From assembly GCA_001687465.1 (NCBI GenBank), contig LVLI01000040.1, positions 48,871 through 112,870 of the forward strand: a stretch of DNA of 64,000 bases. Reading direction: 5' to 3'. The DNA comes from Halocafeteria seosinensis. Lineage: Eukaryota; Sar; Bigyra; Bicosoecida. Shown here in pieces: positions 1-64,000 of this stretch (the first letter of the stretch is position 1; each line of letters opens with the position of its first letter). The notes under the pieces were generated by a model that saw only the letters and a list, made by a program, of their open reading frames with translations, had not been told where the DNA came from and did not search any database. The translations under genes were made by a program, and so were the position numbers.

Positions 1-355
1 TTTGGGACTTATAAGGCCACCACGAGATATTCGGAGCCATGGTGAGATTTCCGTCGACTTCCAGCGTGACATTGTACAAAGATCGAACAGTGGCATTGAA
101 CACCAAATAGCCCTTGGATTCTGGAACCTGCACCGTGCGGTCGGTGGAACTGTCGTTAGCCCAGTACAGCGCTTTCCGTAAAGCTTCACTGTTTGTTTCG
201 GCCGCCTCGGGGGTGAATTCGCCTGCTTTGGCTCCAAATTCGTCGATGGAAATCGCATCCGCAGGAGGGACCTGGAGAACACAGCCGAGGAAAGCCAGAC
301 AAACTGCAGCGAGGGATGCGCTCTTCAACGTGGAATCGTCTCTATGCCGACGCAT
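1..355 (-). CDS. GH28 (polygalacturonase-like) beta-helix protein, N-terminal part
   Basis: The reading frame opens at the ATG at 355 and runs off the window start, so only about 118 residues are seen. Residues 1-36 look like a secretion signal: a short basic stretch, then a hydrophobic core (SLAAVCLAFLGCVLQ) ending near PPADA. The rest follows the opening of the pectin-lyase-fold GH28 family: DEFGAKAG, then SEALRKALYWAND, then VQVPESKGYLVFNATV, and LTMAPNISWWPYKS, the usual 'DFGAkgdg...AixxA...v.vP.g.Yl' pattern. Family members hydrolyse pectic or related polysaccharides outside the cell. The catalytic residues lie beyond the window, so activity and exact specificity cannot be judged. It could also be another member of the same beta-helix clan. 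A decayed copy of its 3' visible part lies at 14171-14278. Confidence 0.7.
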   Translation of the reverse strand, partial: MRRHRDDSTLKSASLAAVCLAFLGCVLQVPPADAISIDEFGAKAGEFTPEAAETNSEALRKALYWANDSSTDRTVQVPESKGYLVFNATVRSLYNVTLEVDGNLTMAPNISWWPYKSQ

Positions 356-697
356 GTTCGTCAAATTTCTTCGACACAACAAAGTGGGGACAGAATGAAT
401 TCTGTAGACGATGGTGGAAGTCGACAATGTTTTATCTGTGTAACAATCCCGGCATTCTCTCACTACCATATGGGAAAGGCCTGAGCTGCTACGCTGGAAG
501 TGAATCCATCGGAATCAGCGAGTTAACATCGCCAAACTCAGGATGGTGCTATAAGGTGGAAACTGACCTATAAACAAATAGTAAGTAAACCATGTATTAA
601 TGTTAAAGACAAATAGTCTATTTTGACGCTTAACGACGACGAGGTTTTTTGAGGCACGTATACTCAACTAGAGTATAATCCTTAAGGCTCAATTTAT
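356..697. other. Intergenic between GH28-like start and sedolisin A 3' end
   Basis: This stretch holds the 5' flank of the GH28-like gene and the 3' flank of sedolisin A, both on the minus strand. I see no coding exon, tRNA or repeat in it. Confidence 0.5.
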
Positions 698-2809
698 TTA
701 TTGGCTATCACCTCGTAGTGTTTTGGCGTTTTGGTAGAAGCCTCCAGGACCAGTGTTTTTGCCGGTGCGGCCATCGACTTCATCAAGAGCGCTGAGCATT
801 TCTTTTACATTGGGAGTACCCAAACCGGTGGTGGCATCCCAGCCAGGAGCAGCATAAAAACCAGTACTGCAGCACTCTCCTTCAGTGCACTTGTTGTTGC
901 CACTAGTGACATCGTTGAAGGCTGATGGGTGATTGTTAGCCATCTTGTATAAGAGCGGGTTAGCAAAGCCAATTGGACTGCCGCCATTCTCAAGGCGGTG
1001 AGCGTTGAGAAGACCAATCACACCAGCGAAGACGGGGCAAGAAGCAGAGGTACCATCCACCTGAGACTCCTGTCCGTTCAGCTCAATGTAGTAAGCATGC
1101 CCGATAGCGGCGACGTCAGGGTAGCCACGTCCGTTCGAGTTGAAGTCGCTGCTAGATGGGACGGCACTAGAGTTCTGAAGATATTTCTGCACAGCGTCCT
1201 TCTGGTAGTCAGGCATGGAGGCATACTCGGAGAATCCACCACCGCTCGTGATCAATGCAGCACCGCCCTTGGACGTGCAAGTGGTTTCTTCACCACCCAC
1301 AGCACAGGTCTTGTCACTGCAGATTGGGCTGGAGCCGCCAGTCCTCACGTTGCGGAACATTGTTGCTCCGACCGCGGTCACATAGGGGGAGGAGGCAGGG
1401 AAGCTAGGAGTGCATTTGTCAGAGTTGCACATAGAATCAGAGCGTCCGTGAGCTCCAGCATCACCGGATGCCGCGAGGAGGGTTACTCCACTAGACCCTA
1501 GTTTCTGGAAGTTCGTGTTGACCTTCTTAACGAAATCCTCACTGCCGCCGTCACTGAAGCCGCAAGGCTTGGAGCCTGGGGCAATTTTGCATTGCTGGTT
1601 TTCAGCCCATCCATAGGACATGGAAATCACGTCCGGAAGGTTGTCCTTGGAGCGCTTCAAGGCTTCATTTGAGAACTGGTACATCCATTTCTTTTCGGTC
1701 CAGTACCAGTTGGAGTTATCCTGTCCAACTGCGCCCAAATATTGGACATCAAGGGTAGACTCAGCACCAGGGTTGCTAGGCTTGAAAGGTCCAATTTTCT
1801 TCTTAAGGCTGAAAGAATCAATACCAGTTTTGGAGATGAAAGTCTTAAGATCGTCGGAAGAGACTGCCGGGTATCCTTGGAATTCGGCAGCGGCCTGAGT
1901 GCTCTTCGAGTTTCCTTTCTTGTTGATGTTGTATGTTTTTTGCAGAGTTTCCGGTACAGTGGTGTAGCTTTGGGTATCTACTTGAGGGCGTACACGACCG
2001 AAACGTCCATCTGGGACTTCAGTAAGGCCATCCACGAATTCGACCTTGTCTTCCAATGCCTTCGGGAATTGGTATTCTCCGTGCACGCGATGGATTTTGT
2101 CCCCCGAGAGTTTGTGCTCGAATTCGTATACTTCCGTGGCAAACATGTCTTCGATCTCTTCGGCAGTAGCTCGGCACTCGAGATGAGACCAGAAAGCTTT
2201 GCAGCGAGCTCCCTTGCTTTCGAAGTGGTTCCAAACATCCTTCAAGACATGGGAAGGAGTTGCAGTTAACTTGTTGAGTTCTTCTGGTTCTTTGAATTTC
2301 CCGTAATAAGGACTGCAAAAAGCACCAAAGAAAAGAGCAAGTGAATACCCATTGAGAACACGCTTTTTCTTCCGCGGAAGCACTTCTCGCTTCCACCTTG
2401 AGATCGCGCGCAACCACAGAACACCCTTCCTTCACACCTTCCCGCAAAATTACAAAAAAACTGGGGACCCCTCAACAGGGGGGCAACCATGGGGCACCTA
2501 GAACACAGAGAAAAACAAACAACAGCGACGAACAAATGCGAGCCATCTTAGGAACTTGTTCTGATGGAATGCGGCCAGCTTCGAAAACGGCCTTTTCGAT
2601 GTTTCTCGTCATTCTTTGAGCACTTACCTGTCGGGATCATTTACTGCATAGAAAATGGCATCTAATTGATCCAAATTGCTCTCGGGCAGAGCCACATCGA
2701 AGTCCAAAACTGTATCACGGGGGCTTCTCTCGTGCCGAACCCAGTCATTCTGGGAAGCAGCAGCTACGGAAGCGATGCCTAAAAGAGTGACGAAACTAAG
2801 GAAGCGCAT
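698..2809 (-). CDS. Secreted sedolisin (S53, tripeptidyl-peptidase I-like) A
   Basis: Two exons, 2809-2628 and 2312-698, are joined across a 315-bp GT-AG intron and give 598 aa. The join recreates the family motif DPDSPYYGKF of the propeptide. The N-terminus (MRFLSFVTLLGIASVAAA) is a signal peptide and is followed by the pro-kumamolisin-type activation domain. In the catalytic domain the sedolisin residues are visible: E245 and D249 in GAESTLDVQY, the oxyanion Asp345 in ASGDAGAHG, and Ser483 in DGTSASCP. The C-terminal calcium site is suggested by Asp528 (DVTSG) and Asp553 (GWDATTGLGTPN). Family members are acid serine-carboxyl peptidases that act in lysosome-like vacuoles or outside the cell. 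The start at 2809 is preferred over an in-frame Met in the intron because it supplies the signal peptide and the conserved junction. A tandem paralogue lies at 7900-10050. Confidence 0.92.
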
Positions 2810-5224
2810 TTTTATTAAGCTTCGTTTATCTGTTGACGCGAAAATATACCTTTTGCTTGTTATAATTATTCACTGTATCGGATTGAATAACCACAACTGG
2901 TACTATCAATCCTCGGCCAAGTATTCTTCTGCTGGTTTCTCCGGAGGGAAAACCACAGCCAAAGGAAAGTTTTCCTGCCACCATTCCAGGATTCCTGGCA
3001 CTGCAGCCGGCATCCCAAGATATCCAGCTGCTCTGGCTCTTTCCGAGAGCCCGCGAGAGCTCATACAGGCACATGTAGCTCTCCACCATTCCTGTTCGTG
3101 CCTGCTCGCCAGCCTTCGAACTTCGATGCTACAATTGGTGGAGAACACGTACTTCAGTTGGATACTTCCAAACTCCGGATGCACATACCAAGAGGAAATC
3201 CGCAGTTTGAGCGAGTGCAAAAAGCCCGCTACGATATTGGAAACGCGTGTTCATGCAAGCGATGAGTGGGAGGAAGAAGCCAGCTTGCGATGCGATTGGA
3301 GAGTTGCAACTTGCGAGCGTGAGGCACTTCCCTTGAAGTAGCACCCATTGAGTAGTACATCAATGAGTACTCAAAACTTTCAAAAGCATGCTTTAAGCGT
3401 CGAAGGTTCTCATGCCGTTTCGGGATCGTCATGAGAGAGAAAACCATAGCGTGCTTGAGGCATTCTGCGCTTGCTTGGCGAAAATAACGCGCCCGGTGTA
3501 CTGAAGTTCCAGCTCCGCTGTTCCTGTTGACAGAGCTTGACACATAATGTCACACATTGCCCTGGAATCGGGCACATGTCCGCGCACATAGCCCCTTGAA
3601 TGGATGCTCGCCGTCTTGGTTGAGCTTACGTTGCTCGGATAGTTCGACTGGCTCCAACACGGGACCAATAGCAAACGCGTGTGACTGCGGAATGAGTCAT
3701 AGCCCAGTCTTAAGGACATACTCTGCAAGCTCTTCCCACTGCTTTGATAGCGATTATCACGTATGCAAGGGCTGAGCAAGTTGCGATGTCCTTCAAAATC
3801 TCCGTCTTTCTGAGCGCATGAATCGGACACTGGGCGGCGGTTCCGAATTTGCACCAGTACCCACACGGGGGCACAGTAATTTAGAATGGAGGAATCGGAC
3901 AGGAAGTTAAAGGATTACTCTGTGATGCCTGTGTTTCTGCAGTTGGTATGCTTGCGTAGGCTCTTCTGTTGGGAGTGCTCACGGAAGAAACTCCAAAACT
4001 CAGGTGAGTCGAAGCTCTTGGTCCTACACTCTGCTCCTAGGAGCGCTGATGTGTACATGGGGTGCCTATTGATTAAATGCTAAGCCCCCAGTGAAGCCTC
4101 CACATACTCCATTATGTAGTTCTAGTGCACATAGTGGCCCATGGTGTGACATACATATGTACACGTGAACTCCTCCAACTTGGCAAGTTCACAGCCTGAA
4201 TCACAGGGCACGAATGAGTTGCACAGGGAGACGCTCAGTGTTGCGCGCCCTTACGGTAGAGTTGGAACGAAAGCATAGCTGCATCGACATATAAATAATG
4301 GTAGTCAACATCATGACTCTGTTTATGTTGAAGCGAATACCGATAGTTAATAGTGGAATAGGGTGGACTCGAAGTCTGCGTCGGGTTTCACGATTCAATA
4401 CACCCTATGCAGATTGTTAATTGCCAGACAAATAACCAATTTGGGAAGCTAATTCATGCAAAATTAGCTCATGTAAATACCGATGCGTTCCATCTGCGAC
4501 TGGTTTCCTCAATAAGGTGTGGACGGATGCCGGCTATGTGGCATCAATTTGAACAAGGGAGGATTTCTCAACAGCACTCCACGCATGGCTGATTCTATGA
4601 TATTTGTAAAGGGCATGTGGAACGTCAAGGTTTGGAACTAATGTAGTATGCACTGGCCACTTCCACACCTTGCTTGCAACACTCAGCGGAAGTGGAAGTG
4701 TGGCCGCAACACCAGCAGTTCCGGAGAATCAGGAAATATCGCTGTTTTATCTTCATCACAGTAAAAGGTAGCATGCATTAGTATGGAAAGCATATTTTAC
4801 AGTCAACGTGAATGGTACTATGTTTCCGATGTGCTAAGCCAGCTTTTTGATAATCAGACAAGTCGCAAAAGGCGGTCGCAACAACTTAACGGCACAAGGA
4901 ATGGATACTGTACTCCTCGCTACATGAATCGCTAATTCCAGTAGTTGATGCGCGTATGGGAAGCAGTATTCCTGAGGGTGTTAGGCATTAATTGAGGGGA
5001 TAATTTCACGAAGAAAAAGTCGTATTTCTTCAGCCGTCGGCAGAAAAAGGGCCGATTTGGCGCGTTCATGCTAAGCTACTCATTGCCCTACTGTGATTGA
5101 CGCTTGCATTCCACGGCATTGAGGCTTAAACCACTAAATCACTTGATTCCAAGTGAACACCGTCTCTCTGGAAGAGAGGAAACACTTTTTTCTGGGTGAC
5201 TGACCTCCGGAGGGAACCTGCAAA
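2810..5224. other. Long intergenic region with no convincing gene
   Basis: This 2.4-kb stretch separates the divergent sedolisin A and the ODA-docking-like gene. Open frames on both strands are short (up to about 220 codons), overlap each other, and show no domain or splice-linked continuity. Minus-strand frames around 2826-3866 are relatively open and might be a decayed mobile element or old gene, but I could not identify one. Its two ends presumably hold promoters. Confidence 0.4.
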
Positions 5225-7751
5225 ATGGGGTCCGAGCAGGAAAGACCTACCAGTTCCTCCCATGCCGGGGCAACACAGCAGCCAAAGAGGCCTGAAAGAC
5301 CCAAGCCTGTGGCTAAATCCCAGTCGTCGGCAACGACCTCCGGGAGGCGGCGGTATGATCCTTTGCAGCAACAAAAACCTGCAGGTCCCGCTCAACCGAC
5401 ACATTTCGAGGAGGAAGATGAAGGAGGAAAATCCAAGGAGAACGCGTACCCGGAGGAAGATGTCATGATGGATGAAGAAATGAACCACGGGGATGACAAC
5501 AAAGACACGGAGCAACGCGGAGAACGCCAGAGAACAGATGTCCCGCGGCTCAACCTGACTCAAGGTGGTGGAAGCCAAGCGAGGTCTTCCTCAGCACGAG
5601 AGAGCCGAACAGGATGGAGGGAGTGGAAGCGCCCTTCAACACAGCATTCCATGACCGAGAGAACGGTCACCACTGGTCATCCCGTCGAGCAAAGAGGTCA
5701 ACAGGATACTATTGAACAACTCCAAAATCAGAACGAGAACTTCAACCGCAAGATTGAGATGGAAAAGAGGCGAGCAGACGAACTTGACCGTAAAATGAAG
5801 GTAAGTGTTTGTACCTTAACTCCCTTCCATTGAAAGCCATGCGCTGAATTGCCGGTGCAGATCTCTAAAGGGAAGTTGGACGATGTCCGCAAATCGCTGC
5901 AAGGAAGAGATACTCGAGAGGAGTCGCGCCGGCTAGAGAAAAATATCAAGATGGCCGAAAATCGCCTAGATCTTGCCAGGAAGAGGCTAAATGATCGGGA
6001 AGCAAAAAATGAAAGCATCAAAAAGGATATCGAGAGCCTTCGACGGGATAAGATTCAACGCGAAAATATCGTCAACAAGACAGTAAGCCTGTTGTCCACC
6101 TTCAGAGCTGTTAATTTTTTTTGCTTATTGCAATAATTCTTGTGTTTTCAGAAAAGTGAAGTGGAACGGAAGAAGGAGGAGATAGAAAAGCTACAGGGTG
6201 AGTTACGGGAGCACAGTGACGTGCGAGATCGATGTGAAAAAGAAATCCAGGTATGTCTATTTCATAAGCTCCGGAGTAGATCGTACGATATAGTGTGTAC
6301 ATATTGGTTGTGCAGTACTTAGAAGCGACAATTGAGCAAGAAGCGAAAGAGTTTGAGCAGAAATTCCAACAAGCGCTTGAGGAGAACGCTATGGAACAAT
6401 CTCAACTTGGTTTCGAGCCTGTTCAGGAAGAAAGCATTGGCGAAGAAGACCTGTTTAAGCAGCTTGCTTCTGGGGATACGGGTACCGGTGCACAGCAGAT
6501 GACCCTCGCTCAAGAGGCTACCCTTCGTCATAAATCGGCGAAGCACTCATGGGAAAATGCCAAGCGCGAAACAGATAGAGCAGCATTGAGCAAGCAGCTG
6601 GACTCGTTCGAGAATGCTTTTGCCAACATTCAAGAACAGACGGGAATATCGAGCATCGACGAAATGGTAGACGCCTTTCAAAGCTCCGAGGAAAATAACT
6701 ATTCTCAGATAAATATGATTAACGAACTGAACAAGGAGATCAAAGAGCTGGAAGTAGAGAATTCTCGTCTGCGTTCTGCTGTTGGCGAGGCTGAAAACCA
6801 CGGAGCAGTTACAGAGGAGTCCAGGCAAGAGGTGTACGAAGAAGCAGAAAGTAAGCTACAGACTCTGGAAAAAGTTACCCGGGAGCATGACAATCAAAAT
6901 GAGAAGGCACTTCGACAGTTGGAGGCAGCCCGTCCAGGCATCCACTCCATCTTCCAGAAGGTAAGGAACCTGCGAAGGCTGGTTTTGAACCTGTTGTATC
7001 ACGTTTCTTTGGATGTGATTTGTTGCAGCTGGCTTCGTCGTCTGATGATAGTCTCACCGAAAGTCTTGCTGCCACCGGCGTCAGCGACGGAAACATTATG
7101 CAGTTCCTTGGAATAATCGAACAGCGAGTTTCCGAACTGACTCACTTTTATGAGCTTACGCGTGGTGGTAAACCGCTCGCGGAAGTTCTTGATCAAATCA
7201 ATGCCACCGAAACCAACGAGGAGACCGACTCACCACCCTCATCTCAGCGAATCGGCGGTACCTCCATTGCTCGAAAGCATCAACCGACGCTGAAGCCACC
7301 CCGAGCACCCTCTATCCAGGACGTTAATGACACCGAAGAAAGCTCTGCTGCAAACGCATACAGAAATAGATTGCAACAGCAAAAGTCAGAGGCCTCCCAT
7401 CTCTCGCGCGCTCGAGAATCGGCCCAGACGATATTTGCCTCTTCTGCTGGTTTGACAAATAATCCGGAAGGATTGAATAGTTCTTTGCAGCTCCTTCTCG
7501 ATCCCTCTGAGTCGAATCGAAAGAAAACTGCAGCCGAAAAGGCATCGAGCCTGGACCCGGTTGTGTCTCGGAAAGGACGCGGTCTTCGCAGCACGGAACA
7601 AGCGGCGAGGGAGGATGTTGTTCGCATTCTTAGGGGAGAAAGCAATCCTAAACACGAAGAGGCGCCTCATGGCGAGGATAAAATGGCATCCGCAACTTCT
7701 ATTCGACCCGTCTCTGTCGCGGAACTACGTGGCTCTATGCATGTTCAATAA
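5225..7751 (+). CDS. Coiled-coil protein, outer dynein arm docking complex-like (CCDC63/CCDC114/ODA1 type)
   Basis: Five exons (5225-5800, 5861-6082, 6152-6250, 6316-6960, 7029-7751), all joined in phase 0, give 754 aa. The first 150 residues are charged and disordered. Residues about 155-510 are long heptad-rich coiled coils with E/K/R-rich stretches. Just after the main coiled coil comes DGNIMQFLGIIEQRVSEL, which closely fits the conserved 'N...LG.IEQR.NE' block of the CCDC63/CCDC114/ODA1 family. Those proteins form the platform that fixes outer dynein arms to the doublet microtubules of cilia. The tail (about 590-754) is again low complexity. The length exceeds the usual 550-670 aa, mainly through the N-terminal extension. 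Other long coiled-coil proteins cannot be fully excluded, but the LGIIEQR block is specific. The implication is that the organism builds motile flagella. Confidence 0.6.
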
Positions 7752-7899
7752 TCGATCAATAATTTACTTTTCCGTATGGGTTAGACAATCATATTTATGC
7801 ATCTACTGCGTCCTTATTTACAACGAAGCAACTCGTTTATCTTGCTATTCCTTCTCCGTTGCCAAATGTGTTGTCGCAGTATAGAACAAATGAATCATC

Positions 7900-10050
7900 T
7901 TAAAAGTTTCCACGGAGAGTCTTTCCCAAGTTGAGGACTTTCTGGGAAGGAGCCTTCAGTCCATCAATTGCTTGAAGAGCGGAAAGAAGGTTGGCTACGT
8001 TAGGTGTTCCGAGACCAGTGGTTGCATCCCAACCTGCAAATACAAAAATGCAAAACTTTTTAACGAATGAAACGGGCATACAACACTTGTGTAATGCACT
8101 TACCTTTGGTAGCAGTAAAACCAGTGCTGCAGCATTGTCCTTCGGTGCAGTAGTTGTTTCCAGTTGTAATGTCATTGAAGGCATTAGGGTGCTCTCTGGC
8201 GATCTTATATAAGAGAGGGTTGGCAAAGCCGATGGTTGATCTACCGTTCTCTACACGGTAGGCATTTAGCAGACCGATCACTCCAGCGAAGACAGGGCAC
8301 GATGCGGAAGTACCATCTACTTGAGCTTCCTGGCCGTTGAGTTCAATGTAATAAGCATGGCCAAGAGCAGCAACATCTGGGTATCCACGGCCTCCGCTGT
8401 TGTAGTCGTTAGATGGTGGGACGGCTCCTTGGGTGTTGATGTAGGTGTTGACCTCGTTAGTCTGGTAGTCGGGGGTAGAAGCGTAGTTCGAGAAACCTCC
8501 ACCAGATGTGATCAAGGCTGCTCCACCCTTAGAGGTGCACACAGTTTCGGTACCTCCAGTAGCGCAGGATACTTCGTTACAGATGGGGGAGTTTCCTCCG
8601 GTAGTGACGCTGCTGAACATGGTAGCGCCGACAGCAGTGAGGTAGGGAGACGACGCGGGGAAAGCGGGGTTGCACTTGGTGGCACTGCACCCAGCATCAG
8701 ATCGGCCATGGGCTCCAGCATCACCGGAAGCGGCAACCAAAGTAACACCAGTTGCTCCGAGTTTCTGGAAGTTAGTGTTCACCTGGTTAACAAAGGCTTC
8801 ACTTCCGCCTCCGTTGGAACAAGGCTCTGAGGAGGGAGCAATCTGGCATTGTTGAGCTTCGGACCATCCATAGGACATGGAGATGATGTCAGGAAGATCG
8901 CTTCTCTGTTTCTGGAGAGCTTGGTTGCTGAACTCGTACATCCATTGCTGTTCAGTCCAGTACCAGTTGTCGTTTCCTTCACCTACAGCTCCCAAGTACT
9001 GTACGTCCAAATCGGATTCAGCTCCAGCGTATCCAGGGTTGAAGGGACCAATTTTGGTTCCAATGGTGAAGGAAGTGATACCGGTCTTGGAGATGAATGT
9101 TTTCAAGTCAGAGGGTAGGAAAGGAGGGTAGTTCTGGAACTCAGCGGCCGCCTGGCTGGTCCTGGAGCTTCCGCTTGTTTGGATGTTGTACACGTTGGTC
9201 AGCGTTTCGGGCACAACGGTGTATTGTTGTACATCAATTTTACGAGATCTTCCGTAACGAGGTACTGGGAGCTGGGTCAATCCAGAGATGAAGTTCACCT
9301 TTCCTTGAAGCTCCTCAGGGAATGTGAATTTTCCGTTGATGCGCAATGCTACAGCTCCGGACAGTTTGTGTTGGAAGTCATGGACTTCGGTGTTGAACAT
9401 AGCCTCGACTTCTTCTACGGTGGCTCCACACTCAAGATGGCTCCAGAAGGCCTTGCATTTGGCTCCGTTCTGTTCGAAGTAGTTCCATACCTCCTTGAGA
9501 ATGTGGGAAGGGGTGGCCGTCAAGCGGTTAAGCTCTTCGGGTTCCTTGTATTGTCCGTATTTTGGGCTGCAGTTGCAACACAGTAGAGAGGAATGTTGAT
9601 TATCAAGTGCAGTGGTTTCGTTTCCCACAACAGAGGAACGAGGCGTGATACCCCTAGGGTCCCGTTGTCCCTTTCATCGTCACTTCAACACAACCCCTCA
9701 TGCTTTTTGTTATTTCTCTTCGAGAGGACGTGAGGGGAATTCCTAGGAATACCCTTTTTTGTTCCCTAGGATGCCCCCTTCAACAGTGCCCTGCCGAAGT
9801 GTAGCCCGCTGTGGGCGCTTTTTTCCTGCTCACTGCAGTGCATAACAAGAAAAATGTATAAACCAACATACCTATCGGGATCCGTCACCTCCTTGAAGAT
9901 TTGATCCAACTTATCCAAATTGGACTCGGGAAGGGACACAGAGAAGGTAAGAATGGAGTTCTTGGGGGATCTTTGTTGAGCTACCCAGTCTGGGTTGGCC
10001 GCAGCCATGGAAGCCAAGCCCAATAAAGTTACGATGCTAAGCACACGCAT
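7900..10050 (-). CDS. Secreted sedolisin (S53, tripeptidyl-peptidase I-like) B
   Basis: Three exons (10050-9872, 9566-8104, 8033-7900) give 591 aa. The first intron (305 bp) sits at the same place as in sedolisin A and its splice recreates DPDSPKYGQY. The second intron (70 bp, 8103-8034) splits the codon before GWDATTGLGTPN and has no counterpart in paralogue A. The N-terminus MRVLSIVTLLGLASMAAA is a signal peptide. The catalytic residues are intact: E243 and D247 (GAESDLDVQY), D342 (SGDAGAHG), S480 (DGTSASCP). Like A, it should be an acid exo- or endopeptidase made as a proenzyme and activated in an acidic compartment. The two genes are about 5 kb apart on the same strand with an unrelated plus-strand gene between them, so they form an interrupted tandem pair. 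Confidence 0.93.
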
Positions 10051-10555
10051 GTTGACTTTCTTTTGTCCGTTTATCTTGGTCGATAAAGACTCGAAAACCT
10101 TGAAAGAAAAAAAAAAAGAATTTTTCGCCTTCCGCTCCGGATCCTAATAATCCCGAACCTTTCGCATCAACTGGCCAAACTTCAATTTTGTACCAGTTGT
10201 TGGTTGAAGTTGAAGTCAGAGCGGCAGCTTAACTTCGATAATGAAGTTCGATTGCGCAAAGGCTGCAGGAACAGCGGGCCCGTCGCTGCTTAACACGGGC
10301 GCATACCGCTCCTCGTTAAGAGGATGCGGTCAACTTCCCGGCCGGTGGGCTATCTGTCACATTTGTGTGTGTGTGCGCAAAACTGAACTGTTGAGGTGTG
10401 GTTGGGGATTTGGAATATCGAGCTTGGATGCAAGATGCGGAATGGATGGATGGATGGACGCTCTAGTGCTCCTACTAGTGTCCTCTGTTGAATAATGACT
10501 GGCTTAGCATGAGCCGTGGAGGCACATCTGCTGACGCAGCGAAGGCTTCGCTGCG
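10051..10555. other. Intergenic upstream of sedolisin B, with repeats
   Basis: Next to the sedolisin B start there is an A-rich run near 10100-10120 and short palindromic AACTTC/GAAGTT motifs around 10170-10250. A dispersed-repeat copy sits at 10304-10362, a TG run near 10364, and a GGAT tetranucleotide run near 10441. No coding exon is seen. Confidence 0.45.
10304..10362. repeat. Dispersed repeat copy 1 (second copy at 56796-56867)
   Basis: The segment aligns with 56796-56867: both have ACCGCTCC-CGTTAAGAGG-TGC, then CGGCCGGTGGGCTATCT, then TCACAT. The other copy carries about 13 extra bases in the middle, and both are followed by TG-rich sequence. Two copies 46 kb apart in non-coding DNA suggest a mobile-element remnant. 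Confidence 0.6.
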
Positions 10556-11151
10556 AAGCTTTTAAGGATTCATTATCGCGCCGTTCATGAAACGGCAGCA
10601 CGTGATTATGAGAAAGACGGTGCTTGATAGCTGGTCAGCACCTGTGCATGAAGAGCGTGTCGAGGACTTTCGTGCCAACCCTGAGAATGAACTGCGACTT
10701 GTCGCAGAATTGAATGGCGAAATTGCCGGCTTTGGGGCGCTTGTAGTTGAGAAGAACGAACTGCGGGCTTATTATGTGGATCCGGATTGTTCCCGTCTTG
10801 GTGTTGGTCGCACTCTTGTTGTGGAGATTGAGCGCCAAGCGCTGAATGCTGGCCTGAATCACCTCGAATTCGACTCCTCGTTTACTGTGAAACCCGTCGC
10901 ACTCTTGTTGTGGAGATAGAGCGCCAAGCGCTGAATGCTACCTCGAATTCGACTCCTCGTTTACTGTGAAACCCTTTTGCTTTTACAAGGCCCTGATAGA
11001 TGATCAGCATAAACTGCGAAGCGGTGCTCGAATCGAGCAGCTCGATGCCATGTGTACGGATGTATATGGTGATAGCACCGCAAGGCGACCGATAAAACGT
11101 AAGAGCCGAAATGTTAAACTACCTCAATCGGAATCTGGAATCAGCAACTGA
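10556..11151 (+). pseudogene. Broken GNAT-family acetyltransferase, bacterial type
   Basis: Pieces of one GNAT protein are spread over two frames. The start (LLRIHYRAVHETAARDYEKD) is in one frame to about 10618. After a one-base shift the body continues with VLDSWSAPVHEERVEDF, LRLVAELNGEIAGFGAL, ELRAYYVDP and the acetyl-CoA loop SRLGVGRTL. The frame then hits a direct duplication (10807-10895 and 10896-10974) that introduces an early stop at 10919. The ancestral C-terminus (VKPFCFYKALIDDQHKLRSG) resumes behind the second copy. The protein would have transferred an acetyl group from acetyl-CoA to an unknown substrate. The gene style is like bacterial GNATs, so an old lateral transfer is possible. 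Alternative reading: exons of a rearranged live gene, but no suitable splice sites were seen. Confidence 0.65.
10807..10974 (+). repeat. Imperfect tandem duplication inside the GNAT pseudogene (89 + 79 bp)
   Basis: The 89-bp unit 10807-10895 is followed directly by a second copy, 10896-10974, nearly identical but lacking ten bases (10851-10860 of the first copy) and with one T-to-A change that makes a TAG stop. It explains the split of the GNAT reading frame. Confidence 0.9.
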
Positions 11152-11560
11152 ACCAGAGTTCGTGGCGCTTTCCGCTGGTACCTCTTGAGATAACAGCAGT
11201 TAGCAGTTTAGTGGTTAACGCAGAGTGTTTACCTCACCTTTGGGAGACTCTTCATAGCTGCCAACCTCGACAACGCGAAGCAATAAATTCCTCCGCCTCT
11301 AACTGAAACAAATGTTTGGCGCCTATGTCTCAAACTCCTTTTCCGTCTTTTCCGACCATTTACGCGGCTATACATTCGTTTCTGACTTCTTTGATACCAT
11401 TTGCATGTTCATACATCTACATGCTTTGTAGTTGTAGTTGAACCGGAAGAATCACCTTGAAACAATTGATACAGGCTTTTGTTTTTCAAAGGAGGGAAGT
11501 CCAGTGCTCTTGAGCATTTTCTACTCTTCTATAGCTTTATATTACTGTCCTTTCATCACT
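11152..11560. other. Intergenic / eIF2-beta 5' flank
   Basis: No gene or repeat was recognised. The pyrimidine-rich stretch before 11561 is the likely promoter and leader of the eIF2-beta gene. Confidence 0.4.
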
Positions 11561-12531
11561 ATGAGTGAAGAAGATAAGAACAAAGAGCAGGAAGTGGCTG
11601 CGTCCACCTCTCAGATACAGGATGCTGTAAGTGATATGTACCGAGAGCACATGCCGTGAATGGTTTTGCCATTCTACATGAAAAGAGCCCTTACTCTCCG
11701 TGTCATGGCGTATTTAGACTTATTCGTGTTCTTTTTCTTGGTTATACAGGATGTGCAAGCTATGTTTGATCCCTCCAAAAAGAAAAAGAAGAAGAAAGCC
11801 AACCGTAAAGAGCGTAAGTGGACTTCCCAGAAGACAGACACCTCCCCTCATGGTGTGCCATACGAGACTCTTTCCTTGTCTCCCTGAGCAGTGGCTGAAG
11901 GATTAGTACCAGAACAAGGGTTTTCCTCAGTTCCAGTCGAGTTTGCGCCAGACGTGGACGATGGAGAAGAAGAGCCGACGTATGAAGAGGTACGGGGTTT
12001 GTACTCGCTTTATCCTGTTTCCTGCGTGTGTGGTGAGTTACAGAGCATGGTTTGCAGATGCTAGAAAAGGGCTATAATGAAGTGCTGAAGAATAATCCTC
12101 AGTTGACTAGCAAATCACGCAAGAAATTGAAACCTCCTCAGGTTGCGCGAGTGGGTACTACTCGTACTGCTTGGACGAACTTTGGTGAAATCTGCGACTC
12201 ACTTAAGCGCGATTTAAACCACGTTATGACATTTTACTTATCAGAATTGGGTACAACAGGATCTATTGATGGAAAAAGACAGCTCGTCATTAAGGGAAGG
12301 CTGCAAGCCAAGTATATGGAGTCCTTACTGCGCAAGTACATTAGCGAATACGTGACATGTCGAATGTGCCGGTCGTTGGAAACAGAGTTAACGAGAGAGC
12401 CGACAACTCGATTATATTTTATGACCTGCAAAACTTGCGGTTCAAACAGGTCGGTACAAGCTATCAGAACAGGTTTCCAAGCTGTTGCTCGAGGAGAAAG
12501 ACGGCGCGCTCGAATGGCTGCTCAATCATAA
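11561..12531 (+). CDS. EIF2S2: Translation initiation factor eIF2 subunit beta
   Basis: Four exons (11561-11626, 11750-11813, 11892-11989, 12058-12531) give 233 aa. Residues about 26-38 carry a lysine block preceded by MFDPSKK; only one such K-box is present, against three in animals. The C-terminal eIF2B/eIF5 domain includes WTNFGEICDSL, RDLNHVMTFYLSELGT and KGRLQAKYMESLLRKYI. It ends in the C4 zinc ribbon with Cys177, Cys180, Cys200 and Cys203. The protein is part of the eIF2 heterotrimer that delivers initiator Met-tRNA to the 40S subunit; the K-box normally contacts eIF5 and eIF2B-epsilon. The stop codon lies inside the last codons of the opposite-strand pseudouridine synthase, so the coding regions overlap by 10 bp tail to tail. 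It is shorter than most family members because the N-terminal tail is short. Confidence 0.95.
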
Positions 12532-13838
12532 TTGGTGTTGTTTTGGTTGCTAGGGACTGTTGTATCACCTTCATTCTCACTATCATCTTCATCGACGAAT
12601 TGAAATCGCACGCTCTTTGAACTTGAAACTGTACTATCTGTACCCTGCTTTCGAGCGTTTGTTTGAAGGCTTGTGGAGCACTGTTTATCCTCGTTGTGGA
12701 AACTAGTTTGAGCAAGTTCCCTCATTGCTTCCAACCGGTTCTGCGCCGTGGTATCTCCTGCCTTCATAGTATCTGCGATGAACTCATCCTCTTCTTCAGT
12801 ATCTAGTGCACCTGTTTCTTCTGTATCTGTTGCCTCTTCCTCATCATCCAACAGCACGTCTACTGGTCGTGCAGCCTGTTGATACTCAATAAATTTCTGT
12901 GGTAGCGGGGCAGTCACATTTAACCGTATGTTCCGGACCTCCTTGAGAAACTTAACAGAATGAGAGTGCAGCATGACACGCTCAGCAGAGTTTCTCGCAT
13001 GGATCTCCTCTTCATAGCCGTATAAATAATCACCGACGATTGGGTAGCCCAAGTGAGAGAGATGAACGCGAATCTGATGGGTTCTCCCGGTGTTTAGCAC
13101 ACAGTCTACTACAGCATAGCCCTTCCCCTGAGCCACTATAGACACTACTGTGCGCGCCGTCTTGCCGTTGCCTGAGACTTTGAATTTCCACGGGTGATTA
13201 TGATCCCGAGCGATTGGTCCTCGAACGGTCTTGAAATTCCAGGGTGGGTTACCTTGTACAATTGCTCGATAACGTCGCTCAACTGTACCATCGGTCCAGG
13301 CCTCCTGAAGATGTGGCATTAAACTGCGCTTCAGCACAAATACTGAAACCCCCGATGTAATCCTATCCAGCCGATGGATCATTTTAACAAAGCCGGGGAG
13401 TCCATTGTAGTGTAGCGCCAGTAGAGTTTTGACTTCGTGCTCCAGTGGGCTCTGTTGCTCTCTTGGCTCCTCTTCAGAGGACTCTTTTAGTTGGGATAGT
13501 TTTCCAACAGGCTTATTCACCGCTAGAAACCATTTGTTGAGTTTGAGTACCTCAAAGTCAAAGTGTGCATTTTGCCGTGATTCGGCGTCTGGGACAGCAT
13601 CCAGTGGGACTTCCACCACTTCGTACCCTTGCACTTCCTTGCTTAATTTTTTCGTTTTCTTTCCATTGACCGCGACTTTATTGTTGCTAATCAAATCCCG
13701 AGTCCGTCGCCGAGAAATCCCCGAAACATGAGCCAATGCCTTATCTAACCTCTGTGTAGCGTCCACAAGTGCTTCCGGAATGACATACCGACGCGTTCTC
13801 CGGGCGATGTTCACCAAGTGCGTCCGTAGCTGGCTCAT
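12522..13838 (-). CDS. RluA/RluD-type RNA pseudouridine synthase with S4 domain
   Basis: A single exon encodes 438 aa. Residues about 30-78 form an S4 RNA-binding domain (RLDKALAHVSGISRRRTRDLI, then VNGK). The pseudouridine synthase fold begins near residue 95 (FLAVNKPVG). The family HRLD motif at 155-158 supplies the catalytic Asp158, and the later GRTHQIRVHLSHLGYPIVGD block is present. Enzymes of this family isomerise uridine in rRNA or tRNA; the exact target cannot be told. Residues after about 330 are an acidic, low-complexity tail. The basic N-terminus (ARRTRRYVIPEAL) could be an organelle presequence, which would suit an organelle rRNA target, but this is inference. The 3' end overlaps the eIF2-beta CDS by 10 bp. 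Confidence 0.92.
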   Translation of the reverse strand: MSQLRTHLVNIARRTRRYVIPEALVDATQRLDKALAHVSGISRRRTRDLISNNKVAVNGKKTKKLSKEVQGYEVVEVPLDAVPDAESRQNAHFDFEVLKLNKWFLAVNKPVGKLSQLKESSEEEPREQQSPLEHEVKTLLALHYNGLPGFVKMIHRLDRITSGVSVFVLKRSLMPHLQEAWTDGTVERRYRAIVQGNPPWNFKTVRGPIARDHNHPWKFKVSGNGKTARTVVSIVAQGKGYAVVDCVLNTGRTHQIRVHLSHLGYPIVGDYLYGYEEEIHARNSAERVMLHSHSVKFLKEVRNIRLNVTAPLPQKFIEYQQAARPVDVLLDDEEEATDTEETGALDTEEEDEFIADTMKAGDTTAQNRLEAMRELAQTSFHNEDKQCSTSLQTNARKQGTDSTVSSSKSVRFQFVDEDDSENEGDTTVPSNQNNTNYD

Positions 13839-14018
13839 TCACTTGTCTTGCTGAAGCCACATTACACGACTCTTAAAATGGATAACTAAGCCACTCTCGA
13901 CTCATTTAGGACGACAATTCTACCACTACCGGTAATGTGAAGCTCATGGCCAACTAACTTCACATGGTGTTACACCCGAAGCCATGAGTCATGACCCATG
14001 AGGAAGCGTACAACATTT

Positions 14019-14440
14019 GCCAAGTGTGTGGTGACACCACGATCTCAATGTTTTTACGCTACGGGAACTACGAGCCTTACATCTAGTGGAAACAGCTGGG
14101 GAGGGGTGTGCTGTGCCACCTTGTTTGCCAGGAGTATTGAGTATTGCAGGTACAACCGGTACAACCAGAACGTGGTATTGGCTATTGGATGATCGTTGTA
14201 CAGTGTTACGCTGGCTGGAAGTAGATGGAAAATTCACAATGGCTCCAAATATCTCGTTAGGGTCCAATAAATCCCAATAACCCTGCTCAGAGTACAATGA
14301 CACCTCGGACGAATACCCCCTCGTCGGTGGCACAGCGTTTCGCACATTGTATACAAGAAGCGTTACTCACTGTATTGTGACACAATGTTGTCAATGTTCC
14401 ACGCTATGCGAACTACTAGCTTCTTGTGAAAGCAGCGGGG
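14019..14440. repeat. Imperfect direct repeat flanking the GH28 relic
   Basis: Segments 14019-14101 and 14367-14440 share GTGACAC, TCAATGTT, ACGCTA, GAACTA and a later GTG-AAA-CAGC pattern at matching spacing. They bracket the GH28 relic and may be flanks of one duplicated or inserted block. Identity is moderate and was judged by eye. Confidence 0.4.
14171..14278 (+). pseudogene. Decayed fragment of a GH28-like gene
   Basis: The segment matches the coding strand of the GH28-like gene at the window start, in the part that encodes LYNVTLEVDG-LTMAPNIS. Here the frame reads TTGTACAGTGTTACGCTG, then has three extra bases, then continues as EVDGKFTMAPNISLGSNKSQ to a TAA stop at 14278, and an upstream TGA interrupts it. 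The part upstream that encodes the signal peptide is missing. This is a partial, non-functional duplicate about 14 kb from, and inverted to, the parent. Confidence 0.7.
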
Positions 14441-14793
14441 CTGACTGAACTTCGGGTGCTAAAGTCCGTCTTCATTGTGCAATCACGATTACCCAGAAGT
14501 TCATGAGTCGCCCAACACTGTGTTGGCATATTCAACCCCATGAAGCTGTGCCTGTGTGATACTGAAGTATAGATTGCCGTAGTAGAGTCCTTTTAAGAAT
14601 CTTGGACCCCGGTATCGGCGGTATGCTTCGTCGCATGAACTTCACGTGCACGACTCAAGAGCTGTGAGTCATGACCACTGACGCTGTTTGGATTGGTGTG
14701 AAAGGATAACACGAGAAGGAAGGAAACCCTCATTTGGTCAATATTCACATAGTGTGCCTCGCAATTAGCCAAACTGTCGTAGACTTGCAAATC

Positions 14794-17700
14794 ATGCCGA
14801 CGGTAAGTGTTGTGTTCCAGCTGTGTTCTGCACTCCCCTTGGTGCCGTGTTGGAATTCCCTGATTTCATGCATACACATCTGTTCTTTCCCTTCAAACTT
14901 CGTGGGTGCAGTCGGGAACGCACTATGATGCTGCAAAGCAAACTTCAGAGCCACATTCTTACGAAGGAGGTCGTAGTGGCAGAACCACTACCCAGGTGAA
15001 AGAATTCCATGGAACTCACGAACCTCCGCGTACTGGCTTCAAGGCAGGGAAGATCTACTACCGAAGCGCCACGCGGTCGTTTTATCTGTGTTGTGCGTCT
15101 TCGGTGTACTGTTTCCGGATCGATAAAAATGGCTGGTTAGAGCACCTCTATTGGGGACCGTGCATCGACAGTAACGATGACATGACGTACCTGCAGTACG
15201 CCAACGTCGATCTTCCATTTGACCCAAAGGTACGTACCGGTGCCCAGAGTTTCGGGTTCGTTGAATGACTATTCGTTTACGAATTTTCTATTGTGTTTCG
15301 AACGCTATTCATGCGAATCACAGCCGTCTCAGTCAGTGACAGCGGGGGAAGTCATCAGCCAGTTGGCAAAGGAAGATATAGATTCACTCCGGGCAATCTG
15401 GTTTCGAGCGCAAATATATAACTCGGGAACGGAAGATGAAGATTCCATCACAGCTGCAAGGATTGAAAATGCCGCATGGAGGCTCATGCAGATGGATGTA
15501 CACTGTCCTTCAAAAATGAAGAAGCCGCCGAGACACGAAGTATCGACATTGCTTGAGAGCAGCACACTACCAGGGTTCGCGGGTAGTCCTCGGAAAATGG
15601 AAGAAAATGTAGTTGGAGTAACTAATGGAGTTTCTGCGGGGGACGTCAGTCATTCAGAAGACATCGACTTTCAAGGCTCCCGGGATGTTGGCAAAAAGGG
15701 CACCGAGGCATTTTCGAGTCATGGCGCAGCCGAACAACAAGATCCTTCCAGAACGGGATTCGCAAAGGTTGCAGAAGCTATGGCTGCGCTTGCTCAGCCT
15801 CAGCTGGAACAAATGGTTGATGGGTCAGAGACAGGGGAAGAGCCTGAAAATGAGGAATTACCATCGTCTCACCCATATCCGAGTGTTGCCCCACAAGCTC
15901 AAGGGTTGAAAGAGGGTGCGTCAAAACAGAGTATGCCGTCTGTTGTTGAATCCATTTGCCACCCGTGCAAAAATATGAGCCAGCGCTATGCCCGGCATGA
16001 ACATGTTGTCGAACACAAAGTTGCGCAAGACGAAGACAAAGAACAGCGTGCACCAGCCACAGCACTGGGGCACGCTCATGAGTCGGGGAAAGCTCTAAAG
16101 CGCAGAGCAAGAGGGGGTAGTGTTGAGGAAGTCAAACAATTGGTGGAAGAGTCGACGAGAAAAGGCTTTACTCCAGTAGGAGGAGCGGAAACTGTGTCAA
16201 AAGCTCATGCCCCAAGACGGCTTAGGAGAGCTGAGAGTGAGAGTGATCTTGCGCAACTCAAAGCAAACGATGCTGCAGTAGACGTTTCCTCTGGAAAGCA
16301 TAGGGAAAGCTCTAAAACCGCGAATGATTCCTCCACAGGTAAACTCCCCTCTGAAGTTGGGAAACCGACTGATGGAGCAACGGCAACACCGGGACAGCAG
16401 GACGTTCCTCCGATTTCGATGGAGTCGGCGCTCCCAAACCTCGAGCACGATGATGATCATATCCTGATGAACGATGATGCCGGTGATGAAGTAGGAAGGA
16501 ACATGAAACTTCTTGAGTACAGCGATCAAGGAACCGGCGACTACCGCTCCCCTTCGTTCGTTGTTCAATACGAAGATGGAAGTACTATTTCGCCCCTGGT
16601 ATATAAGAACCATTTCATTTATCCAGGTACGTAATCCTAGTTTTGGGATTTCTTGCTCGCTGATGTGTTAGATGAGCATTTTTGCTTGCGTATCATTCGC
16701 AGGGAAAATGCGTATGAGGACTCCGTTGCCTTGTGTTCGTACCGACGAGGAACTGGATGAGGAAGAAGCGTCGACTCTGATTGTTACTTTGCTCGATGAA
16801 TTTACTGGAATGGAAATAGAGTTAGTTTACACCGGTGAGTAGTAGGTTCGGTTGTTTTCTTATTTATTTATACTCACCACTTGGCTTTCGGGGTGTGTGA
16901 CTTCAGTGTTTAGAGACTATGACGCTCTCACTCGCAAGTCTATCGTTCACAACAAGAGCTTCCTGAAAGGCCCCTTCAAAGCAGAACAGGATACGTCAAG
17001 TAGTGAGAAGTCGGACGATCCCCAAACCTCCGCTAACTGGTCTGCGGAACTTGCCGGAGGTCTTGGATGCCAGAGCGAGTACGAAAGGTGGGAAGAACGC
17101 GCCACGGCCTGCGGGTGCCGAGATTCGGCACCTGTTCAGTACTCAATAAATGCGCCTGATCAGTATCACCAGAGCCAAATTCCTGCGGAGGAAATGGAAG
17201 GAGTCTCTACTAGAAATGGACAAACTATTAAAGTATCACGACTGATGAGCTGTTCAGTGGATTTTCACGCTGGGGAATACTACATTTCTCATCTTTCAGG
17301 TATGTGGGTTTACTATCTGCTTGTGTCTGAGACAATAAACGATCTGGACTTCTTTTGTTTGTAATGTTATACAGGAGCTTGGGCGGGTGAAAGACAAATT
17401 TGTACGCGCAGGTGTGATCAAGGCGTTTTCTTTGTGGAGTCACGGCGGGGGACCAGCTCTCACCAGCATAATCCGTTTTTGGCTCTGACGGATGGACCGC
17501 CCTCCGAAAACAGCGGTAGAGCTTACGGCTTTGCCCTCATCTACTCCGGGAATTTCCGCGGCGAAGTGGAAATCAGTGAATCTCGTCGCGCTCGCCTCAA
17601 TATGGGGCTCCAACCGACATCGTTTCAGTGGGATCTGGCTCCAGGGGAATCATTTGAGTCTCCAGAAGTAGTAATGACCTACAGTAGCTCCGGGCTGTCT

Positions 17701-19212
17701 CAAATAAGCCAAAATTTTCACGCCCTTTTCCGGGAAAAAGTCATTCCAAGAGAATTCCGTTGGCATATTTGCCCCGTCCTACTAAATACCTGGGAGGCCA
17801 TGTATTTTGACGTGACGCATGACAAAGTTGTTAAGCTAGCCCAAAGAGCTGCTAACATAGGTGTGGAAATGCTTGTTGTCGATGATGGTTGGTTCCTTGG
17901 GAGAAACGATGATACCTCATCCCTGGGAGACTGGTTCGAAGATACGTCAAAATTGCCATTCGGCTTGCGCGGCTTAGGAGCAGAATTGCGTCGGTTAGGT
18001 TTAAAGTTTGGGATTTGGATAGAGCCTGAGATGGTGAACGTCAAGTCGCGGCTGTATCGCAGACATCCCCACTGGTGTCTCCAGGTGGCAGGACGCGGTC
18101 GCAGCGAAGGACGAAATCAATTAGTGCTAGACTTTTGTCGACCAGAGGTAGTGGAGCACATCAAGAAGACGCTGCTTCGGGTGATCTCCGATGCACAGGC
18201 GGATTACATTAAATGGGACATGAACCGGCATTTGAGTGAAGCCTTTTCAGCTGCTTTGCCTCCAGAGAAGCAAGGGGAAGTCTTCCATCGGTACATGCTC
18301 GGAGTATATCAGGTATTCCAAACCCTAAGGGACAATTTTCCGAATCTACTGATAGAGACTTGCTCGGGTGGTGGTGGCCGCTTTGACGCTGGAATGCTTT
18401 ACTACTCACCTCAAATCTGGGCTTCGGATAACACGGATGCGCTCACTCGGATTAAGATTCAGTACGGTACATCCCTGGCCTACCCTGCTTCATCTTTCGG
18501 CTCACACATCAGCGAAGTTCCTAATCATCAAACATTGCGGCATACTACTCTGAAAACCCGTTTCCTGGTAGCTTTGTGCGGAACGTTCGGCCTTGAAATG
18601 GACCTTGCACCATTCAAGGAATCAGAGCTCGCAGAGCTGGAATACTACATTCAGCTGAGGAAAGAGCTTGCACCGATTACAACATTCGGAAGGTTTTATC
18701 GACTGTGGTCGCCGTTCAAATTTGACTCTGCGGCTTGGATGTTCGTAGTTCACGCGGGCACACTCCGCAGAGCCATGGCTGAAGGCTTTACGCAACCTGC
18801 TTGTGGTGAAAGTTGCCGGATAACCTCCTCCAAGCCACCTACCGAAAGGCTACACGATGGGCATGCGACAAGCGAAGAGTTCTTCTCTCGTCTTCCTGTC
18901 GTAGAACAAGCTCTTGTATGCGCATTCAGTTTGACCAAGGATACTGGCTCCACGTTACCGCGTCTTCGCCTTAAAGGCTTAAACCCTGATAAACGCTATC
19001 GAGTTGTCGAACTTTGTCCAGGAACATTGCGGCGACTTAGCACGGGTAAAATAGTCCATGATCCTGACAATCCAGTATACCAGTTTGGCTCCCCAAGGCC
19101 TCTCATCCTGTCGGGTAAAGCCCTGATGAATGCTGGTCTTCCTGTACGCTTCGAGTTTGATGGAGATAGCGTCGCATTCAAACTCACTGCTCTCCAGGGA
19201 AAGCAGAAGTAA
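14794..19212 (+). CDS. GH36 alpha-galactosidase with large insertions
   Basis: Six exons (14794-14802, 14912-15229, 15324-16626, 16703-16834, 16907-17299, 17375-19212) give 1330 aa; the first exon is only three codons (ATGCCGACG) and is the least certain. The family order is complete: the N-terminal beta-sandwich starts at about residue 40 (FYLCCASSVYCFRI) and resumes at GTGDYRSPSF. Then come GTSSHQHNPF, WEAMYFDV, LVVDDGWF, GIWIEPEMV, the nucleophile Asp1000 in KWDMNR, TCSGGGGRFD, and the acid/base Asp1070 in WASDNTDA. The two aspartates are 70 residues apart, as in bacterial GH36 enzymes. The enzyme releases terminal alpha-galactose from oligosaccharides or glycoconjugates. Normal length is about 730 aa; the excess is a disordered insertion of about 390 residues (110-500) and a second of about 90 residues inside the N-terminal domain. 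No signal peptide is seen. Confidence 0.9.
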
Positions 19213-19390
19213 AGCCAGAGGCTATTACCATCGAACTGTGCAATTGAAAATGAACATTAGTAAATCACTACATATACCATGCTATGTGTGCACATTCATC
19301 ATGCAGTGGGTGTCGTCACCGGAAATACCATTCGGCAGCACTAATTCATCTCTATAAGCTTCACGTGTTCGTAAAGACGGATCATGCCAG

Positions 19391-20350
19391 TTACATGTCT
19401 TGAGCTGTCAGTTGGGTCCAAGGAGCATCTAAAGAGCTTATCCGCAACGTCGGGAATGCGAGCACTCCAACCATTCCAGAAAATAACACGTAAGGAATGG
19501 CTCGAACCAGTCGGTGCTCCACTTCAGCTTCCAAAGCTCTCGCTGTCGGGCGCGTGATAGGAGGAAATCCCAGCAAACCATCTCCAGGCTTCCTAAAACC
19601 TGTAAGCACCGAGTATGGGGAGGGACGCTGCGCAGAATTACCATGATTTCCCTCAGCCGATGGTTCTTGACCCTTCGAATTAACTACAGTTATACGACCT
19701 GTTTTGAGTAAAATGTACGAAACCAGAGATCCAAACGACGGCGACATGTGACTCGCAAAAGGAATTGAAAATAACAATCCTCCAATTCCGCCCCTCCATA
19801 CATGGGAAATGCGATCCCTGGATATACACGCACCCATGATAACGGTGATTAGCAACTTCTTCCGATGCGATCGACGGCTCCTGACTTACCTCGGCCCATT
19901 AGGTTCCGCATAGCGCGTTTCCAAGATATTTAATCGACGGTGCATGTAGCTCCACCAGCCGAAACTTAGTCCGAAAGAAATACATGAACGACCCAAAATT
20001 AGCATATATCGCCTCCTGCGACATAAATCCCGGTACGTGTTCCTGTGCTGCAACACGTTAGCGACGGATTACGGCACTTACATAGGCATCTGTAGATCCT
20101 CATAGTGGGTTCTGGCTTCCAAGTACGCCATAATGGAGCCTACAGGGTATCCCATGACGAGCCCGTAGTACAGACCACATCCTGTTGCATTGCCCCCATC
20201 GGTCGTCCTTATCCATCGTCCGATGGGCGCTGTTAGTCGTCGCCAGAGAGGCTGATGCACTCCTTCCTCATGGTTGTCGTGGTGCTGTGACTGCTGATCG
20301 CTTCGAACGTGGCTTTGGGAACCGTCATCCTTATCCGGAGAAGACGACAT
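19391..20350 (-). CDS. Tim17/Tim22/Tim23-like membrane protein
   Basis: Three exons (20350-20082, 20015-19890, 19817-19391) give 273 aa; an in-frame ATG at 20443 would add 31 residues. The first 65 residues are hydrophilic. Then come hydrophobic, glycine-rich segments: GLYYGLVMGYPVGSIMAYL, MLILGRSCISFGLSFGWWSY, and after a basic loop HVWRGGIGGLLFSIPF and SFGSLVSYILL. The pattern 'GR..iSfG.sFG....h.R...(x)n..RD...hv..GG..G.lFs' is like the Tim17/22/23 (PRAT) family, whose members carry proteins or solutes across mitochondrial or plastid membranes. The match is loose, the tail (residues about 190-250) is not family-like, and it could be another four-span organelle protein. The junctions keep the frame and use standard splice sites. 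Confidence 0.5.
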
Positions 20351-20450
20351 GGTGTGAAATGTGGAACCGACTGCAAAATTGTAGCAAGTAGGTACACGTC
20401 TTCTCTGGTTCAAAGTGAAAGTGTGAGAAGTGGTCGCATCCACTTTTCAG

Positions 20451-20552
20451 CTCTCGTCTCTACGTACATTGACGAGTTTGTTCGGGAACACTCGGAGTGG
20501 AGAGTATAATGTTGCATGCATACAACACTCTTTTCTATGGAGCTCTATACAC
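20451..20552. repeat. Intergenic repeat, copy 1
   Basis: Shares with 21091-21205 the ordered blocks GTACAT, GAGTTTGTTC, ACTC-G-GTGGAG, GTTGCATG-ATGCAACAC (ATACAACAC here) and GAGCTC. The two copies lie in the same orientation, about 640 bp apart. Confidence 0.55.
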
Positions 20553-21090
20553 ACTATACCACACGTACACGTATTACACCGGCAAGCTTCACAACAAGCG
20601 TGGTACGCATAAAACTACAGCTGGATACACCACCGTGGTATAGGATCGGTCCTGTTTGCTATATTCTGCAAGCAAGTGTATGTAAGTTGCTGTGTGCGAA
20701 TTGTAATCTCCTTCCAGGAAACCGGGAAACCATGCTCGCGAATGGTAAATGTGCAACCCATGCGTTGCCCCAACCCAGGAGTGAGTGTTAAGAGAAGAGA
20801 ACTGAGAAAAGAAGAAAACTAGCAGTGAGCGTTGCGGCAGGCTCATCAGCATGGGATGCGCAAGTAGGATGGCTGATAAAAGTGAGTACCGCTTCAACTT
20901 CTGAGGCTAACTTCCTCGCGCCTCGGAGTTTTGTAACAAGTTCCAAGAACCCTGCTCGTATCACCAACAACAGTGCTGCCCAAAACGTGCGAATATGGCA
21001 AGATTTCGTTCGCCGTACCTTTTCCCGGAAAATTGACATACTACCGTAGATTTGAAGAATTCGAGATTACTGTACATCTTACATTCACCA

Positions 21091-21205
21091 CTCTCTCTAT
21101 GTACATGAAAGAGTTTGTTCCAAAATACTCTGTGTGGAGCCTAAAACGTTGCATGTATGCAACACCTTCTTGTTTTTTTTTTCTTTGCTGTAGAGCTCGG
21201 TACAC
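21091..21205. repeat. Intergenic repeat, copy 2
   Basis: Second copy of the repeat at 20451-20552, extended by a T-rich run at about 21172-21184 before GAGCTC. The core GTTGCATGTATGCAAC is a near-perfect palindrome, so the transcript could form a small hairpin. Confidence 0.55.
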
Positions 21206-21401
21206 TTTCAAAGTTGCAACCAGCTTGGTAAGTTCCCAAATGAAACTTTCAACGGTGCAACTTCACATCCATGCATCATTCACAGAAAGGAAGTTGCACC
21301 GTACAACACACGAGAGTACTACAAGTCCCGAGTTTGAAAGCAACTGAGTAAGGTAGATAGCTGGATGCCGCATTCGAGTTGTGTACACTGAATTGGATGC
21401 G

Positions 21402-22150
21402 ATGGCGGCGCTACAACGACCGGTGATCGTGCTCTTGGGGGACAGCATTACGCAGCAAGCGAGCTATGGTTGGCATGGGTTACTCGAGGATTCTCTGCAG
21501 AGGAAGGTACGAGTACGGAATCTGGGATTTTCTCCCACAAGTTGTTGAGAGATTGGTCCTTAAGTCGATTTTTTCAGGTGGATGTACTGAACCGAGGATA
21601 TAGCGGGTACAACACGAAATGGATTCGTAACATTCTTCGGAGTATCTTCCCCCAGGAATTCGATACACAAGTGCCAACAGTAAACCCCGAACTAGTGACG
21701 GTCTTTTTCGGAGCCAACGATAGTGTTAAAGAAGGAGAGGTGCAGCATGTATCCTTGGCGGACTTCGAGGCGAACTTATTATACATAGTCGACTGGCTCA
21801 AAGTGACGACCCAAAGTAAACGAATATTGTTAATTGCACCGCCGCCAGTGGACGAATCTCAGTGGGGTAACCGATCATGCGAACGTGTGAAGAAGTATGG
21901 TCGGACTATTAAGTCCATCAGCCAATGCACTGACTGTAGCTTTTTGGACCTTTACGAGGAATTTATGGCCTATGGCTCGGATAACGGGTCCTTGCTCAAT
22001 GACGGTCTGCATCTGAACGACCAAGGAAATCGAGTGGTATTTGAAGGTGTTAAAAGAGTGATAGAGAAAAATTATCCTGATTTATACGAGCTAGCTCTGG
22101 ATCAAACCGATTGGAAGGATCTTGCTGGAATCGCGGATTCCTCTTCATGA
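21402..22150 (+). CDS. IAH1: SGNH/GDSL esterase, IAH1-like (isoamyl acetate-hydrolysing type)
   Basis: Two exons (21402-21506 and 21578-22150, 71-bp intron) give 225 aa, the usual size of the family. The four SGNH blocks are clear: GDSIT with nucleophile Ser15, RGYSGYNT with Gly45, FFGANDS with Asn82, and DGLHLND with Asp177 and His180. Members hydrolyse short-chain esters such as isoamyl acetate and have no signal peptide, which fits here. The ATG at 21402 was chosen because it places GDSIT at the usual distance; an ATG four bases upstream is out of frame. Confidence 0.93.
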
Positions 22151-22473
22151 ACCTTTCGCCCATGAACCAACTTTTATCAGAGAAGAGGTGAAGCCTCAGA
22201 TATGAAGTGAATTACCGCATTTTAGTCCCTTCAATTCCCATAGAAGTTGCCTGCAGAGTTCTCCACTGGGTAGGTAGGCCTTGGAGGAAATCCAACTTGG
22301 GGTCTAACTTATCCAATCTAAGTTAGATGTGTTTTGTGAGTCGGGTTTGTATGTTTATTTTTCATTGAGACTCAGAAATTCCCACAAACAATGAGTATAT
22401 ATAACACAATCCTCACTGCTGCTGCTGCTGCTGCCAATCTTTAAGTTCAAATTCTAACTTCCACGCGCCCACG
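22151..22473. other. Intergenic / HCF101 5' flank
   Basis: No coding exon. A (CTG)6 microsatellite lies at 22416-22433, about 40 bp before the HCF101 start codon. Confidence 0.5.
22416..22433 (+). repeat. (CTG)6 microsatellite
   Basis: Six perfect CTG units in the likely 5' leader of the HCF101 gene. Confidence 0.9.
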
Positions 22474-24733
22474 ATGCGTCGTGCATTGTCCATTGCTCCT
22501 CGATTGCTTTCCTTTCACCTCCGCTCAGCGACAAGGACGGACACAGTATTATCGTGCCTTCCAGTGCAGCATGCGTATTCAATCTCAGGCGCATACTTTG
22601 GAACGGAAGCGACGCAGTTGACTCCACGTCAAGTGGCTTTGCTGGAGGACAAGGTGCTGCAAGCCCTCAAGACCGTGCAAGACCCCTATCTCCACAAGGA
22701 CGAAAATGGCGGCAATATCGTGCCCTCGAACATGGTCAACGTACGTGAAGCAGAAGTGGTCGATATTCATGACTATGACACTGTGTTTGTGGTTTGAATT
22801 CCTCCCTCTCACTGCAGATGGTGGAAGTGGAGCAGGAATCAGGAAGGACAACGATAGTGCTCGATTTACCCTCTTCAATTTGGCCGGCAGCGACAGAGGT
22901 AGGCCAGCCGCCTTGCGGAAGCTTGGTAAAACATTCTCTGAGAATATTGCCGTCTGACGTGCTTTCTGCAGCTTCGGGAACGAGCCCGGGAAGCTTTACG
23001 CCAAGTAGAAGGACTGGATGCTGATGCAGTCAATATAGTCTCCAAGACAAAGTCTGCAAAGACGAGGAAGAAGTCTCTTAAATCACAGGAAACCACACTA
23101 GATGGTGTGAATAAGATTATAGCAGTCTCTAGGTAGGACAGTCTAACTATCTGCGAGGAATTGTGGAGCACAGGTTGGGTTTTACATGGTTTGATTTGAT
23201 TGAACGCAGCTGCAAAGGTGGCGTTGGCAAATCCACGGTCGCCGTCAACTTGGCAATGATGCTAAAGACTCTCGGAGCAAACGTCGGTATATTTGATGCC
23301 GATGTCTATGGGCCTAGCTTACCAATGTTGCTTTCTCCGGAGGATCCGAGAGGTGTGTATGCTATGTGCCGTCCCTCCCAATTGTTGTATGACAACCCGG
23401 TTTCCCTCTGCAGTATTCAAATTGGATAATGGGAGGATAAATCCGGTAGTTTATGAAGGCATGAATACCATGAGCTACGGGTATGTTGCTCCGAGGAATA
23501 AACGCGGAGAGCGAGGTAAGGCGTTCGTTTCTGTATATGAAGGCGCATGATGCCTCCCATTCAAGAGAATTGCTTGCCTGTTGCAGGAGGAGCATTGATG
23601 AGGGGACCAATGGTGTCTAATGTAGTGAAACAGTTAGCGAACTTTACAGAATGGGGAGAATTGGACTATCTTGTGGTTGATATGCCTCCAGGAACAGGAG
23701 ATGTTAACATTACTGTGGGACAAAATGTCCCTATAGACGCTGGAGTCGTAGTGACAACACCGCATAAGCTGAGCTATGCAGATGTGATTAAGGGGATTGA
23801 TCTCTTCCAGGAAATGAAGGTATGGCTCACCGATGACAGCGACTGTTGGACAAGGGAGGACGCTTTGTGGGTTATCAATTCCAGGTACCAGTCGCTGCGG
23901 TCGTGGAAAACATGTCCTTTTTCGATACTGAAGAAGGAAAAAGATACTTCCCTTTTGGTAAGCATGGTTTGACCACGATGCAAACGTTGGTGGACTGCAA
24001 AAGAGTCACATTGCAGGAAAAGGGCATACTGATAAGCTAATAGAGCGAACTTCCTTGGGCGACGAGGACATCTTCAAGTTTCCGATTACGCAAGAAATTT
24101 CCGAGTCTTCCAATGATGCAAGGTAAGAAGCACTGTCTTGGATGTCCACCGGAGCTTCTAGTAATCCATCTTTCTTTAATCACACTGTCCAGACCCTTCA
24201 TAACTTCCGAAAATATGGAAAATGATGTCTCGAAAATTTACCGGGGCATGGCAGAGCATATCATCATCAAGGTACGTTGCGCTATGAGGGCCGATTCTTT
24301 CAGGTGGCTGATACAGCTGTTCGATGGTATTGCAGATGGCTATAGAGGAGGAAAAGTCTGGGAAACCCCTGACTACTGTTTCGTTCCAACCTGGAAAAGG
24401 CATTGTGGTACAAAGCTTATCGCGGCAAGGAGCTTCCTTGAAATACATTCATCCTGCAGAACTTAGGAGACAGTGCCGATGTGCTGCTTGTGTCGATGAA
24501 GCTACAGGGGAGCAGTTGTTGCGGTCAGAGGATGTTCCTGATACTGTCGAGCCTACACAAATAACTCCGCAAGGTATTTTTTTCTCTAGTATCTCGCCTC
24601 GGTCCTCATCCCTTATCCACAACTGATGTCCGCAGGAAACTACGGAGTAGCAGTGCAATGGAGTGATGGCCACACTTCTTCGCTCTATTCTTACGAAAAG
24701 TTGCAGTCTCTTGCTCAAGAAACTTCCCCATGA
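22474..24733 (+). CDS. HCF101: HCF101-type Fe-S cluster scaffold (Mrp/NBP35 ATPase with DUF59 and DUF971)
   Basis: Eleven exons (22474-22740, 22818-22898, 22972-23132, 23210-23352, 23414-23515, 23587-23819, 23885-23957, 24017-24122, 24193-24271, 24336-24573, 24636-24733) give 526 aa, and the frame is kept at each join. The order is DUF59 (about 55-130), then the ParA/Mrp P-loop domain with the deviant Walker [10 protein letters not shown] at 171-179, then [21 protein letters not shown] and VENMSFF. Last comes DUF971 with Cys462, Cys464 and Cys467 and [13 protein letters not shown]. This three-domain order and the SCKGG form are diagnostic of HCF101, which passes [4Fe-4S] clusters to client proteins. 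The N-terminus is rich in R, S and A without acids, like a mitochondrial presequence. The acceptor of exon 6 could be three bases later. The last 19 bp overlap the gene on the other strand. Confidence 0.93.
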
Positions 24734-26176
24734 TGATCGTATTCCTGTTCCGGGGAACCATTCGTTTTCAACTGGGCTTTGAACTCCTGCTCCAGTTTCT
24801 GAACTGTAGCTTCCACTCTTTCGTCGTATTTGGACGCTAGCTTCCTCTTTAACTCATTGAAGCGGCGATGGAATCGTTCCTGAAGGGATACCAGTGATAT
24901 CGGTTTTCATACTTAGTGATGTCGAGTACTTTGGAGACACCTACCTGTACTTGTCGCTCAATCTCTGATTTCCACTGGTGCTCTTGCAATCTTTGACGTT
25001 CTTTCTGCAATTCAACGTAGGCTCATGCAGAGGTACATATTGGAGTGGATAATAAAAGCAAGGAATGGACGTACCTGAGCCTCCAGAGTTTGATCTTTGC
25101 ATCGCAACTGATACTCCATATCTGACAGAGAAACGGCACAAGGGATTAACGTCTGAAGACCTGGTTTGCCTGTAATCGTAGAAACAACGCACCTTCCTGT
25201 TCCATCTTCAACGTATTATCTGCTCGTTCTGCTCTCAATTGAGCATCTAACACTTTACTCTGTTCGTCAAAGCACCATAATAGATTCCACGGAAGATCAA
25301 ATCTTGACGTGTAGTACCACATACTTGTAGTTCTTGTATTTCTAGGCTCTGCTTCTTCGTTTGCGACGCTAGCTTCTCATTTCTCTTCTGTAGTTCATCG
25401 TCATGTTTCTCCCAGGCTCTAACAGTCGAAGCATAAGTCTCGGAAATATCAGCGATGCGATCCAACACAGTCGCCTCTTGACCTCTTTTTAGTCCAACTG
25501 TGCGGACGGTATTGATCAGCGTCTCCAATCGAACCCGCATTTCTCGCTGCAAGCCAGTTAAGCTGCTATCGTCATCATAGTGGTGCTCAACCAGATGATG
25601 TCGCTGCTCTTTCCGGTCGTGTTCCTCCTCTGGCCGGTGATGGTGGGGTCGTTGATAATGAACCAGCTGACTAACATCCGGTCTATGTGGCCTGTGTGGA
25701 CTCGAATGATTGGCCGCTGCTGTGTCCACATCAATTTTAGGCTTGTTGGTGTGCTGCTGAGAAGCGACCGAAGTCTTGTGGTACGGATTAGATGAGGACA
25801 TCTGCTGCGTTTCCGAGGTCGTCGCGCCATTGGCTCTCGATGCTTGTACAGATTCAAACAAGCTCTCCTCGTTCAAGAAATCGTCCTTCTCCCACCATTC
25901 TGTTCTGCTGGCTGTTGTCACACTCGTGATATCCTGAGCTCCGAAATTGGGCGTCTCCTCGCCGTTGGTACTATATCCTCCATCCTTGCTGTATCGGCCC
26001 TCTGGCTGCGTCTCGCCGTTAGCTTGCTTCCCAGTCGACGAAGAGGAGGATGACAGTTCCTCTGGAGTTCGAGGTGGCGAGACGGGAGGCGGTGGCGGCG
26101 ACAATGAAGACTCTCGCACTTCTTCCTCTCTTTGTCCTCCTCCTCCTCGACTGTATGTATTCTCTTCGGACGCCAT
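24715..26176 (-). CDS. Coiled-coil protein of unknown function
   Basis: Five exons (26176-25325, 25259-25193, 25121-25075, 25004-24945, 24879-24715) give 396 aa. Residues 1-175 are disordered: Gly, Pro and Ser runs, then acidic. Residues about 175-215 are His-rich. From about 218 to the end there is a long coiled coil (REMRVRLETLINTVRTVG, then VRAWEKHDDELQKRNEKL and KLEQEFKAQLK). The small exons 2-4 (67, 47 and 60 bp) all keep the heptad frame, which supports the splicing. I do not recognise the family; a centrosomal or ciliary role is only a guess. It is transcribed away from the TKL kinase gene, 123 bp apart, and its stop codon lies inside the HCF101 coding region. An in-frame ATG at 26266 would add 30 residues. 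Confidence 0.75.
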
Positions 26177-26299
26177 CCTTATCCTTTTGGAACTCGTTTG
26201 AAGTAAGCTGGCTGGTTGAAGATTAACAATCCCGTTCCAATTCGTACCAGTATCTCTGTGGTCCATGGGGTTTGTTGAAGAAGGGGGACAAAAACATGT
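26177..26299. promoter_or_regulatory. Short bidirectional promoter region
   Basis: Only 123 bp separate the start codons of the coiled-coil gene (minus) and the membrane TKL kinase gene (plus). Both promoters must lie here or overlap the neighbouring genes, so shared control is likely. No specific motif was identified. Confidence 0.4.
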
Positions 26300-28978
26300 A
26301 TGTCTCTCTCTGTAAATGGCATGACGCTGCGTGAACTCGATGAAGATGATGGAGGAGGTGGCGGCGAGGGTCCCGATGGACCGGGTGTGTGGCTCCCCAT
26401 GTTAGACCCTAAAATACTGTATCTCTTCGAGTTTTCCGTCTGTGTCTGTACCATTGTGGTATCATTATTCTTCTTATGGCGTATGGAACGCCGGGAGCGT
26501 CTCCCCGTGGACGAAGAGGAGGAATTGGAGGAGGAAGATGAGGATTATGGCTCCTATTTAGATTCACCTACGCCATCTTCTAAGCACAGTAGTCGGCCCA
26601 AATCGACCAACACACCTCGTGCGCAAGTGCATAGCAGTCCGGAATTGAGCCCATTACGGCCGGCCCAAATATCGGGGACATCGAGAGGGCGTATAGGAAC
26701 TGATACCTTCTTTGGCGTGGACGATGAGGAAGACGAAGATGTCTCGTCGTCTACTCGCAACACTGTGATGATATTCAGGGTGTATAAGCCCATTCTATGG
26801 GGCACGCTCTTCGTTTTTGTGATACGACTTATCGTACTTGTGTTTCCGGGGACCTTCCCTCAGCCTCCACAGTGGTTCTCGGACGCCCGTACAGCTCAAG
26901 CAATTGAGGAGAGCGCTTCCTCGTCATCGTTTGATGCAGAAGATAATGGCCCCCGTGGAAAAGTGACAACGTCGTCGTCCGGAGGGCCACCCGGTAGCGA
27001 TGTGGTGGCGTATGGGCTCTACTGGGAGACGTACGAGTTCATCTCGGAATGGGTGTTACTGATTTTTTTATTCAAGGCGCCCTCCCCGGACGCGTTTACC
27101 AAAGCAGCGCTCTTGGCGTTTTTGACCAGCGCGAGCTTCGTATCGATGACCGTACGTGTGTCAATTATGCTTTGGTGTGTCGTGTTGGCTCATGGTGCCG
27201 CTAAGGCATGAGTGCAGATTGTCTCCTACTTGTCAGAAACTTTGGAATTGTCTAGCAGCACTCGCGTGATCTTGGACGCCACATTTATAGGCGCTCCCTC
27301 TGCACTTCCCATCGCTATGTTGCTCGTCATTGTTGGGTGTCAAAGAAACCCAAAAGAAGGCGAGATTAGAGTACCAAGACTGTCTTGCGTTCCCTACATA
27401 TGCTATCAGCTCCTTTGGAGGCCAGTTGCAAGTGTGGCGGTTTATGATGGTGTATACGACTCCTTCGTCGGAGTGCCATTCAAGACTCTACGTACCCTTG
27501 GCTTACCGATGATCGTCTTCGTTACTTTAGCGATTGACACGCGGTTTTGGTCTCGGTTCTTGAAAGCAAAGATGGACGCAATGTCAGAAGACGCGGTAGA
27601 CACGAACGGTAGAACAGAATCGTTGGGCACTGATGCTGGAAACACATATGCCAATAAGACTCTACGGATCATTCATCCCAAACAGTTAAAGATAGATGTC
27701 GATCGAAGCATTGCGAGGTATGACCTACTGAGGTACTCTCCAATGACGTCTGCTACTGAATCTTGCTTGTTGGGGTTACAGGCATTGGCAAGGAACAGCG
27801 CCCATTTATAAGGGGAAGTATTACCCAAATTTTGACGATTCAGAGGTTCATGAAGTTGCTGTTAAGCGGTGCCGGATTAAGTTTTCTGAAGTAAGCTCTT
27901 GCCTTCAGACTTTTTTATTTTTGTTTTTGGGATCTTTCCTTACCCCGATGCTAGTATTTCTTGGTGCAGCTTCGCCGTGTGTTTCATGAGCCGAATATTA
28001 TTGTCCAGCTTAAAGAACACAATAATATAATAAGGTATTATGGAGTCTGCTACAGCAACTTTCCTTCCTTGGACTTCGTATATGAGTTGGGCGAACGATT
28101 ATCACTGCAATATTTTCTTCGTACAACCTCGGATAGACTAGTACGTCAGGCTTGGCGTTTCCGCTGTAATAAACACTCCTTGATTGAAACATTTTTCGAT
28201 GCAGAAATTTACTGACAAAGTTAAACTCGCCTTGCACGGAGCACGTGCCATTGAGCACGTCCATTTCAGTGGGTTTTTGCACCGAGATATAAAAGTATGT
28301 ACCAGAGCTAAAGCTTTGTGAACTATGCGTTAGTTACGCTATGTGTATGTTTGGTTGGAGACAGTCCGAGAACTTCGTGGTGACAAATCGATGGGAGCTG
28401 AAACTGATCGATTTCGGCCACGCTGTAAAAGGAGAGCGGGTCACTGAAGACGCTCAGTTCGGAACGGCAAGATGGATGGCTCCTGAGGTTCTTTCCCATG
28501 GTGCATACTCTCGCGAAGGAGATATTTTCAGCTTTGGTATAGTTCTATGGGAAATGACTTCGAACGCACCGTTCCCTTATTTCGAAGTTGAGGTGAGTGT
28601 GAGTGCTAGTTGTATTGTGATGAATTCAGTTGGCTGATTGAAGGGGCGGTTGGGATATGCAGGAACATGCGGTGACAAAAATGGTAGTGGAGGAAAAACT
28701 GCGTCCGCGCATTTCGGATGACACCCCTGAGGACTTTGCTCGGTTAATGAAGTGGTGTTGGAGAACAGACCCTTCTGCCCGCCCCTTGGCGAAACAGGTA
28801 AAAGATGCTCAGACTTTTCCACCCCGCGAAAAAAGGACTATGTGCTTTTTGTCTACAGGTCGTTCAATATTTGGAGCGAATGTGTGATGAAACAGATAAC
28901 CCTAAGCATGCTCCAAAGACTCCTCAAAGAACATCGAAGAAGAAGCCTACGATGATACGTGCGAATTCGACGCACTGA
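26300..28978 (+). CDS. Multi-span membrane protein with C-terminal TKL kinase domain
   Basis: Eight exons (26300-27151, 27218-27717, 27782-27890, 27970-28140, 28205-28294, 28365-28592, 28663-28797, 28859-28978) give 734 aa. The N-terminal half has about six hydrophobic spans: ILYLFEFSVCVCTIVVSLFF, WGTLFVFVIRLIVLVF, WVLLIFLF, a span crossing the exon 1-2 junction, LPIAMLLVIVG, and LGLPMIVFVTLAI. A long acidic, Ser-rich loop lies between spans 1 and 2. The kinase domain follows: Lys479 in VAVK, HRDIK at 570-574 (Asp572), DFG at 590-592, and APE at 613-615, with WEMTSNAPFP and the late Arg of subdomain XI. It is of tyrosine-kinase-like (TKL) type. The glycine loop is degenerate (RHWQGTAPIYKGKYY). 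It is likely a membrane receptor kinase; the ligand and pathway are unknown. Confidence 0.85.
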
Positions 28979-29543
28979 AGCCGAGTAACAACTCCCTGCG
29001 TCCTCGGCAGTAGTTTGGATATAAACCAAATTAGAACTCCATGATCCCGCGTATATTGATACCAAGGATGGAAAGAATGATTAGCCAGCAACTCCCGGTG
29101 GCGCACTGCTACGAGCAAACTGGTTGCTGCGTCGACTAAAGAGTTACTTGAGAGTCATCAGGTGCTGAACTCACCTGGCTTGTTAGGAATGTAGAACACA
29201 AAACTCTCAGTCCATGAACTGGTGAATAGCTGAGAAGAAATTCCTCTTTAGGGAACGTCTTCAGTTTTGAATTCCTCGTCCAACTTCTCACCGTGTCTTC
29301 CGGGCGGACGGTCGTCCGTCTCCGACCGGACAAACTTTTCTTGGCCGAATCTCTGCCCTGAAGCGCTGCACTGGATCTTGTGGCGTCCGACGATACCGGT
29401 AGAGCAATGTTTGTAGGGTGATAAAGTGTTTGCATGTGTGGTTCATGCTATTCGGTCCGCGAAAGCTGATATACATAGCGTATACAAGTCGTAGAGAGGC
29501 ATACACGTGTTGTACTTAGTATCTCGTTCACAACCCGAATACA
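28979..29543. other. Intergenic between kinase and profilin-like genes
   Basis: No coding exon was recognised. A short CGGACGGTCGTCCG-like palindrome occurs near 29304-29322. The right end is the leader of the profilin-like gene. Confidence 0.4.
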
Positions 29544-30665
29544 ATGGCAGAATTCGACTGGAATACTGTGCTCAATGATGCCATGAGCCGAGTGGTAAGT
29601 GTCATTGTATCCCTAGCATATCCTGCCACTCCCAACCGAACGGGGAACCTCAATAAACCTCTGGATACGAATGGAATTTAGCCGCTGTGGGTTCTCATTC
29701 GAGGGACAGAGGCTTCCCTCTGGCCAAGGGGCGGAATTAACTACAAAAAAGGGTTGCCTGTTCAATTCTTCTTTTTTCCCAAGACGGTTTTTACCTCCAT
29801 TTAATGCTCATACTGAATGAATTTTTCATGGTATATGCAAAGGTATGATACCTCTCTATCTTGTGGTGCAGGTTCAAGGCTCAGGGGACAACGCAGTATG
29901 TGTATGTGAAGGAACTTATGTCACGGATTCCATTGAGTGGGGCTACCACGGGCACTTTCCCGAGACAAATTTCGCTATGGTACGTGAATGAGGCTTATAT
30001 GATGCACATGGTGCACCATTTCGTCTTGGGGAATAATTTGTTGTCACCTGGGTGAATTTTGGGTTTTTCTCAGGTATTTGATGCTACCTCGGCGTACGAA
30101 CATGAAATTCCTCAGGAAGACGGAACGGACAAAAATGAGGCCATTGATGAGCTAAAGAATCTGCAAGATGTATGGTGTTCCCCTGGGACGACTTTATTTG
30201 TTTCGGGAAAATGTGAAACACGGATTGTGCAATTCTTGCAGTTGGTGATAAATGGAAGCCGCCGTCCTAATAGCCAAGGGCTCTTCATTTCCGGAATGAA
30301 GTACACCATCACCAGGATGGCGTTAGCTGAACGGGGTGAGGAACGTGGAAATGATCCTACGATGCTCAAAGTAGAGAGCAAACTGGATGACCAAGAGTTC
30401 ACGGTCACCTTCAATAAGATCTTCTTCGCGAGCAGTAGCGCTCATCAGATCCTTATTGCCGAAGACAGCCAAGGGTAAGTTGATCCCGATAATTTCTAGC
30501 AACGCAGTGGCAGCGGAAGAATCAATGTATGGAATGCTTTTCTTCAGGTTCGTTTACATTGCTTATGCCAATAAAGAAAATTGTGGTATCGAACAAACCC
30601 ATCCAAGGCTTGCGGAAGTTTGTGCTATTGCTGCTTACTACGCTGGTAGCGCGGATACCGAATAG
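29544..30665 (+). CDS. Profilin-like actin-binding protein, apicomplexan-type features
   Basis: Four exons (29544-29594, 29872-29979, 30074-30474, 30548-30665) give 225 aa. The N-terminal helix (MAEFDWNTVLNDAMSRV) and the central NSQGLFISGMKYTITRM resemble the profilin fold, where an N-terminal helix, a 'G..iGG.KY.v.R' strand and a C-terminal helix are typical. SSSAHQILIAEDSQGFVYIAYAN corresponds to the 'gg...i.t..g.iviA.yd' segment of apicomplexan profilins, and a final helix (PRLAEVCAIAAYYAGS) closes it. Profilins bind monomeric actin and control filament growth. The acidic insert near residues 60-85 and the length (about 165 usual) make it long. The first intron is 277 bp. The family call is by motif memory only and could be wrong; the exon chain itself is well supported. 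Confidence 0.5.
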
Positions 30666-30912
30666 AGAGAACACGGCGATGTTTCGGATATGTTCAATAA
30701 TGACAGTTACAAACATATTAAGGAAGTGTTGTTCGTTTCCACAGACAATTATTACTTTATCACTTGTATCGAATACAGTTAACTACTAGTCAGAAGGAAC
30801 GTGTGCCATTCGGTAACAGACCACAAGACCGTGGAGTGTTGTAGGCAACATTATCCGTCTGGCTTGGTCATACTTCCAACAAGCATCGATTGAAATCCAC
30901 TAAGGATCCTGA

Positions 30913-33900
30913 CTAACCTTCCAGCATTTCCTCTTCCAGATCCCGTTGTTGTTTTTTCCGTGCCTTTTCCAACTCCTTCTCCTCCACTTCCCCAAAGGTA
31001 TCGCACAGTACCCCAATGAACAGGTTGACGAACAATAAGCTGTTAATCACCACAAATAGAACAAAGTATGCCAGCGGCACAAGAGAATATCGCGAGTCGG
31101 CTGCAGCGTATGACACCACATGCCATTGCTCTCCCTCCATCACCAGGAAAAGTGTGAACATGGAATTCGTAAACGTGTCAAAATTAGCTGGCGGCAATGA
31201 GTAGGAATCGTCGCTTAGCTTCTGAAACTGCCCGCTGAACAACCACACGCCGAATATAGCGAAGGTGTACATCGTCAAAAAGATCAAGACAGTGATATGC
31301 ACGAATTTGTTTCCTTGCTTTATCAGACCAAAGACTAGTCGGCGTGTTGAGTGAATGACTGAAAACAGCCGAAGCACGGGAAGGGTTACAGCGATCCGCA
31401 TCCCGACGTTGACTGCGAACGTGTATCTGTTTTCGGGTTGCACAACCCGATCAGTTGGTTGATCTACACCGATAAAACTGGTTCCGATCACAGCCAAAAT
31501 GGCGACAATCATTACAAGCGAATCAAATCGATTTGCCGAAACCTGATAGTTACTGCGAGCGTCGACATCTTCCTCTTCATCCTGAACATCCTCCATGGCA
31601 ATCTCGATACTCGCTCGTCTAGTTTTCTTTCCTTCGTCGGCTTTCCTTTTTTCGCTTTCACTTTCTTCTTTAACTTTTGATCCAGCTTCACGCATTACAT
31701 GACTGACATTATCTTTCCTCCGAGGACGACGTCCAAACCAAAATTCGGCTGGGCCGGTCGCGACCATATGGAAGAACACTTCAATCGCCTGAAGAAAGGA
31801 AAACGCCCCCATGATGGGGTCTGCATACGAAGTAAGCCGGGTTCCTAAGAGCATGATAGTCCATGTATGTATCAACACCACCTGCGAAATAGAGAGGATT
31901 TCGCCTTATTAATCTCCATGAACGCGGTACGAGATAATACTTACAGCTAGTACGACATCGTCGTATCTTATCCTCATACTGTTATCGAAAAAGGAGTAAA
32001 GCCACTGTCGAAACGATTCTAGGGCTTGAAAGATACCGAAGCGCTTTGCACCTCGTTCCACAAAACTCGTCGCATCCGAGAGGAACAGATCGCTTTTGTA
32101 CGCCCCTTTCTCGAAATCGAAACCGCTGCGAAGAGAGCAGCTAGTAAAAACCAATGGACGAAGACAAACGTATTGAGTTGTTAAATACTTACAAGTTAAC
32201 AGTTAGATATTCACAAAGATATACAAACTCGGTTGCGCTAAGTTTTTCGTTTAGGCCGTCGTAGTGGGATGGCTTCACTCCACACGAGTTGAAAAACGTT
32301 TCATACTCATACCGATCAATAAGGCCATTGCCATCGAGATCGAGCAGTCCAAACGCAACCAGAGGAGCAAAACGTCGTCGAGTGATAACTCGCCGCGTTC
32401 GCACTTCATATGATTCCGTGTAGCGCGTCTGGAAGCTAACCAACAACAATGCCGCCATAATGAACATACCAAGAAGAGCCAACAGCACAATATAGGGGCG
32501 ATAAATCGCTCCAAGAAACCCACCGTCCTCTGTCGGATCACGAGCAGGGTACGCTAAATCATCGTAGTTTTCACCCGTTGCAGAAAGTATAAAGAGGGTA
32601 TACCACGCAGACTGGAAGTTGGTGTATCCTCTTGCTAGACCTGGTAAGGAAAACTCTTCGACTTCATGCGGCTGTAAGGCTTTATTCGCCCCTCCCACCG
32701 CAATGGTCTCTTGTTGCAGCTGAAACTGGTCGAATCTGGAATCCCCAGTTGTATCCAACGCAATGTCTGAGTCTTCTTGTGCGAATGGAAGGTTATCCAG
32801 CGGGCTCGGAGCACTACCACCAACAGGTCCGGCTCCCAAGTCCGTATAGTCACTGAACAGCGCAATGGTGATAGACGCTATCACAATGGTGAAAGTGATA
32901 AACAGGGCAAATGTCCTTCTTGCCAAAAGAACTGTACTTCCTAGAGCTTGTAACGATCGTCTAAGAGGAGGCACTCGCAACACGGTGTAAAATGGACGTA
33001 CCAACACTGTTGCAGGTAACAACGTCGCGGATCTACCCGTTCGATAGTCGAGGCCGAGGCGGACGAAAAAGTCCAGTACTAAAGCCACGTACAACACCAA
33101 CCTGATGACATACAGCTTGTGGAGGGGTTGATACTCTACGCGTCTGTCTTCAGATAAGCTACCGTCTTTCGTGCCGTTCCCGACGACGCTTTTTGGGCCC
33201 AAATGACGATTCTGTAAGCGTTCTGACCGCTCTCGATAGTTACTCGCTGCCTTCACATCGTATAGCCAGTAGTATGATTTTCTAAAACCCTTAAGGAAGT
33301 AGAACAAGAAATTGTCCATCCCAAGAAGAATAAGAACGAAAAACTCGAACAAAAGCACCCGCGAACGACGCTGGGCTACCTCTTCCACGGGGTTATCAGC
33401 ACTGAATGTTCCCCAAGCTCCATCGCTTTCAGCGCTCCACCCTTCAAGTCCATCCACACTGTGTTCCGCCGCCAATTCCTCCGCTCCCTCGAAAGCGCTC
33501 CCTATGTCCACCTGCAAATCAGATGCTGACGTGTCCGGAGAATCACTGGGTAAAATTTCGCCGTTGGAAACGATCACTGATGCGTCCTCCAAACGTCCTC
33601 CACTGAAAACGGTATCACTCGCTTCGAAGAATGCAAGAACGAGGAGTCCAGCGATGACAATGTAAATAAAATATACGTAAAACTTCGTATAGAATAGCCT
33701 ATGCAGCCTTTCAACCCTAAAGCGGCCTTCCCTGTCAAGAATGACTGCCTCAAGTGCATGCCGGTCTGAGGAATACATATGGATGAACTCGCGCGCGCGA
33801 CGGAACTTCGCATGTTCCCAGGACAATTCATCGCTTGAACGAACGCTCTTCCGTGGAGTCGCTAACGACCTCCTTTTGCTCTCGTTGATGGGGTTTGCTT

Positions 33901-36900
33901 GTTCTGCAACAGACTCATTGCACAGCAAAGAATTAACGGTGCCATCATCCATACCTGCCAACGGGTTAGTTACATGATTTGATCCCGGTGGTGCTTGCCA
34001 CACTCGTTTTATCCAATGCCAACATCGGGGCCAACAGTGTTTTGGGGGAGATTTCTTCAATAGCGCAGCTTCATGCATATCTTCCCTTTCTTTCTTCTGC
34101 CATTCGCTATCCTTGCTATAAACTTGGGTAATTGCATGGTGAACTGCGTGCATGGCAGACTCAATGACGGGGTCAGCTGGGATCAAAGGAGCCGATTCAT
34201 CTTCCAGCTGAGGAGAAACATGTGTGTACGATTCGCTCCTCACGTGACTACCACTCCTGCCCGCCGCACGCATACTAGAACGGATCAACGCATTCGCTGT
34301 ACTTAATTTCCGCAGCCTACGTTGATCCGCTGCTTTTGCAACGCTTGGCGATGGAGGATGGAGGAAAGTCGACTTCCTTCCTCCTTTAAACCTCTTCTTG
34401 TAATACTTCCTCAACCAAGTGGTCAGCATACCAACCACAAGCGTACTTGCCAAGAGGGGTCCAAGGGCAATCAAGAACAACGCCCACTGCCAACTCTCTG
34501 ATTCACGCTTTATAGTCTGCCGGTGAATCAAGCCAGAAGTGAGAACGTCCATGTCGTCTCCTGTTCGAAGACTGTCAATCAGCGAAGCGGAAAGCAATGC
34601 ATTCTCACCAGCCCCGTTGACGGTAGCTAAAGAATGATTCAAGCAATATCGGGTTAGCATAGACGCACCAGACGCTCCCCCAATGAGATGCTTACTGTGA
34701 ATGAACTCAGCGTGGGAACCAATACCAAATAACGATGTAGCCTCACGAGAAGCTTCTTTAAAGTCTCCCAACTTTACCGCAGTCTGAACTACGGTACTGG
34801 CATCTTCATTATATTGGAAGAACTCCACATCGTTAGCAATCTCGAGAGCAGCTGTTTCGACGAAAACATCCTTGCTCTCTCGAACAAACTCCCTCTCGAA
34901 GCCTCCATGGTCACGGTCGGTCTGTAAAACACCTCCATGAGAAGCGCCGACGAGAATACTTGGGGGCCTTACTATCGCGTCGAATTTGTTGCTCGATTGT
35001 CCTGCTGATGTAAACAGCGACGATTGGGTGATCGATCTCCTAGGAAAATTGGTCAGGCAACCACTCGAAGTACATATACTTCGCTGCACAGCCCGTGTAT
35101 CCTTACTCAAGGCACCTTCCCCTTCGGCAAGGTTGATATCTTCAGTTAGAGCAGGATTGTGCGCTGTGGAAAACGCAAGGAACCGCGACAGGCTGACCTG
35201 CCGAGTTTCGACGCTATACATCGAGCGTAAAGGGCCCTCGCTGACTACTAATCGGTGAGGCTGATCATAGTCGTTGATGCTGATCTCGAATGGAGACGTG
35301 TTATCGAACGGTGAGCGGGTGCTGAAGTGGATATCGACGTTCCCCAGGAGTTGGTTAAACGCTGCCAGGGTAAACTCCACATGGCCCAGCCGAGTAAACG
35401 AAGAATCGAGATTCGTGGTGAGATTTCGGAAGACCCGTGAGCTCTTTGTTTGTTCATCGGGGGAAATTCTTGAATCATCCGTTTTCTGTAACCACTGCTG
35501 TGCAACGAAATTCCCCAGCGCGCTGAACATCGAGCTTCCATTAAGTGGTTCCGGCTGAACACTTGCAAATCCAAGGCTGATTGTCCTACCTCCGGGGATG
35601 AACGTCCGCCTCTCACTTCTCCCCGCAGCAACTGCTGTGTCGAACGAGCGCGACAACGCACTACTGGGGGACCACACGGCATACGTGTAGGTCCACCTAC
35701 TCGAAAACATAGAGTCCACTACCTCCTTGGAAGGAGCCCCCTGAAACATCGAAGACTTCAATGAGTTACAGGCGGTCGTGTCTAAAATCTCAGAAGTTTC
35801 CCTCCGGAAGTGATTAACAGATCCAAACCACGGAAGCGCCGAGAGGTCTAACGAACTCTCCGTAGATGCTACTGGCTGACTCCGTAGGAACGTCACATCT
35901 CTGAAGCTTTTGACTGTGTCCTGAGCGTCAGCAGGGGCATCAGCATCCTCAAAAGCATCTCTAGCGACCGGGTCAATAAGTTCGCCAACGAGCAGATCCG
36001 TCATTAGGTCAATTGGTGACTTGTGCCAAGAAAAGATCCCGACAAGTGACGCTGAAGATGGCATATTGTTTCCTGACTTGACAAACAGCACCTCAGTCTC
36101 TTGTACTGAAGGGTACAAAACATACTCAGTAACATAGCCGTCAGTCTCATCCGCTTCCCTACGTATCAACAATGATAAGCTTCCTAGGATTGACTGAGAC
36201 CATGCACCAGCTATCATAGAAGAGTTACCTACACCAGGCGCAACACCGTCACCCTTGCTACTCAGTTTCGCCGTATCAAGTGATACAGGCTGAACCGCTA
36301 CATATCCCCCATTCTCCGTATCTCCCCACACCGTGCCGCCGCTGGCATCACTCCCAAGACCGACATGGTTGAATGCAGAGATTACTTCAATAAATCCCAA
36401 ACAAGTAGCCGCCTTCATTCCAGTGGACTGCAACAGTGCTTCTGGAACATCCGTCAAAGCGCTGAGGAAGTCTTCCTTCGACTGAGTGGCGAACACGTTG
36501 CGACGATACTCTTCCCTTTCATGTTTTACTTGTTCTGAGAATGCTTTCTCATAGTGAGTCTCCCTGTCAAACAGCGTCGGAGGTGCCAGAAAGTGAATAC
36601 TATGGACATCGGCGGTGGCAGTGGTACCGATGTGACGCAAATGAGCGGTGTGAATCACCTCACGCGACCCAAGTGCGGAGGCACAGCTAGCGACCCTGTA
36701 CGAAACGTCATCCGTGGCTCTGCCCCATGTTGAGGAAGAAACAAACGTCAAGAACATTGTAAGCGCAAATGTAACTAGCAGTAATATAATTGAATGAGGT
36801 TGAAGTCCCCCAAGCGTCATGCTGGTATCTTCTCCCCGCTCACCCTTACCACTCTTTTCCATTCGAGCTGCGAAACCGACATTTTCCTGCGATTTGATGA

Positions 36901-38986
36901 TGCGCTGCCCCCACCGCAAGATGCGGAAATCGGACTCGTGGTCTTTCGGGAAAAGCTGAACTGCCAAATGCATGAGCACTATCACGCTAAAGCACACCAC
37001 AGCGATTGTCAAAAGTATTGCAGCTGTCATCTGACTCTGGATGTACCCAATTACTTCCGTTCTTGGTGTTCCGATGAAGAAACCCCAATTCGGAAGGAAG
37101 CGCTCCAGCTCCGAGGAGTAACCAGCTAGTTTGTTGGGACCAAACGCTGCATCAGCAGCGTCCTTTGCTAGGTTCACGACGGATATGGTTGATTCTTTTT
37201 GCACAGGCCAACCACGAAGGGACGCCACATGAAACGCGACCACCGCCTCTCCTGCAGCGTCATCTGAGCCGTAGGGATTCCGGTAGTATGAAGCTGTGCT
37301 CGCCCCCGAGGGATCCTTGTCGTTGCCTATTGGCCAGAAGCTGAGGGATCCTGGTAGCAACTTCCCGAAATATCGACTACTAGTTAACATCTCCTTCAGG
37401 TTCGGCAAGTACGATCGTAAACTGCTCTCAGAATTTTGTGCGTATTCAGCAAGTTTAGGTTGGGAACAAAGATCTATGGGATGATAATTAGGGTTCTCAT
37501 CAGCTGAAGAATGGGCAGCAACCTCCGACACATGTTTCCACGCGTTCTTTTCAACGTCCCCCTGGCTGGATTTGTCGCCCCCAATTGCGGTGTTTGACTC
37601 CAAGTCGACAATTCCGAAGCAGCCCCCATCTGAAAGAGCATACCCCGAACCAGTGAAATCACTCGAGCTCTTGTCTCCGACGCCAGAAATGGCTAGAGCT
37701 GCCATTGCTTTTTCCGCAAATATGGATGTATCGATTGCCATAGCAGCAACCTTCAGTGTCGCGTCAGTATCATTCGGGGCGAGCATCGGCAACATAAGAA
37801 TGGCCACCTGCTCTACTGTCGCCGAGCTACTTACCATTGGGAGCTTTTTTGTCTCCGCGGCACTGAGGACATTCCAAGAAGGGCGAAATGCTACGTCTTT
37901 TGGCAACCGCTGTCCATCAATGTCCTTGGTTAATCTTTCGATATATCCTGTTCTAACCCATAAGTCTTCTTCACTGAAATCTTCCACACAGTGCTCGTTT
38001 GGACAGTATATTTGACCTAGTCGGGTTGTCCGCAAGCCTTCTCGATGCAAAGCGTACTTGCTTGGATTGTCACTAAAAGAAGAATCCAAAGAAACAGACG
38101 GCCACCACTGGTACCTCCACCTCGAAAAGGAATAATCACTCTGCCCTTCGCAACAGGCTGTCCACTCAGTCGCTTCGCAAGCCCGCACACATTGCGGAAG
38201 ATAATCATAAACCGCTGGCCATCCAGACGAGTCGTCCAAAAGCGATGAAGCACCATACATGCGGCCCGTCCCCACGTCCCACACTTCCATCCACAGCAAA
38301 GCTTCATCCTCAGCGACCTGTTTCCCCAAGAATGAACGAAAGGCCGACCACTGTTTTTCGATAGTATCTCGTAGGCCTTGGCTGTCCTCAGCGTATTCCT
38401 CTAACCTTTGCATTTGCCCTGTTGAGTGCTCTAAATCTGATAGAAGGCGAGATGCAAGGTCTCCCTTAAACGCATACTCAGCCGCAGTGTACCGAATTTC
38501 CTCCGTTCCTAGCTGAGCAGTAATATTCATCATATTGCCCACCGTTGTGTCAACACTTAGGATACTCCCAGTCACTCCTATAGCGGATACTAAGAATGCT
38601 CCCCAGAATATGACGAATGGTACAGTAGCAGTTTTCAGTACAGGTTCCATCCATTCTGGTATTGTGAACGAGCCTCCACATTTGTACCACGCGGGTTTGC
38701 ACTTGTTCTCGCCCCACTCCGCCTGTTGTTCTTCAGACTCGGGAGTTGTGCTGTCATGTTGCTGTTTCGATTCATTGGGGGTACCCGTCTCACTTGAGGT
38801 ACGAAGAGGATCCTCTTCCTTGTCCGAGGCACCTTCCTCATCCACTCTGGATTCCGCAATGGAGTCCAAGTCATGAGAACTGACCGCTGTAGAAGAGTGT
38901 TTCAGCGCAGCAGGAGGCGTCGATGACCCATTCGTGCTCTGATGAGCATTATTATCCCTCGCCTTTTGGGTATTCACGTTGCTCAT
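30913..38986 (-). CDS. Giant receptor-channel A: two ectodomains fused to a two-repeat voltage-gated channel
   Basis: Three exons (38986-32193, 32125-31945, 31881-30913; introns 67 and 63 bp) give 2647 aa. Residues 1-117 are cytosolic and disordered. TM1 (about 118-142) is followed by an ectodomain of about 510 aa that ends in NWGFFIGTPRTEVIGYIQ before TM2 (652-676). TM3 (729-750) starts a second ectodomain of about 745 aa, closed by TM4 (1496-1523). After a 240-aa cytosolic stretch comes channel repeat I: S1 about 1765-1789, a basic S4 with LVRPFYTVLRVPPLRRSLQ, pore ILSATGENYDD, and S6 near 2165-2186. The linker has a canonical EF-hand loop (DLDGNGLIDRYE) at about 2213-2224. Repeat II has S4 (LPVLRLFSVIHSTRRLVFG), pore LVMEGEQWHV and S6. 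Two repeats with a linker EF-hand is the TPC1 layout; the N-terminal receptor half is unlike any TPC I know. Role inferred: ligand- and voltage-gated cation entry. Confidence 0.85.
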
Positions 38987-40391
38987 GGCGGCGGTCGGTC
39001 GCTATACTTCCCGTCCACAGGCACAGGGGAAAACAAAGGGGGATCCCGGCCAGTGTTGGCGGTCCTCCGTTCAAGTGCCTACTTTCACCGCGAGGGACCC
39101 AGAAATTGCACCAATACAAAACTGACTGAATAAATCCCGATATTTCGAGGGCGGATGAACCCTCACACGACCTTGTGGAATCGGTGAGCGAAAAAAGGCG
39201 GTGGCGAACACACCCCAGCGAGACGAGCTCGCACCTATACCGCTTTCGAAGCCTGCCGCAGCGTACCGTTGGGAAGGATCTACGTCCTCACCGGATGTTC
39301 GGCGTCCTGTGCATTTCGCTGTTTACTACGCATGCGGCATAATCAACACACAAGTCGAACGAAGTCTTCCGGAACCACCACCACCAAGAAGGAGAAAGAA
39401 ACTACGAGTCCGGGACTGTCCGGGATCCCGGACAATCGCGTCGCAAGTTTCGTGGGTCATGACTCAAGAAGAAATGGAAGAAGTGCGTATCTTGCGGCGC
39501 CCACAGATTTTATTGATGCCCAGAAGTATGAAGGAGCGGTCTCATTATGCTTCATCTCGAAGTGAAAGCTTCCGAACTTGACCTTGTTGACTGACTGGCA
39601 GCATTCCAGCCGCCCGCATTTGCATTTGACTCGCTTAATAAACAGAATCGTAATTTTCAGCGAAGCCATAGAACTTGTAATGGTCAGTTTCAATTTTGAG
39701 TGCATTCTTGTAGTACAACGATACAAACGGAAAGCGCAAGGCGTAGCCATGTCACCAATTGAGCTCAGTGGAGTTGCGATGTCGCCTTCCGACAACGTCG
39801 ACCACACAGAAACGCTGTTGATTTTGACCGATCAAGAGCAGCCGAGGGGTCAAATGATATTCGTGTGCTAGTTTGGAGGCCGGAAGCCTTAAGGGTTTAT
39901 ATACACTTCCCAAACGACATGTGTAGGTTGGAGTATCCACCACCCGTATTGCAACAAGGAAAGCAGCACGTACATACATACGTCTTGCTGGTACATCCTA
40001 AGTAGATTACCAAATTATCTAAACAAAGCAAACAATGGAGCCTCCTGTCTATTCGTCATCTCGAAACCTTAGACCTAGGACGTTGCAACTAATGTGTGGA
40101 CACTCCATAAGCTGTCACCATTATGTACATAGTACGTATAACGACTCAACTCCTCTGTATTAGCACTCAGATCTTCAAACTTGGTTTAAGAGCATCCTGT
40201 CAGCCAACGTTAAGCGTCTTCGGGTATAGCACCTCAAGGAACCTATGGGCGGGTACCGCGGCTAGCTGCAGCAGAAGATTCCATTTCTATGCACGTTCAA
40301 GGATCTTTCTGTTTCATGAGACAAATTCGGAGTCGGTTTTTTGAGAGGCAATCCGCAATCCAAAACAAATCCCACTAATTGATGCAGTAAG
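38987..40391. other. Intergenic between the two receptor-channel genes
   Basis: A 1.4-kb gap holds the channel A promoter and the channel B 3' flank. A plus-strand frame at 39201-39581 has no recognisable domain. A short internal repeat encoding GVAMSP twice lies near 39746-39786. I see no gene here. Confidence 0.45.
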
Positions 40392-43300
40392 CTACTCTGC
40401 AGCCTCTTCATCCTCGTCATCGAAGAGTTCTTCTTCCAATTCGCGCTCATGCTGTCTCCTGGCTTGCTCCAACTCCTTCTTCTCTACCCCGGAAAACGTA
40501 TCGCAAAGAACTCCAATGAATAAATTAGTGAATAGCAGTCCATTGACCGTGACAAAGAGTATAAAGAATACCAGAGGCACCAGAGAATTCCGGGCGTCTG
40601 CTGCAGCGTACGAAACCACATGCCATTGCTCCCCTTCCATGATCAGGAAGAGGGTGAGCATTGAGGTGGCGAACGTGTCGAAATTTACATCGTCCTTGCC
40701 GTAGGTGTCAGCACTCAATCTTCGATATTGGCCCCCAAATAGCCAAACTCCAAAGATTGAAAAAATAAACATTGTTAAGAAAATGAGAACGGTAATATTC
40801 ACGAATTTCTTCCCTTGCTTTAGTAACCCGAACACGAGCCGGCGAGTGGAGTGAATCACCGAAAACAGACGAAGCACAGGAAGTGTGACGGCAACGCGCA
40901 TCCCAACATTTACTGCGAAAGTATACCGGTCGTTATGCGCAACCTTATTATCTCGTTGTTCAACTCCAACAAAGCTTGTTGCAAAAACGATCAAAATAGA
41001 AAGAAGGACAACGATTGTATCAAAACGATTCGCGGAGAGCTGGTAATTGCTTCTTGCATCTATGTCCTGCTCCTCTTCTTCTTCATCCAGATCGTCCGCA
41101 TCCGTAACTTGGCCGCCTTTCATTTCACCTGAAGCACGTCGGTTAGCCATAGCTTTGCTAACATTCTTGTATCGCCTTCGGCGCTTTCCGAACCAGAATT
41201 CCGAAAACCCGGATGCCAAGATATGAAACACCACCTCAAAAGCTTGTAGAAAAGAAAAAGCGCCCATGACTGGATCGGCATATGAAGTGAGACGCGTGCC
41301 CAAAAGCATAACGGTCCACGTGTGCACCAGGACAATCTGCTCAGTACACTCGTCAAACATACAAACTTACTACGAGACAACAACGAGCACTTAGGGAGCT
41401 TACCACCAGAGCGACATCATCGTAGCGGAGCGCCATTTCATTATTGTAGAAGCGATATAGAAAGTCCCGAAATGAGTACACATAGGCGGCCAAATGTAAC
41501 TGCCGAATGCTCTGGGAGAGTAAAGAGCTTGTGCCCCTAAAAAACATATCACTCCTATAAGCCCCCTTCTCGAAATCAAAGCCGCTGCATAAATTTCGAA
41601 AACTTTACGGAGACCGGCAATGGAGTACTTGCGACTGCGTCAATAACTTACAAGTCTACAGCAAGGTGTTCACAAAGGTAAACAAATTCCGTGGCACTCA
41701 ACTTGTCATTGAGGTCTGCGTAGTGAGCTCTCTTTATGTTGCACGCCTGAAAAAAACCCTCATATTCGTAGCGGTCAATAAAACCATTACCATCCAAATC
41801 AAGCATCGAGAATGCGACTAGCGGGGCGAACCGTCGTCTCCTAGTGACCCGGCGTGCGCGGTGGTCATACGACTCACTGAACCTGCTCTGGAAACTGACA
41901 AGTAGTAACGCGGACATGATGAACATGCCTAGCAAGGATAGAATAACCAGGTACGGCCGGTAAAAACCACCAAGAAAGCCACCATCATCTGCAGGATCTC
42001 TGTCCGGGTATGTAATGTCGTCGTAGTTCTCGCCCGTTGCAGACAGAATAAAGATAGTATACCAGCTAGACTGAAAGTTTGTAAAGCCCCTGCCTAGCGC
42101 CGGTAAGGCAAATTCTTCTGTTTGGTATGGAGCAATCCCTGGATTTGAGCCAGCTACGGAGACAGCCTTGCTTTGAGTTCGAAACAGCTGAAAATCAGTG
42201 TTGTCCTCAAGAGCAACGGCTTCATCTCGCGACGCAAACGGGAACGACTGCATGGGATTTGGCGGTTCTCCACCGACAGGGTCGTCGCCGAGGTCTGTGT
42301 AGTCGCTGAACAACGCTATCGACAAAGACGCGATAACAATGGTGAACACGATAAACAACGTGAACGTTCTTCTCGCCAGGAGAAAGGTGCTACCCAACGC
42401 TTGAATAGAACGCCTGAGTGCTGGGATCCTTAGTATAGCATACACAGGGCGTATCAGAACAGTAACCGGCAATATCGTCGCGGACCTCCCAGTTCTATAG
42501 TCAACGCCCAATCTGACGAGAAAATCGAGTAAGATTCCTGTGAAGAGGATCAATCTCACTATAAACAGTTTGTGATAGGTGCTCGATTTCTTGGCTCTTG
42601 AGTTTGCGATAGAGAGTCGTTCCGAGGCGTTTCGGTTTTCTGCTAGCCCGTCTTTGTCAGACTTAAGGACATTCAGTGGGTTATTCGACACCGTTGCCTC
42701 TGAAGCAAACTGCTTTGCTTCTTCATTGGTGTTGCCACCGTTAACCATTCTTGCTTCAAGACTTCCCCCACGAGTGGTACCGCGTTTAGACTCATATCCA
42801 ATAGAGCCTCCTATAGTGCCTTCACCAGCCTGCGATACAATTGATGACCGAGCAGCTTTCTTGCTATATAGAGACTTGAATTTTTTCCTAACTCCTTTGG
42901 CATAAACGAAAAGCAAATTATCTAGACCGAGCAGAAGTAAGATAAAGAACTCCGCCAGTAAAAGCTGCGATCGCAGTTTACTCACCAGTTCAGCCGGCCG
43001 AGAAGCACTAAAAGTTCCCCAAGCTCCTGCATTTACGGCGGTCCATCCTTCACGACCATCTACGCTCTGCTCGACTGGAAGCTGTCCCGCTCCCTCTAAC
43101 CCGATGCCGATTTCAACCTCGATATCCTGCGGGCTGGTATTCGGGGCATCCGAGGGTAAAATATTTGCATATTCTCCCCCTGAACTGGGCATAGCGACAA
43201 CAACTGAAGCGTCATCTAATTGTCCTCCTTCCACAACGGTGCCGCTCGCTTCAAAGAAAGCTAGTAATAGGAGGGCCGCAACGACGAGATAAACAAAAGA

Positions 43301-46300
43301 GGTATAGGCCGTAGTATAGAATAAGCGATGAAACGTTTCAGCCTTGAAACGCCCTTCTCTGTCTAGGATCACGACCTCTAGAGCATGCCTGTCCGACGAG
43401 TACATGTGGATGAATTCTCTTGCCCGTCTAAAGAGTGAATTCTCCCAACAGATATCGGCTGTGGAACTAACAGTTTTATGGGAGGAAAACAGGGATTTCT
43501 TGTGGTTCGCCATAGGATTGTTCTGGCTCATGCTGTTTTCGTCCTTCCTACGATTATCCAACACATCTCGTTGGACCTCCTCTGATAAGCCGGCAAGAGG
43601 GTTTCGCACGTGCTCCGAATCTAACCGAGGTGACCAGAGGCGCGAAATCCACATCCACATTCGTTCTTTGCTATCACGGGGCCCATCATGTTTCAATCTA
43701 GCCGCCTCTTGGATGTCGCTGTACTGCCATGCATCCCAAAGGGAATTTCGAGCATAAACACTCGATACGTGCTGATGCACAGCTCGCATGGCAGCTTCGA
43801 TAGCAGGATCGCGTGGAATCAAGGGCTTGGAGGCATCGTCAGTTTGAACACGCAGCGTATGAGACTCAGAGGTGTCTGGGGGCTCGCTCGAGGCTGCTTG
43901 CCCCATCACTTTCCGACTAGCCTTCCATAACAGCGACGCTCTTTTCCACTTCCTCAAGCTTGCGCGATCCGAGAAAGAACAGTTGGAATTGTTTCGAAAC
44001 GAATTGGTCCCTTTCGAGGAGGCCGACATTATGCTCTTACTGGAAGATGCTCTTTGAGGCGGTTTCATCAGTCGTTTGTAATAGCGTCGCAACTTCGTAG
44101 TAAGAATTCCAGACAAGAGGGTAGCCGCCAGGAGCGGACCCAGTGCGATGAGGAAGAGGGCCCATTGCCAACTGATGGATTCCCGTTTTATGGTCTGCCA
44201 ATGGACTAATCCACTACTTACCACGTCCAAATCATTGCCCATGCGAAGAGAATTACTAAGCATTGTACCAACGAAAGCGTCCATATTTTCTGTTCCTACT
44301 GTTGTGCCACTCGATTGATTCGAGCACAAGCGTATAACCATACCGGTACCACTGGCCCCTCCAATAACATGCCTGCTGTTAATGTATTCAGCATGCACCC
44401 CAGCTCCGAAAAGTGCAGTCCGCTTAGATTCAGGGGATGTCAGTCCGGCCAACTGAGCAACAGTTTGCATGACTGACGTCGCATCAGCAGCGTATTGGAA
44501 AAAGTCGATATCATTGGCAATTTCCAACGCAGCAGTTCGCACATACACGTCATCACTGCCTCGCACAAACATTCGTTCGAATGCGCCGTTCTCAGAATCT
44601 TCCTGCAGCACTCCCCCATGGGACGAACCAAGCAGAATGCTCGCAGGCCTAACTATGGCATCAAATCTGTTAGGTTTACTGCCAGCTGAGGAGAACAACG
44701 GAGACTCACTCGTGCGGCGCTGTGGAAAATTAGTTACACAGCCAGTATCAGAGCATAGTGTTGCTTGGAGCTGAGTTGTTGTCTCTTGCAAAGCACCAGC
44801 AGCATTGCCAAACGAGAACCCATCAACCAGGGAAGGATCGTGAGCGGTGGAAAATCCCAGATACCTCGGAACACTGACTTGCCCTGCATCCACACTATGC
44901 ATAGCCCGCAATGGTCCTTCAGTAGCAACCAAACGGTGTGGCTGGTCGTAGCTATCAATGCCTATCTCGAACGGAGATGTATTATCAAACGGAGATTTTG
45001 TGCTAAAGTGCACTGGTACGTTCCCCAACATCTGGTTGAAACCACTGAGACCGAAATCCGCATGGTAGACAGCGAAGAGTTCAAAGTCTGGAGAGACACT
45101 CATGTTCTCGGCCAACCTGGAGCTTCCATCAATATGCATAGGGTTGGGCCTTGCTATAACCTCCATCGCATCTTCCCAGTGCGTAGCAATAAATCGTTCA
45201 AATCCTCTAAACACGAGCGTTCCATTCGTTGCCCTAGCGTGGGCTTCTCCAGACGCAAGCGACATTGTTCGCGAACCTAGCGTAAACGTACGCGTCTCGT
45301 GACTGCCAGATACAATAGCGTCCGGCATATTGATGTCGCGCTGTGGTTCCGGAGACCAGACGCTATAAACATACGTCCATGTCCCACTGAACAAAGAGCG
45401 TCGGAAATTCGCTGGGGACGCCGTGGGGAACGCTCCCGTGACTTCACATACACTATCCGAAATTGGGGTCTTAGGGTGATCGGAATAGTGCTCAAATATC
45501 GAAAACCATGGATACGACGGTAGCTCTATTGGTTTGTCCGTCAAGCCGACTAGTTGTGTCCGAATCATTGCTTGCTGGGTCAAGGCCTCAACGAACTTGC
45601 GGGAAGCAGGCGGGCTTTGAACTTTATCTATGGCTGCGACTGAGGTAGGGTTTACTACTCCGATTACAATCAAGTCTGCTGCCAGGTCGATGACTGACTT
45701 ATGCCAAGAAACAGCGAGATCAACGTCAGATACGCTACGAGCAGACCCTGAATCAGTTACGTAGTCAGCAGAGCTCTGCACAATATGAGGATACAGGACA
45801 TACTCCCTGACCACATTCTCCATTCCTTCTGGATCCAGCTCTGAGCGTACCAGAAGAGACAGACATCCTATCATCGGTTCCTGCCACGCAGATTCAATCC
45901 TACTTGTATTTGCATATAGGATCCCTTCGCCATCTACCTCTAGATTTCCTCGTTTCTTCATCTCTTCCGTTGAAAGCGTGACGGGCTGAACCGCTGCGTA
46001 ACCGCCTTGGCGACCTCCATTCCACACAGTACCCCCAAGGGCGTCAGTTCCTATCCCCAGGTGACCAAATGTAGACGTGACCTCGATGAAACTGAGAGAG
46101 GCAGCAGACTTCATGAACTCGGATTGTATCACGATACTAGGTACAGAGACGAGAACGTCAAGGAAATTGCTTTTGTCGCCTTGCGCGGCCAAAAACGCTG
46201 ACTGATGGTACTCTGCGCGTTTTTCCCGAGTTTCTCGCGAGAAAGCATCCTCCGATTCAGAATTATATTGAAAGAGAGAGGACGCAACGAGGAAGTGTAT

Positions 46301-48682
46301 ATCTCGGGCATCGGCAGCCAGGCTAGTAGCCAGGCGGCGAAAGCCGGCATTTTGCTCCACTTCCCGGGAAGCGAGCGCAGAAGCACATTCTGTTACTCGG
46401 AAGGATACATCATCCGTGGCTCTACCCCACGTGGACGAAGAAATAAAAGTCAAAAACATAGTCAAGGCAAACGTAAGTAACGAGACAAGCAGAGAATGGG
46501 GCTCGAGACCTCCCAACACCATACTTTGCCCCTTTCTGGTGTCATGCTGCTTGGCATGTTCTTGTTGCTTTTGGGGCTTTTTCGCAAAGCCTTGGAACCA
46601 CTTAAATATCCTGTTTTTTACTCTTTTATCTGGTGGTGCCGCCTCAACGGCCAAGTGCAGCAGAATCAGTATACTTGCAGCCATAACAGCCAGCGTTAAC
46701 ACGATCGAACCTATCATCTGCTGCTGCAGATAAGAGATGACCTTTGTCCTCGGTGTGCCTAAGTATAATCCCCAGTTTGGCAGGAAAAGTTCGAGTTCTT
46801 TCGAGTACCCTCCCAAAGGGCTCGGGGGATTTGCGGCTTCGGCCGACAGCTTCATCAGTTCCAGCGCTGACAGCTGGAAATCTTCTACAGGCCATCCATC
46901 CAGAGATGAGACATGAAAAGCAGTTACCGCATCCCCAGCAGAACTGTCAGAACCGAACGGATTACGATAATAAGCCGCTGTGCTTGCACCTGAAGGATCG
47001 TTGTCAGACTGCACAGGCCAAAAGCTTAGCGACCCAGGAATTACTCTTCTAAATTTGGCGGAATAAATATCGGCATCTTCGGTTGCGTGTTCCGAATACT
47101 CGTGGACCGTCCGTTGCGACACTTCAGCAAACTCCTTCAGCTTCTCCCTCTCACAGAGGTCTACTGGATGGTAATTAGGGCTTGGTCCAAAGTGCGACTG
47201 CGAGGGGAATACGGAGCTATGCTTCCAGCTGTTCGCTTTGATGGAACCTTGACTGCGTCGGTCACCCCCGACGACAGCACTGGTGGTCAGATCCACAAGC
47301 CCAAAGCATCCTCCATCAGACAGCGAATATCCCGAGTCAGTGAAATCATTAATCTTGGGGTCCCCGACTCCGGAAACAGCTATAGCAGCCATCGCCCTTT
47401 CGGTGAAAACAGATGTGTCAATCCCTATTGTGGCCATTTTAACTGAACTTTGCGATCCATTCGAAAACACCAAAGGGGTTGTGAGGATCGCAACTTGAGC
47501 TGCCCCCCTTAAGTCGTTTACCATTGGCAACTTCTCAGCGTGCTTGGCGCTCACAATATTCCAAGATGGGCGAAGTCCGCGGACTCGGGGCACGCGAAAT
47601 GCCGCTTGACCCTCGGCCGAGACGTCTCCCATGTACGTTGTCGCTTCCCAAAGGCTCTTTGGACCCACGAAATCTTCCGAGCAGTCACCATTCCCGCAAG
47701 TGATAGCCCCCAAACGACTGCGGCGCAATGCTTCTCGATTGACTGCATAGTCGCCCCACTCACTCCCCGATGTATCCTCCCCCTGAACCGTCTTCTGCCA
47801 GCCATATATCTTCCGAGAGAAAGTATCTTCAAACCCTTGGTCGCAACATGTTTTCCAATCTTCATTGTCGCACTCTCGGGCACACGAAGGCAGATAGTCG
47901 TAAACGAGAGGCATGCCACTCTTGCTACGCAGAGCAGAAGATGCTCCGTACATGTGGCCACTGGATAAATCCCACACTTCTAGCCATAACAACTTGTCGT
48001 CTTCTGCCACTTGCTTCCCTAAAAAGGCTCTAAAACCGTTCCACTGTCGCTCCACCACCTCCCGTAGGTTTTGATCATCCTCAAGATACTGCTCGAGTGT
48101 ACCTAGCTGTGCGGTAGAGTGCTCTAAATCGGAATAAATGCGGCATGCTAGCTGCCCTTTGATGGCATACTCAGCAGCGCTGTACCTGACTTCCTGAGTC
48201 CCTAATTGGGCAGTGATGTTCATCATATTTCCAACCGTCGTGTCTACGCTAAGAATACTTCCAGTGATCCCTATGGCGGATACCAAAAAGGCTCCCCAAA
48301 ATATAGCAAACGGGACGAGCGAGCTCTTCAACACAGGCTCCGTCCAATCTGGGAGTTTTTCTTTTGTTTCCTCATAAGTACGTTCAAACCATTCCCTGCA
48401 TGTTTCCACACTTTCCTCCTCCGAATCGCTTTCACTATCATCCCCCTCTTCACCTTCATTAACCGTTGAGAGGTCCTCCTCTTCTACAAAATTTTTTCCT
48501 CCGGGTTGATATGGCGAACCCTCCATGACGTCATCATCGCTGTCCCTTGCAGTAACGGGACCCGCCGATGCTGTCGACCTCGATCTCGACTGACCTTTAC
48601 CAGATGTGGTTCCCCTCCCCGCTGTTTTCGGTCGGGCAGAATACAGAGAGTTCAGTGGGAGGCTCGACCTCTCTTTCGACAT
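40392..48682 (-). CDS. Giant receptor-channel B: tandem paralogue of A
   Basis: Three exons (48682-41652, 41584-41404, 41336-40392; both introns 67 bp) give 2718 aa with the same plan as paralogue A. The two introns fall at the same codons (DF-GFDFEKGAY and VALV-IVLVHTW). TM1 is near 120-145 and is followed by the shared LSVDTTVGNMMNITAQLG stretch. Ectodomain 1 contains SDGGCFGLVDL and ends in NWGLYLGTPRTKVISYLQ. TM2 is near 652-680, TM3 near 727-750 and TM4 near 1500-1527. Channel repeat I has pore ILSATGENYDD, the linker EF-hand loop is DLDGNGFIDRYE, and repeat II has pore LIMEGEQWHV. The extra 70 residues lie mainly in cytosolic loops, such as a low-complexity stretch between S2 and S3 of repeat I. 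Strong conservation of pore, S4 and TM-flanking motifs, with freer ectodomain sequence, suggests two channels tuned to different ligands. Confidence 0.85.
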
Positions 48683-49661
48683 CCTTTGATTCCTCGATGG
48701 TATTTAGAGCGGAGATATGTGTACCCCACGACGGGAGTGTTTTCTCTCTCGGTGCTTCCCAACGCAACTGTCAGCAAGCGAACTCCAGGGAATTCGCAAA
48801 TATCACAATTGCGATGCGCTTGTAAACAACGTCAAGCGCGTATCGAAAACGCGTTAGCTTGCCTGAGAATGAAGGTGTTGAAGACTTCCCGGGGGTAAAG
48901 TTTTTTCCGCCTTCCTTATTTTCGTCCGTAACCCACGCCAAGATGTTGTACAAGGCACTCTATACACATGTTCGCCTTTTCTCTTAAACCAGCTCTTCTT
49001 TGGAGCGATCCATGCACAGATATACAGCACAGGAGAAAACAACTTCCAGGACACCTTTTCTTGTCTATGCACCGGCGCAAGCGATTTCTGCGCCGTTGGA
49101 CAATACAGAGCCAAGTAGAGTGGATCGCAGAAAAGCACAACAGGGATCTATCTCCAATAGCGCTTTGTGGAGTGAGTCAACACAATGGAGTCGGTGGGAA
49201 GTCCACCACCTTTCGTTGCGAAACTTGTCAGGTCGCAGGTTGCGATCGCGCCCTTGGCCCAAGGTCCTAGGAACTCTGGGAAATACGTGGGCACAAGTGC
49301 AAATCGTGACCCCCAATCATGCGGAGGCAACGATACAACTGAGGGAGTTTTTTAATATGAATGTAGTTCAGCAAGCAACTATACAGTTTATTGTTTGGCA
49401 CTCCTTTGAGAGCCTGGCAACTTGCGAGATCGTTGTAGCCCGAGCTACAAAAATGCTAATGATGCTCACTCCTGTCAAGTTATACCTCTCCCAAGAGAAA
49501 AAATAAATTAAAATCTTGAACTTCAGTAAACCGTGCAATTTTGCTTTGGGCAGTATAAAATTCACACTTCCAGCCTTGGATGCCTGGTCCGCGGCAGTGT
49601 TTAAGTTGAAGTATGGATTGTAGATGTCGATACAGTAATCTGGCTTTTTTCCTCAAACAAG
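48683..49661. other. Intergenic upstream of channel B
   Basis: Holds the channel B promoter (minus) and the leader of the four-span protein (plus). A plus-strand frame at 49000-49506 has no domain features and is treated as chance. Nothing else was recognised. Confidence 0.45.
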
Positions 49662-50314
49662 ATGTTTGGCGATACGGGAGGCGATGATGGAGGCTCCTCC
49701 GACACGCGGAGGACGATTATATTCAGTGTGCTGATAGGAATAGCCATAATACTGCTCCTGGCAGGCTCCATTGTCACCGGAAATTGGCTCTCTATGATCA
49801 TGTGTACGTCTTTTTCACTTCTATTCACAGTTCTACATGGACTATACGTGTATTTACGTAGTGCAGTGGCCCCCATTATAGCGGTTCCGGTCTTGATCTT
49901 TGCCATGGAAGCCAAAGCTGGGAATGACAGTGGAGGCATCTCAGTGGGAAGCTCATCTCCTGCTGCGCAGTAAGTTAAATAGCCCCCATATTCGATAACA
50001 ATGACGTGCTATGACAAAGAAAGAGGGTGTGATAATTTGAATGATGTGGTGTGGCAGAGCGTGGAAGAATTTCGGACAGTGCTCCTTCGGAGCCCTCCTG
50101 ACTTGCTTTATAGCATTACCCATAGTGTTGCTGGTTACCGATAGAGTGAGTGAGACGACTAGTTTGAGGATTATTTGATTGACTATGATGCTTGAGACTG
50201 GCATGTCGTGATGTGATGCAGATAGGAACCACCAACTTCGGATTCTGGGTTGGAGCAACCGTCGTCTCGGTTGTCGGTGCTGGATACTACTTCGCCTCAA
50301 AAAGCCTAACCTGA
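49662..50314 (+). CDS. Small four-span membrane protein, unknown
   Basis: Three exons (49662-49969, 50058-50145, 50222-50314) give 162 aa. The hydrophilic N-terminus (about 17 residues, Gly/Asp/Ser-rich) is followed by hydrophobic spans: IIFSVLIGIAIILLLAGSIV, a long one from SMIMCTSFSLLFTVLHGLYV to VAPIIAVPVLIFAM, FGALLTCFIALPIVLLV, and FWVGATVVSVVGAGYYFA. The C-terminus (SKSLT) is short. Splice phases agree at both joins and the Asn-Phe-Gly pattern recurs (KNFGQC and TNFGFW), hinting at two related halves. The layout resembles small Golgi or ER membrane proteins of the TVP18/Vps68 kind, but I cannot assign it to a family. Confidence 0.7.
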
Positions 50315-51027
50315 TTCTCACTGCCAGTGAGTCACTGGCGCATACATGTAGGGACCTTTTGACTATGACGTAACACATGTGGTTTTTTTAGTCTTCTATG
50401 ACAAATGATTGAGATGCACCGGATCGCGTTTAAGTAATGTTCTGTTTACTAATACCGACGCGATGTATATGTTATGAAGGATGACCTCTCATACCAGTCC
50501 TTCGTTTGCCCAAGTTACTAAGCAGCACCTGGACATTGCTCCCTATCCGCAAACCAAGCAAACAGGACTCTTCCGTCAGGCGGCGATTAGGATACAAGTA
50601 GTAAGGAGCGTTTAGAGCCGATGATATCGTTGCTGGATTTATTCGTGCTCTTCGTTAGGTAGCGCTTTCGTTTCCTTCGAGTTCATACAACTCAGGGCGA
50701 ATGCCAATTATCGTCTGCGCTCCTGTCATGTACGCAACGCAATTTATATCCTCAATCAAGAACTTCTCCACTATCGCTTCTTCCCTTATTTCATTTCTTC
50801 CTTCAGTTCCGCTTTCTAACAAAGAGACTCGCTTATCGTCTTCAGAGCAGACTTCGGAGTAGCTAGAATTCCAACTCGTCACTACTCAACTAGCAAGCTT
50901 CACAAGTTGAATCACAACGAAGTTCACATTCGTATACGACTGGAATCGTGCCTACTACACGACGGAAACAGAGCAGTATTGTCACAAAGTTCTTTTGAAG
51001 TCTCTTTGAGCTTGAGAAATCCTGCCA
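50315..51027. other. Intergenic, with one possible minus-strand exon
   Basis: Between the four-span protein and the divergent SET gene. Only the stretch 50655-50862 looks possibly coding (separate entry). No RNA gene was recognised. Confidence 0.4.
50655..50862 (-). CDS. Possible terminal exon of an unrecognised gene
   Basis: After a candidate acceptor (TTCTAG before 50862) an open frame encodes about 68 residues with a protein-like ending, EKFLIEDINCVAYMTGAQT then IGIRPELYELEG, and a stop at 50655. No start codon or earlier exon could be found before the SET gene begins at 51028. It may be a gene remnant or chance. No function is proposed. Confidence 0.25.
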
Positions 51028-53939
51028 ATGAGCGAGGAAAGCGAAGCGAAACAGAGGAGAAACAAGCGACAAAAGACGGAGGGTCTTGCCACCGCTAGGA
51101 ATTTTGTCGATTGGATGGTGCATAATGGTGCTTCCTCTGCTGAAAACGAAGCTCACTACGTCATTCGCCACGCTCCACCTAGTGGAGAAGGTGAAGAGTA
51201 CCCTGGATTCGAGATTGATGCACTTACAATTCGCCTGGGCCCCCATGGCTTCACATGCCATGCCAACCGGGACATTGCCCCAGGGGAAGTTGCGGCCCGT
51301 ATACCCCAGAAGGTGATAATTACTCCGGAAATCGCTGCTCAATCGGCATGGGGAAAAGTGGCCACAGAGACCGTAGGAAGTAGCAAAATTACCCCCAGGT
51401 TGTGCATGTACTTGTTTCTCATTGCACAACGCAATGCGCAACACTTCCACGACGATTCCAGGTCTGAATCTGAATCTGAATCTGAAAGACAGTATTCGAT
51501 GGAGTTTGGTTGGAGCCCTTATGCCCAAGTACTTCCAGCTAAGTTTGATGATCCCATGTGGTGGACCCCCAAGCAGACTCAATGGCTGGAAGGAACTAAT
51601 GTATTGGCGGCGGCAAAACTGAAACTGAAAGCCCTGAAGAAGGCTTATAAGAGACTTTTTCCGACACTTCATGAAACTCACCCGTCCCTGTTTCCTTCCC
51701 ATATCTTTACTTGGTACGTCAAGTTTTCCCCGTTCTCGCCATGAACTGAGGATAGTGAAGAATTTTAATCATGCAGGGCAAACTTCCTGTGGGCACACTC
51801 AGCATACTGTTCCAGAGCGTTTCTGAAAAGCTCTACGAACAACCCATCAGATCCTCGAAATAGCGTAGGAATGTCACAAGTTTGTGGGTCGATGTGCCCC
51901 GCTCTTGATGCTTTGGACCATCGATCGACGGCTAAAATTTCTTGGGAGCCTCATGCAGAGGGTTGCCTGTTTCGATTACATGAGCATAAGCAAGGCGGGG
52001 AGTATGTATTTAACAACTACGGTATGAAGGTAGGTATGCTGAATGATATTTGCAGTCACACCATCACTGAGGATTTTGCATTCTACACACAGCCGAACGA
52101 GGAACTGCTACTCTCGTATGGCTTTGTTGAACCGGATAATCGGTTTGATTCCATAGCAATTAAAGTGGGTGTTCAGCCGGAAGCCCGGGACGCGTACTTT
52201 AGGATGCGGGTGAAATTGCTGGAGTGGGCAAATTTATCTACCCGATTAGTGGTGACGTTTTCGTCCACGGGTAACGGTACGGACGCCAATTGAGTCGCGT
52301 ACGTACATAACATAGGTGCTTACCAGTATACGCCGTTCGTGCAGGGCTAATTCTTCTCTTGTGCATTATGCTGATGGACAAGTCTTTGTTAGTTCAAGTA
52401 TATTCACAATGCGTCTCATGTTTCAGCAAGCATAAGATGCAGCTCATTGATGATGCCGGTAGGCGCCCACAAGAATTGGTGAATGTGGTCCGGAATACTG
52501 TTGAACAGGTGTGCTGTGGTGGTCTACAAACCGAATGCAAAGAACTCGGACTTCGTCTTATAGAGGGCCATTTGGAGAAATTGTTGCCATTAGGCAACGT
52601 AGTTACCGAAGATAAGAGGTTAGGAGCTCGATCAAAGCGATTGCATGCAATAGCGGCACATTACCGTTCCGGCCAAGTCACTCTTCTGAAGCACGCTCTA
52701 ACTCAGCTACACTCTCAAAGCTATGTGCCCCCTTGCCCTTGTGTAGCTCTCGAGGAAAATCTAGCGCACAAGTTGGCAAGCTGCATTCCCCTAAACTCAA
52801 ACGGACTTCTTCGTCAAGGTTCCATTATATCGTCAACCCGGCCAAATGAACACAGTACTTTAAAGGCTATCAATGAATTCGACCGTGTGGAAAGACTCGC
52901 TATATGTGTATTGCAGCACGTTGCTTCGCAAAATCAAGGGATCGTTTATGATATTATGACCATGAAAGCAAACCATTTTTGTTTTGACGATATCAAGGCG
53001 GAATTTATCAACGGTCCTCGAGCCATTACGGCCCCGACAAATTTTATAGTGTCGGAGGTTGTGAAAGAAATAGATGAACTCCAAGAACAGTGGAGACAGA
53101 GCTTCACAGCTTTCCAGAACCTGGTCGAAAAGGATTTCCGGCGTCAACTATTCGGAGGGTTTGATGAGTTGGAGTGTTTTCAACGAGCTTGTGAGCTAGC
53201 TTCTCTTTTGGGTGTGTCATTTGAAGAGGAAACAGATAGCGGAGAATTAGCCATAATAGAGCCTCTTGATTATGATCTAGCACTGGGAATACTTTCTCCT
53301 CGACTGCGCATTAAGAGAGAACGCAATATGAACAAACTTGTTGAAGAAGACACCATAGTGGCATCGACAGCACGCTATGAACCAGACATCCTTCCAGGTT
53401 GCTTGAGTTTTCTTTATGGGAGGTCGTCCTATTGCCCTCTGTCGGTAAACGCTGTATTGGACTCGTTGGCGCCAATTGGTACGGGAAAACGTCAATTGGC
53501 TTCTTCGTTCTTTGAAGAATTGGTTGTCAACGTTCAAACCCAAGATGAGGAAACACTGGTTTTGCTTGGAGCTCATTTTGACATTTCTCAAAATCACTCA
53601 CAGACCAATCCACATCCCCCCTTAAGGACTAACGAGTGCTCGTTAGATTCCCGTCCAAGCGCAACAATAGACACCAGTACGGCTGAGGAGTTTGATCCGT
53701 CAATAGCACCGCCTGAAACCGAACGAGTTGACCAAGTCGCAGAAACTGTTACAGCAGAGGAAATATTGAAGACCGGATGCACCGAGGAATCAACGAGAGT
53801 GTTTCAGCGGTTAGCAAAGTCACGACTTCGTGAAATCATATTCGGTGCGTCTCCGGATTTTTCGGGTTGCTCTTCCCCAGTTGAACAGCTAATTGTGCGA
53901 GCTTATCACCGGCTGCTGAATGTCCTGGAAGATGGCTAG
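51028..53939 (+). CDS. SET-domain protein methyltransferase (RuBisCO LSMT/SETD3 type) with long C-terminal extension
   Basis: Four exons (51028-51713, 51777-52029, 52093-52270, 52345-53939) give 903 aa. Residues about 20-110 open the split SET domain (RNFVDWMVHNG, then GFTCHANRDIAPGEVAARIPQKVIITPE). The inserted iSET region follows, with WSPYAQVLP, and the SET core returns with WAHSAYCSRAF, PALDALDH and the Tyr-bearing PNEELLLSYGFVEP at 314-327. Family members trimethylate lysine or methylate histidine in RuBisCO, aldolase, cytochrome c, actin and others. The usual Asn-His of the cofactor site reads Asp276-His277 here. From about residue 375 a roughly 530-aa C-terminal part contains an LSMT-like helical segment (AIAAHYRSGQVTLLKHAL) and then sequence I do not recognise. 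The last intron (donor GTAACG) is the least certain join. Confidence 0.8.
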
Positions 53940-55264
53940 AATCATCGAGCCTTCGCTAGGAGACTCTTTCAAACCAAATGCAAGGTATACTTTGTATGGG
54001 CCCTGCCGTTGCACACATCAACACATGCGTCAAAATTCCCCATCGAGAAATGACCGGTGCAGCGATATTCTGTGACCCTACACACGGCATACCGTAGCCT
54101 GTAGACTACACGTCTTCCGGTAGAAGCAATACAAATACACATCCCGTAGCCTCGTAGCACATGGTGTGCGCGTGGTAGCAGCTGGTCATAAATCAAATGT
54201 GTCCGAGTAGGAGTGCTGGGGAGTTTCGTACGTTTTACCAGAGGGGGGTCAATGTCTACTACCCGGCCATGACGGACGACCGATCGTCCGTCTTCCCGTA
54301 CACGCTTTGAAGTTTCTCAGTTAAGGAAAAAAATGGTTGTTGTTTTGTTAGGTCTCTGGGCCTCTTAATAAGTTTAGACATACACACAGTTTAAGGGCTA
54401 CACAGGTCGGGTTAATCTCAATGAGACCAAACACTCACCCACCTCGCTGCTGCCATTGTACGACAGACACTCGTTTAAGAGTATATGCCAAACGCTCAAG
54501 GCCTTGCCAACAGGTGCATTTGGGGAACGGTTACCAAAGAAGCGTATTTAGAGTCCTGTGGAAATTCAAGGTACGTCTCTCAAAATCAACACAGATTTTC
54601 GCTGCTAAAGTCACGAATAGTGACTCGCGATTTCTCGATTCGACACTTGTCTACGTTTCATCTCATGGTAAAGGCTGTTTGCCCTTTCGGCGTGTCGTTG
54701 CCGACATGGCGGGCACTTTGATCAAGAGTAAACCCGCTTTAATCCAGCAAATCCAAGACGACCCATTCTCGGTGAGAGAACGTAACCTCGATGGGAGATC
54801 AGCCAGTTCTTCCAAAACGATCAAGCTGGGGATGACAGAAATGGGCATGAATCACCCGAGTATATTCGCTCCATCCTGTATAATTGGAATGATCTTGATC
54901 TTCTGAATGTGTCGAAGATAGATTCATCTTTGGCGAACCCTCGGCAGCAGTCCCAGTCGGCTTCCGTCAGCATATGCATTCGCTACTGGCTATTGATGTT
55001 AAGACGATGTGAGACAAGTGCTCCATTATTCGTTAAAAAATAGACACCGGTGATGAAACGTATCTTCCCGGAAAAGCACAAAGGTGCCTGTAATCCAGGG
55101 CACGCACTGACTTGAAGTCCTGAGGACGCAGTGGGATTGGTAAGAATACTCTTTCTTCGGTGTAAAGACAATCTTGCTTCCAATACGATTTGTTGCGTCC
55201 CTCAGTAAGCTCCCTGTTTCAAGAGTCGTCAACACTGAATAGAGGCGCATACCCGACATTGACC
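53940..55264. other. Intergenic with a repeat copy and unresolved open frames
   Basis: Contains a repeat copy (54077-54149) and a GACGATCGTCCG-like palindrome near 54270. Open frames at 54421-54906 and 54795-55041 look partly coding (for example EYIRSILYNWNDLDLLNVSK), but they lie in different frames with no usable intron between them. They could be remnants or 5' exons of the ankyrin gene. Confidence 0.35.
54077..54149. repeat. Dispersed repeat family 2, copy 1
   Basis: Aligns with 57301-57365: both carry CACAC, CGTAGCC-GTAG, ACACGTCTTCCGGTAG, then AGCAATAC-AATACAC. Two copies 3.2 kb apart flank the ankyrin gene in the same orientation. Confidence 0.6.
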
Positions 55265-56035
55265 ATGACCGAAGAGAGACCTGCAGAATACGGCAAAGAG
55301 GGCTGTCTCTGGCTCACGGCCGACGAATCCCACGAGCTAAAGCGAGTTATCAAGTCCTCTACACAGCTCGACAACCCACCCGCACATATCCAATACATTT
55401 TCAATCGAGTTCGAAGAGCGTCCGACATCGTACTGAATCTGAATACCGTACGTGTCATGTACTTAATGGAAGATATCCTCGATGGGGTTTCTCTTGCTTC
55501 AATGTACATGCGTAAATGCAGGAGCATCCCACGCCACTGCATTTGGCGTGCTCCATGGAAAGACTCGAGAGCGTATCGACACTTATTGAGAAATACCACG
55601 CCGATGTGAATACGCAAGAACCAGTGGTACGTCTCCCGTCAGAATTTTCTTGTCTCATTGCCCGCCTCTGTCACAGATGCTGTGTATGCAGAACTGGTGG
55701 ACTCCACTCCACTATGCAGTCTGCAATGGCAACGCTGAATTGTTTAGGATGTTGGTCTTGAGATACGGTGCTCGGGCTGAGATAAAGAATAAGGTATGAT
55801 TGATATCTGCTTTCTCGGTCCTGATGTTGTAGCGAATCAGGCGTCTTTAGCGCAGAACGGCTACCAATCTTTAGATCATGCTTCGAACGTAGCCATGCGT
55901 GAATCTATGGAGGCAGAAGTGCCTCAACAGTACGATGACCCTGAATATCAAGGAATGCAGACCCGTCTTTATCCTCAACAGTCAACTGGAACAAAAAAGA
56001 CCATGGCCACGGCCTCTGATGGACCAAACCACTGA
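55265..56035 (+). CDS. Small ankyrin-repeat protein
   Basis: Four exons (55265-55447, 55522-55626, 55692-55793, 55856-56035), all phase 0, give 189 aa. The first 60 residues are polar. Then come ankyrin repeats: one with TPLHLACSMERLESVSTLIE and HADVNTQEPV, a second with NWWTPLHYAVCNGNAELFRM and LVLRYGARAEIKNK, and a third, shorter, with NGYQSLDHASN. Each intron lies between or at the edge of repeats, as is common for this fold. Ankyrin repeats bind partner proteins; no partner is implied by context. An acidic, Ser-rich open frame follows in another frame (56040-56246) and could be a further exon if an unseen intron shifts the frame. The start may also lie further upstream. Confidence 0.7.
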
Positions 56036-56677
56036 TTCTATGAGTTTCTCTAAGTACAAATCCCTTAAACGGTCACATTCTCTTTCGACAAATGGAAGTG
56101 AACAAGACCCAGGTGAGGGCTCTGAGAACTCCAGAGACTCTATGCCAGATGGACAGAATGAATTATTCTCTGACCCAGATGATCTGTTTGGAGCGGACGG
56201 TTCGCCTCTAGAGTACGAGGATGCTAAGGACCTAGCACAGCGATAGGGTCTAGAAGAAGCTGCGAAGCTTGACTTCGAAGAGAGTATGCATATCGCCTGT
56301 TCGTGTTAGAACTACATACGGTATGAAGTTTGTCTAACCTCCCTCAGCACTTGTACAGTTTTGGCCGCCTTTCTACCGCAACGACGAAGATGTGACTGAT
56401 GGCCCACCGGCAGCTGGATGTTAGCCGCTACACCGCAGGAAGGCCATTCTTATGCATGAAAGCATCATACTCTTTCCTGTTACATTACTGTCAATAAAAA
56501 ATAGAATGCGGGCTACTAAGATGCATTTGCGGTGCGATTTGTGAGGGTATCCCAGAATCTGCAGGATACAATTGTAGAGCATCACTGAATAGCTTAATTG
56601 GAGAGCATCCCGGGGTACAACCGGAGAGGATACTGCGGGAGAGCATTCCGGGATACTTTGTCCCGAACCATAAGTTA

Positions 56678-56913
56678 TTCAGTGCACGAGCCACTTCCAC
56701 ATGAGTCTTCCCATAATATTCTTTCTTTATGGATACCGGTAATGCTTCTTCATTATACTCTCTGGCATTTTTGGCATCACCTAACTCAGACCATGCACCG
56801 CTCCCCGTTAAGAGGTTGCAGACTGCAACTTGCAGTCAACCCCCGGCCGGTGGGCTATCTATCACATATACATGTATGTGCGTGTGTGTTTTCAGTGCAC
56901 GAGCCACTTCCAC
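56678..56913. repeat. Exact 23-bp direct repeat pair
   Basis: Positions 56678-56700 and 56891-56913 are identical over 23 bases (TTCAGTGCACGAGCC followed by ACTTCCAC). They flank the dispersed-repeat copy at 56796-56867, as short direct repeats would flank an inserted element of about 190 bp. Confidence 0.75.
56796..56867. repeat. Dispersed repeat copy 2 (first copy at 10304-10362)
   Basis: See the copy at 10304-10362. This copy has a small inverted repeat (TTGCAGACTGCAACTTGCAG region) in place of two bases there, and a TG/CA-rich tail. Confidence 0.6.
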
Positions 56914-57300
56914 CTAGTAACTACTTCCGCGTGATGTTGTAGCACATACCGATTATTGCACTACAAATCTAACGTGCTCCAAAAAAAACCTAGCTATACA
57001 TATATAAGCGCAGATGCATAATGGGAGATCCTGAACGTCGTCTCTTCGGGTACTTTTCTAGAACGGGAGCGGAAGATATCAAGAATTTCTTCGACAAGAC
57101 GTTCCGTGCTGCTACAGTCAGCGTGTTCCCCTATGCGACTCTTCTAACGGTACAATGTAATGCGCGTGTGTTTAACTATCCGTTACTGTCTGAGCTAAAC
57201 TGAACTGGGGCCAAACTGTCAGTCACGTTGATGCGCCACAAGTGGCCCACAGCGTGAAGAATCTCTGAAGATGCTGGACCGGTTCCGGGTAACGGTTCAC

Positions 57301-57365
57301 CCCTCACACAGCTTCGCGTAGCCCGTAGCGGACACGTCTTCCGGTAGGAGCAATACCAATACACA
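57301..57365. repeat. Dispersed repeat family 2, copy 2
   Basis: Counterpart of 54077-54149, with the same ordered blocks around ACACGTCTTCCGGTAG. Confidence 0.6.
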
Positions 57366-57794
57366 CGGGGGCATATGAGGAATCAATGCGGGAGAAGTTA
57401 CGAAGATGAAACTGTTTGTGGAAAGCGCATATGACAGTACCGGTATGTACGAAGACCTCTGTTGTTCAGAACAAGTTCAGACCGTCTCCGGATCCTCTTT
57501 GCCATTCGACGGAAACCAAGGCACATAATTAAGGTGAATACAATTAAGGTTGCACACAATATAAGCAAATACAATCAAGAGTTGGAATGAAATCGAAATG
57601 TACTCCTAGAGTGCATACTATAGAGCCTCAACTTATTGTGAATGAGTCTAGATTCCGGAAGCGGCCTCGTCCTCTCTCAGGGTGTATCCACAGCAAGAGT
57701 AGTTCAGAATTGCCGTTTTGTCCATATCAGAGGTGAAGGGTGACTACAAAGAACGACTATACGCTGCGATACACTAAGTACAGAACAGTGTACA

Positions 57795-60700
57795 ATGGAG
57801 AACTTTAGGCTCTCCTCAAAGCCCTCGCTAGCTGCAGCGCGGACGTTAACGAGCTGCTTGTGGGTATTACAGGGGCTTCTGGTGGCCTCCACGATCATCA
57901 TTCCCATCTTTATAGCGGTGGATTCTGATACTCTTCACATTCCACAGGACGAAAGAGGAGGCGGAGTACGAGGCTTGACGGTGCGGGACAATGAATCTGA
58001 TATAGGATCTTTTTCTGAGTTCTTGAGATCCCGAGTCGATTCCACCTGGGGCAAGATCGTTGTTTCCCTCTTGGCGATTGTAGTTTTTCCTGCTCTGTGT
58101 AAGCTATTGAGTGTCTTGTACCGGAACATTAAACTTCGGCACCTCCGAAGTGAAAACCCGTTTCATGCAAAACTGATTGATCGTGTGGGGTTGTCGGTGG
58201 GAGACTACTCGGACATGGTGGACACACAATCTCTATCTTTTGCTCTTCTTCCCCAAGCTCCGCGTGCGCAAGTCTTTTATGAATTTGTCAATAGTCTATT
58301 GCAACGTTTCATGTGGAACGGCGACCAACGATTGGATAGGGCCATTCAAAGTGAAGCGGTTGACACGAAGGCATGTCATGGTCTTGTGAGCACACTTGCA
58401 AGAGCACTACTACAGATTGCTCCATGGGAGAACCAGGGAATAGGACGCTGGATCTTTGGTCGTCTAATACGGAGTGCATTGATGAATGACGACTTCTTCC
58501 AACGAAATGTAGTTGAAAGATGGACGAAGTGGCTCAAGAAAGAACAGAAGGCTATCTGGGTTCGTCTAGAACGGAATCCCAGTTTTCCTAATGTCGGTAC
58601 AACACTTGATCCGGAGAGACTGAGAACTCAATTTAAGATGCCTTACAAATTCAACAGTCCTGCTATCAATAAAGCTTTCGTTCGACGCACTGCGCTTCTT
58701 GAACAGATGAATGGTTGGGCTGTTGCAGGTTTCCGCCGGAGAGGACGATGCCAGTTAGTTCTGGAAGGAATAGGAGGGATCGGAAAAACTGAGCTTGCAA
58801 CTTATTTCTTTCATAACCCTCCCTGTGTATACAACCTAAAAGTGTGGCTTTTTGCTGCTACGACACATGGACTGCAACAGCAATACGTAGACCTATATGA
58901 AGCATACCGCAGTCAATACAATCCGTCTTTGAGACGCCTTGCTGAGGGAGAGTCAGTAGAGGAGCAAGCTAATCACGTGCTCTCGTGGCTCAACGGTGCC
59001 GGTGTGGAAGGACGATTCCTGATCGTATACGACAATGTTCCTACTCTAGACACCATAAAGAAATGGTTGCCAGATGATGAATCCAAGCATCATGTAATCA
59101 TTACGAGTCGAAACCTATCGGAATGGAAAGTCAACAGCGTTGGCAACGACGATCGCGATAAGATCGTAGAGGTTAACAAAATGAGTATAGCAGAATCAAA
59201 AGAGCTCATGGAAAACTACTGGGAAACGGGATTCTCTTCTTCAGAAGATGCGGTGGAATGTTTATCGGAACTCTTCGCGGGCCTACCGCTTGCTTTGACT
59301 CAGGCGGTGCATTACATGAAGAAAAACCACAGGAATGCCGCGTGGTACCTGAAACAATACGAGAATGACCGACAACTATTATTGGCCGCTCGCCATGGAT
59401 TTTCGTCGTCTTCTGACCACGAACCCGTCTCCGTAACGTACACGGTCACTCTTCAACAGCTACACGCAAAATGTCGTCCAGCCTTGGAGCTCCTCAATTG
59501 TATTGCTTGGATGGGACCCCAACCTCTTGACGACATGGTCGCCCAAGAACTTATTGGGAAATTCCGCGGCAACGAGAGCGTCGAGATTGAGTACCCAGAG
59601 TCGCGTCGCGCCCTCGAACAATATGGACTGATTCGTGTTGATCCTGTAACACTTCACATTAGTCTGCATCCAGTACAACAGTCAATTATTTGCGATCGCC
59701 AGACTGAAATTGATCAGTATCTCCCTGTTTACTACTGGCTCACTTGCTGCGACGTTGTCACTCAGTTGTACGACTTGTTCGGGGATCAAGGCTCGTTGCA
59801 ATACCGGTGTTTGCTCTCGCATGCTGAAGCATTACACGAACAAGCCGACAAAATGTGTAGACTGTCACTGGAGGCCAAAAAACTACAGGGAGGCTCATGT
59901 TCCTGGCTATCCTGTAGAAGCGGAAGATGTTGGAACAAGACTCACGACGAAGTTGCTCGAGAGGGTCAACTCCTGAGGATCGAACCCTTGTGCCTAGGAA
60001 ATATCTACCACGGAATTGGCAATTACAAAGAAGCGAAACAGTATTATGAACGTATACTCTTGGTCAAGAAGCAGATGTATGGTAACGAAGACGACCTTGA
60101 AATCGCAGGAACTATGGACAAAATGGGCAGTGCCATGCTCGATACGGGGGAATATCAGACGGCTAAACACTACTTTGAACAAACCCTGAGTATCTGTAGA
60201 AGTTACTACCAAGAAAATCACACTAAGGTGTTGCAATCAATGGAGGGTCTGGCAACGTCATTGCGGAAATTAGGGAATGCGAAGAAGGCCAAAGAGTACT
60301 ACAAGAGTGTGCTGTCAGCTCGCCAAAGCGGAGGACAAGACGAGGACATTGAGGGTTCTAATTGTGGTGCTTCACGTGGCAAAAGAGAATCGGCTAGCAC
60401 AATGATCGGTTTAGGTCACGCCCTGAGGGACCTTGGCGATGCAAGCACTGCCAAAGAGTACTATGAACAAGTGTTGTCTATGCGGCGGCAGCTGTATTCT
60501 GATTCAAAGCACCCTGCCATAGCTAAAGCCGTGGTGAACTTGGGTAGTGCATTATGCAATTTAGGAGATGCAAGAGAGGCAGCGGAGTGCTACAAAGAAG
60601 CGCTAATTGTACAGAAAGAGTACTACGGAGAGAATCATGTGAAAGTAGCGCGTACGCTGGAAAATTTGGCGATTGCGCTACGCAATTTAGGAGATGCGCA

Positions 60701-61184
60701 AGCTGCAAAACACTACTGTGAACAAGTACTTTCCATCAAGAAGGATTTTTATGGGGAGATCCATGTGGAAGTAGCTCGTACCATGGTTAACGTGGGAATC
60801 ACACTCGCTGAACTTGGAGATGTGCTAAGCGCTGAGGAGTTTTATGACCAAGCATTATCCATTTTGGATCAACACTACCGAGAAATGCATATTGATATAG
60901 CTAGCGCGCTACTTAGAAAAGCCAAAACGAAGTGCGTATTGAATGACTTAAAAGGGGCAAAACAATGCTTTGAGAAAGCATTTCCACGACTGAAGGCATA
61001 CTATGAAGACGATTCGCTGGAGCTAGCCAAAGCATTAGCGGACGCTGCCGACGACTTACGCTCATTGGGGGAGACGGAAGTATCCAAGGAATATTACGTC
61101 CAGGCTCTACCTACATTGAAAAGCAACTGGGGGACTGATAACTCTCGAGTCAGTGTTATAGATAGCGCTTTAAGTAACTGGTGA
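57795..61184 (+). CDS. Membrane-anchored STAND/NB-ARC-like NTPase with TPR repeats (NLR-like)
   Basis: One exon encodes 1129 aa. Two hydrophobic segments (about 19-42 and 89-108) flank a short luminal or external loop, giving an N-terminal hairpin anchor. After an unassigned region (110-300) comes a P-loop NTPase of the STAND class: Walker A EGIGGIGKT ending at 332, Walker B RFLIVYDNV (Asp413), an IITSRN sensor and GLPLALTQA near 495. A winged-helix-like part (LNCIAWMGPQPLDDM) follows. From about residue 735 to 1115 there are TPR units of the kinesin-light-chain or NLR type, for example GNIYHGIGNYKEAKQYYER and LGSALCNLGDAREAAECYKEAL. STAND NTPases switch between ADP and ATP states and oligomerise as sensors of infection or stress. 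Ligand and output are unknown, and no death or TIR domain is seen. An intronless 3.4-kb gene is unusual among its neighbours. Confidence 0.88.
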   Translation: MENFRLSSKPSLAAARTLTSCLWVLQGLLVASTIIIPIFIAVDSDTLHIPQDERGGGVRGLTVRDNESDIGSFSEFLRSRVDSTWGKIVVSLLAIVVFPALCKLLSVLYRNIKLRHLRSENPFHAKLIDRVGLSVGDYSDMVDTQSLSFALLPQAPRAQVFYEFVNSLLQRFMWNGDQRLDRAIQSEAVDTKACHGLVSTLARALLQIAPWENQGIGRWIFGRLIRSALMNDDFFQRNVVERWTKWLKKEQKAIWVRLERNPSFPNVGTTLDPERLRTQFKMPYKFNSPAINKAFVRRTALLEQMNGWAVAGFRRRGRCQLVLEGIGGIGKTELATYFFHNPPCVYNLKVWLFAATTHGLQQQYVDLYEAYRSQYNPSLRRLAEGESVEEQANHVLSWLNGAGVEGRFLIVYDNVPTLDTIKKWLPDDESKHHVIITSRNLSEWKVNSVGNDDRDKIVEVNKMSIAESKELMENYWETGFSSSEDAVECLSELFAGLPLALTQAVHYMKKNHRNAAWYLKQYENDRQLLLAARHGFSSSSDHEPVSVTYTVTLQQLHAKCRPALELLNCIAWMGPQPLDDMVAQELIGKFRGNESVEIEYPESRRALEQYGLIRVDPVTLHISLHPVQQSIICDRQTEIDQYLPVYYWLTCCDVVTQLYDLFGDQGSLQYRCLLSHAEALHEQADKMCRLSLEAKKLQGGSCSWLSCRSGRCWNKTHDEVAREGQLLRIEPLCLGNIYHGIGNYKEAKQYYERILLVKKQMYGNEDDLEIAGTMDKMGSAMLDTGEYQTAKHYFEQTLSICRSYYQENHTKVLQSMEGLATSLRKLGNAKKAKEYYKSVLSARQSGGQDEDIEGSNCGASRGKRESASTMIGLGHALRDLGDASTAKEYYEQVLSMRRQLYSDSKHPAIAKAVVNLGSALCNLGDAREAAECYKEALIVQKEYYGENHVKVARTLENLAIALRNLGDAQAAKHYCEQVLSIKKDFYGEIHVEVARTMVNVGITLAELGDVLSAEEFYDQALSILDQHYREMHIDIASALLRKAKTKCVLNDLKGAKQCFEKAFPRLKAYYEDDSLELAKALADAADDLRSLGETEVSKEYYVQALPTLKSNWGTDNSRVSVIDSALSNW

Positions 61185-61291
61185 GCATACAGATTGACTT
61201 TAGAGGCATTTGTATGTGGGAATCCAGTTCCTCTTGATCAGCAAGCGGGGAACGAAATGATCAATGTGCCTTGTTAAGAATATGCTGAGCT

Positions 61292-61785
61292 CTAGAAAAT
61301 TTTGTCTGGTAATCCTGCAACTATTTTATGTCCACTCACAGGTTTGCTAGGTGTAGCAAGGAATGAGCTGATGGCGACAGTGGTGGTGAAATCTAGGTCC
61401 TCAATAATCTCTTCGTGAACCAACGCTTCAAAGTGTTGCTCGTACGCGTTCCAATCATCATCGCTCCACTCTGCAAAACTTTTGGCAGCGGCCTTTATTT
61501 CTATTGGTTTCTCACACTGGCATGTCGTACTTTCCATAGGTCCAGAGGTGCCCAATTTCCAGTGTGTCTTCGAGACATTGTTTAAGGTAAAATACGGCCG
61601 TTCTTCTCCAGTAACAGAGCGTTTTCACTGTCCCGGCCCCCAAGTAATGTAGTGCGGAATTCTCCAATTACCACCTTCCTATCCTGAATCGCTCATCAGG
61701 GGACGCCATGACGTACCTTGAATTGCATACTGTTGTCTGCGACGATGGGCATGTCGAATGAAGCAGGATCTATATTTGCTGCCAT
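61292..61785 (-). CDS. Small gene of unresolved structure, unknown product
   Basis: A plausible first exon (61785-61717, MAANIDPASFDMPIVADNS then MQFK, donor GTACGT) is followed by two open frames that overlap out of phase: DRKVVIGEFRTTLLGGRDSE and, one frame away, RPYFTLNNVSKTHWKLGTSG leading to FAEWSDDDWNAYEQHFEALV and a stop at 61292. Both look protein-like, so either an intron with atypical sites or a frameshift joins them. I cannot settle which. No family was recognised. The acidic, aromatic C-terminal part is the most convincing piece. Confidence 0.4.
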
Positions 61786-62071
61786 CCCATGTATAGGTAG
61801 GCGTTCATGGATCATTGTTTGGGCGCAAACCCCTCGCCTGCGAAAACCAAATAGACCGAGGGTCAAGCTCCCCTCATATTGTTATTTGAGAACATCATTT
61901 CAAATCTGTTAAGTCGTTCGTCCCAACCCTGTATCTCTCAGTCCAGACGACTCTGGAGGAAATCAAACATCAACAGCTTCAATTCAGATACGGGTTGATC
62001 GATTACATCAAGCAAGTTGCACTGATACTTTGTAACCTCCCCATCCCACGTTTAATTGAACATCTTACCGT

Positions 62072-62560
62072 ATGATGAGCCTCAAGAAGAGTGGAGGGGG
62101 ACAGGGAGACCCTCGCGATGCGTCCAATGTCTGGGGCTGGAAAGCTCAGACTGACGATGCCTCTGCTGAGTTCGGGATGGCCGATGTTTGGCAACTGTGC
62201 AGTATGGGGACAGGCGTTGTCTCCCTCTTATGGAAGGTATGTGACGTGCATTACTTCTGTATGATTTGCCATTATAGCCTGCGTGGTGCCCACATCCTCG
62301 CAGAACCTGTTCGTGGCTTGGTTTGCGCTATTGTTCACTATTGCCGCCTTTACCACTCAATCCTTTGCCAAGAGAGACCTTAGGACTCTGACCATGTCAT
62401 TCGCGTACGTTGGTGCTTGACAAACGAGGCAGCTAGACACAATAGGGCTTGAACCTGTACGGTGTCTGACCTTTTGGGGCGCAGGTTTTCGATTTCAACG
62501 TTGTTTATGCTCCATTTTAGACAGCCGGGAATGGAAAGCAACAGTTCTGCTGCTATCTAA
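62072..62560 (+). CDS. WDR83OS: PAT complex subunit Asterix
   Basis: Three exons (62072-62236, 62304-62404, 62485-62560) give 113 aa, against 106 in human. The pattern follows the family: a polar start, then MADVWQLCSMGTGVVSLLWK, where animals have a similar NLLG-F-M-GL--K stretch, then LFVAWFALLFTIAAFTTQS, a KRD-RTLTMSF block and FSISTLFMLHFRQP at the end. Asterix pairs with CCDC47 in the ER membrane as an intramembrane chaperone that shields polar transmembrane segments of multi-span proteins. All three junctions keep the frame. Giant polytopic proteins such as the two receptor-channels here would be natural clients, though that link is only inference. Confidence 0.8.
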
Positions 62561-63708
62561 TGGATGACATCAATGAGGAGAGGATGCTGCATTAAGTGAA
62601 GAGTGTCGTTTAAAGAATGTTTCATTCGTTTGATGTCGCTGACGACGCTGCGGGGGCGTTCATGTCATTGACACTGATTACATCAACTTACGCAGATTCA
62701 CCTACACATCTGAATGAACTAACGTTGGTGCTTACGACTTCGAAATATCAGTCTATTCACTTCTTGGCTGCGGAGCACGCCGGAATAGGAAGGACTGTGC
62801 ACGCAGAGAGATCTGAAATCGGAGAGTGTGTTTAATGGAAAGCACCAAAGTTATGATATTGCACTGTTTCTCCCAATGAGTGTAGCATTGTACACCCACC
62901 CATTCTTGTAGATACTGGGCTAGGATAACTGTGGCTGCAGAAGTTCAGAGAACCGAGGACAAGAGTGAACACGCAAGTACCCATATCCTACCTGAATGCT
63001 AAATCCATGCCATGTTCGCAGCCCAATTTCAGAGTTGATTAAATTCCAAAGTTACTATACCATACCCACTGCTAGGGTATTACCAATAATTTACCATGCT
63101 CTACGAGTTTTGTGACCTCCGCATCTGAGCTTCACAAGTCCCAAGATCCTCAATCAAAATCCTTCCCAATCGTTCATCGCAGCTCCCATGGGACAGTGTG
63201 GGTGTATTCAATCACATACTTGATTTGAGAACCAAGAAGATTAAGTTTTGCATCAGAGATAGGGATGATATGGTGAAGTGCGGCGCTGCGGTTGAAGTTA
63301 GGACGCGGAAACTTCCGTTTAGCGCAAAACTTGTCCCCACAGCCATCCATACTCTCTACTGCCTCGATTATCGTAGGTAGACCTCTAAGATAAAGGTCCA
63401 TGGGACGTCAGCGGGTGCCTTTTTGAGAGACGACGGCGAAAAGTGCAAGTAAACTTTGTCGGGTCCAACTTCAACTTGAGGACGGAAGTTTTGCGCAATG
63501 AAAGCAGAGCTGGGATATTTCGGGGGTCCGGTATCGGGGGTTTTTTCGGGGGCCCCGCCAGATTCTCTTCCGTACAGCTTGTTTTATCGGGGCTACATGG
63601 TGAAATTTCGGGGGCACAGTTGCCAGTGGACCAATGATGGAACATGAGCCGATTTAGACACAGAAATGGCGTGTAATTCGAGTGGTGCAACAACGTACTC
63701 TCTACTGA
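62561..63708. other. Intergenic next to a transposase remnant
   Basis: No gene was recognised. G-rich runs (GGGGG motifs) occur at 63521-63560. Minus-strand open frames at 63174-63693 might be decayed transposon sequence but have no recognisable domain. Confidence 0.4.
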
Positions 63709-64000
63709 CTATTCACTATCTTCTAAATCTACGGCCACATCCAGGTTTGACTGGTCTGGCCCGGTTTTCAAGGCCTTTTGTTGCCTGTAGGTCCGAAAGT
63801 CTGCAAGCACTTCATCGATAATCCAATCATTTAGTCTGACGAACATTTCCATCTTAAATGCTTTCGGTTCCTGAGCGTTTCTACGGAAGTCTTGCTGCTG
63901 CCGAGTGACGCATGAGAAGGCACGTTCTACGGAAGCAGAAGAGAAAGGGATACCAAGTCTTCCCAGCACCCAGTCGGCTAGCTGCGGATACGTACCACGC
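63709..64000 (-). mobile_element. hAT-family transposase, C-terminal dimerisation region (runs off the window)
   Basis: The frame is open from the window edge to a stop at 63709 (about 96 residues). It contains PQLADWVLGRLGIPFSSAS followed by VERAFSCVTRQQQDFR, the hallmark of the hAT C-terminal dimerisation domain (usual form 'P.L...a..iL.ipaSsa.sER.FS'). A partly acidic tail follows. The catalytic part lies beyond the window, so whether the element is intact is unknown. No terminal inverted repeat could be identified on this side. Confidence 0.75.

Follow-up and report, generated by a model that had tools for sequence, protein, structure and literature searches.

Cache-type sensing serves bacteria as the input to chemoreceptors and kinases, and serves animals through a separate partner of Cav channels, alpha2delta. 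Passages of PMC4822843 describe alpha2delta as the Cache-bearing partner of these channels, and state that animal Cache domains are mostly confined to this auxiliary subunit. Two-pore channels (TPCs), according to passages of PMC11085791, are frequently organellar. Gene A, found in a 64,000-nucleotide stretch of the Halocafeteria seosinensis genome (the window, whose positions are used throughout), encodes an architecture with no other example among the matches listed: a single protein in which two large ectodomains precede a two-repeat channel that has an EF-hand loop in its linker. Two giant domains, each carried on a pair of spans, would form one chain with a pore that has two repeats and belongs to the voltage-gated-channel superfamily. 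No Cav- or TPC-type pore is known to us that carries a same-chain receptor of such size.

Gene A occupies 38986..30913 on the minus strand, as do all other features given here with window positions. Exon 1 (32193..38986, read 38986-32193) encodes the N-tail, TM1, ectodomain 1, TM2, TM3, ectodomain 2, TM4, channel repeat I, and the EF-hand, all within a stop-free frame of 2270 codons that contains the whole exon. Exon 2 (31945..32125) supplies the remainder of the I-II linker, and exon 3 (30913..31881) encodes channel repeat II and the C-tail, stop included. Both introns are GT-AG; the one upstream of exon 2 has 67 bases and the other 63. Splicing them out leaves a frame of 2647 residues plus the stop. 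This protein is identical across all 2647 residues, and thus in each of the three exons, to EukProt protein P0001, a prediction from transcript GECG01012031.1 that is marked complete. An earlier note, made from the DNA letters, had read the locus as a single exon chain and had pointed to the 32193/32125 junction as the place to seek a transcript. The chain proves exact to the base, and the P0001 identity settles both that junction and the second one.

The genome holds three full copies: gene A; its tandem neighbor gene B, also in the window; and gene C on contig C391, located by genome search. Gene B (40392..48682; exons 48682-41652, 41584-41404, and 41336-40392) has the same architecture, with 2718 residues and 52% identity to A; its putative exon junctions were placed to match those of A. 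Matching junctions can be drawn in C as well. Two further proteins, P0003 and P0004, show the gene A layout as far as the end of exon 1. Conservation therefore covers five proteins, and covers repeat II in three (A, B, and C). The genome search found the ectodomain part nowhere in this genome beyond A, B, and C. (A match on C156 was set aside as a disrupted fragment of repeat I in which filter stretches are duplicated in tandem.)

One piece of evidence could suggest that a receptor gene and a neighboring channel gene were wrongly merged: P0002, the only transcript protein of gene B, ends early, where its frame departs from that of the genome downstream of repeat I and the EF loop, and so lacks repeat II. 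For gene A, however, the identical full-length transcript protein P0001 rules out a mis-join. Moreover, ectodomain 2 and repeat I sit in one stop-free exon, and the layout recurs in full in B and C, and as far as exon 1 extends in P0003 and P0004. A merger thus has next to no chance of being correct. Both results named in the earlier note as telling against a single protein were looked for: rather than stopping before the channel, P0001 runs through it; and the protein searches and the search of this genome returned, among the matches listed, no stand-alone relative of the ectodomains.

The mean hydropathy profile of A, B, P0003, and P0004 peaks at residues 129, 663, 741, and 1512. The four N-terminal spans, placed from hydropathy across the aligned relatives, are TM1 (aa 119-142, 38561..38632), TM2 (aa 653-676, 36959..37030), TM3 (aa 729-752, 36731..36802), and TM4 (aa 1501-1524, 34415..34486). 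They delimit two net acidic segments with exact limits of our own setting: ectodomain 1 (aa 143-652, 510 residues, 37031..38560) and ectodomain 2 (aa 753-1500, 748 residues, 34487..36730), in agreement with the four spans and the ectodomains of about 510 and 745 residues proposed earlier. The inside-positive pattern is not uniform: A and B have N-tails with a net acidic charge, and loop 677-728 of C is slightly acidic. The large domains are probably extracellular or luminal; because TPCs are frequently organellar (as passages of PMC11085791 have it), the luminal side could be the correct one.

A structure model of low confidence (mean pLDDT 37.4) gives ectodomain 1 the look of a Cache sensor, with a membrane-distal Cache/PAS-like part (aa 160-435, 37682..38509). 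The folds closest to this low-confidence model, by Foldseek and by VIA-align (which re-scored rows that Foldseek itself had picked), are bacterial dCache chemoreceptors and sensor kinases; no Foldseek match reached E <= 0.001, and the lower rows include the unrelated BmrR and BabA. With a Pfam limit of E 10, the dCache_1 family (PF02743) is listed for none of the five proteins A, B, C, P0003, and P0004, and a genome search with it gave no match on C25. A PDB profile search with ectodomain 1 gave no match at E <= 10, and NCBIfam gave none for the ectodomains up to E 1. Known families were set aside for both ectodomains, as Pfam to E 10 yields just weak sub-cut-off matches to unrelated models. 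Ectodomain 1 was also compared by hhalign with 11 frames that match dCache_1, three of them above the family cut-off (S. meliloti pSymB gave three frames, three Azospirillum plasmids gave six, this genome gave two, and pSymA gave none); all values were at or below 1.2%, with shuffled controls reaching 0.6%. These frames entered as single sequences, of which the first 420 residues were used except for one 921-residue and one 267-residue frame taken whole, and the comparison is insensitive because single sequences give weak profiles. The Cache-like fold of the model would favor the description "ligand-gated" in the earlier note.

Structural matches to the ectodomain 1 model also include alpha2delta-1 (Foldseek rank 28, VIA rank 50). 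Since alpha2delta is the Cache-bearing partner of Cav channels (passages of PMC4822843) and the gene A filters are Cav-like (see below), the ectodomains might be built-in auxiliaries of the alpha2delta type, acting in folding, trafficking, and gating strength with no ligand sensing. However, Pfam reports no sequence similarity to the alpha2delta families, which are characterized by VWA plus Cache domains, and the weak S4 segments mean that the channel needs another gate signal; we regard this explanation as unlikely.

Ectodomain 2 contains no recognized domain and has no family assignment (Pfam to E 10, NCBIfam to E 1). Its structure model is uninformative: pLDDT is 29.5, and the 19 Foldseek rows at E <= 10, the best at 3.2, have no shared fold. 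The idea that the two ectodomains are duplicates of one another was rejected (hhalign, 0.1%). Very large acidic domains in a likely hypersaline host would suit a mechano- or osmosensitive cation channel, with the giant domains as tethers to a surface coat. Against this, neither Pfam nor NCBIfam finds an adhesion-type domain, and conserved cysteines (six in ectodomain 1 are identical in 5/5 rows) along with invariant motifs suggest compact folds, not spacers. Such a tethered channel seems distinctly improbable.

The channel part gives two Ion_trans matches above the 25-bit cut-off, at residues 1961-2191 (35.2 bits) and at exon-3 residues 111-302 (98.1 bits). Together with the hydropathy spans, these bear out the proposal of two six-span repeats in one chain: repeat I (aa 1769-2185, 32432..33682), whose S1-S2 loop is acidic and some 80 residues long, and repeat II (aa 2326-2620, 30997..31881). 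The selectivity filter of repeat I, TGENYDD (32558..32578), is identical in 5/5 relatives, and that of repeat II, MEGEQW (31123..31140), is identical in A, B, and C. Each has a glutamate, E2139 in repeat I and E2576 (the second one in MEGEQW) in repeat II, that aligns with the Cav filter glutamate; the comparison took in three of the four Cav repeats, and the repeat I alignment requires a one-residue insertion. Asparagine filters of the TPC type are absent from gene A. Ordinary TPC-like genes, named by eye, do occur in the same genome (C136 and C268), and the filters in its TPC-like genes, also named by eye, read TTTNFPD, LTTANYP, and MVVNN.

Against whole PDB chains, repeat II scores best with Cav1.3 (98.5 bits) versus 35.8 for the top TPC1, although whole-chain scores sum several domains, and the best single Cav domain displayed has 48.9 bits versus 41.6 for TPC1. 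Cav domain II ranks first among the Cav matches. The stretch that comprises repeat I and the EF loop touches no channel other than TPC1, at E 0.03-0.27, among all 14 rows of one search and the 60 of 172 rows listed for another; the PDB profile search gave no match at E <= 0.01. The label "TPC1-like" in the earlier note is thus weakened: the two repeats, the canonical-looking linker EF loop, and the faint TPC1 match of the stretch above speak for it, but the acidic filters speak against it, and so, by a small single-domain gap, does the best score of repeat II against Cav.

These TPC1 resemblances, and the frequent organellar location of TPCs, would fit a divergent TPC located in an internal membrane, for example that of a vacuole. 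Its large domains would then point into the lumen, either as glycosylated shields or as sensors of the luminal side, and it would not be a cell-surface receptor. However, the acidic filters and the Cav affinity of repeat II argue otherwise, as does the retention of ordinary TPC-like genes in a genome where the ectodomain part occurs only at A, B, and C. We doubt this placement.

The S4 segments of repeat I (LVRPFYTVLRVPPLRR, 32957..33004) and repeat II (MRIAVTLPVLRLFSVIHSTRR, 31339..31401) both lack the RxxRxxR ladder, with scattered arginines still present. The pattern [RK]xx[RK]xx[RK] with hydrophobic spacing is absent from the channel part in 5/5 proteins (repeat I only for P0003 and P0004). 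In the comparison set, L001-L008 and L010 contain it and L011 and L012 do not; the ladder is likewise missing in the TPC-like gene on C136. (One match to the pattern lies beside TM2 in each of C and P0004.) "Voltage-gated," as the earlier note had it, therefore fits the superfamily and is not supported for this protein, although an S4 without a ladder may still be able to move. In the I-II linker, the EF-hand loop proposed earlier can be recognized by eye as one canonical-looking 12-residue loop (DLDGNGLIDRYE, aa 2216-2227, 32306..32341), but its Pfam EF-hand scores (11.6-19.1 bits) fall below the cut-offs of 25 to 25.9.

This suggests a model in which gene A encodes a single-chain receptor-channel, gated by its ectodomains, permeable to Ca2+, and subject to EF-hand feedback, rather like a Cav channel and alpha2delta in one polypeptide. 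We put its probability at roughly one half. The full transcript, the order of domains, the filters, the missing S4 ladder, and the conservation across five proteins are observed, whereas dimerization, Ca2+ selectivity, gating by the ectodomains, the ligand, and Ca2+ feedback belong to the model. Two gene A chains would dimerize to form one four-repeat pore with a filter of four glutamates as in Cav, and with such a filter the pore should pass Ca2+, presumably selectively. With no arginine ladder in either S4, we infer that the main gate signal comes from the ectodomains. Ectodomain 1, Cache-like in look, would act by binding a small molecule or by signaling some external condition, for example salinity, and the linker EF-hand would provide feedback from cytosolic Ca2+. 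A more specific version, which we offer tentatively and with more doubt than belief, makes the protein a chemoreceptor whose output is a Ca2+-selective pore: Cache-type sensing fused to a two-repeat Cav-like pore that gave up voltage sensing, a one-piece counterpart of Cav-alpha2delta opened chemically from outside.

The receptor-channel model has broader implications. If it is true, a Cav-type pore can switch from voltage to outside chemistry. Sensor and pore would apparently be one molecule in a single-celled eukaryote, instead of separate partners, and this natural single-chain version would offer a direct test system for the coupling between a Cache-like sensor outside the membrane and the gate of a Cav-type pore. 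The product is a candidate entry point for Ca2+ signaling in a flagellate, probably brine-dwelling, that has to read salt or food cues at its surface.

The earlier note had taken the architecture as undescribed, and no other fusion of this type appears among the matches listed, each of the three protein searches having scored the best ~8000 candidates by word sharing. A wider channel survey, in which proteins below ~1456 residues and thus TPC-sized ones could not appear, returned 46 rows: P0001-P0004 account for four; five of the other 42 (P0025, P0028, P0029, P0036, and P0045) are four-repeat channels by sequence; and the remaining 37 were judged from name and domain list alone. The available text of the open-licence papers listed likewise yielded no such receptor-channel fusion.

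How, then, does gene A compare with its nearest counterparts? Like plant TPC1, it encodes a single chain of two six-span repeats with a canonical-looking EF loop in the I-II linker, and its repeat I plus EF stretch matches TPC1 weakly. Unlike TPC1, it places a receptor-like region of ~1500 residues in front, has acidic filters, lacks the S4 ladder in repeat II, and shows a single canonical EF loop. With four-domain Cav channels it shares the best match for repeat II and the position of the filter glutamate in both repeats, but it has two repeats rather than four, no S4 arginine ladder, and ectodomains on the pore chain itself. Bacterial dCache chemoreceptors and sensor kinases share the order of span, extracytoplasmic domain (a putative sensor in gene A), and span, and provide the folds nearest to the ectodomain 1 model; gene A has no dCache_1 sequence match, and where those proteins end in a kinase, cyclase, or methyl-accepting output domain, its output would be a cation pore. 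Finally, the alpha2delta subunit of Cav channels offers a large extracellular part, probably of Cache type in gene A as well (ectodomain 1, low-confidence model), that serves a Cav-like pore (passages of PMC4822843). There it is a protein separate from the pore, whereas in gene A the corresponding part has no detectable sequence similarity to it, is anchored by four spans, and belongs to the same chain.

The genome of the halophilic bicosoecid Halocafeteria seosinensis (30.6 Mb, 605 contigs) encodes on contig C25 a putative receptor-channel of 2647 residues. Its gene, A, lies on the minus strand and comprises three exons, 38986-32193, 32125-31945, and 31881-30913; the two introns between them, 67 and 63 bases long, are both of GT-AG type. 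Among about 5.8 billion proteins searched was P0001 (EukProt, transcript GECG01012031.1), which is identical to the spliced product over 2647 of 2647 residues. The junction 32193/32125, for which the earlier note sought transcript confirmation when proposing a receptor-channel fusion, is therefore settled. A single expressed chain carries, in fixed order, the ectodomains, the pore with its acidic filters, and an EF loop in the linker.

Protein searches found three full copies in this genome. Gene B (window 48682-40392, minus strand; 2718 residues) is a complete tandem paralog of this receptor-channel, directly upstream of A; gene C (2702 residues) lies on contig C391. Identity to A is 52.3% overall and 68.7% in repeat II for B, and 43.9% and 63.9% for C. 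Both introns can be drawn at matching places and phases in all three genes, transcript support being confined to those of A. Separately, contig C156 holds a broken remnant of channel repeat I (L025, 4373-5520), in which the filter stretch is tandemly duplicated in units of 117 and 83 bases.

One result counts against this picture: the sole transcript protein of gene B, P0002, agrees with the genome over 2217 residues, starting at its residue 21, and departs from the genome frame just past the EF loop. Its initial residues differ from the genome as well. By eye, the frame change corresponds to one additional base within a T run. The genome frame of B continues via two drawn introns into a complete repeat II. 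We take the end of P0002 to be an assembly or sequencing slip, but it may represent a genuine truncated isoform.

Two related proteins, P0003 and P0004, match the layout of A from the N-tail through the end of exon 1, as far as their sequences reach. The tree, rooted only at its midpoint, separates C and P0004 from P0003, A, and B (split support 100/100), and groups A with B (95/96). If P0003 and P0004 belong to other species, the fused form predates at least one lineage split and was retained.

Other genes in the window include two peptidase frames (701-2431 and 8063-9673, both minus), both combining pro-kumamolisin activation with subtilase-type domains; a glycoside hydrolase family 36 (melibiase) gene that extends over two frames and may be interrupted by an intron (15186-19209, plus); and a 1146-residue frame with NB-ARC and tetratricopeptide repeats (57744-61181, plus), an arrangement resembling that of NLRs, here in a protist.

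Averaged over relatives, hydropathy has maxima at residues 129, 663, 741, and 1512 (protein A numbering), ahead of the channel spans; the segments between these N-terminal peaks include two of about 510 and 748 residues. Each ectodomain segment is net acidic in every one of the five rows. Across the two segments together, eight cysteines (266, 270, 278, 279, 456, 507, 1073, and 1448) and two sequons (154 and 1229) are identical in all five. In every row the segment that follows TM4 has a net positive charge, as does repeat I between S2 and S3; the TM2-TM3 loop is positive in four of five. N-tail charge is variable, and net acidic in A and B. On balance, this picture fits ectodomains outside and the channel linker inside.

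Pfam identifies two Ion_trans regions. With repeat II, Cav1 chains gave the top PDB scores, led by their domain II. Searching with the full length gave 98.5 bits for the highest-scoring Cav chain versus 35.8 for the best TPC1 chain, but whole-chain scores sum several domains, and in the repeat II search the best single Cav domain displayed scored 48.9 bits versus 41.6 for TPC1; the per-domain lead of Cav over TPC1 is therefore modest. With repeat I plus the EF loop, TPC1 was the only channel matched among those listed (E 0.03-0.27), over the 14 of 14 rows of one search and the 60 of 172 rows listed in another; a repeat I profile gave no match at E 0.01. The filters were aligned with Lymnaea L-type Cav repeats I-III (the pattern did not pick up repeat IV) and two TPC-like genes of this genome. 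In the receptor-channel, each filter has a glutamate where Cav has one; the filters of the TPC-like genes are of asparagine type. Two chains could form a ring of four glutamates.

In the receptor-channel proteins, no channel part examined has an S4 RxxRxxR ladder, although scattered arginines are present. The ladder is present in four-domain channels of the same genome (C235 and C129). In the TPC-like gene on C268 the pattern occurs once; it is absent from the one on C136 and from the C230 channel. By eye, several large Ion_trans genes on C235 and C129 (L001-L008) and on C256 look four-domain and Cav/Nav-like, with a cluster on C235; those on C136 and C268 are ordinary TPC-like genes. The C230 gene (L011) is a 1347-residue frame with apparent ankyrin repeats, judged by eye, ahead of one Ion_trans region.

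These features suggest a mechanism, given here in order of falling support. Ca2+ would permeate the pore; the channel would assemble as a dimer; voltage sensing may be weak or absent; the ectodomains could drive opening via TM4 and a 244-residue cytosolic link to S1; and the EF-hand might provide Ca2+ feedback. A guess from the likely habitat is that the stimulus is salinity or some small molecule from bacterial prey.

Over three protein searches, each scoring a capped set of candidates, the fusion occurs only in P0001-P0004 (4 hits among 8000 candidates, 4 among 7998, and 4 of 46 rows). Weak dCache_1 matches below cut-off elsewhere in the genome (L026 on C37, 27.3 bits; L027 on C170, 23.4 bits) are possibly ordinary Cache receptors of the organism. 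The literature titles and abstract openings listed yielded no receptor-TPC or receptor-Cav fusion. According to Upadhyay and colleagues (PMC4822843), the ion-channel context of Cache is VWA_N and VGCC_alpha2, metazoan Cache being mostly confined to alpha2delta. The TPCs in a survey of diatom channels (PMC11085791) are ordinary ones, and its main text contains the word "cache" 0 times. We call the protein a voltage-superfamily channel carrying a new receptor half.
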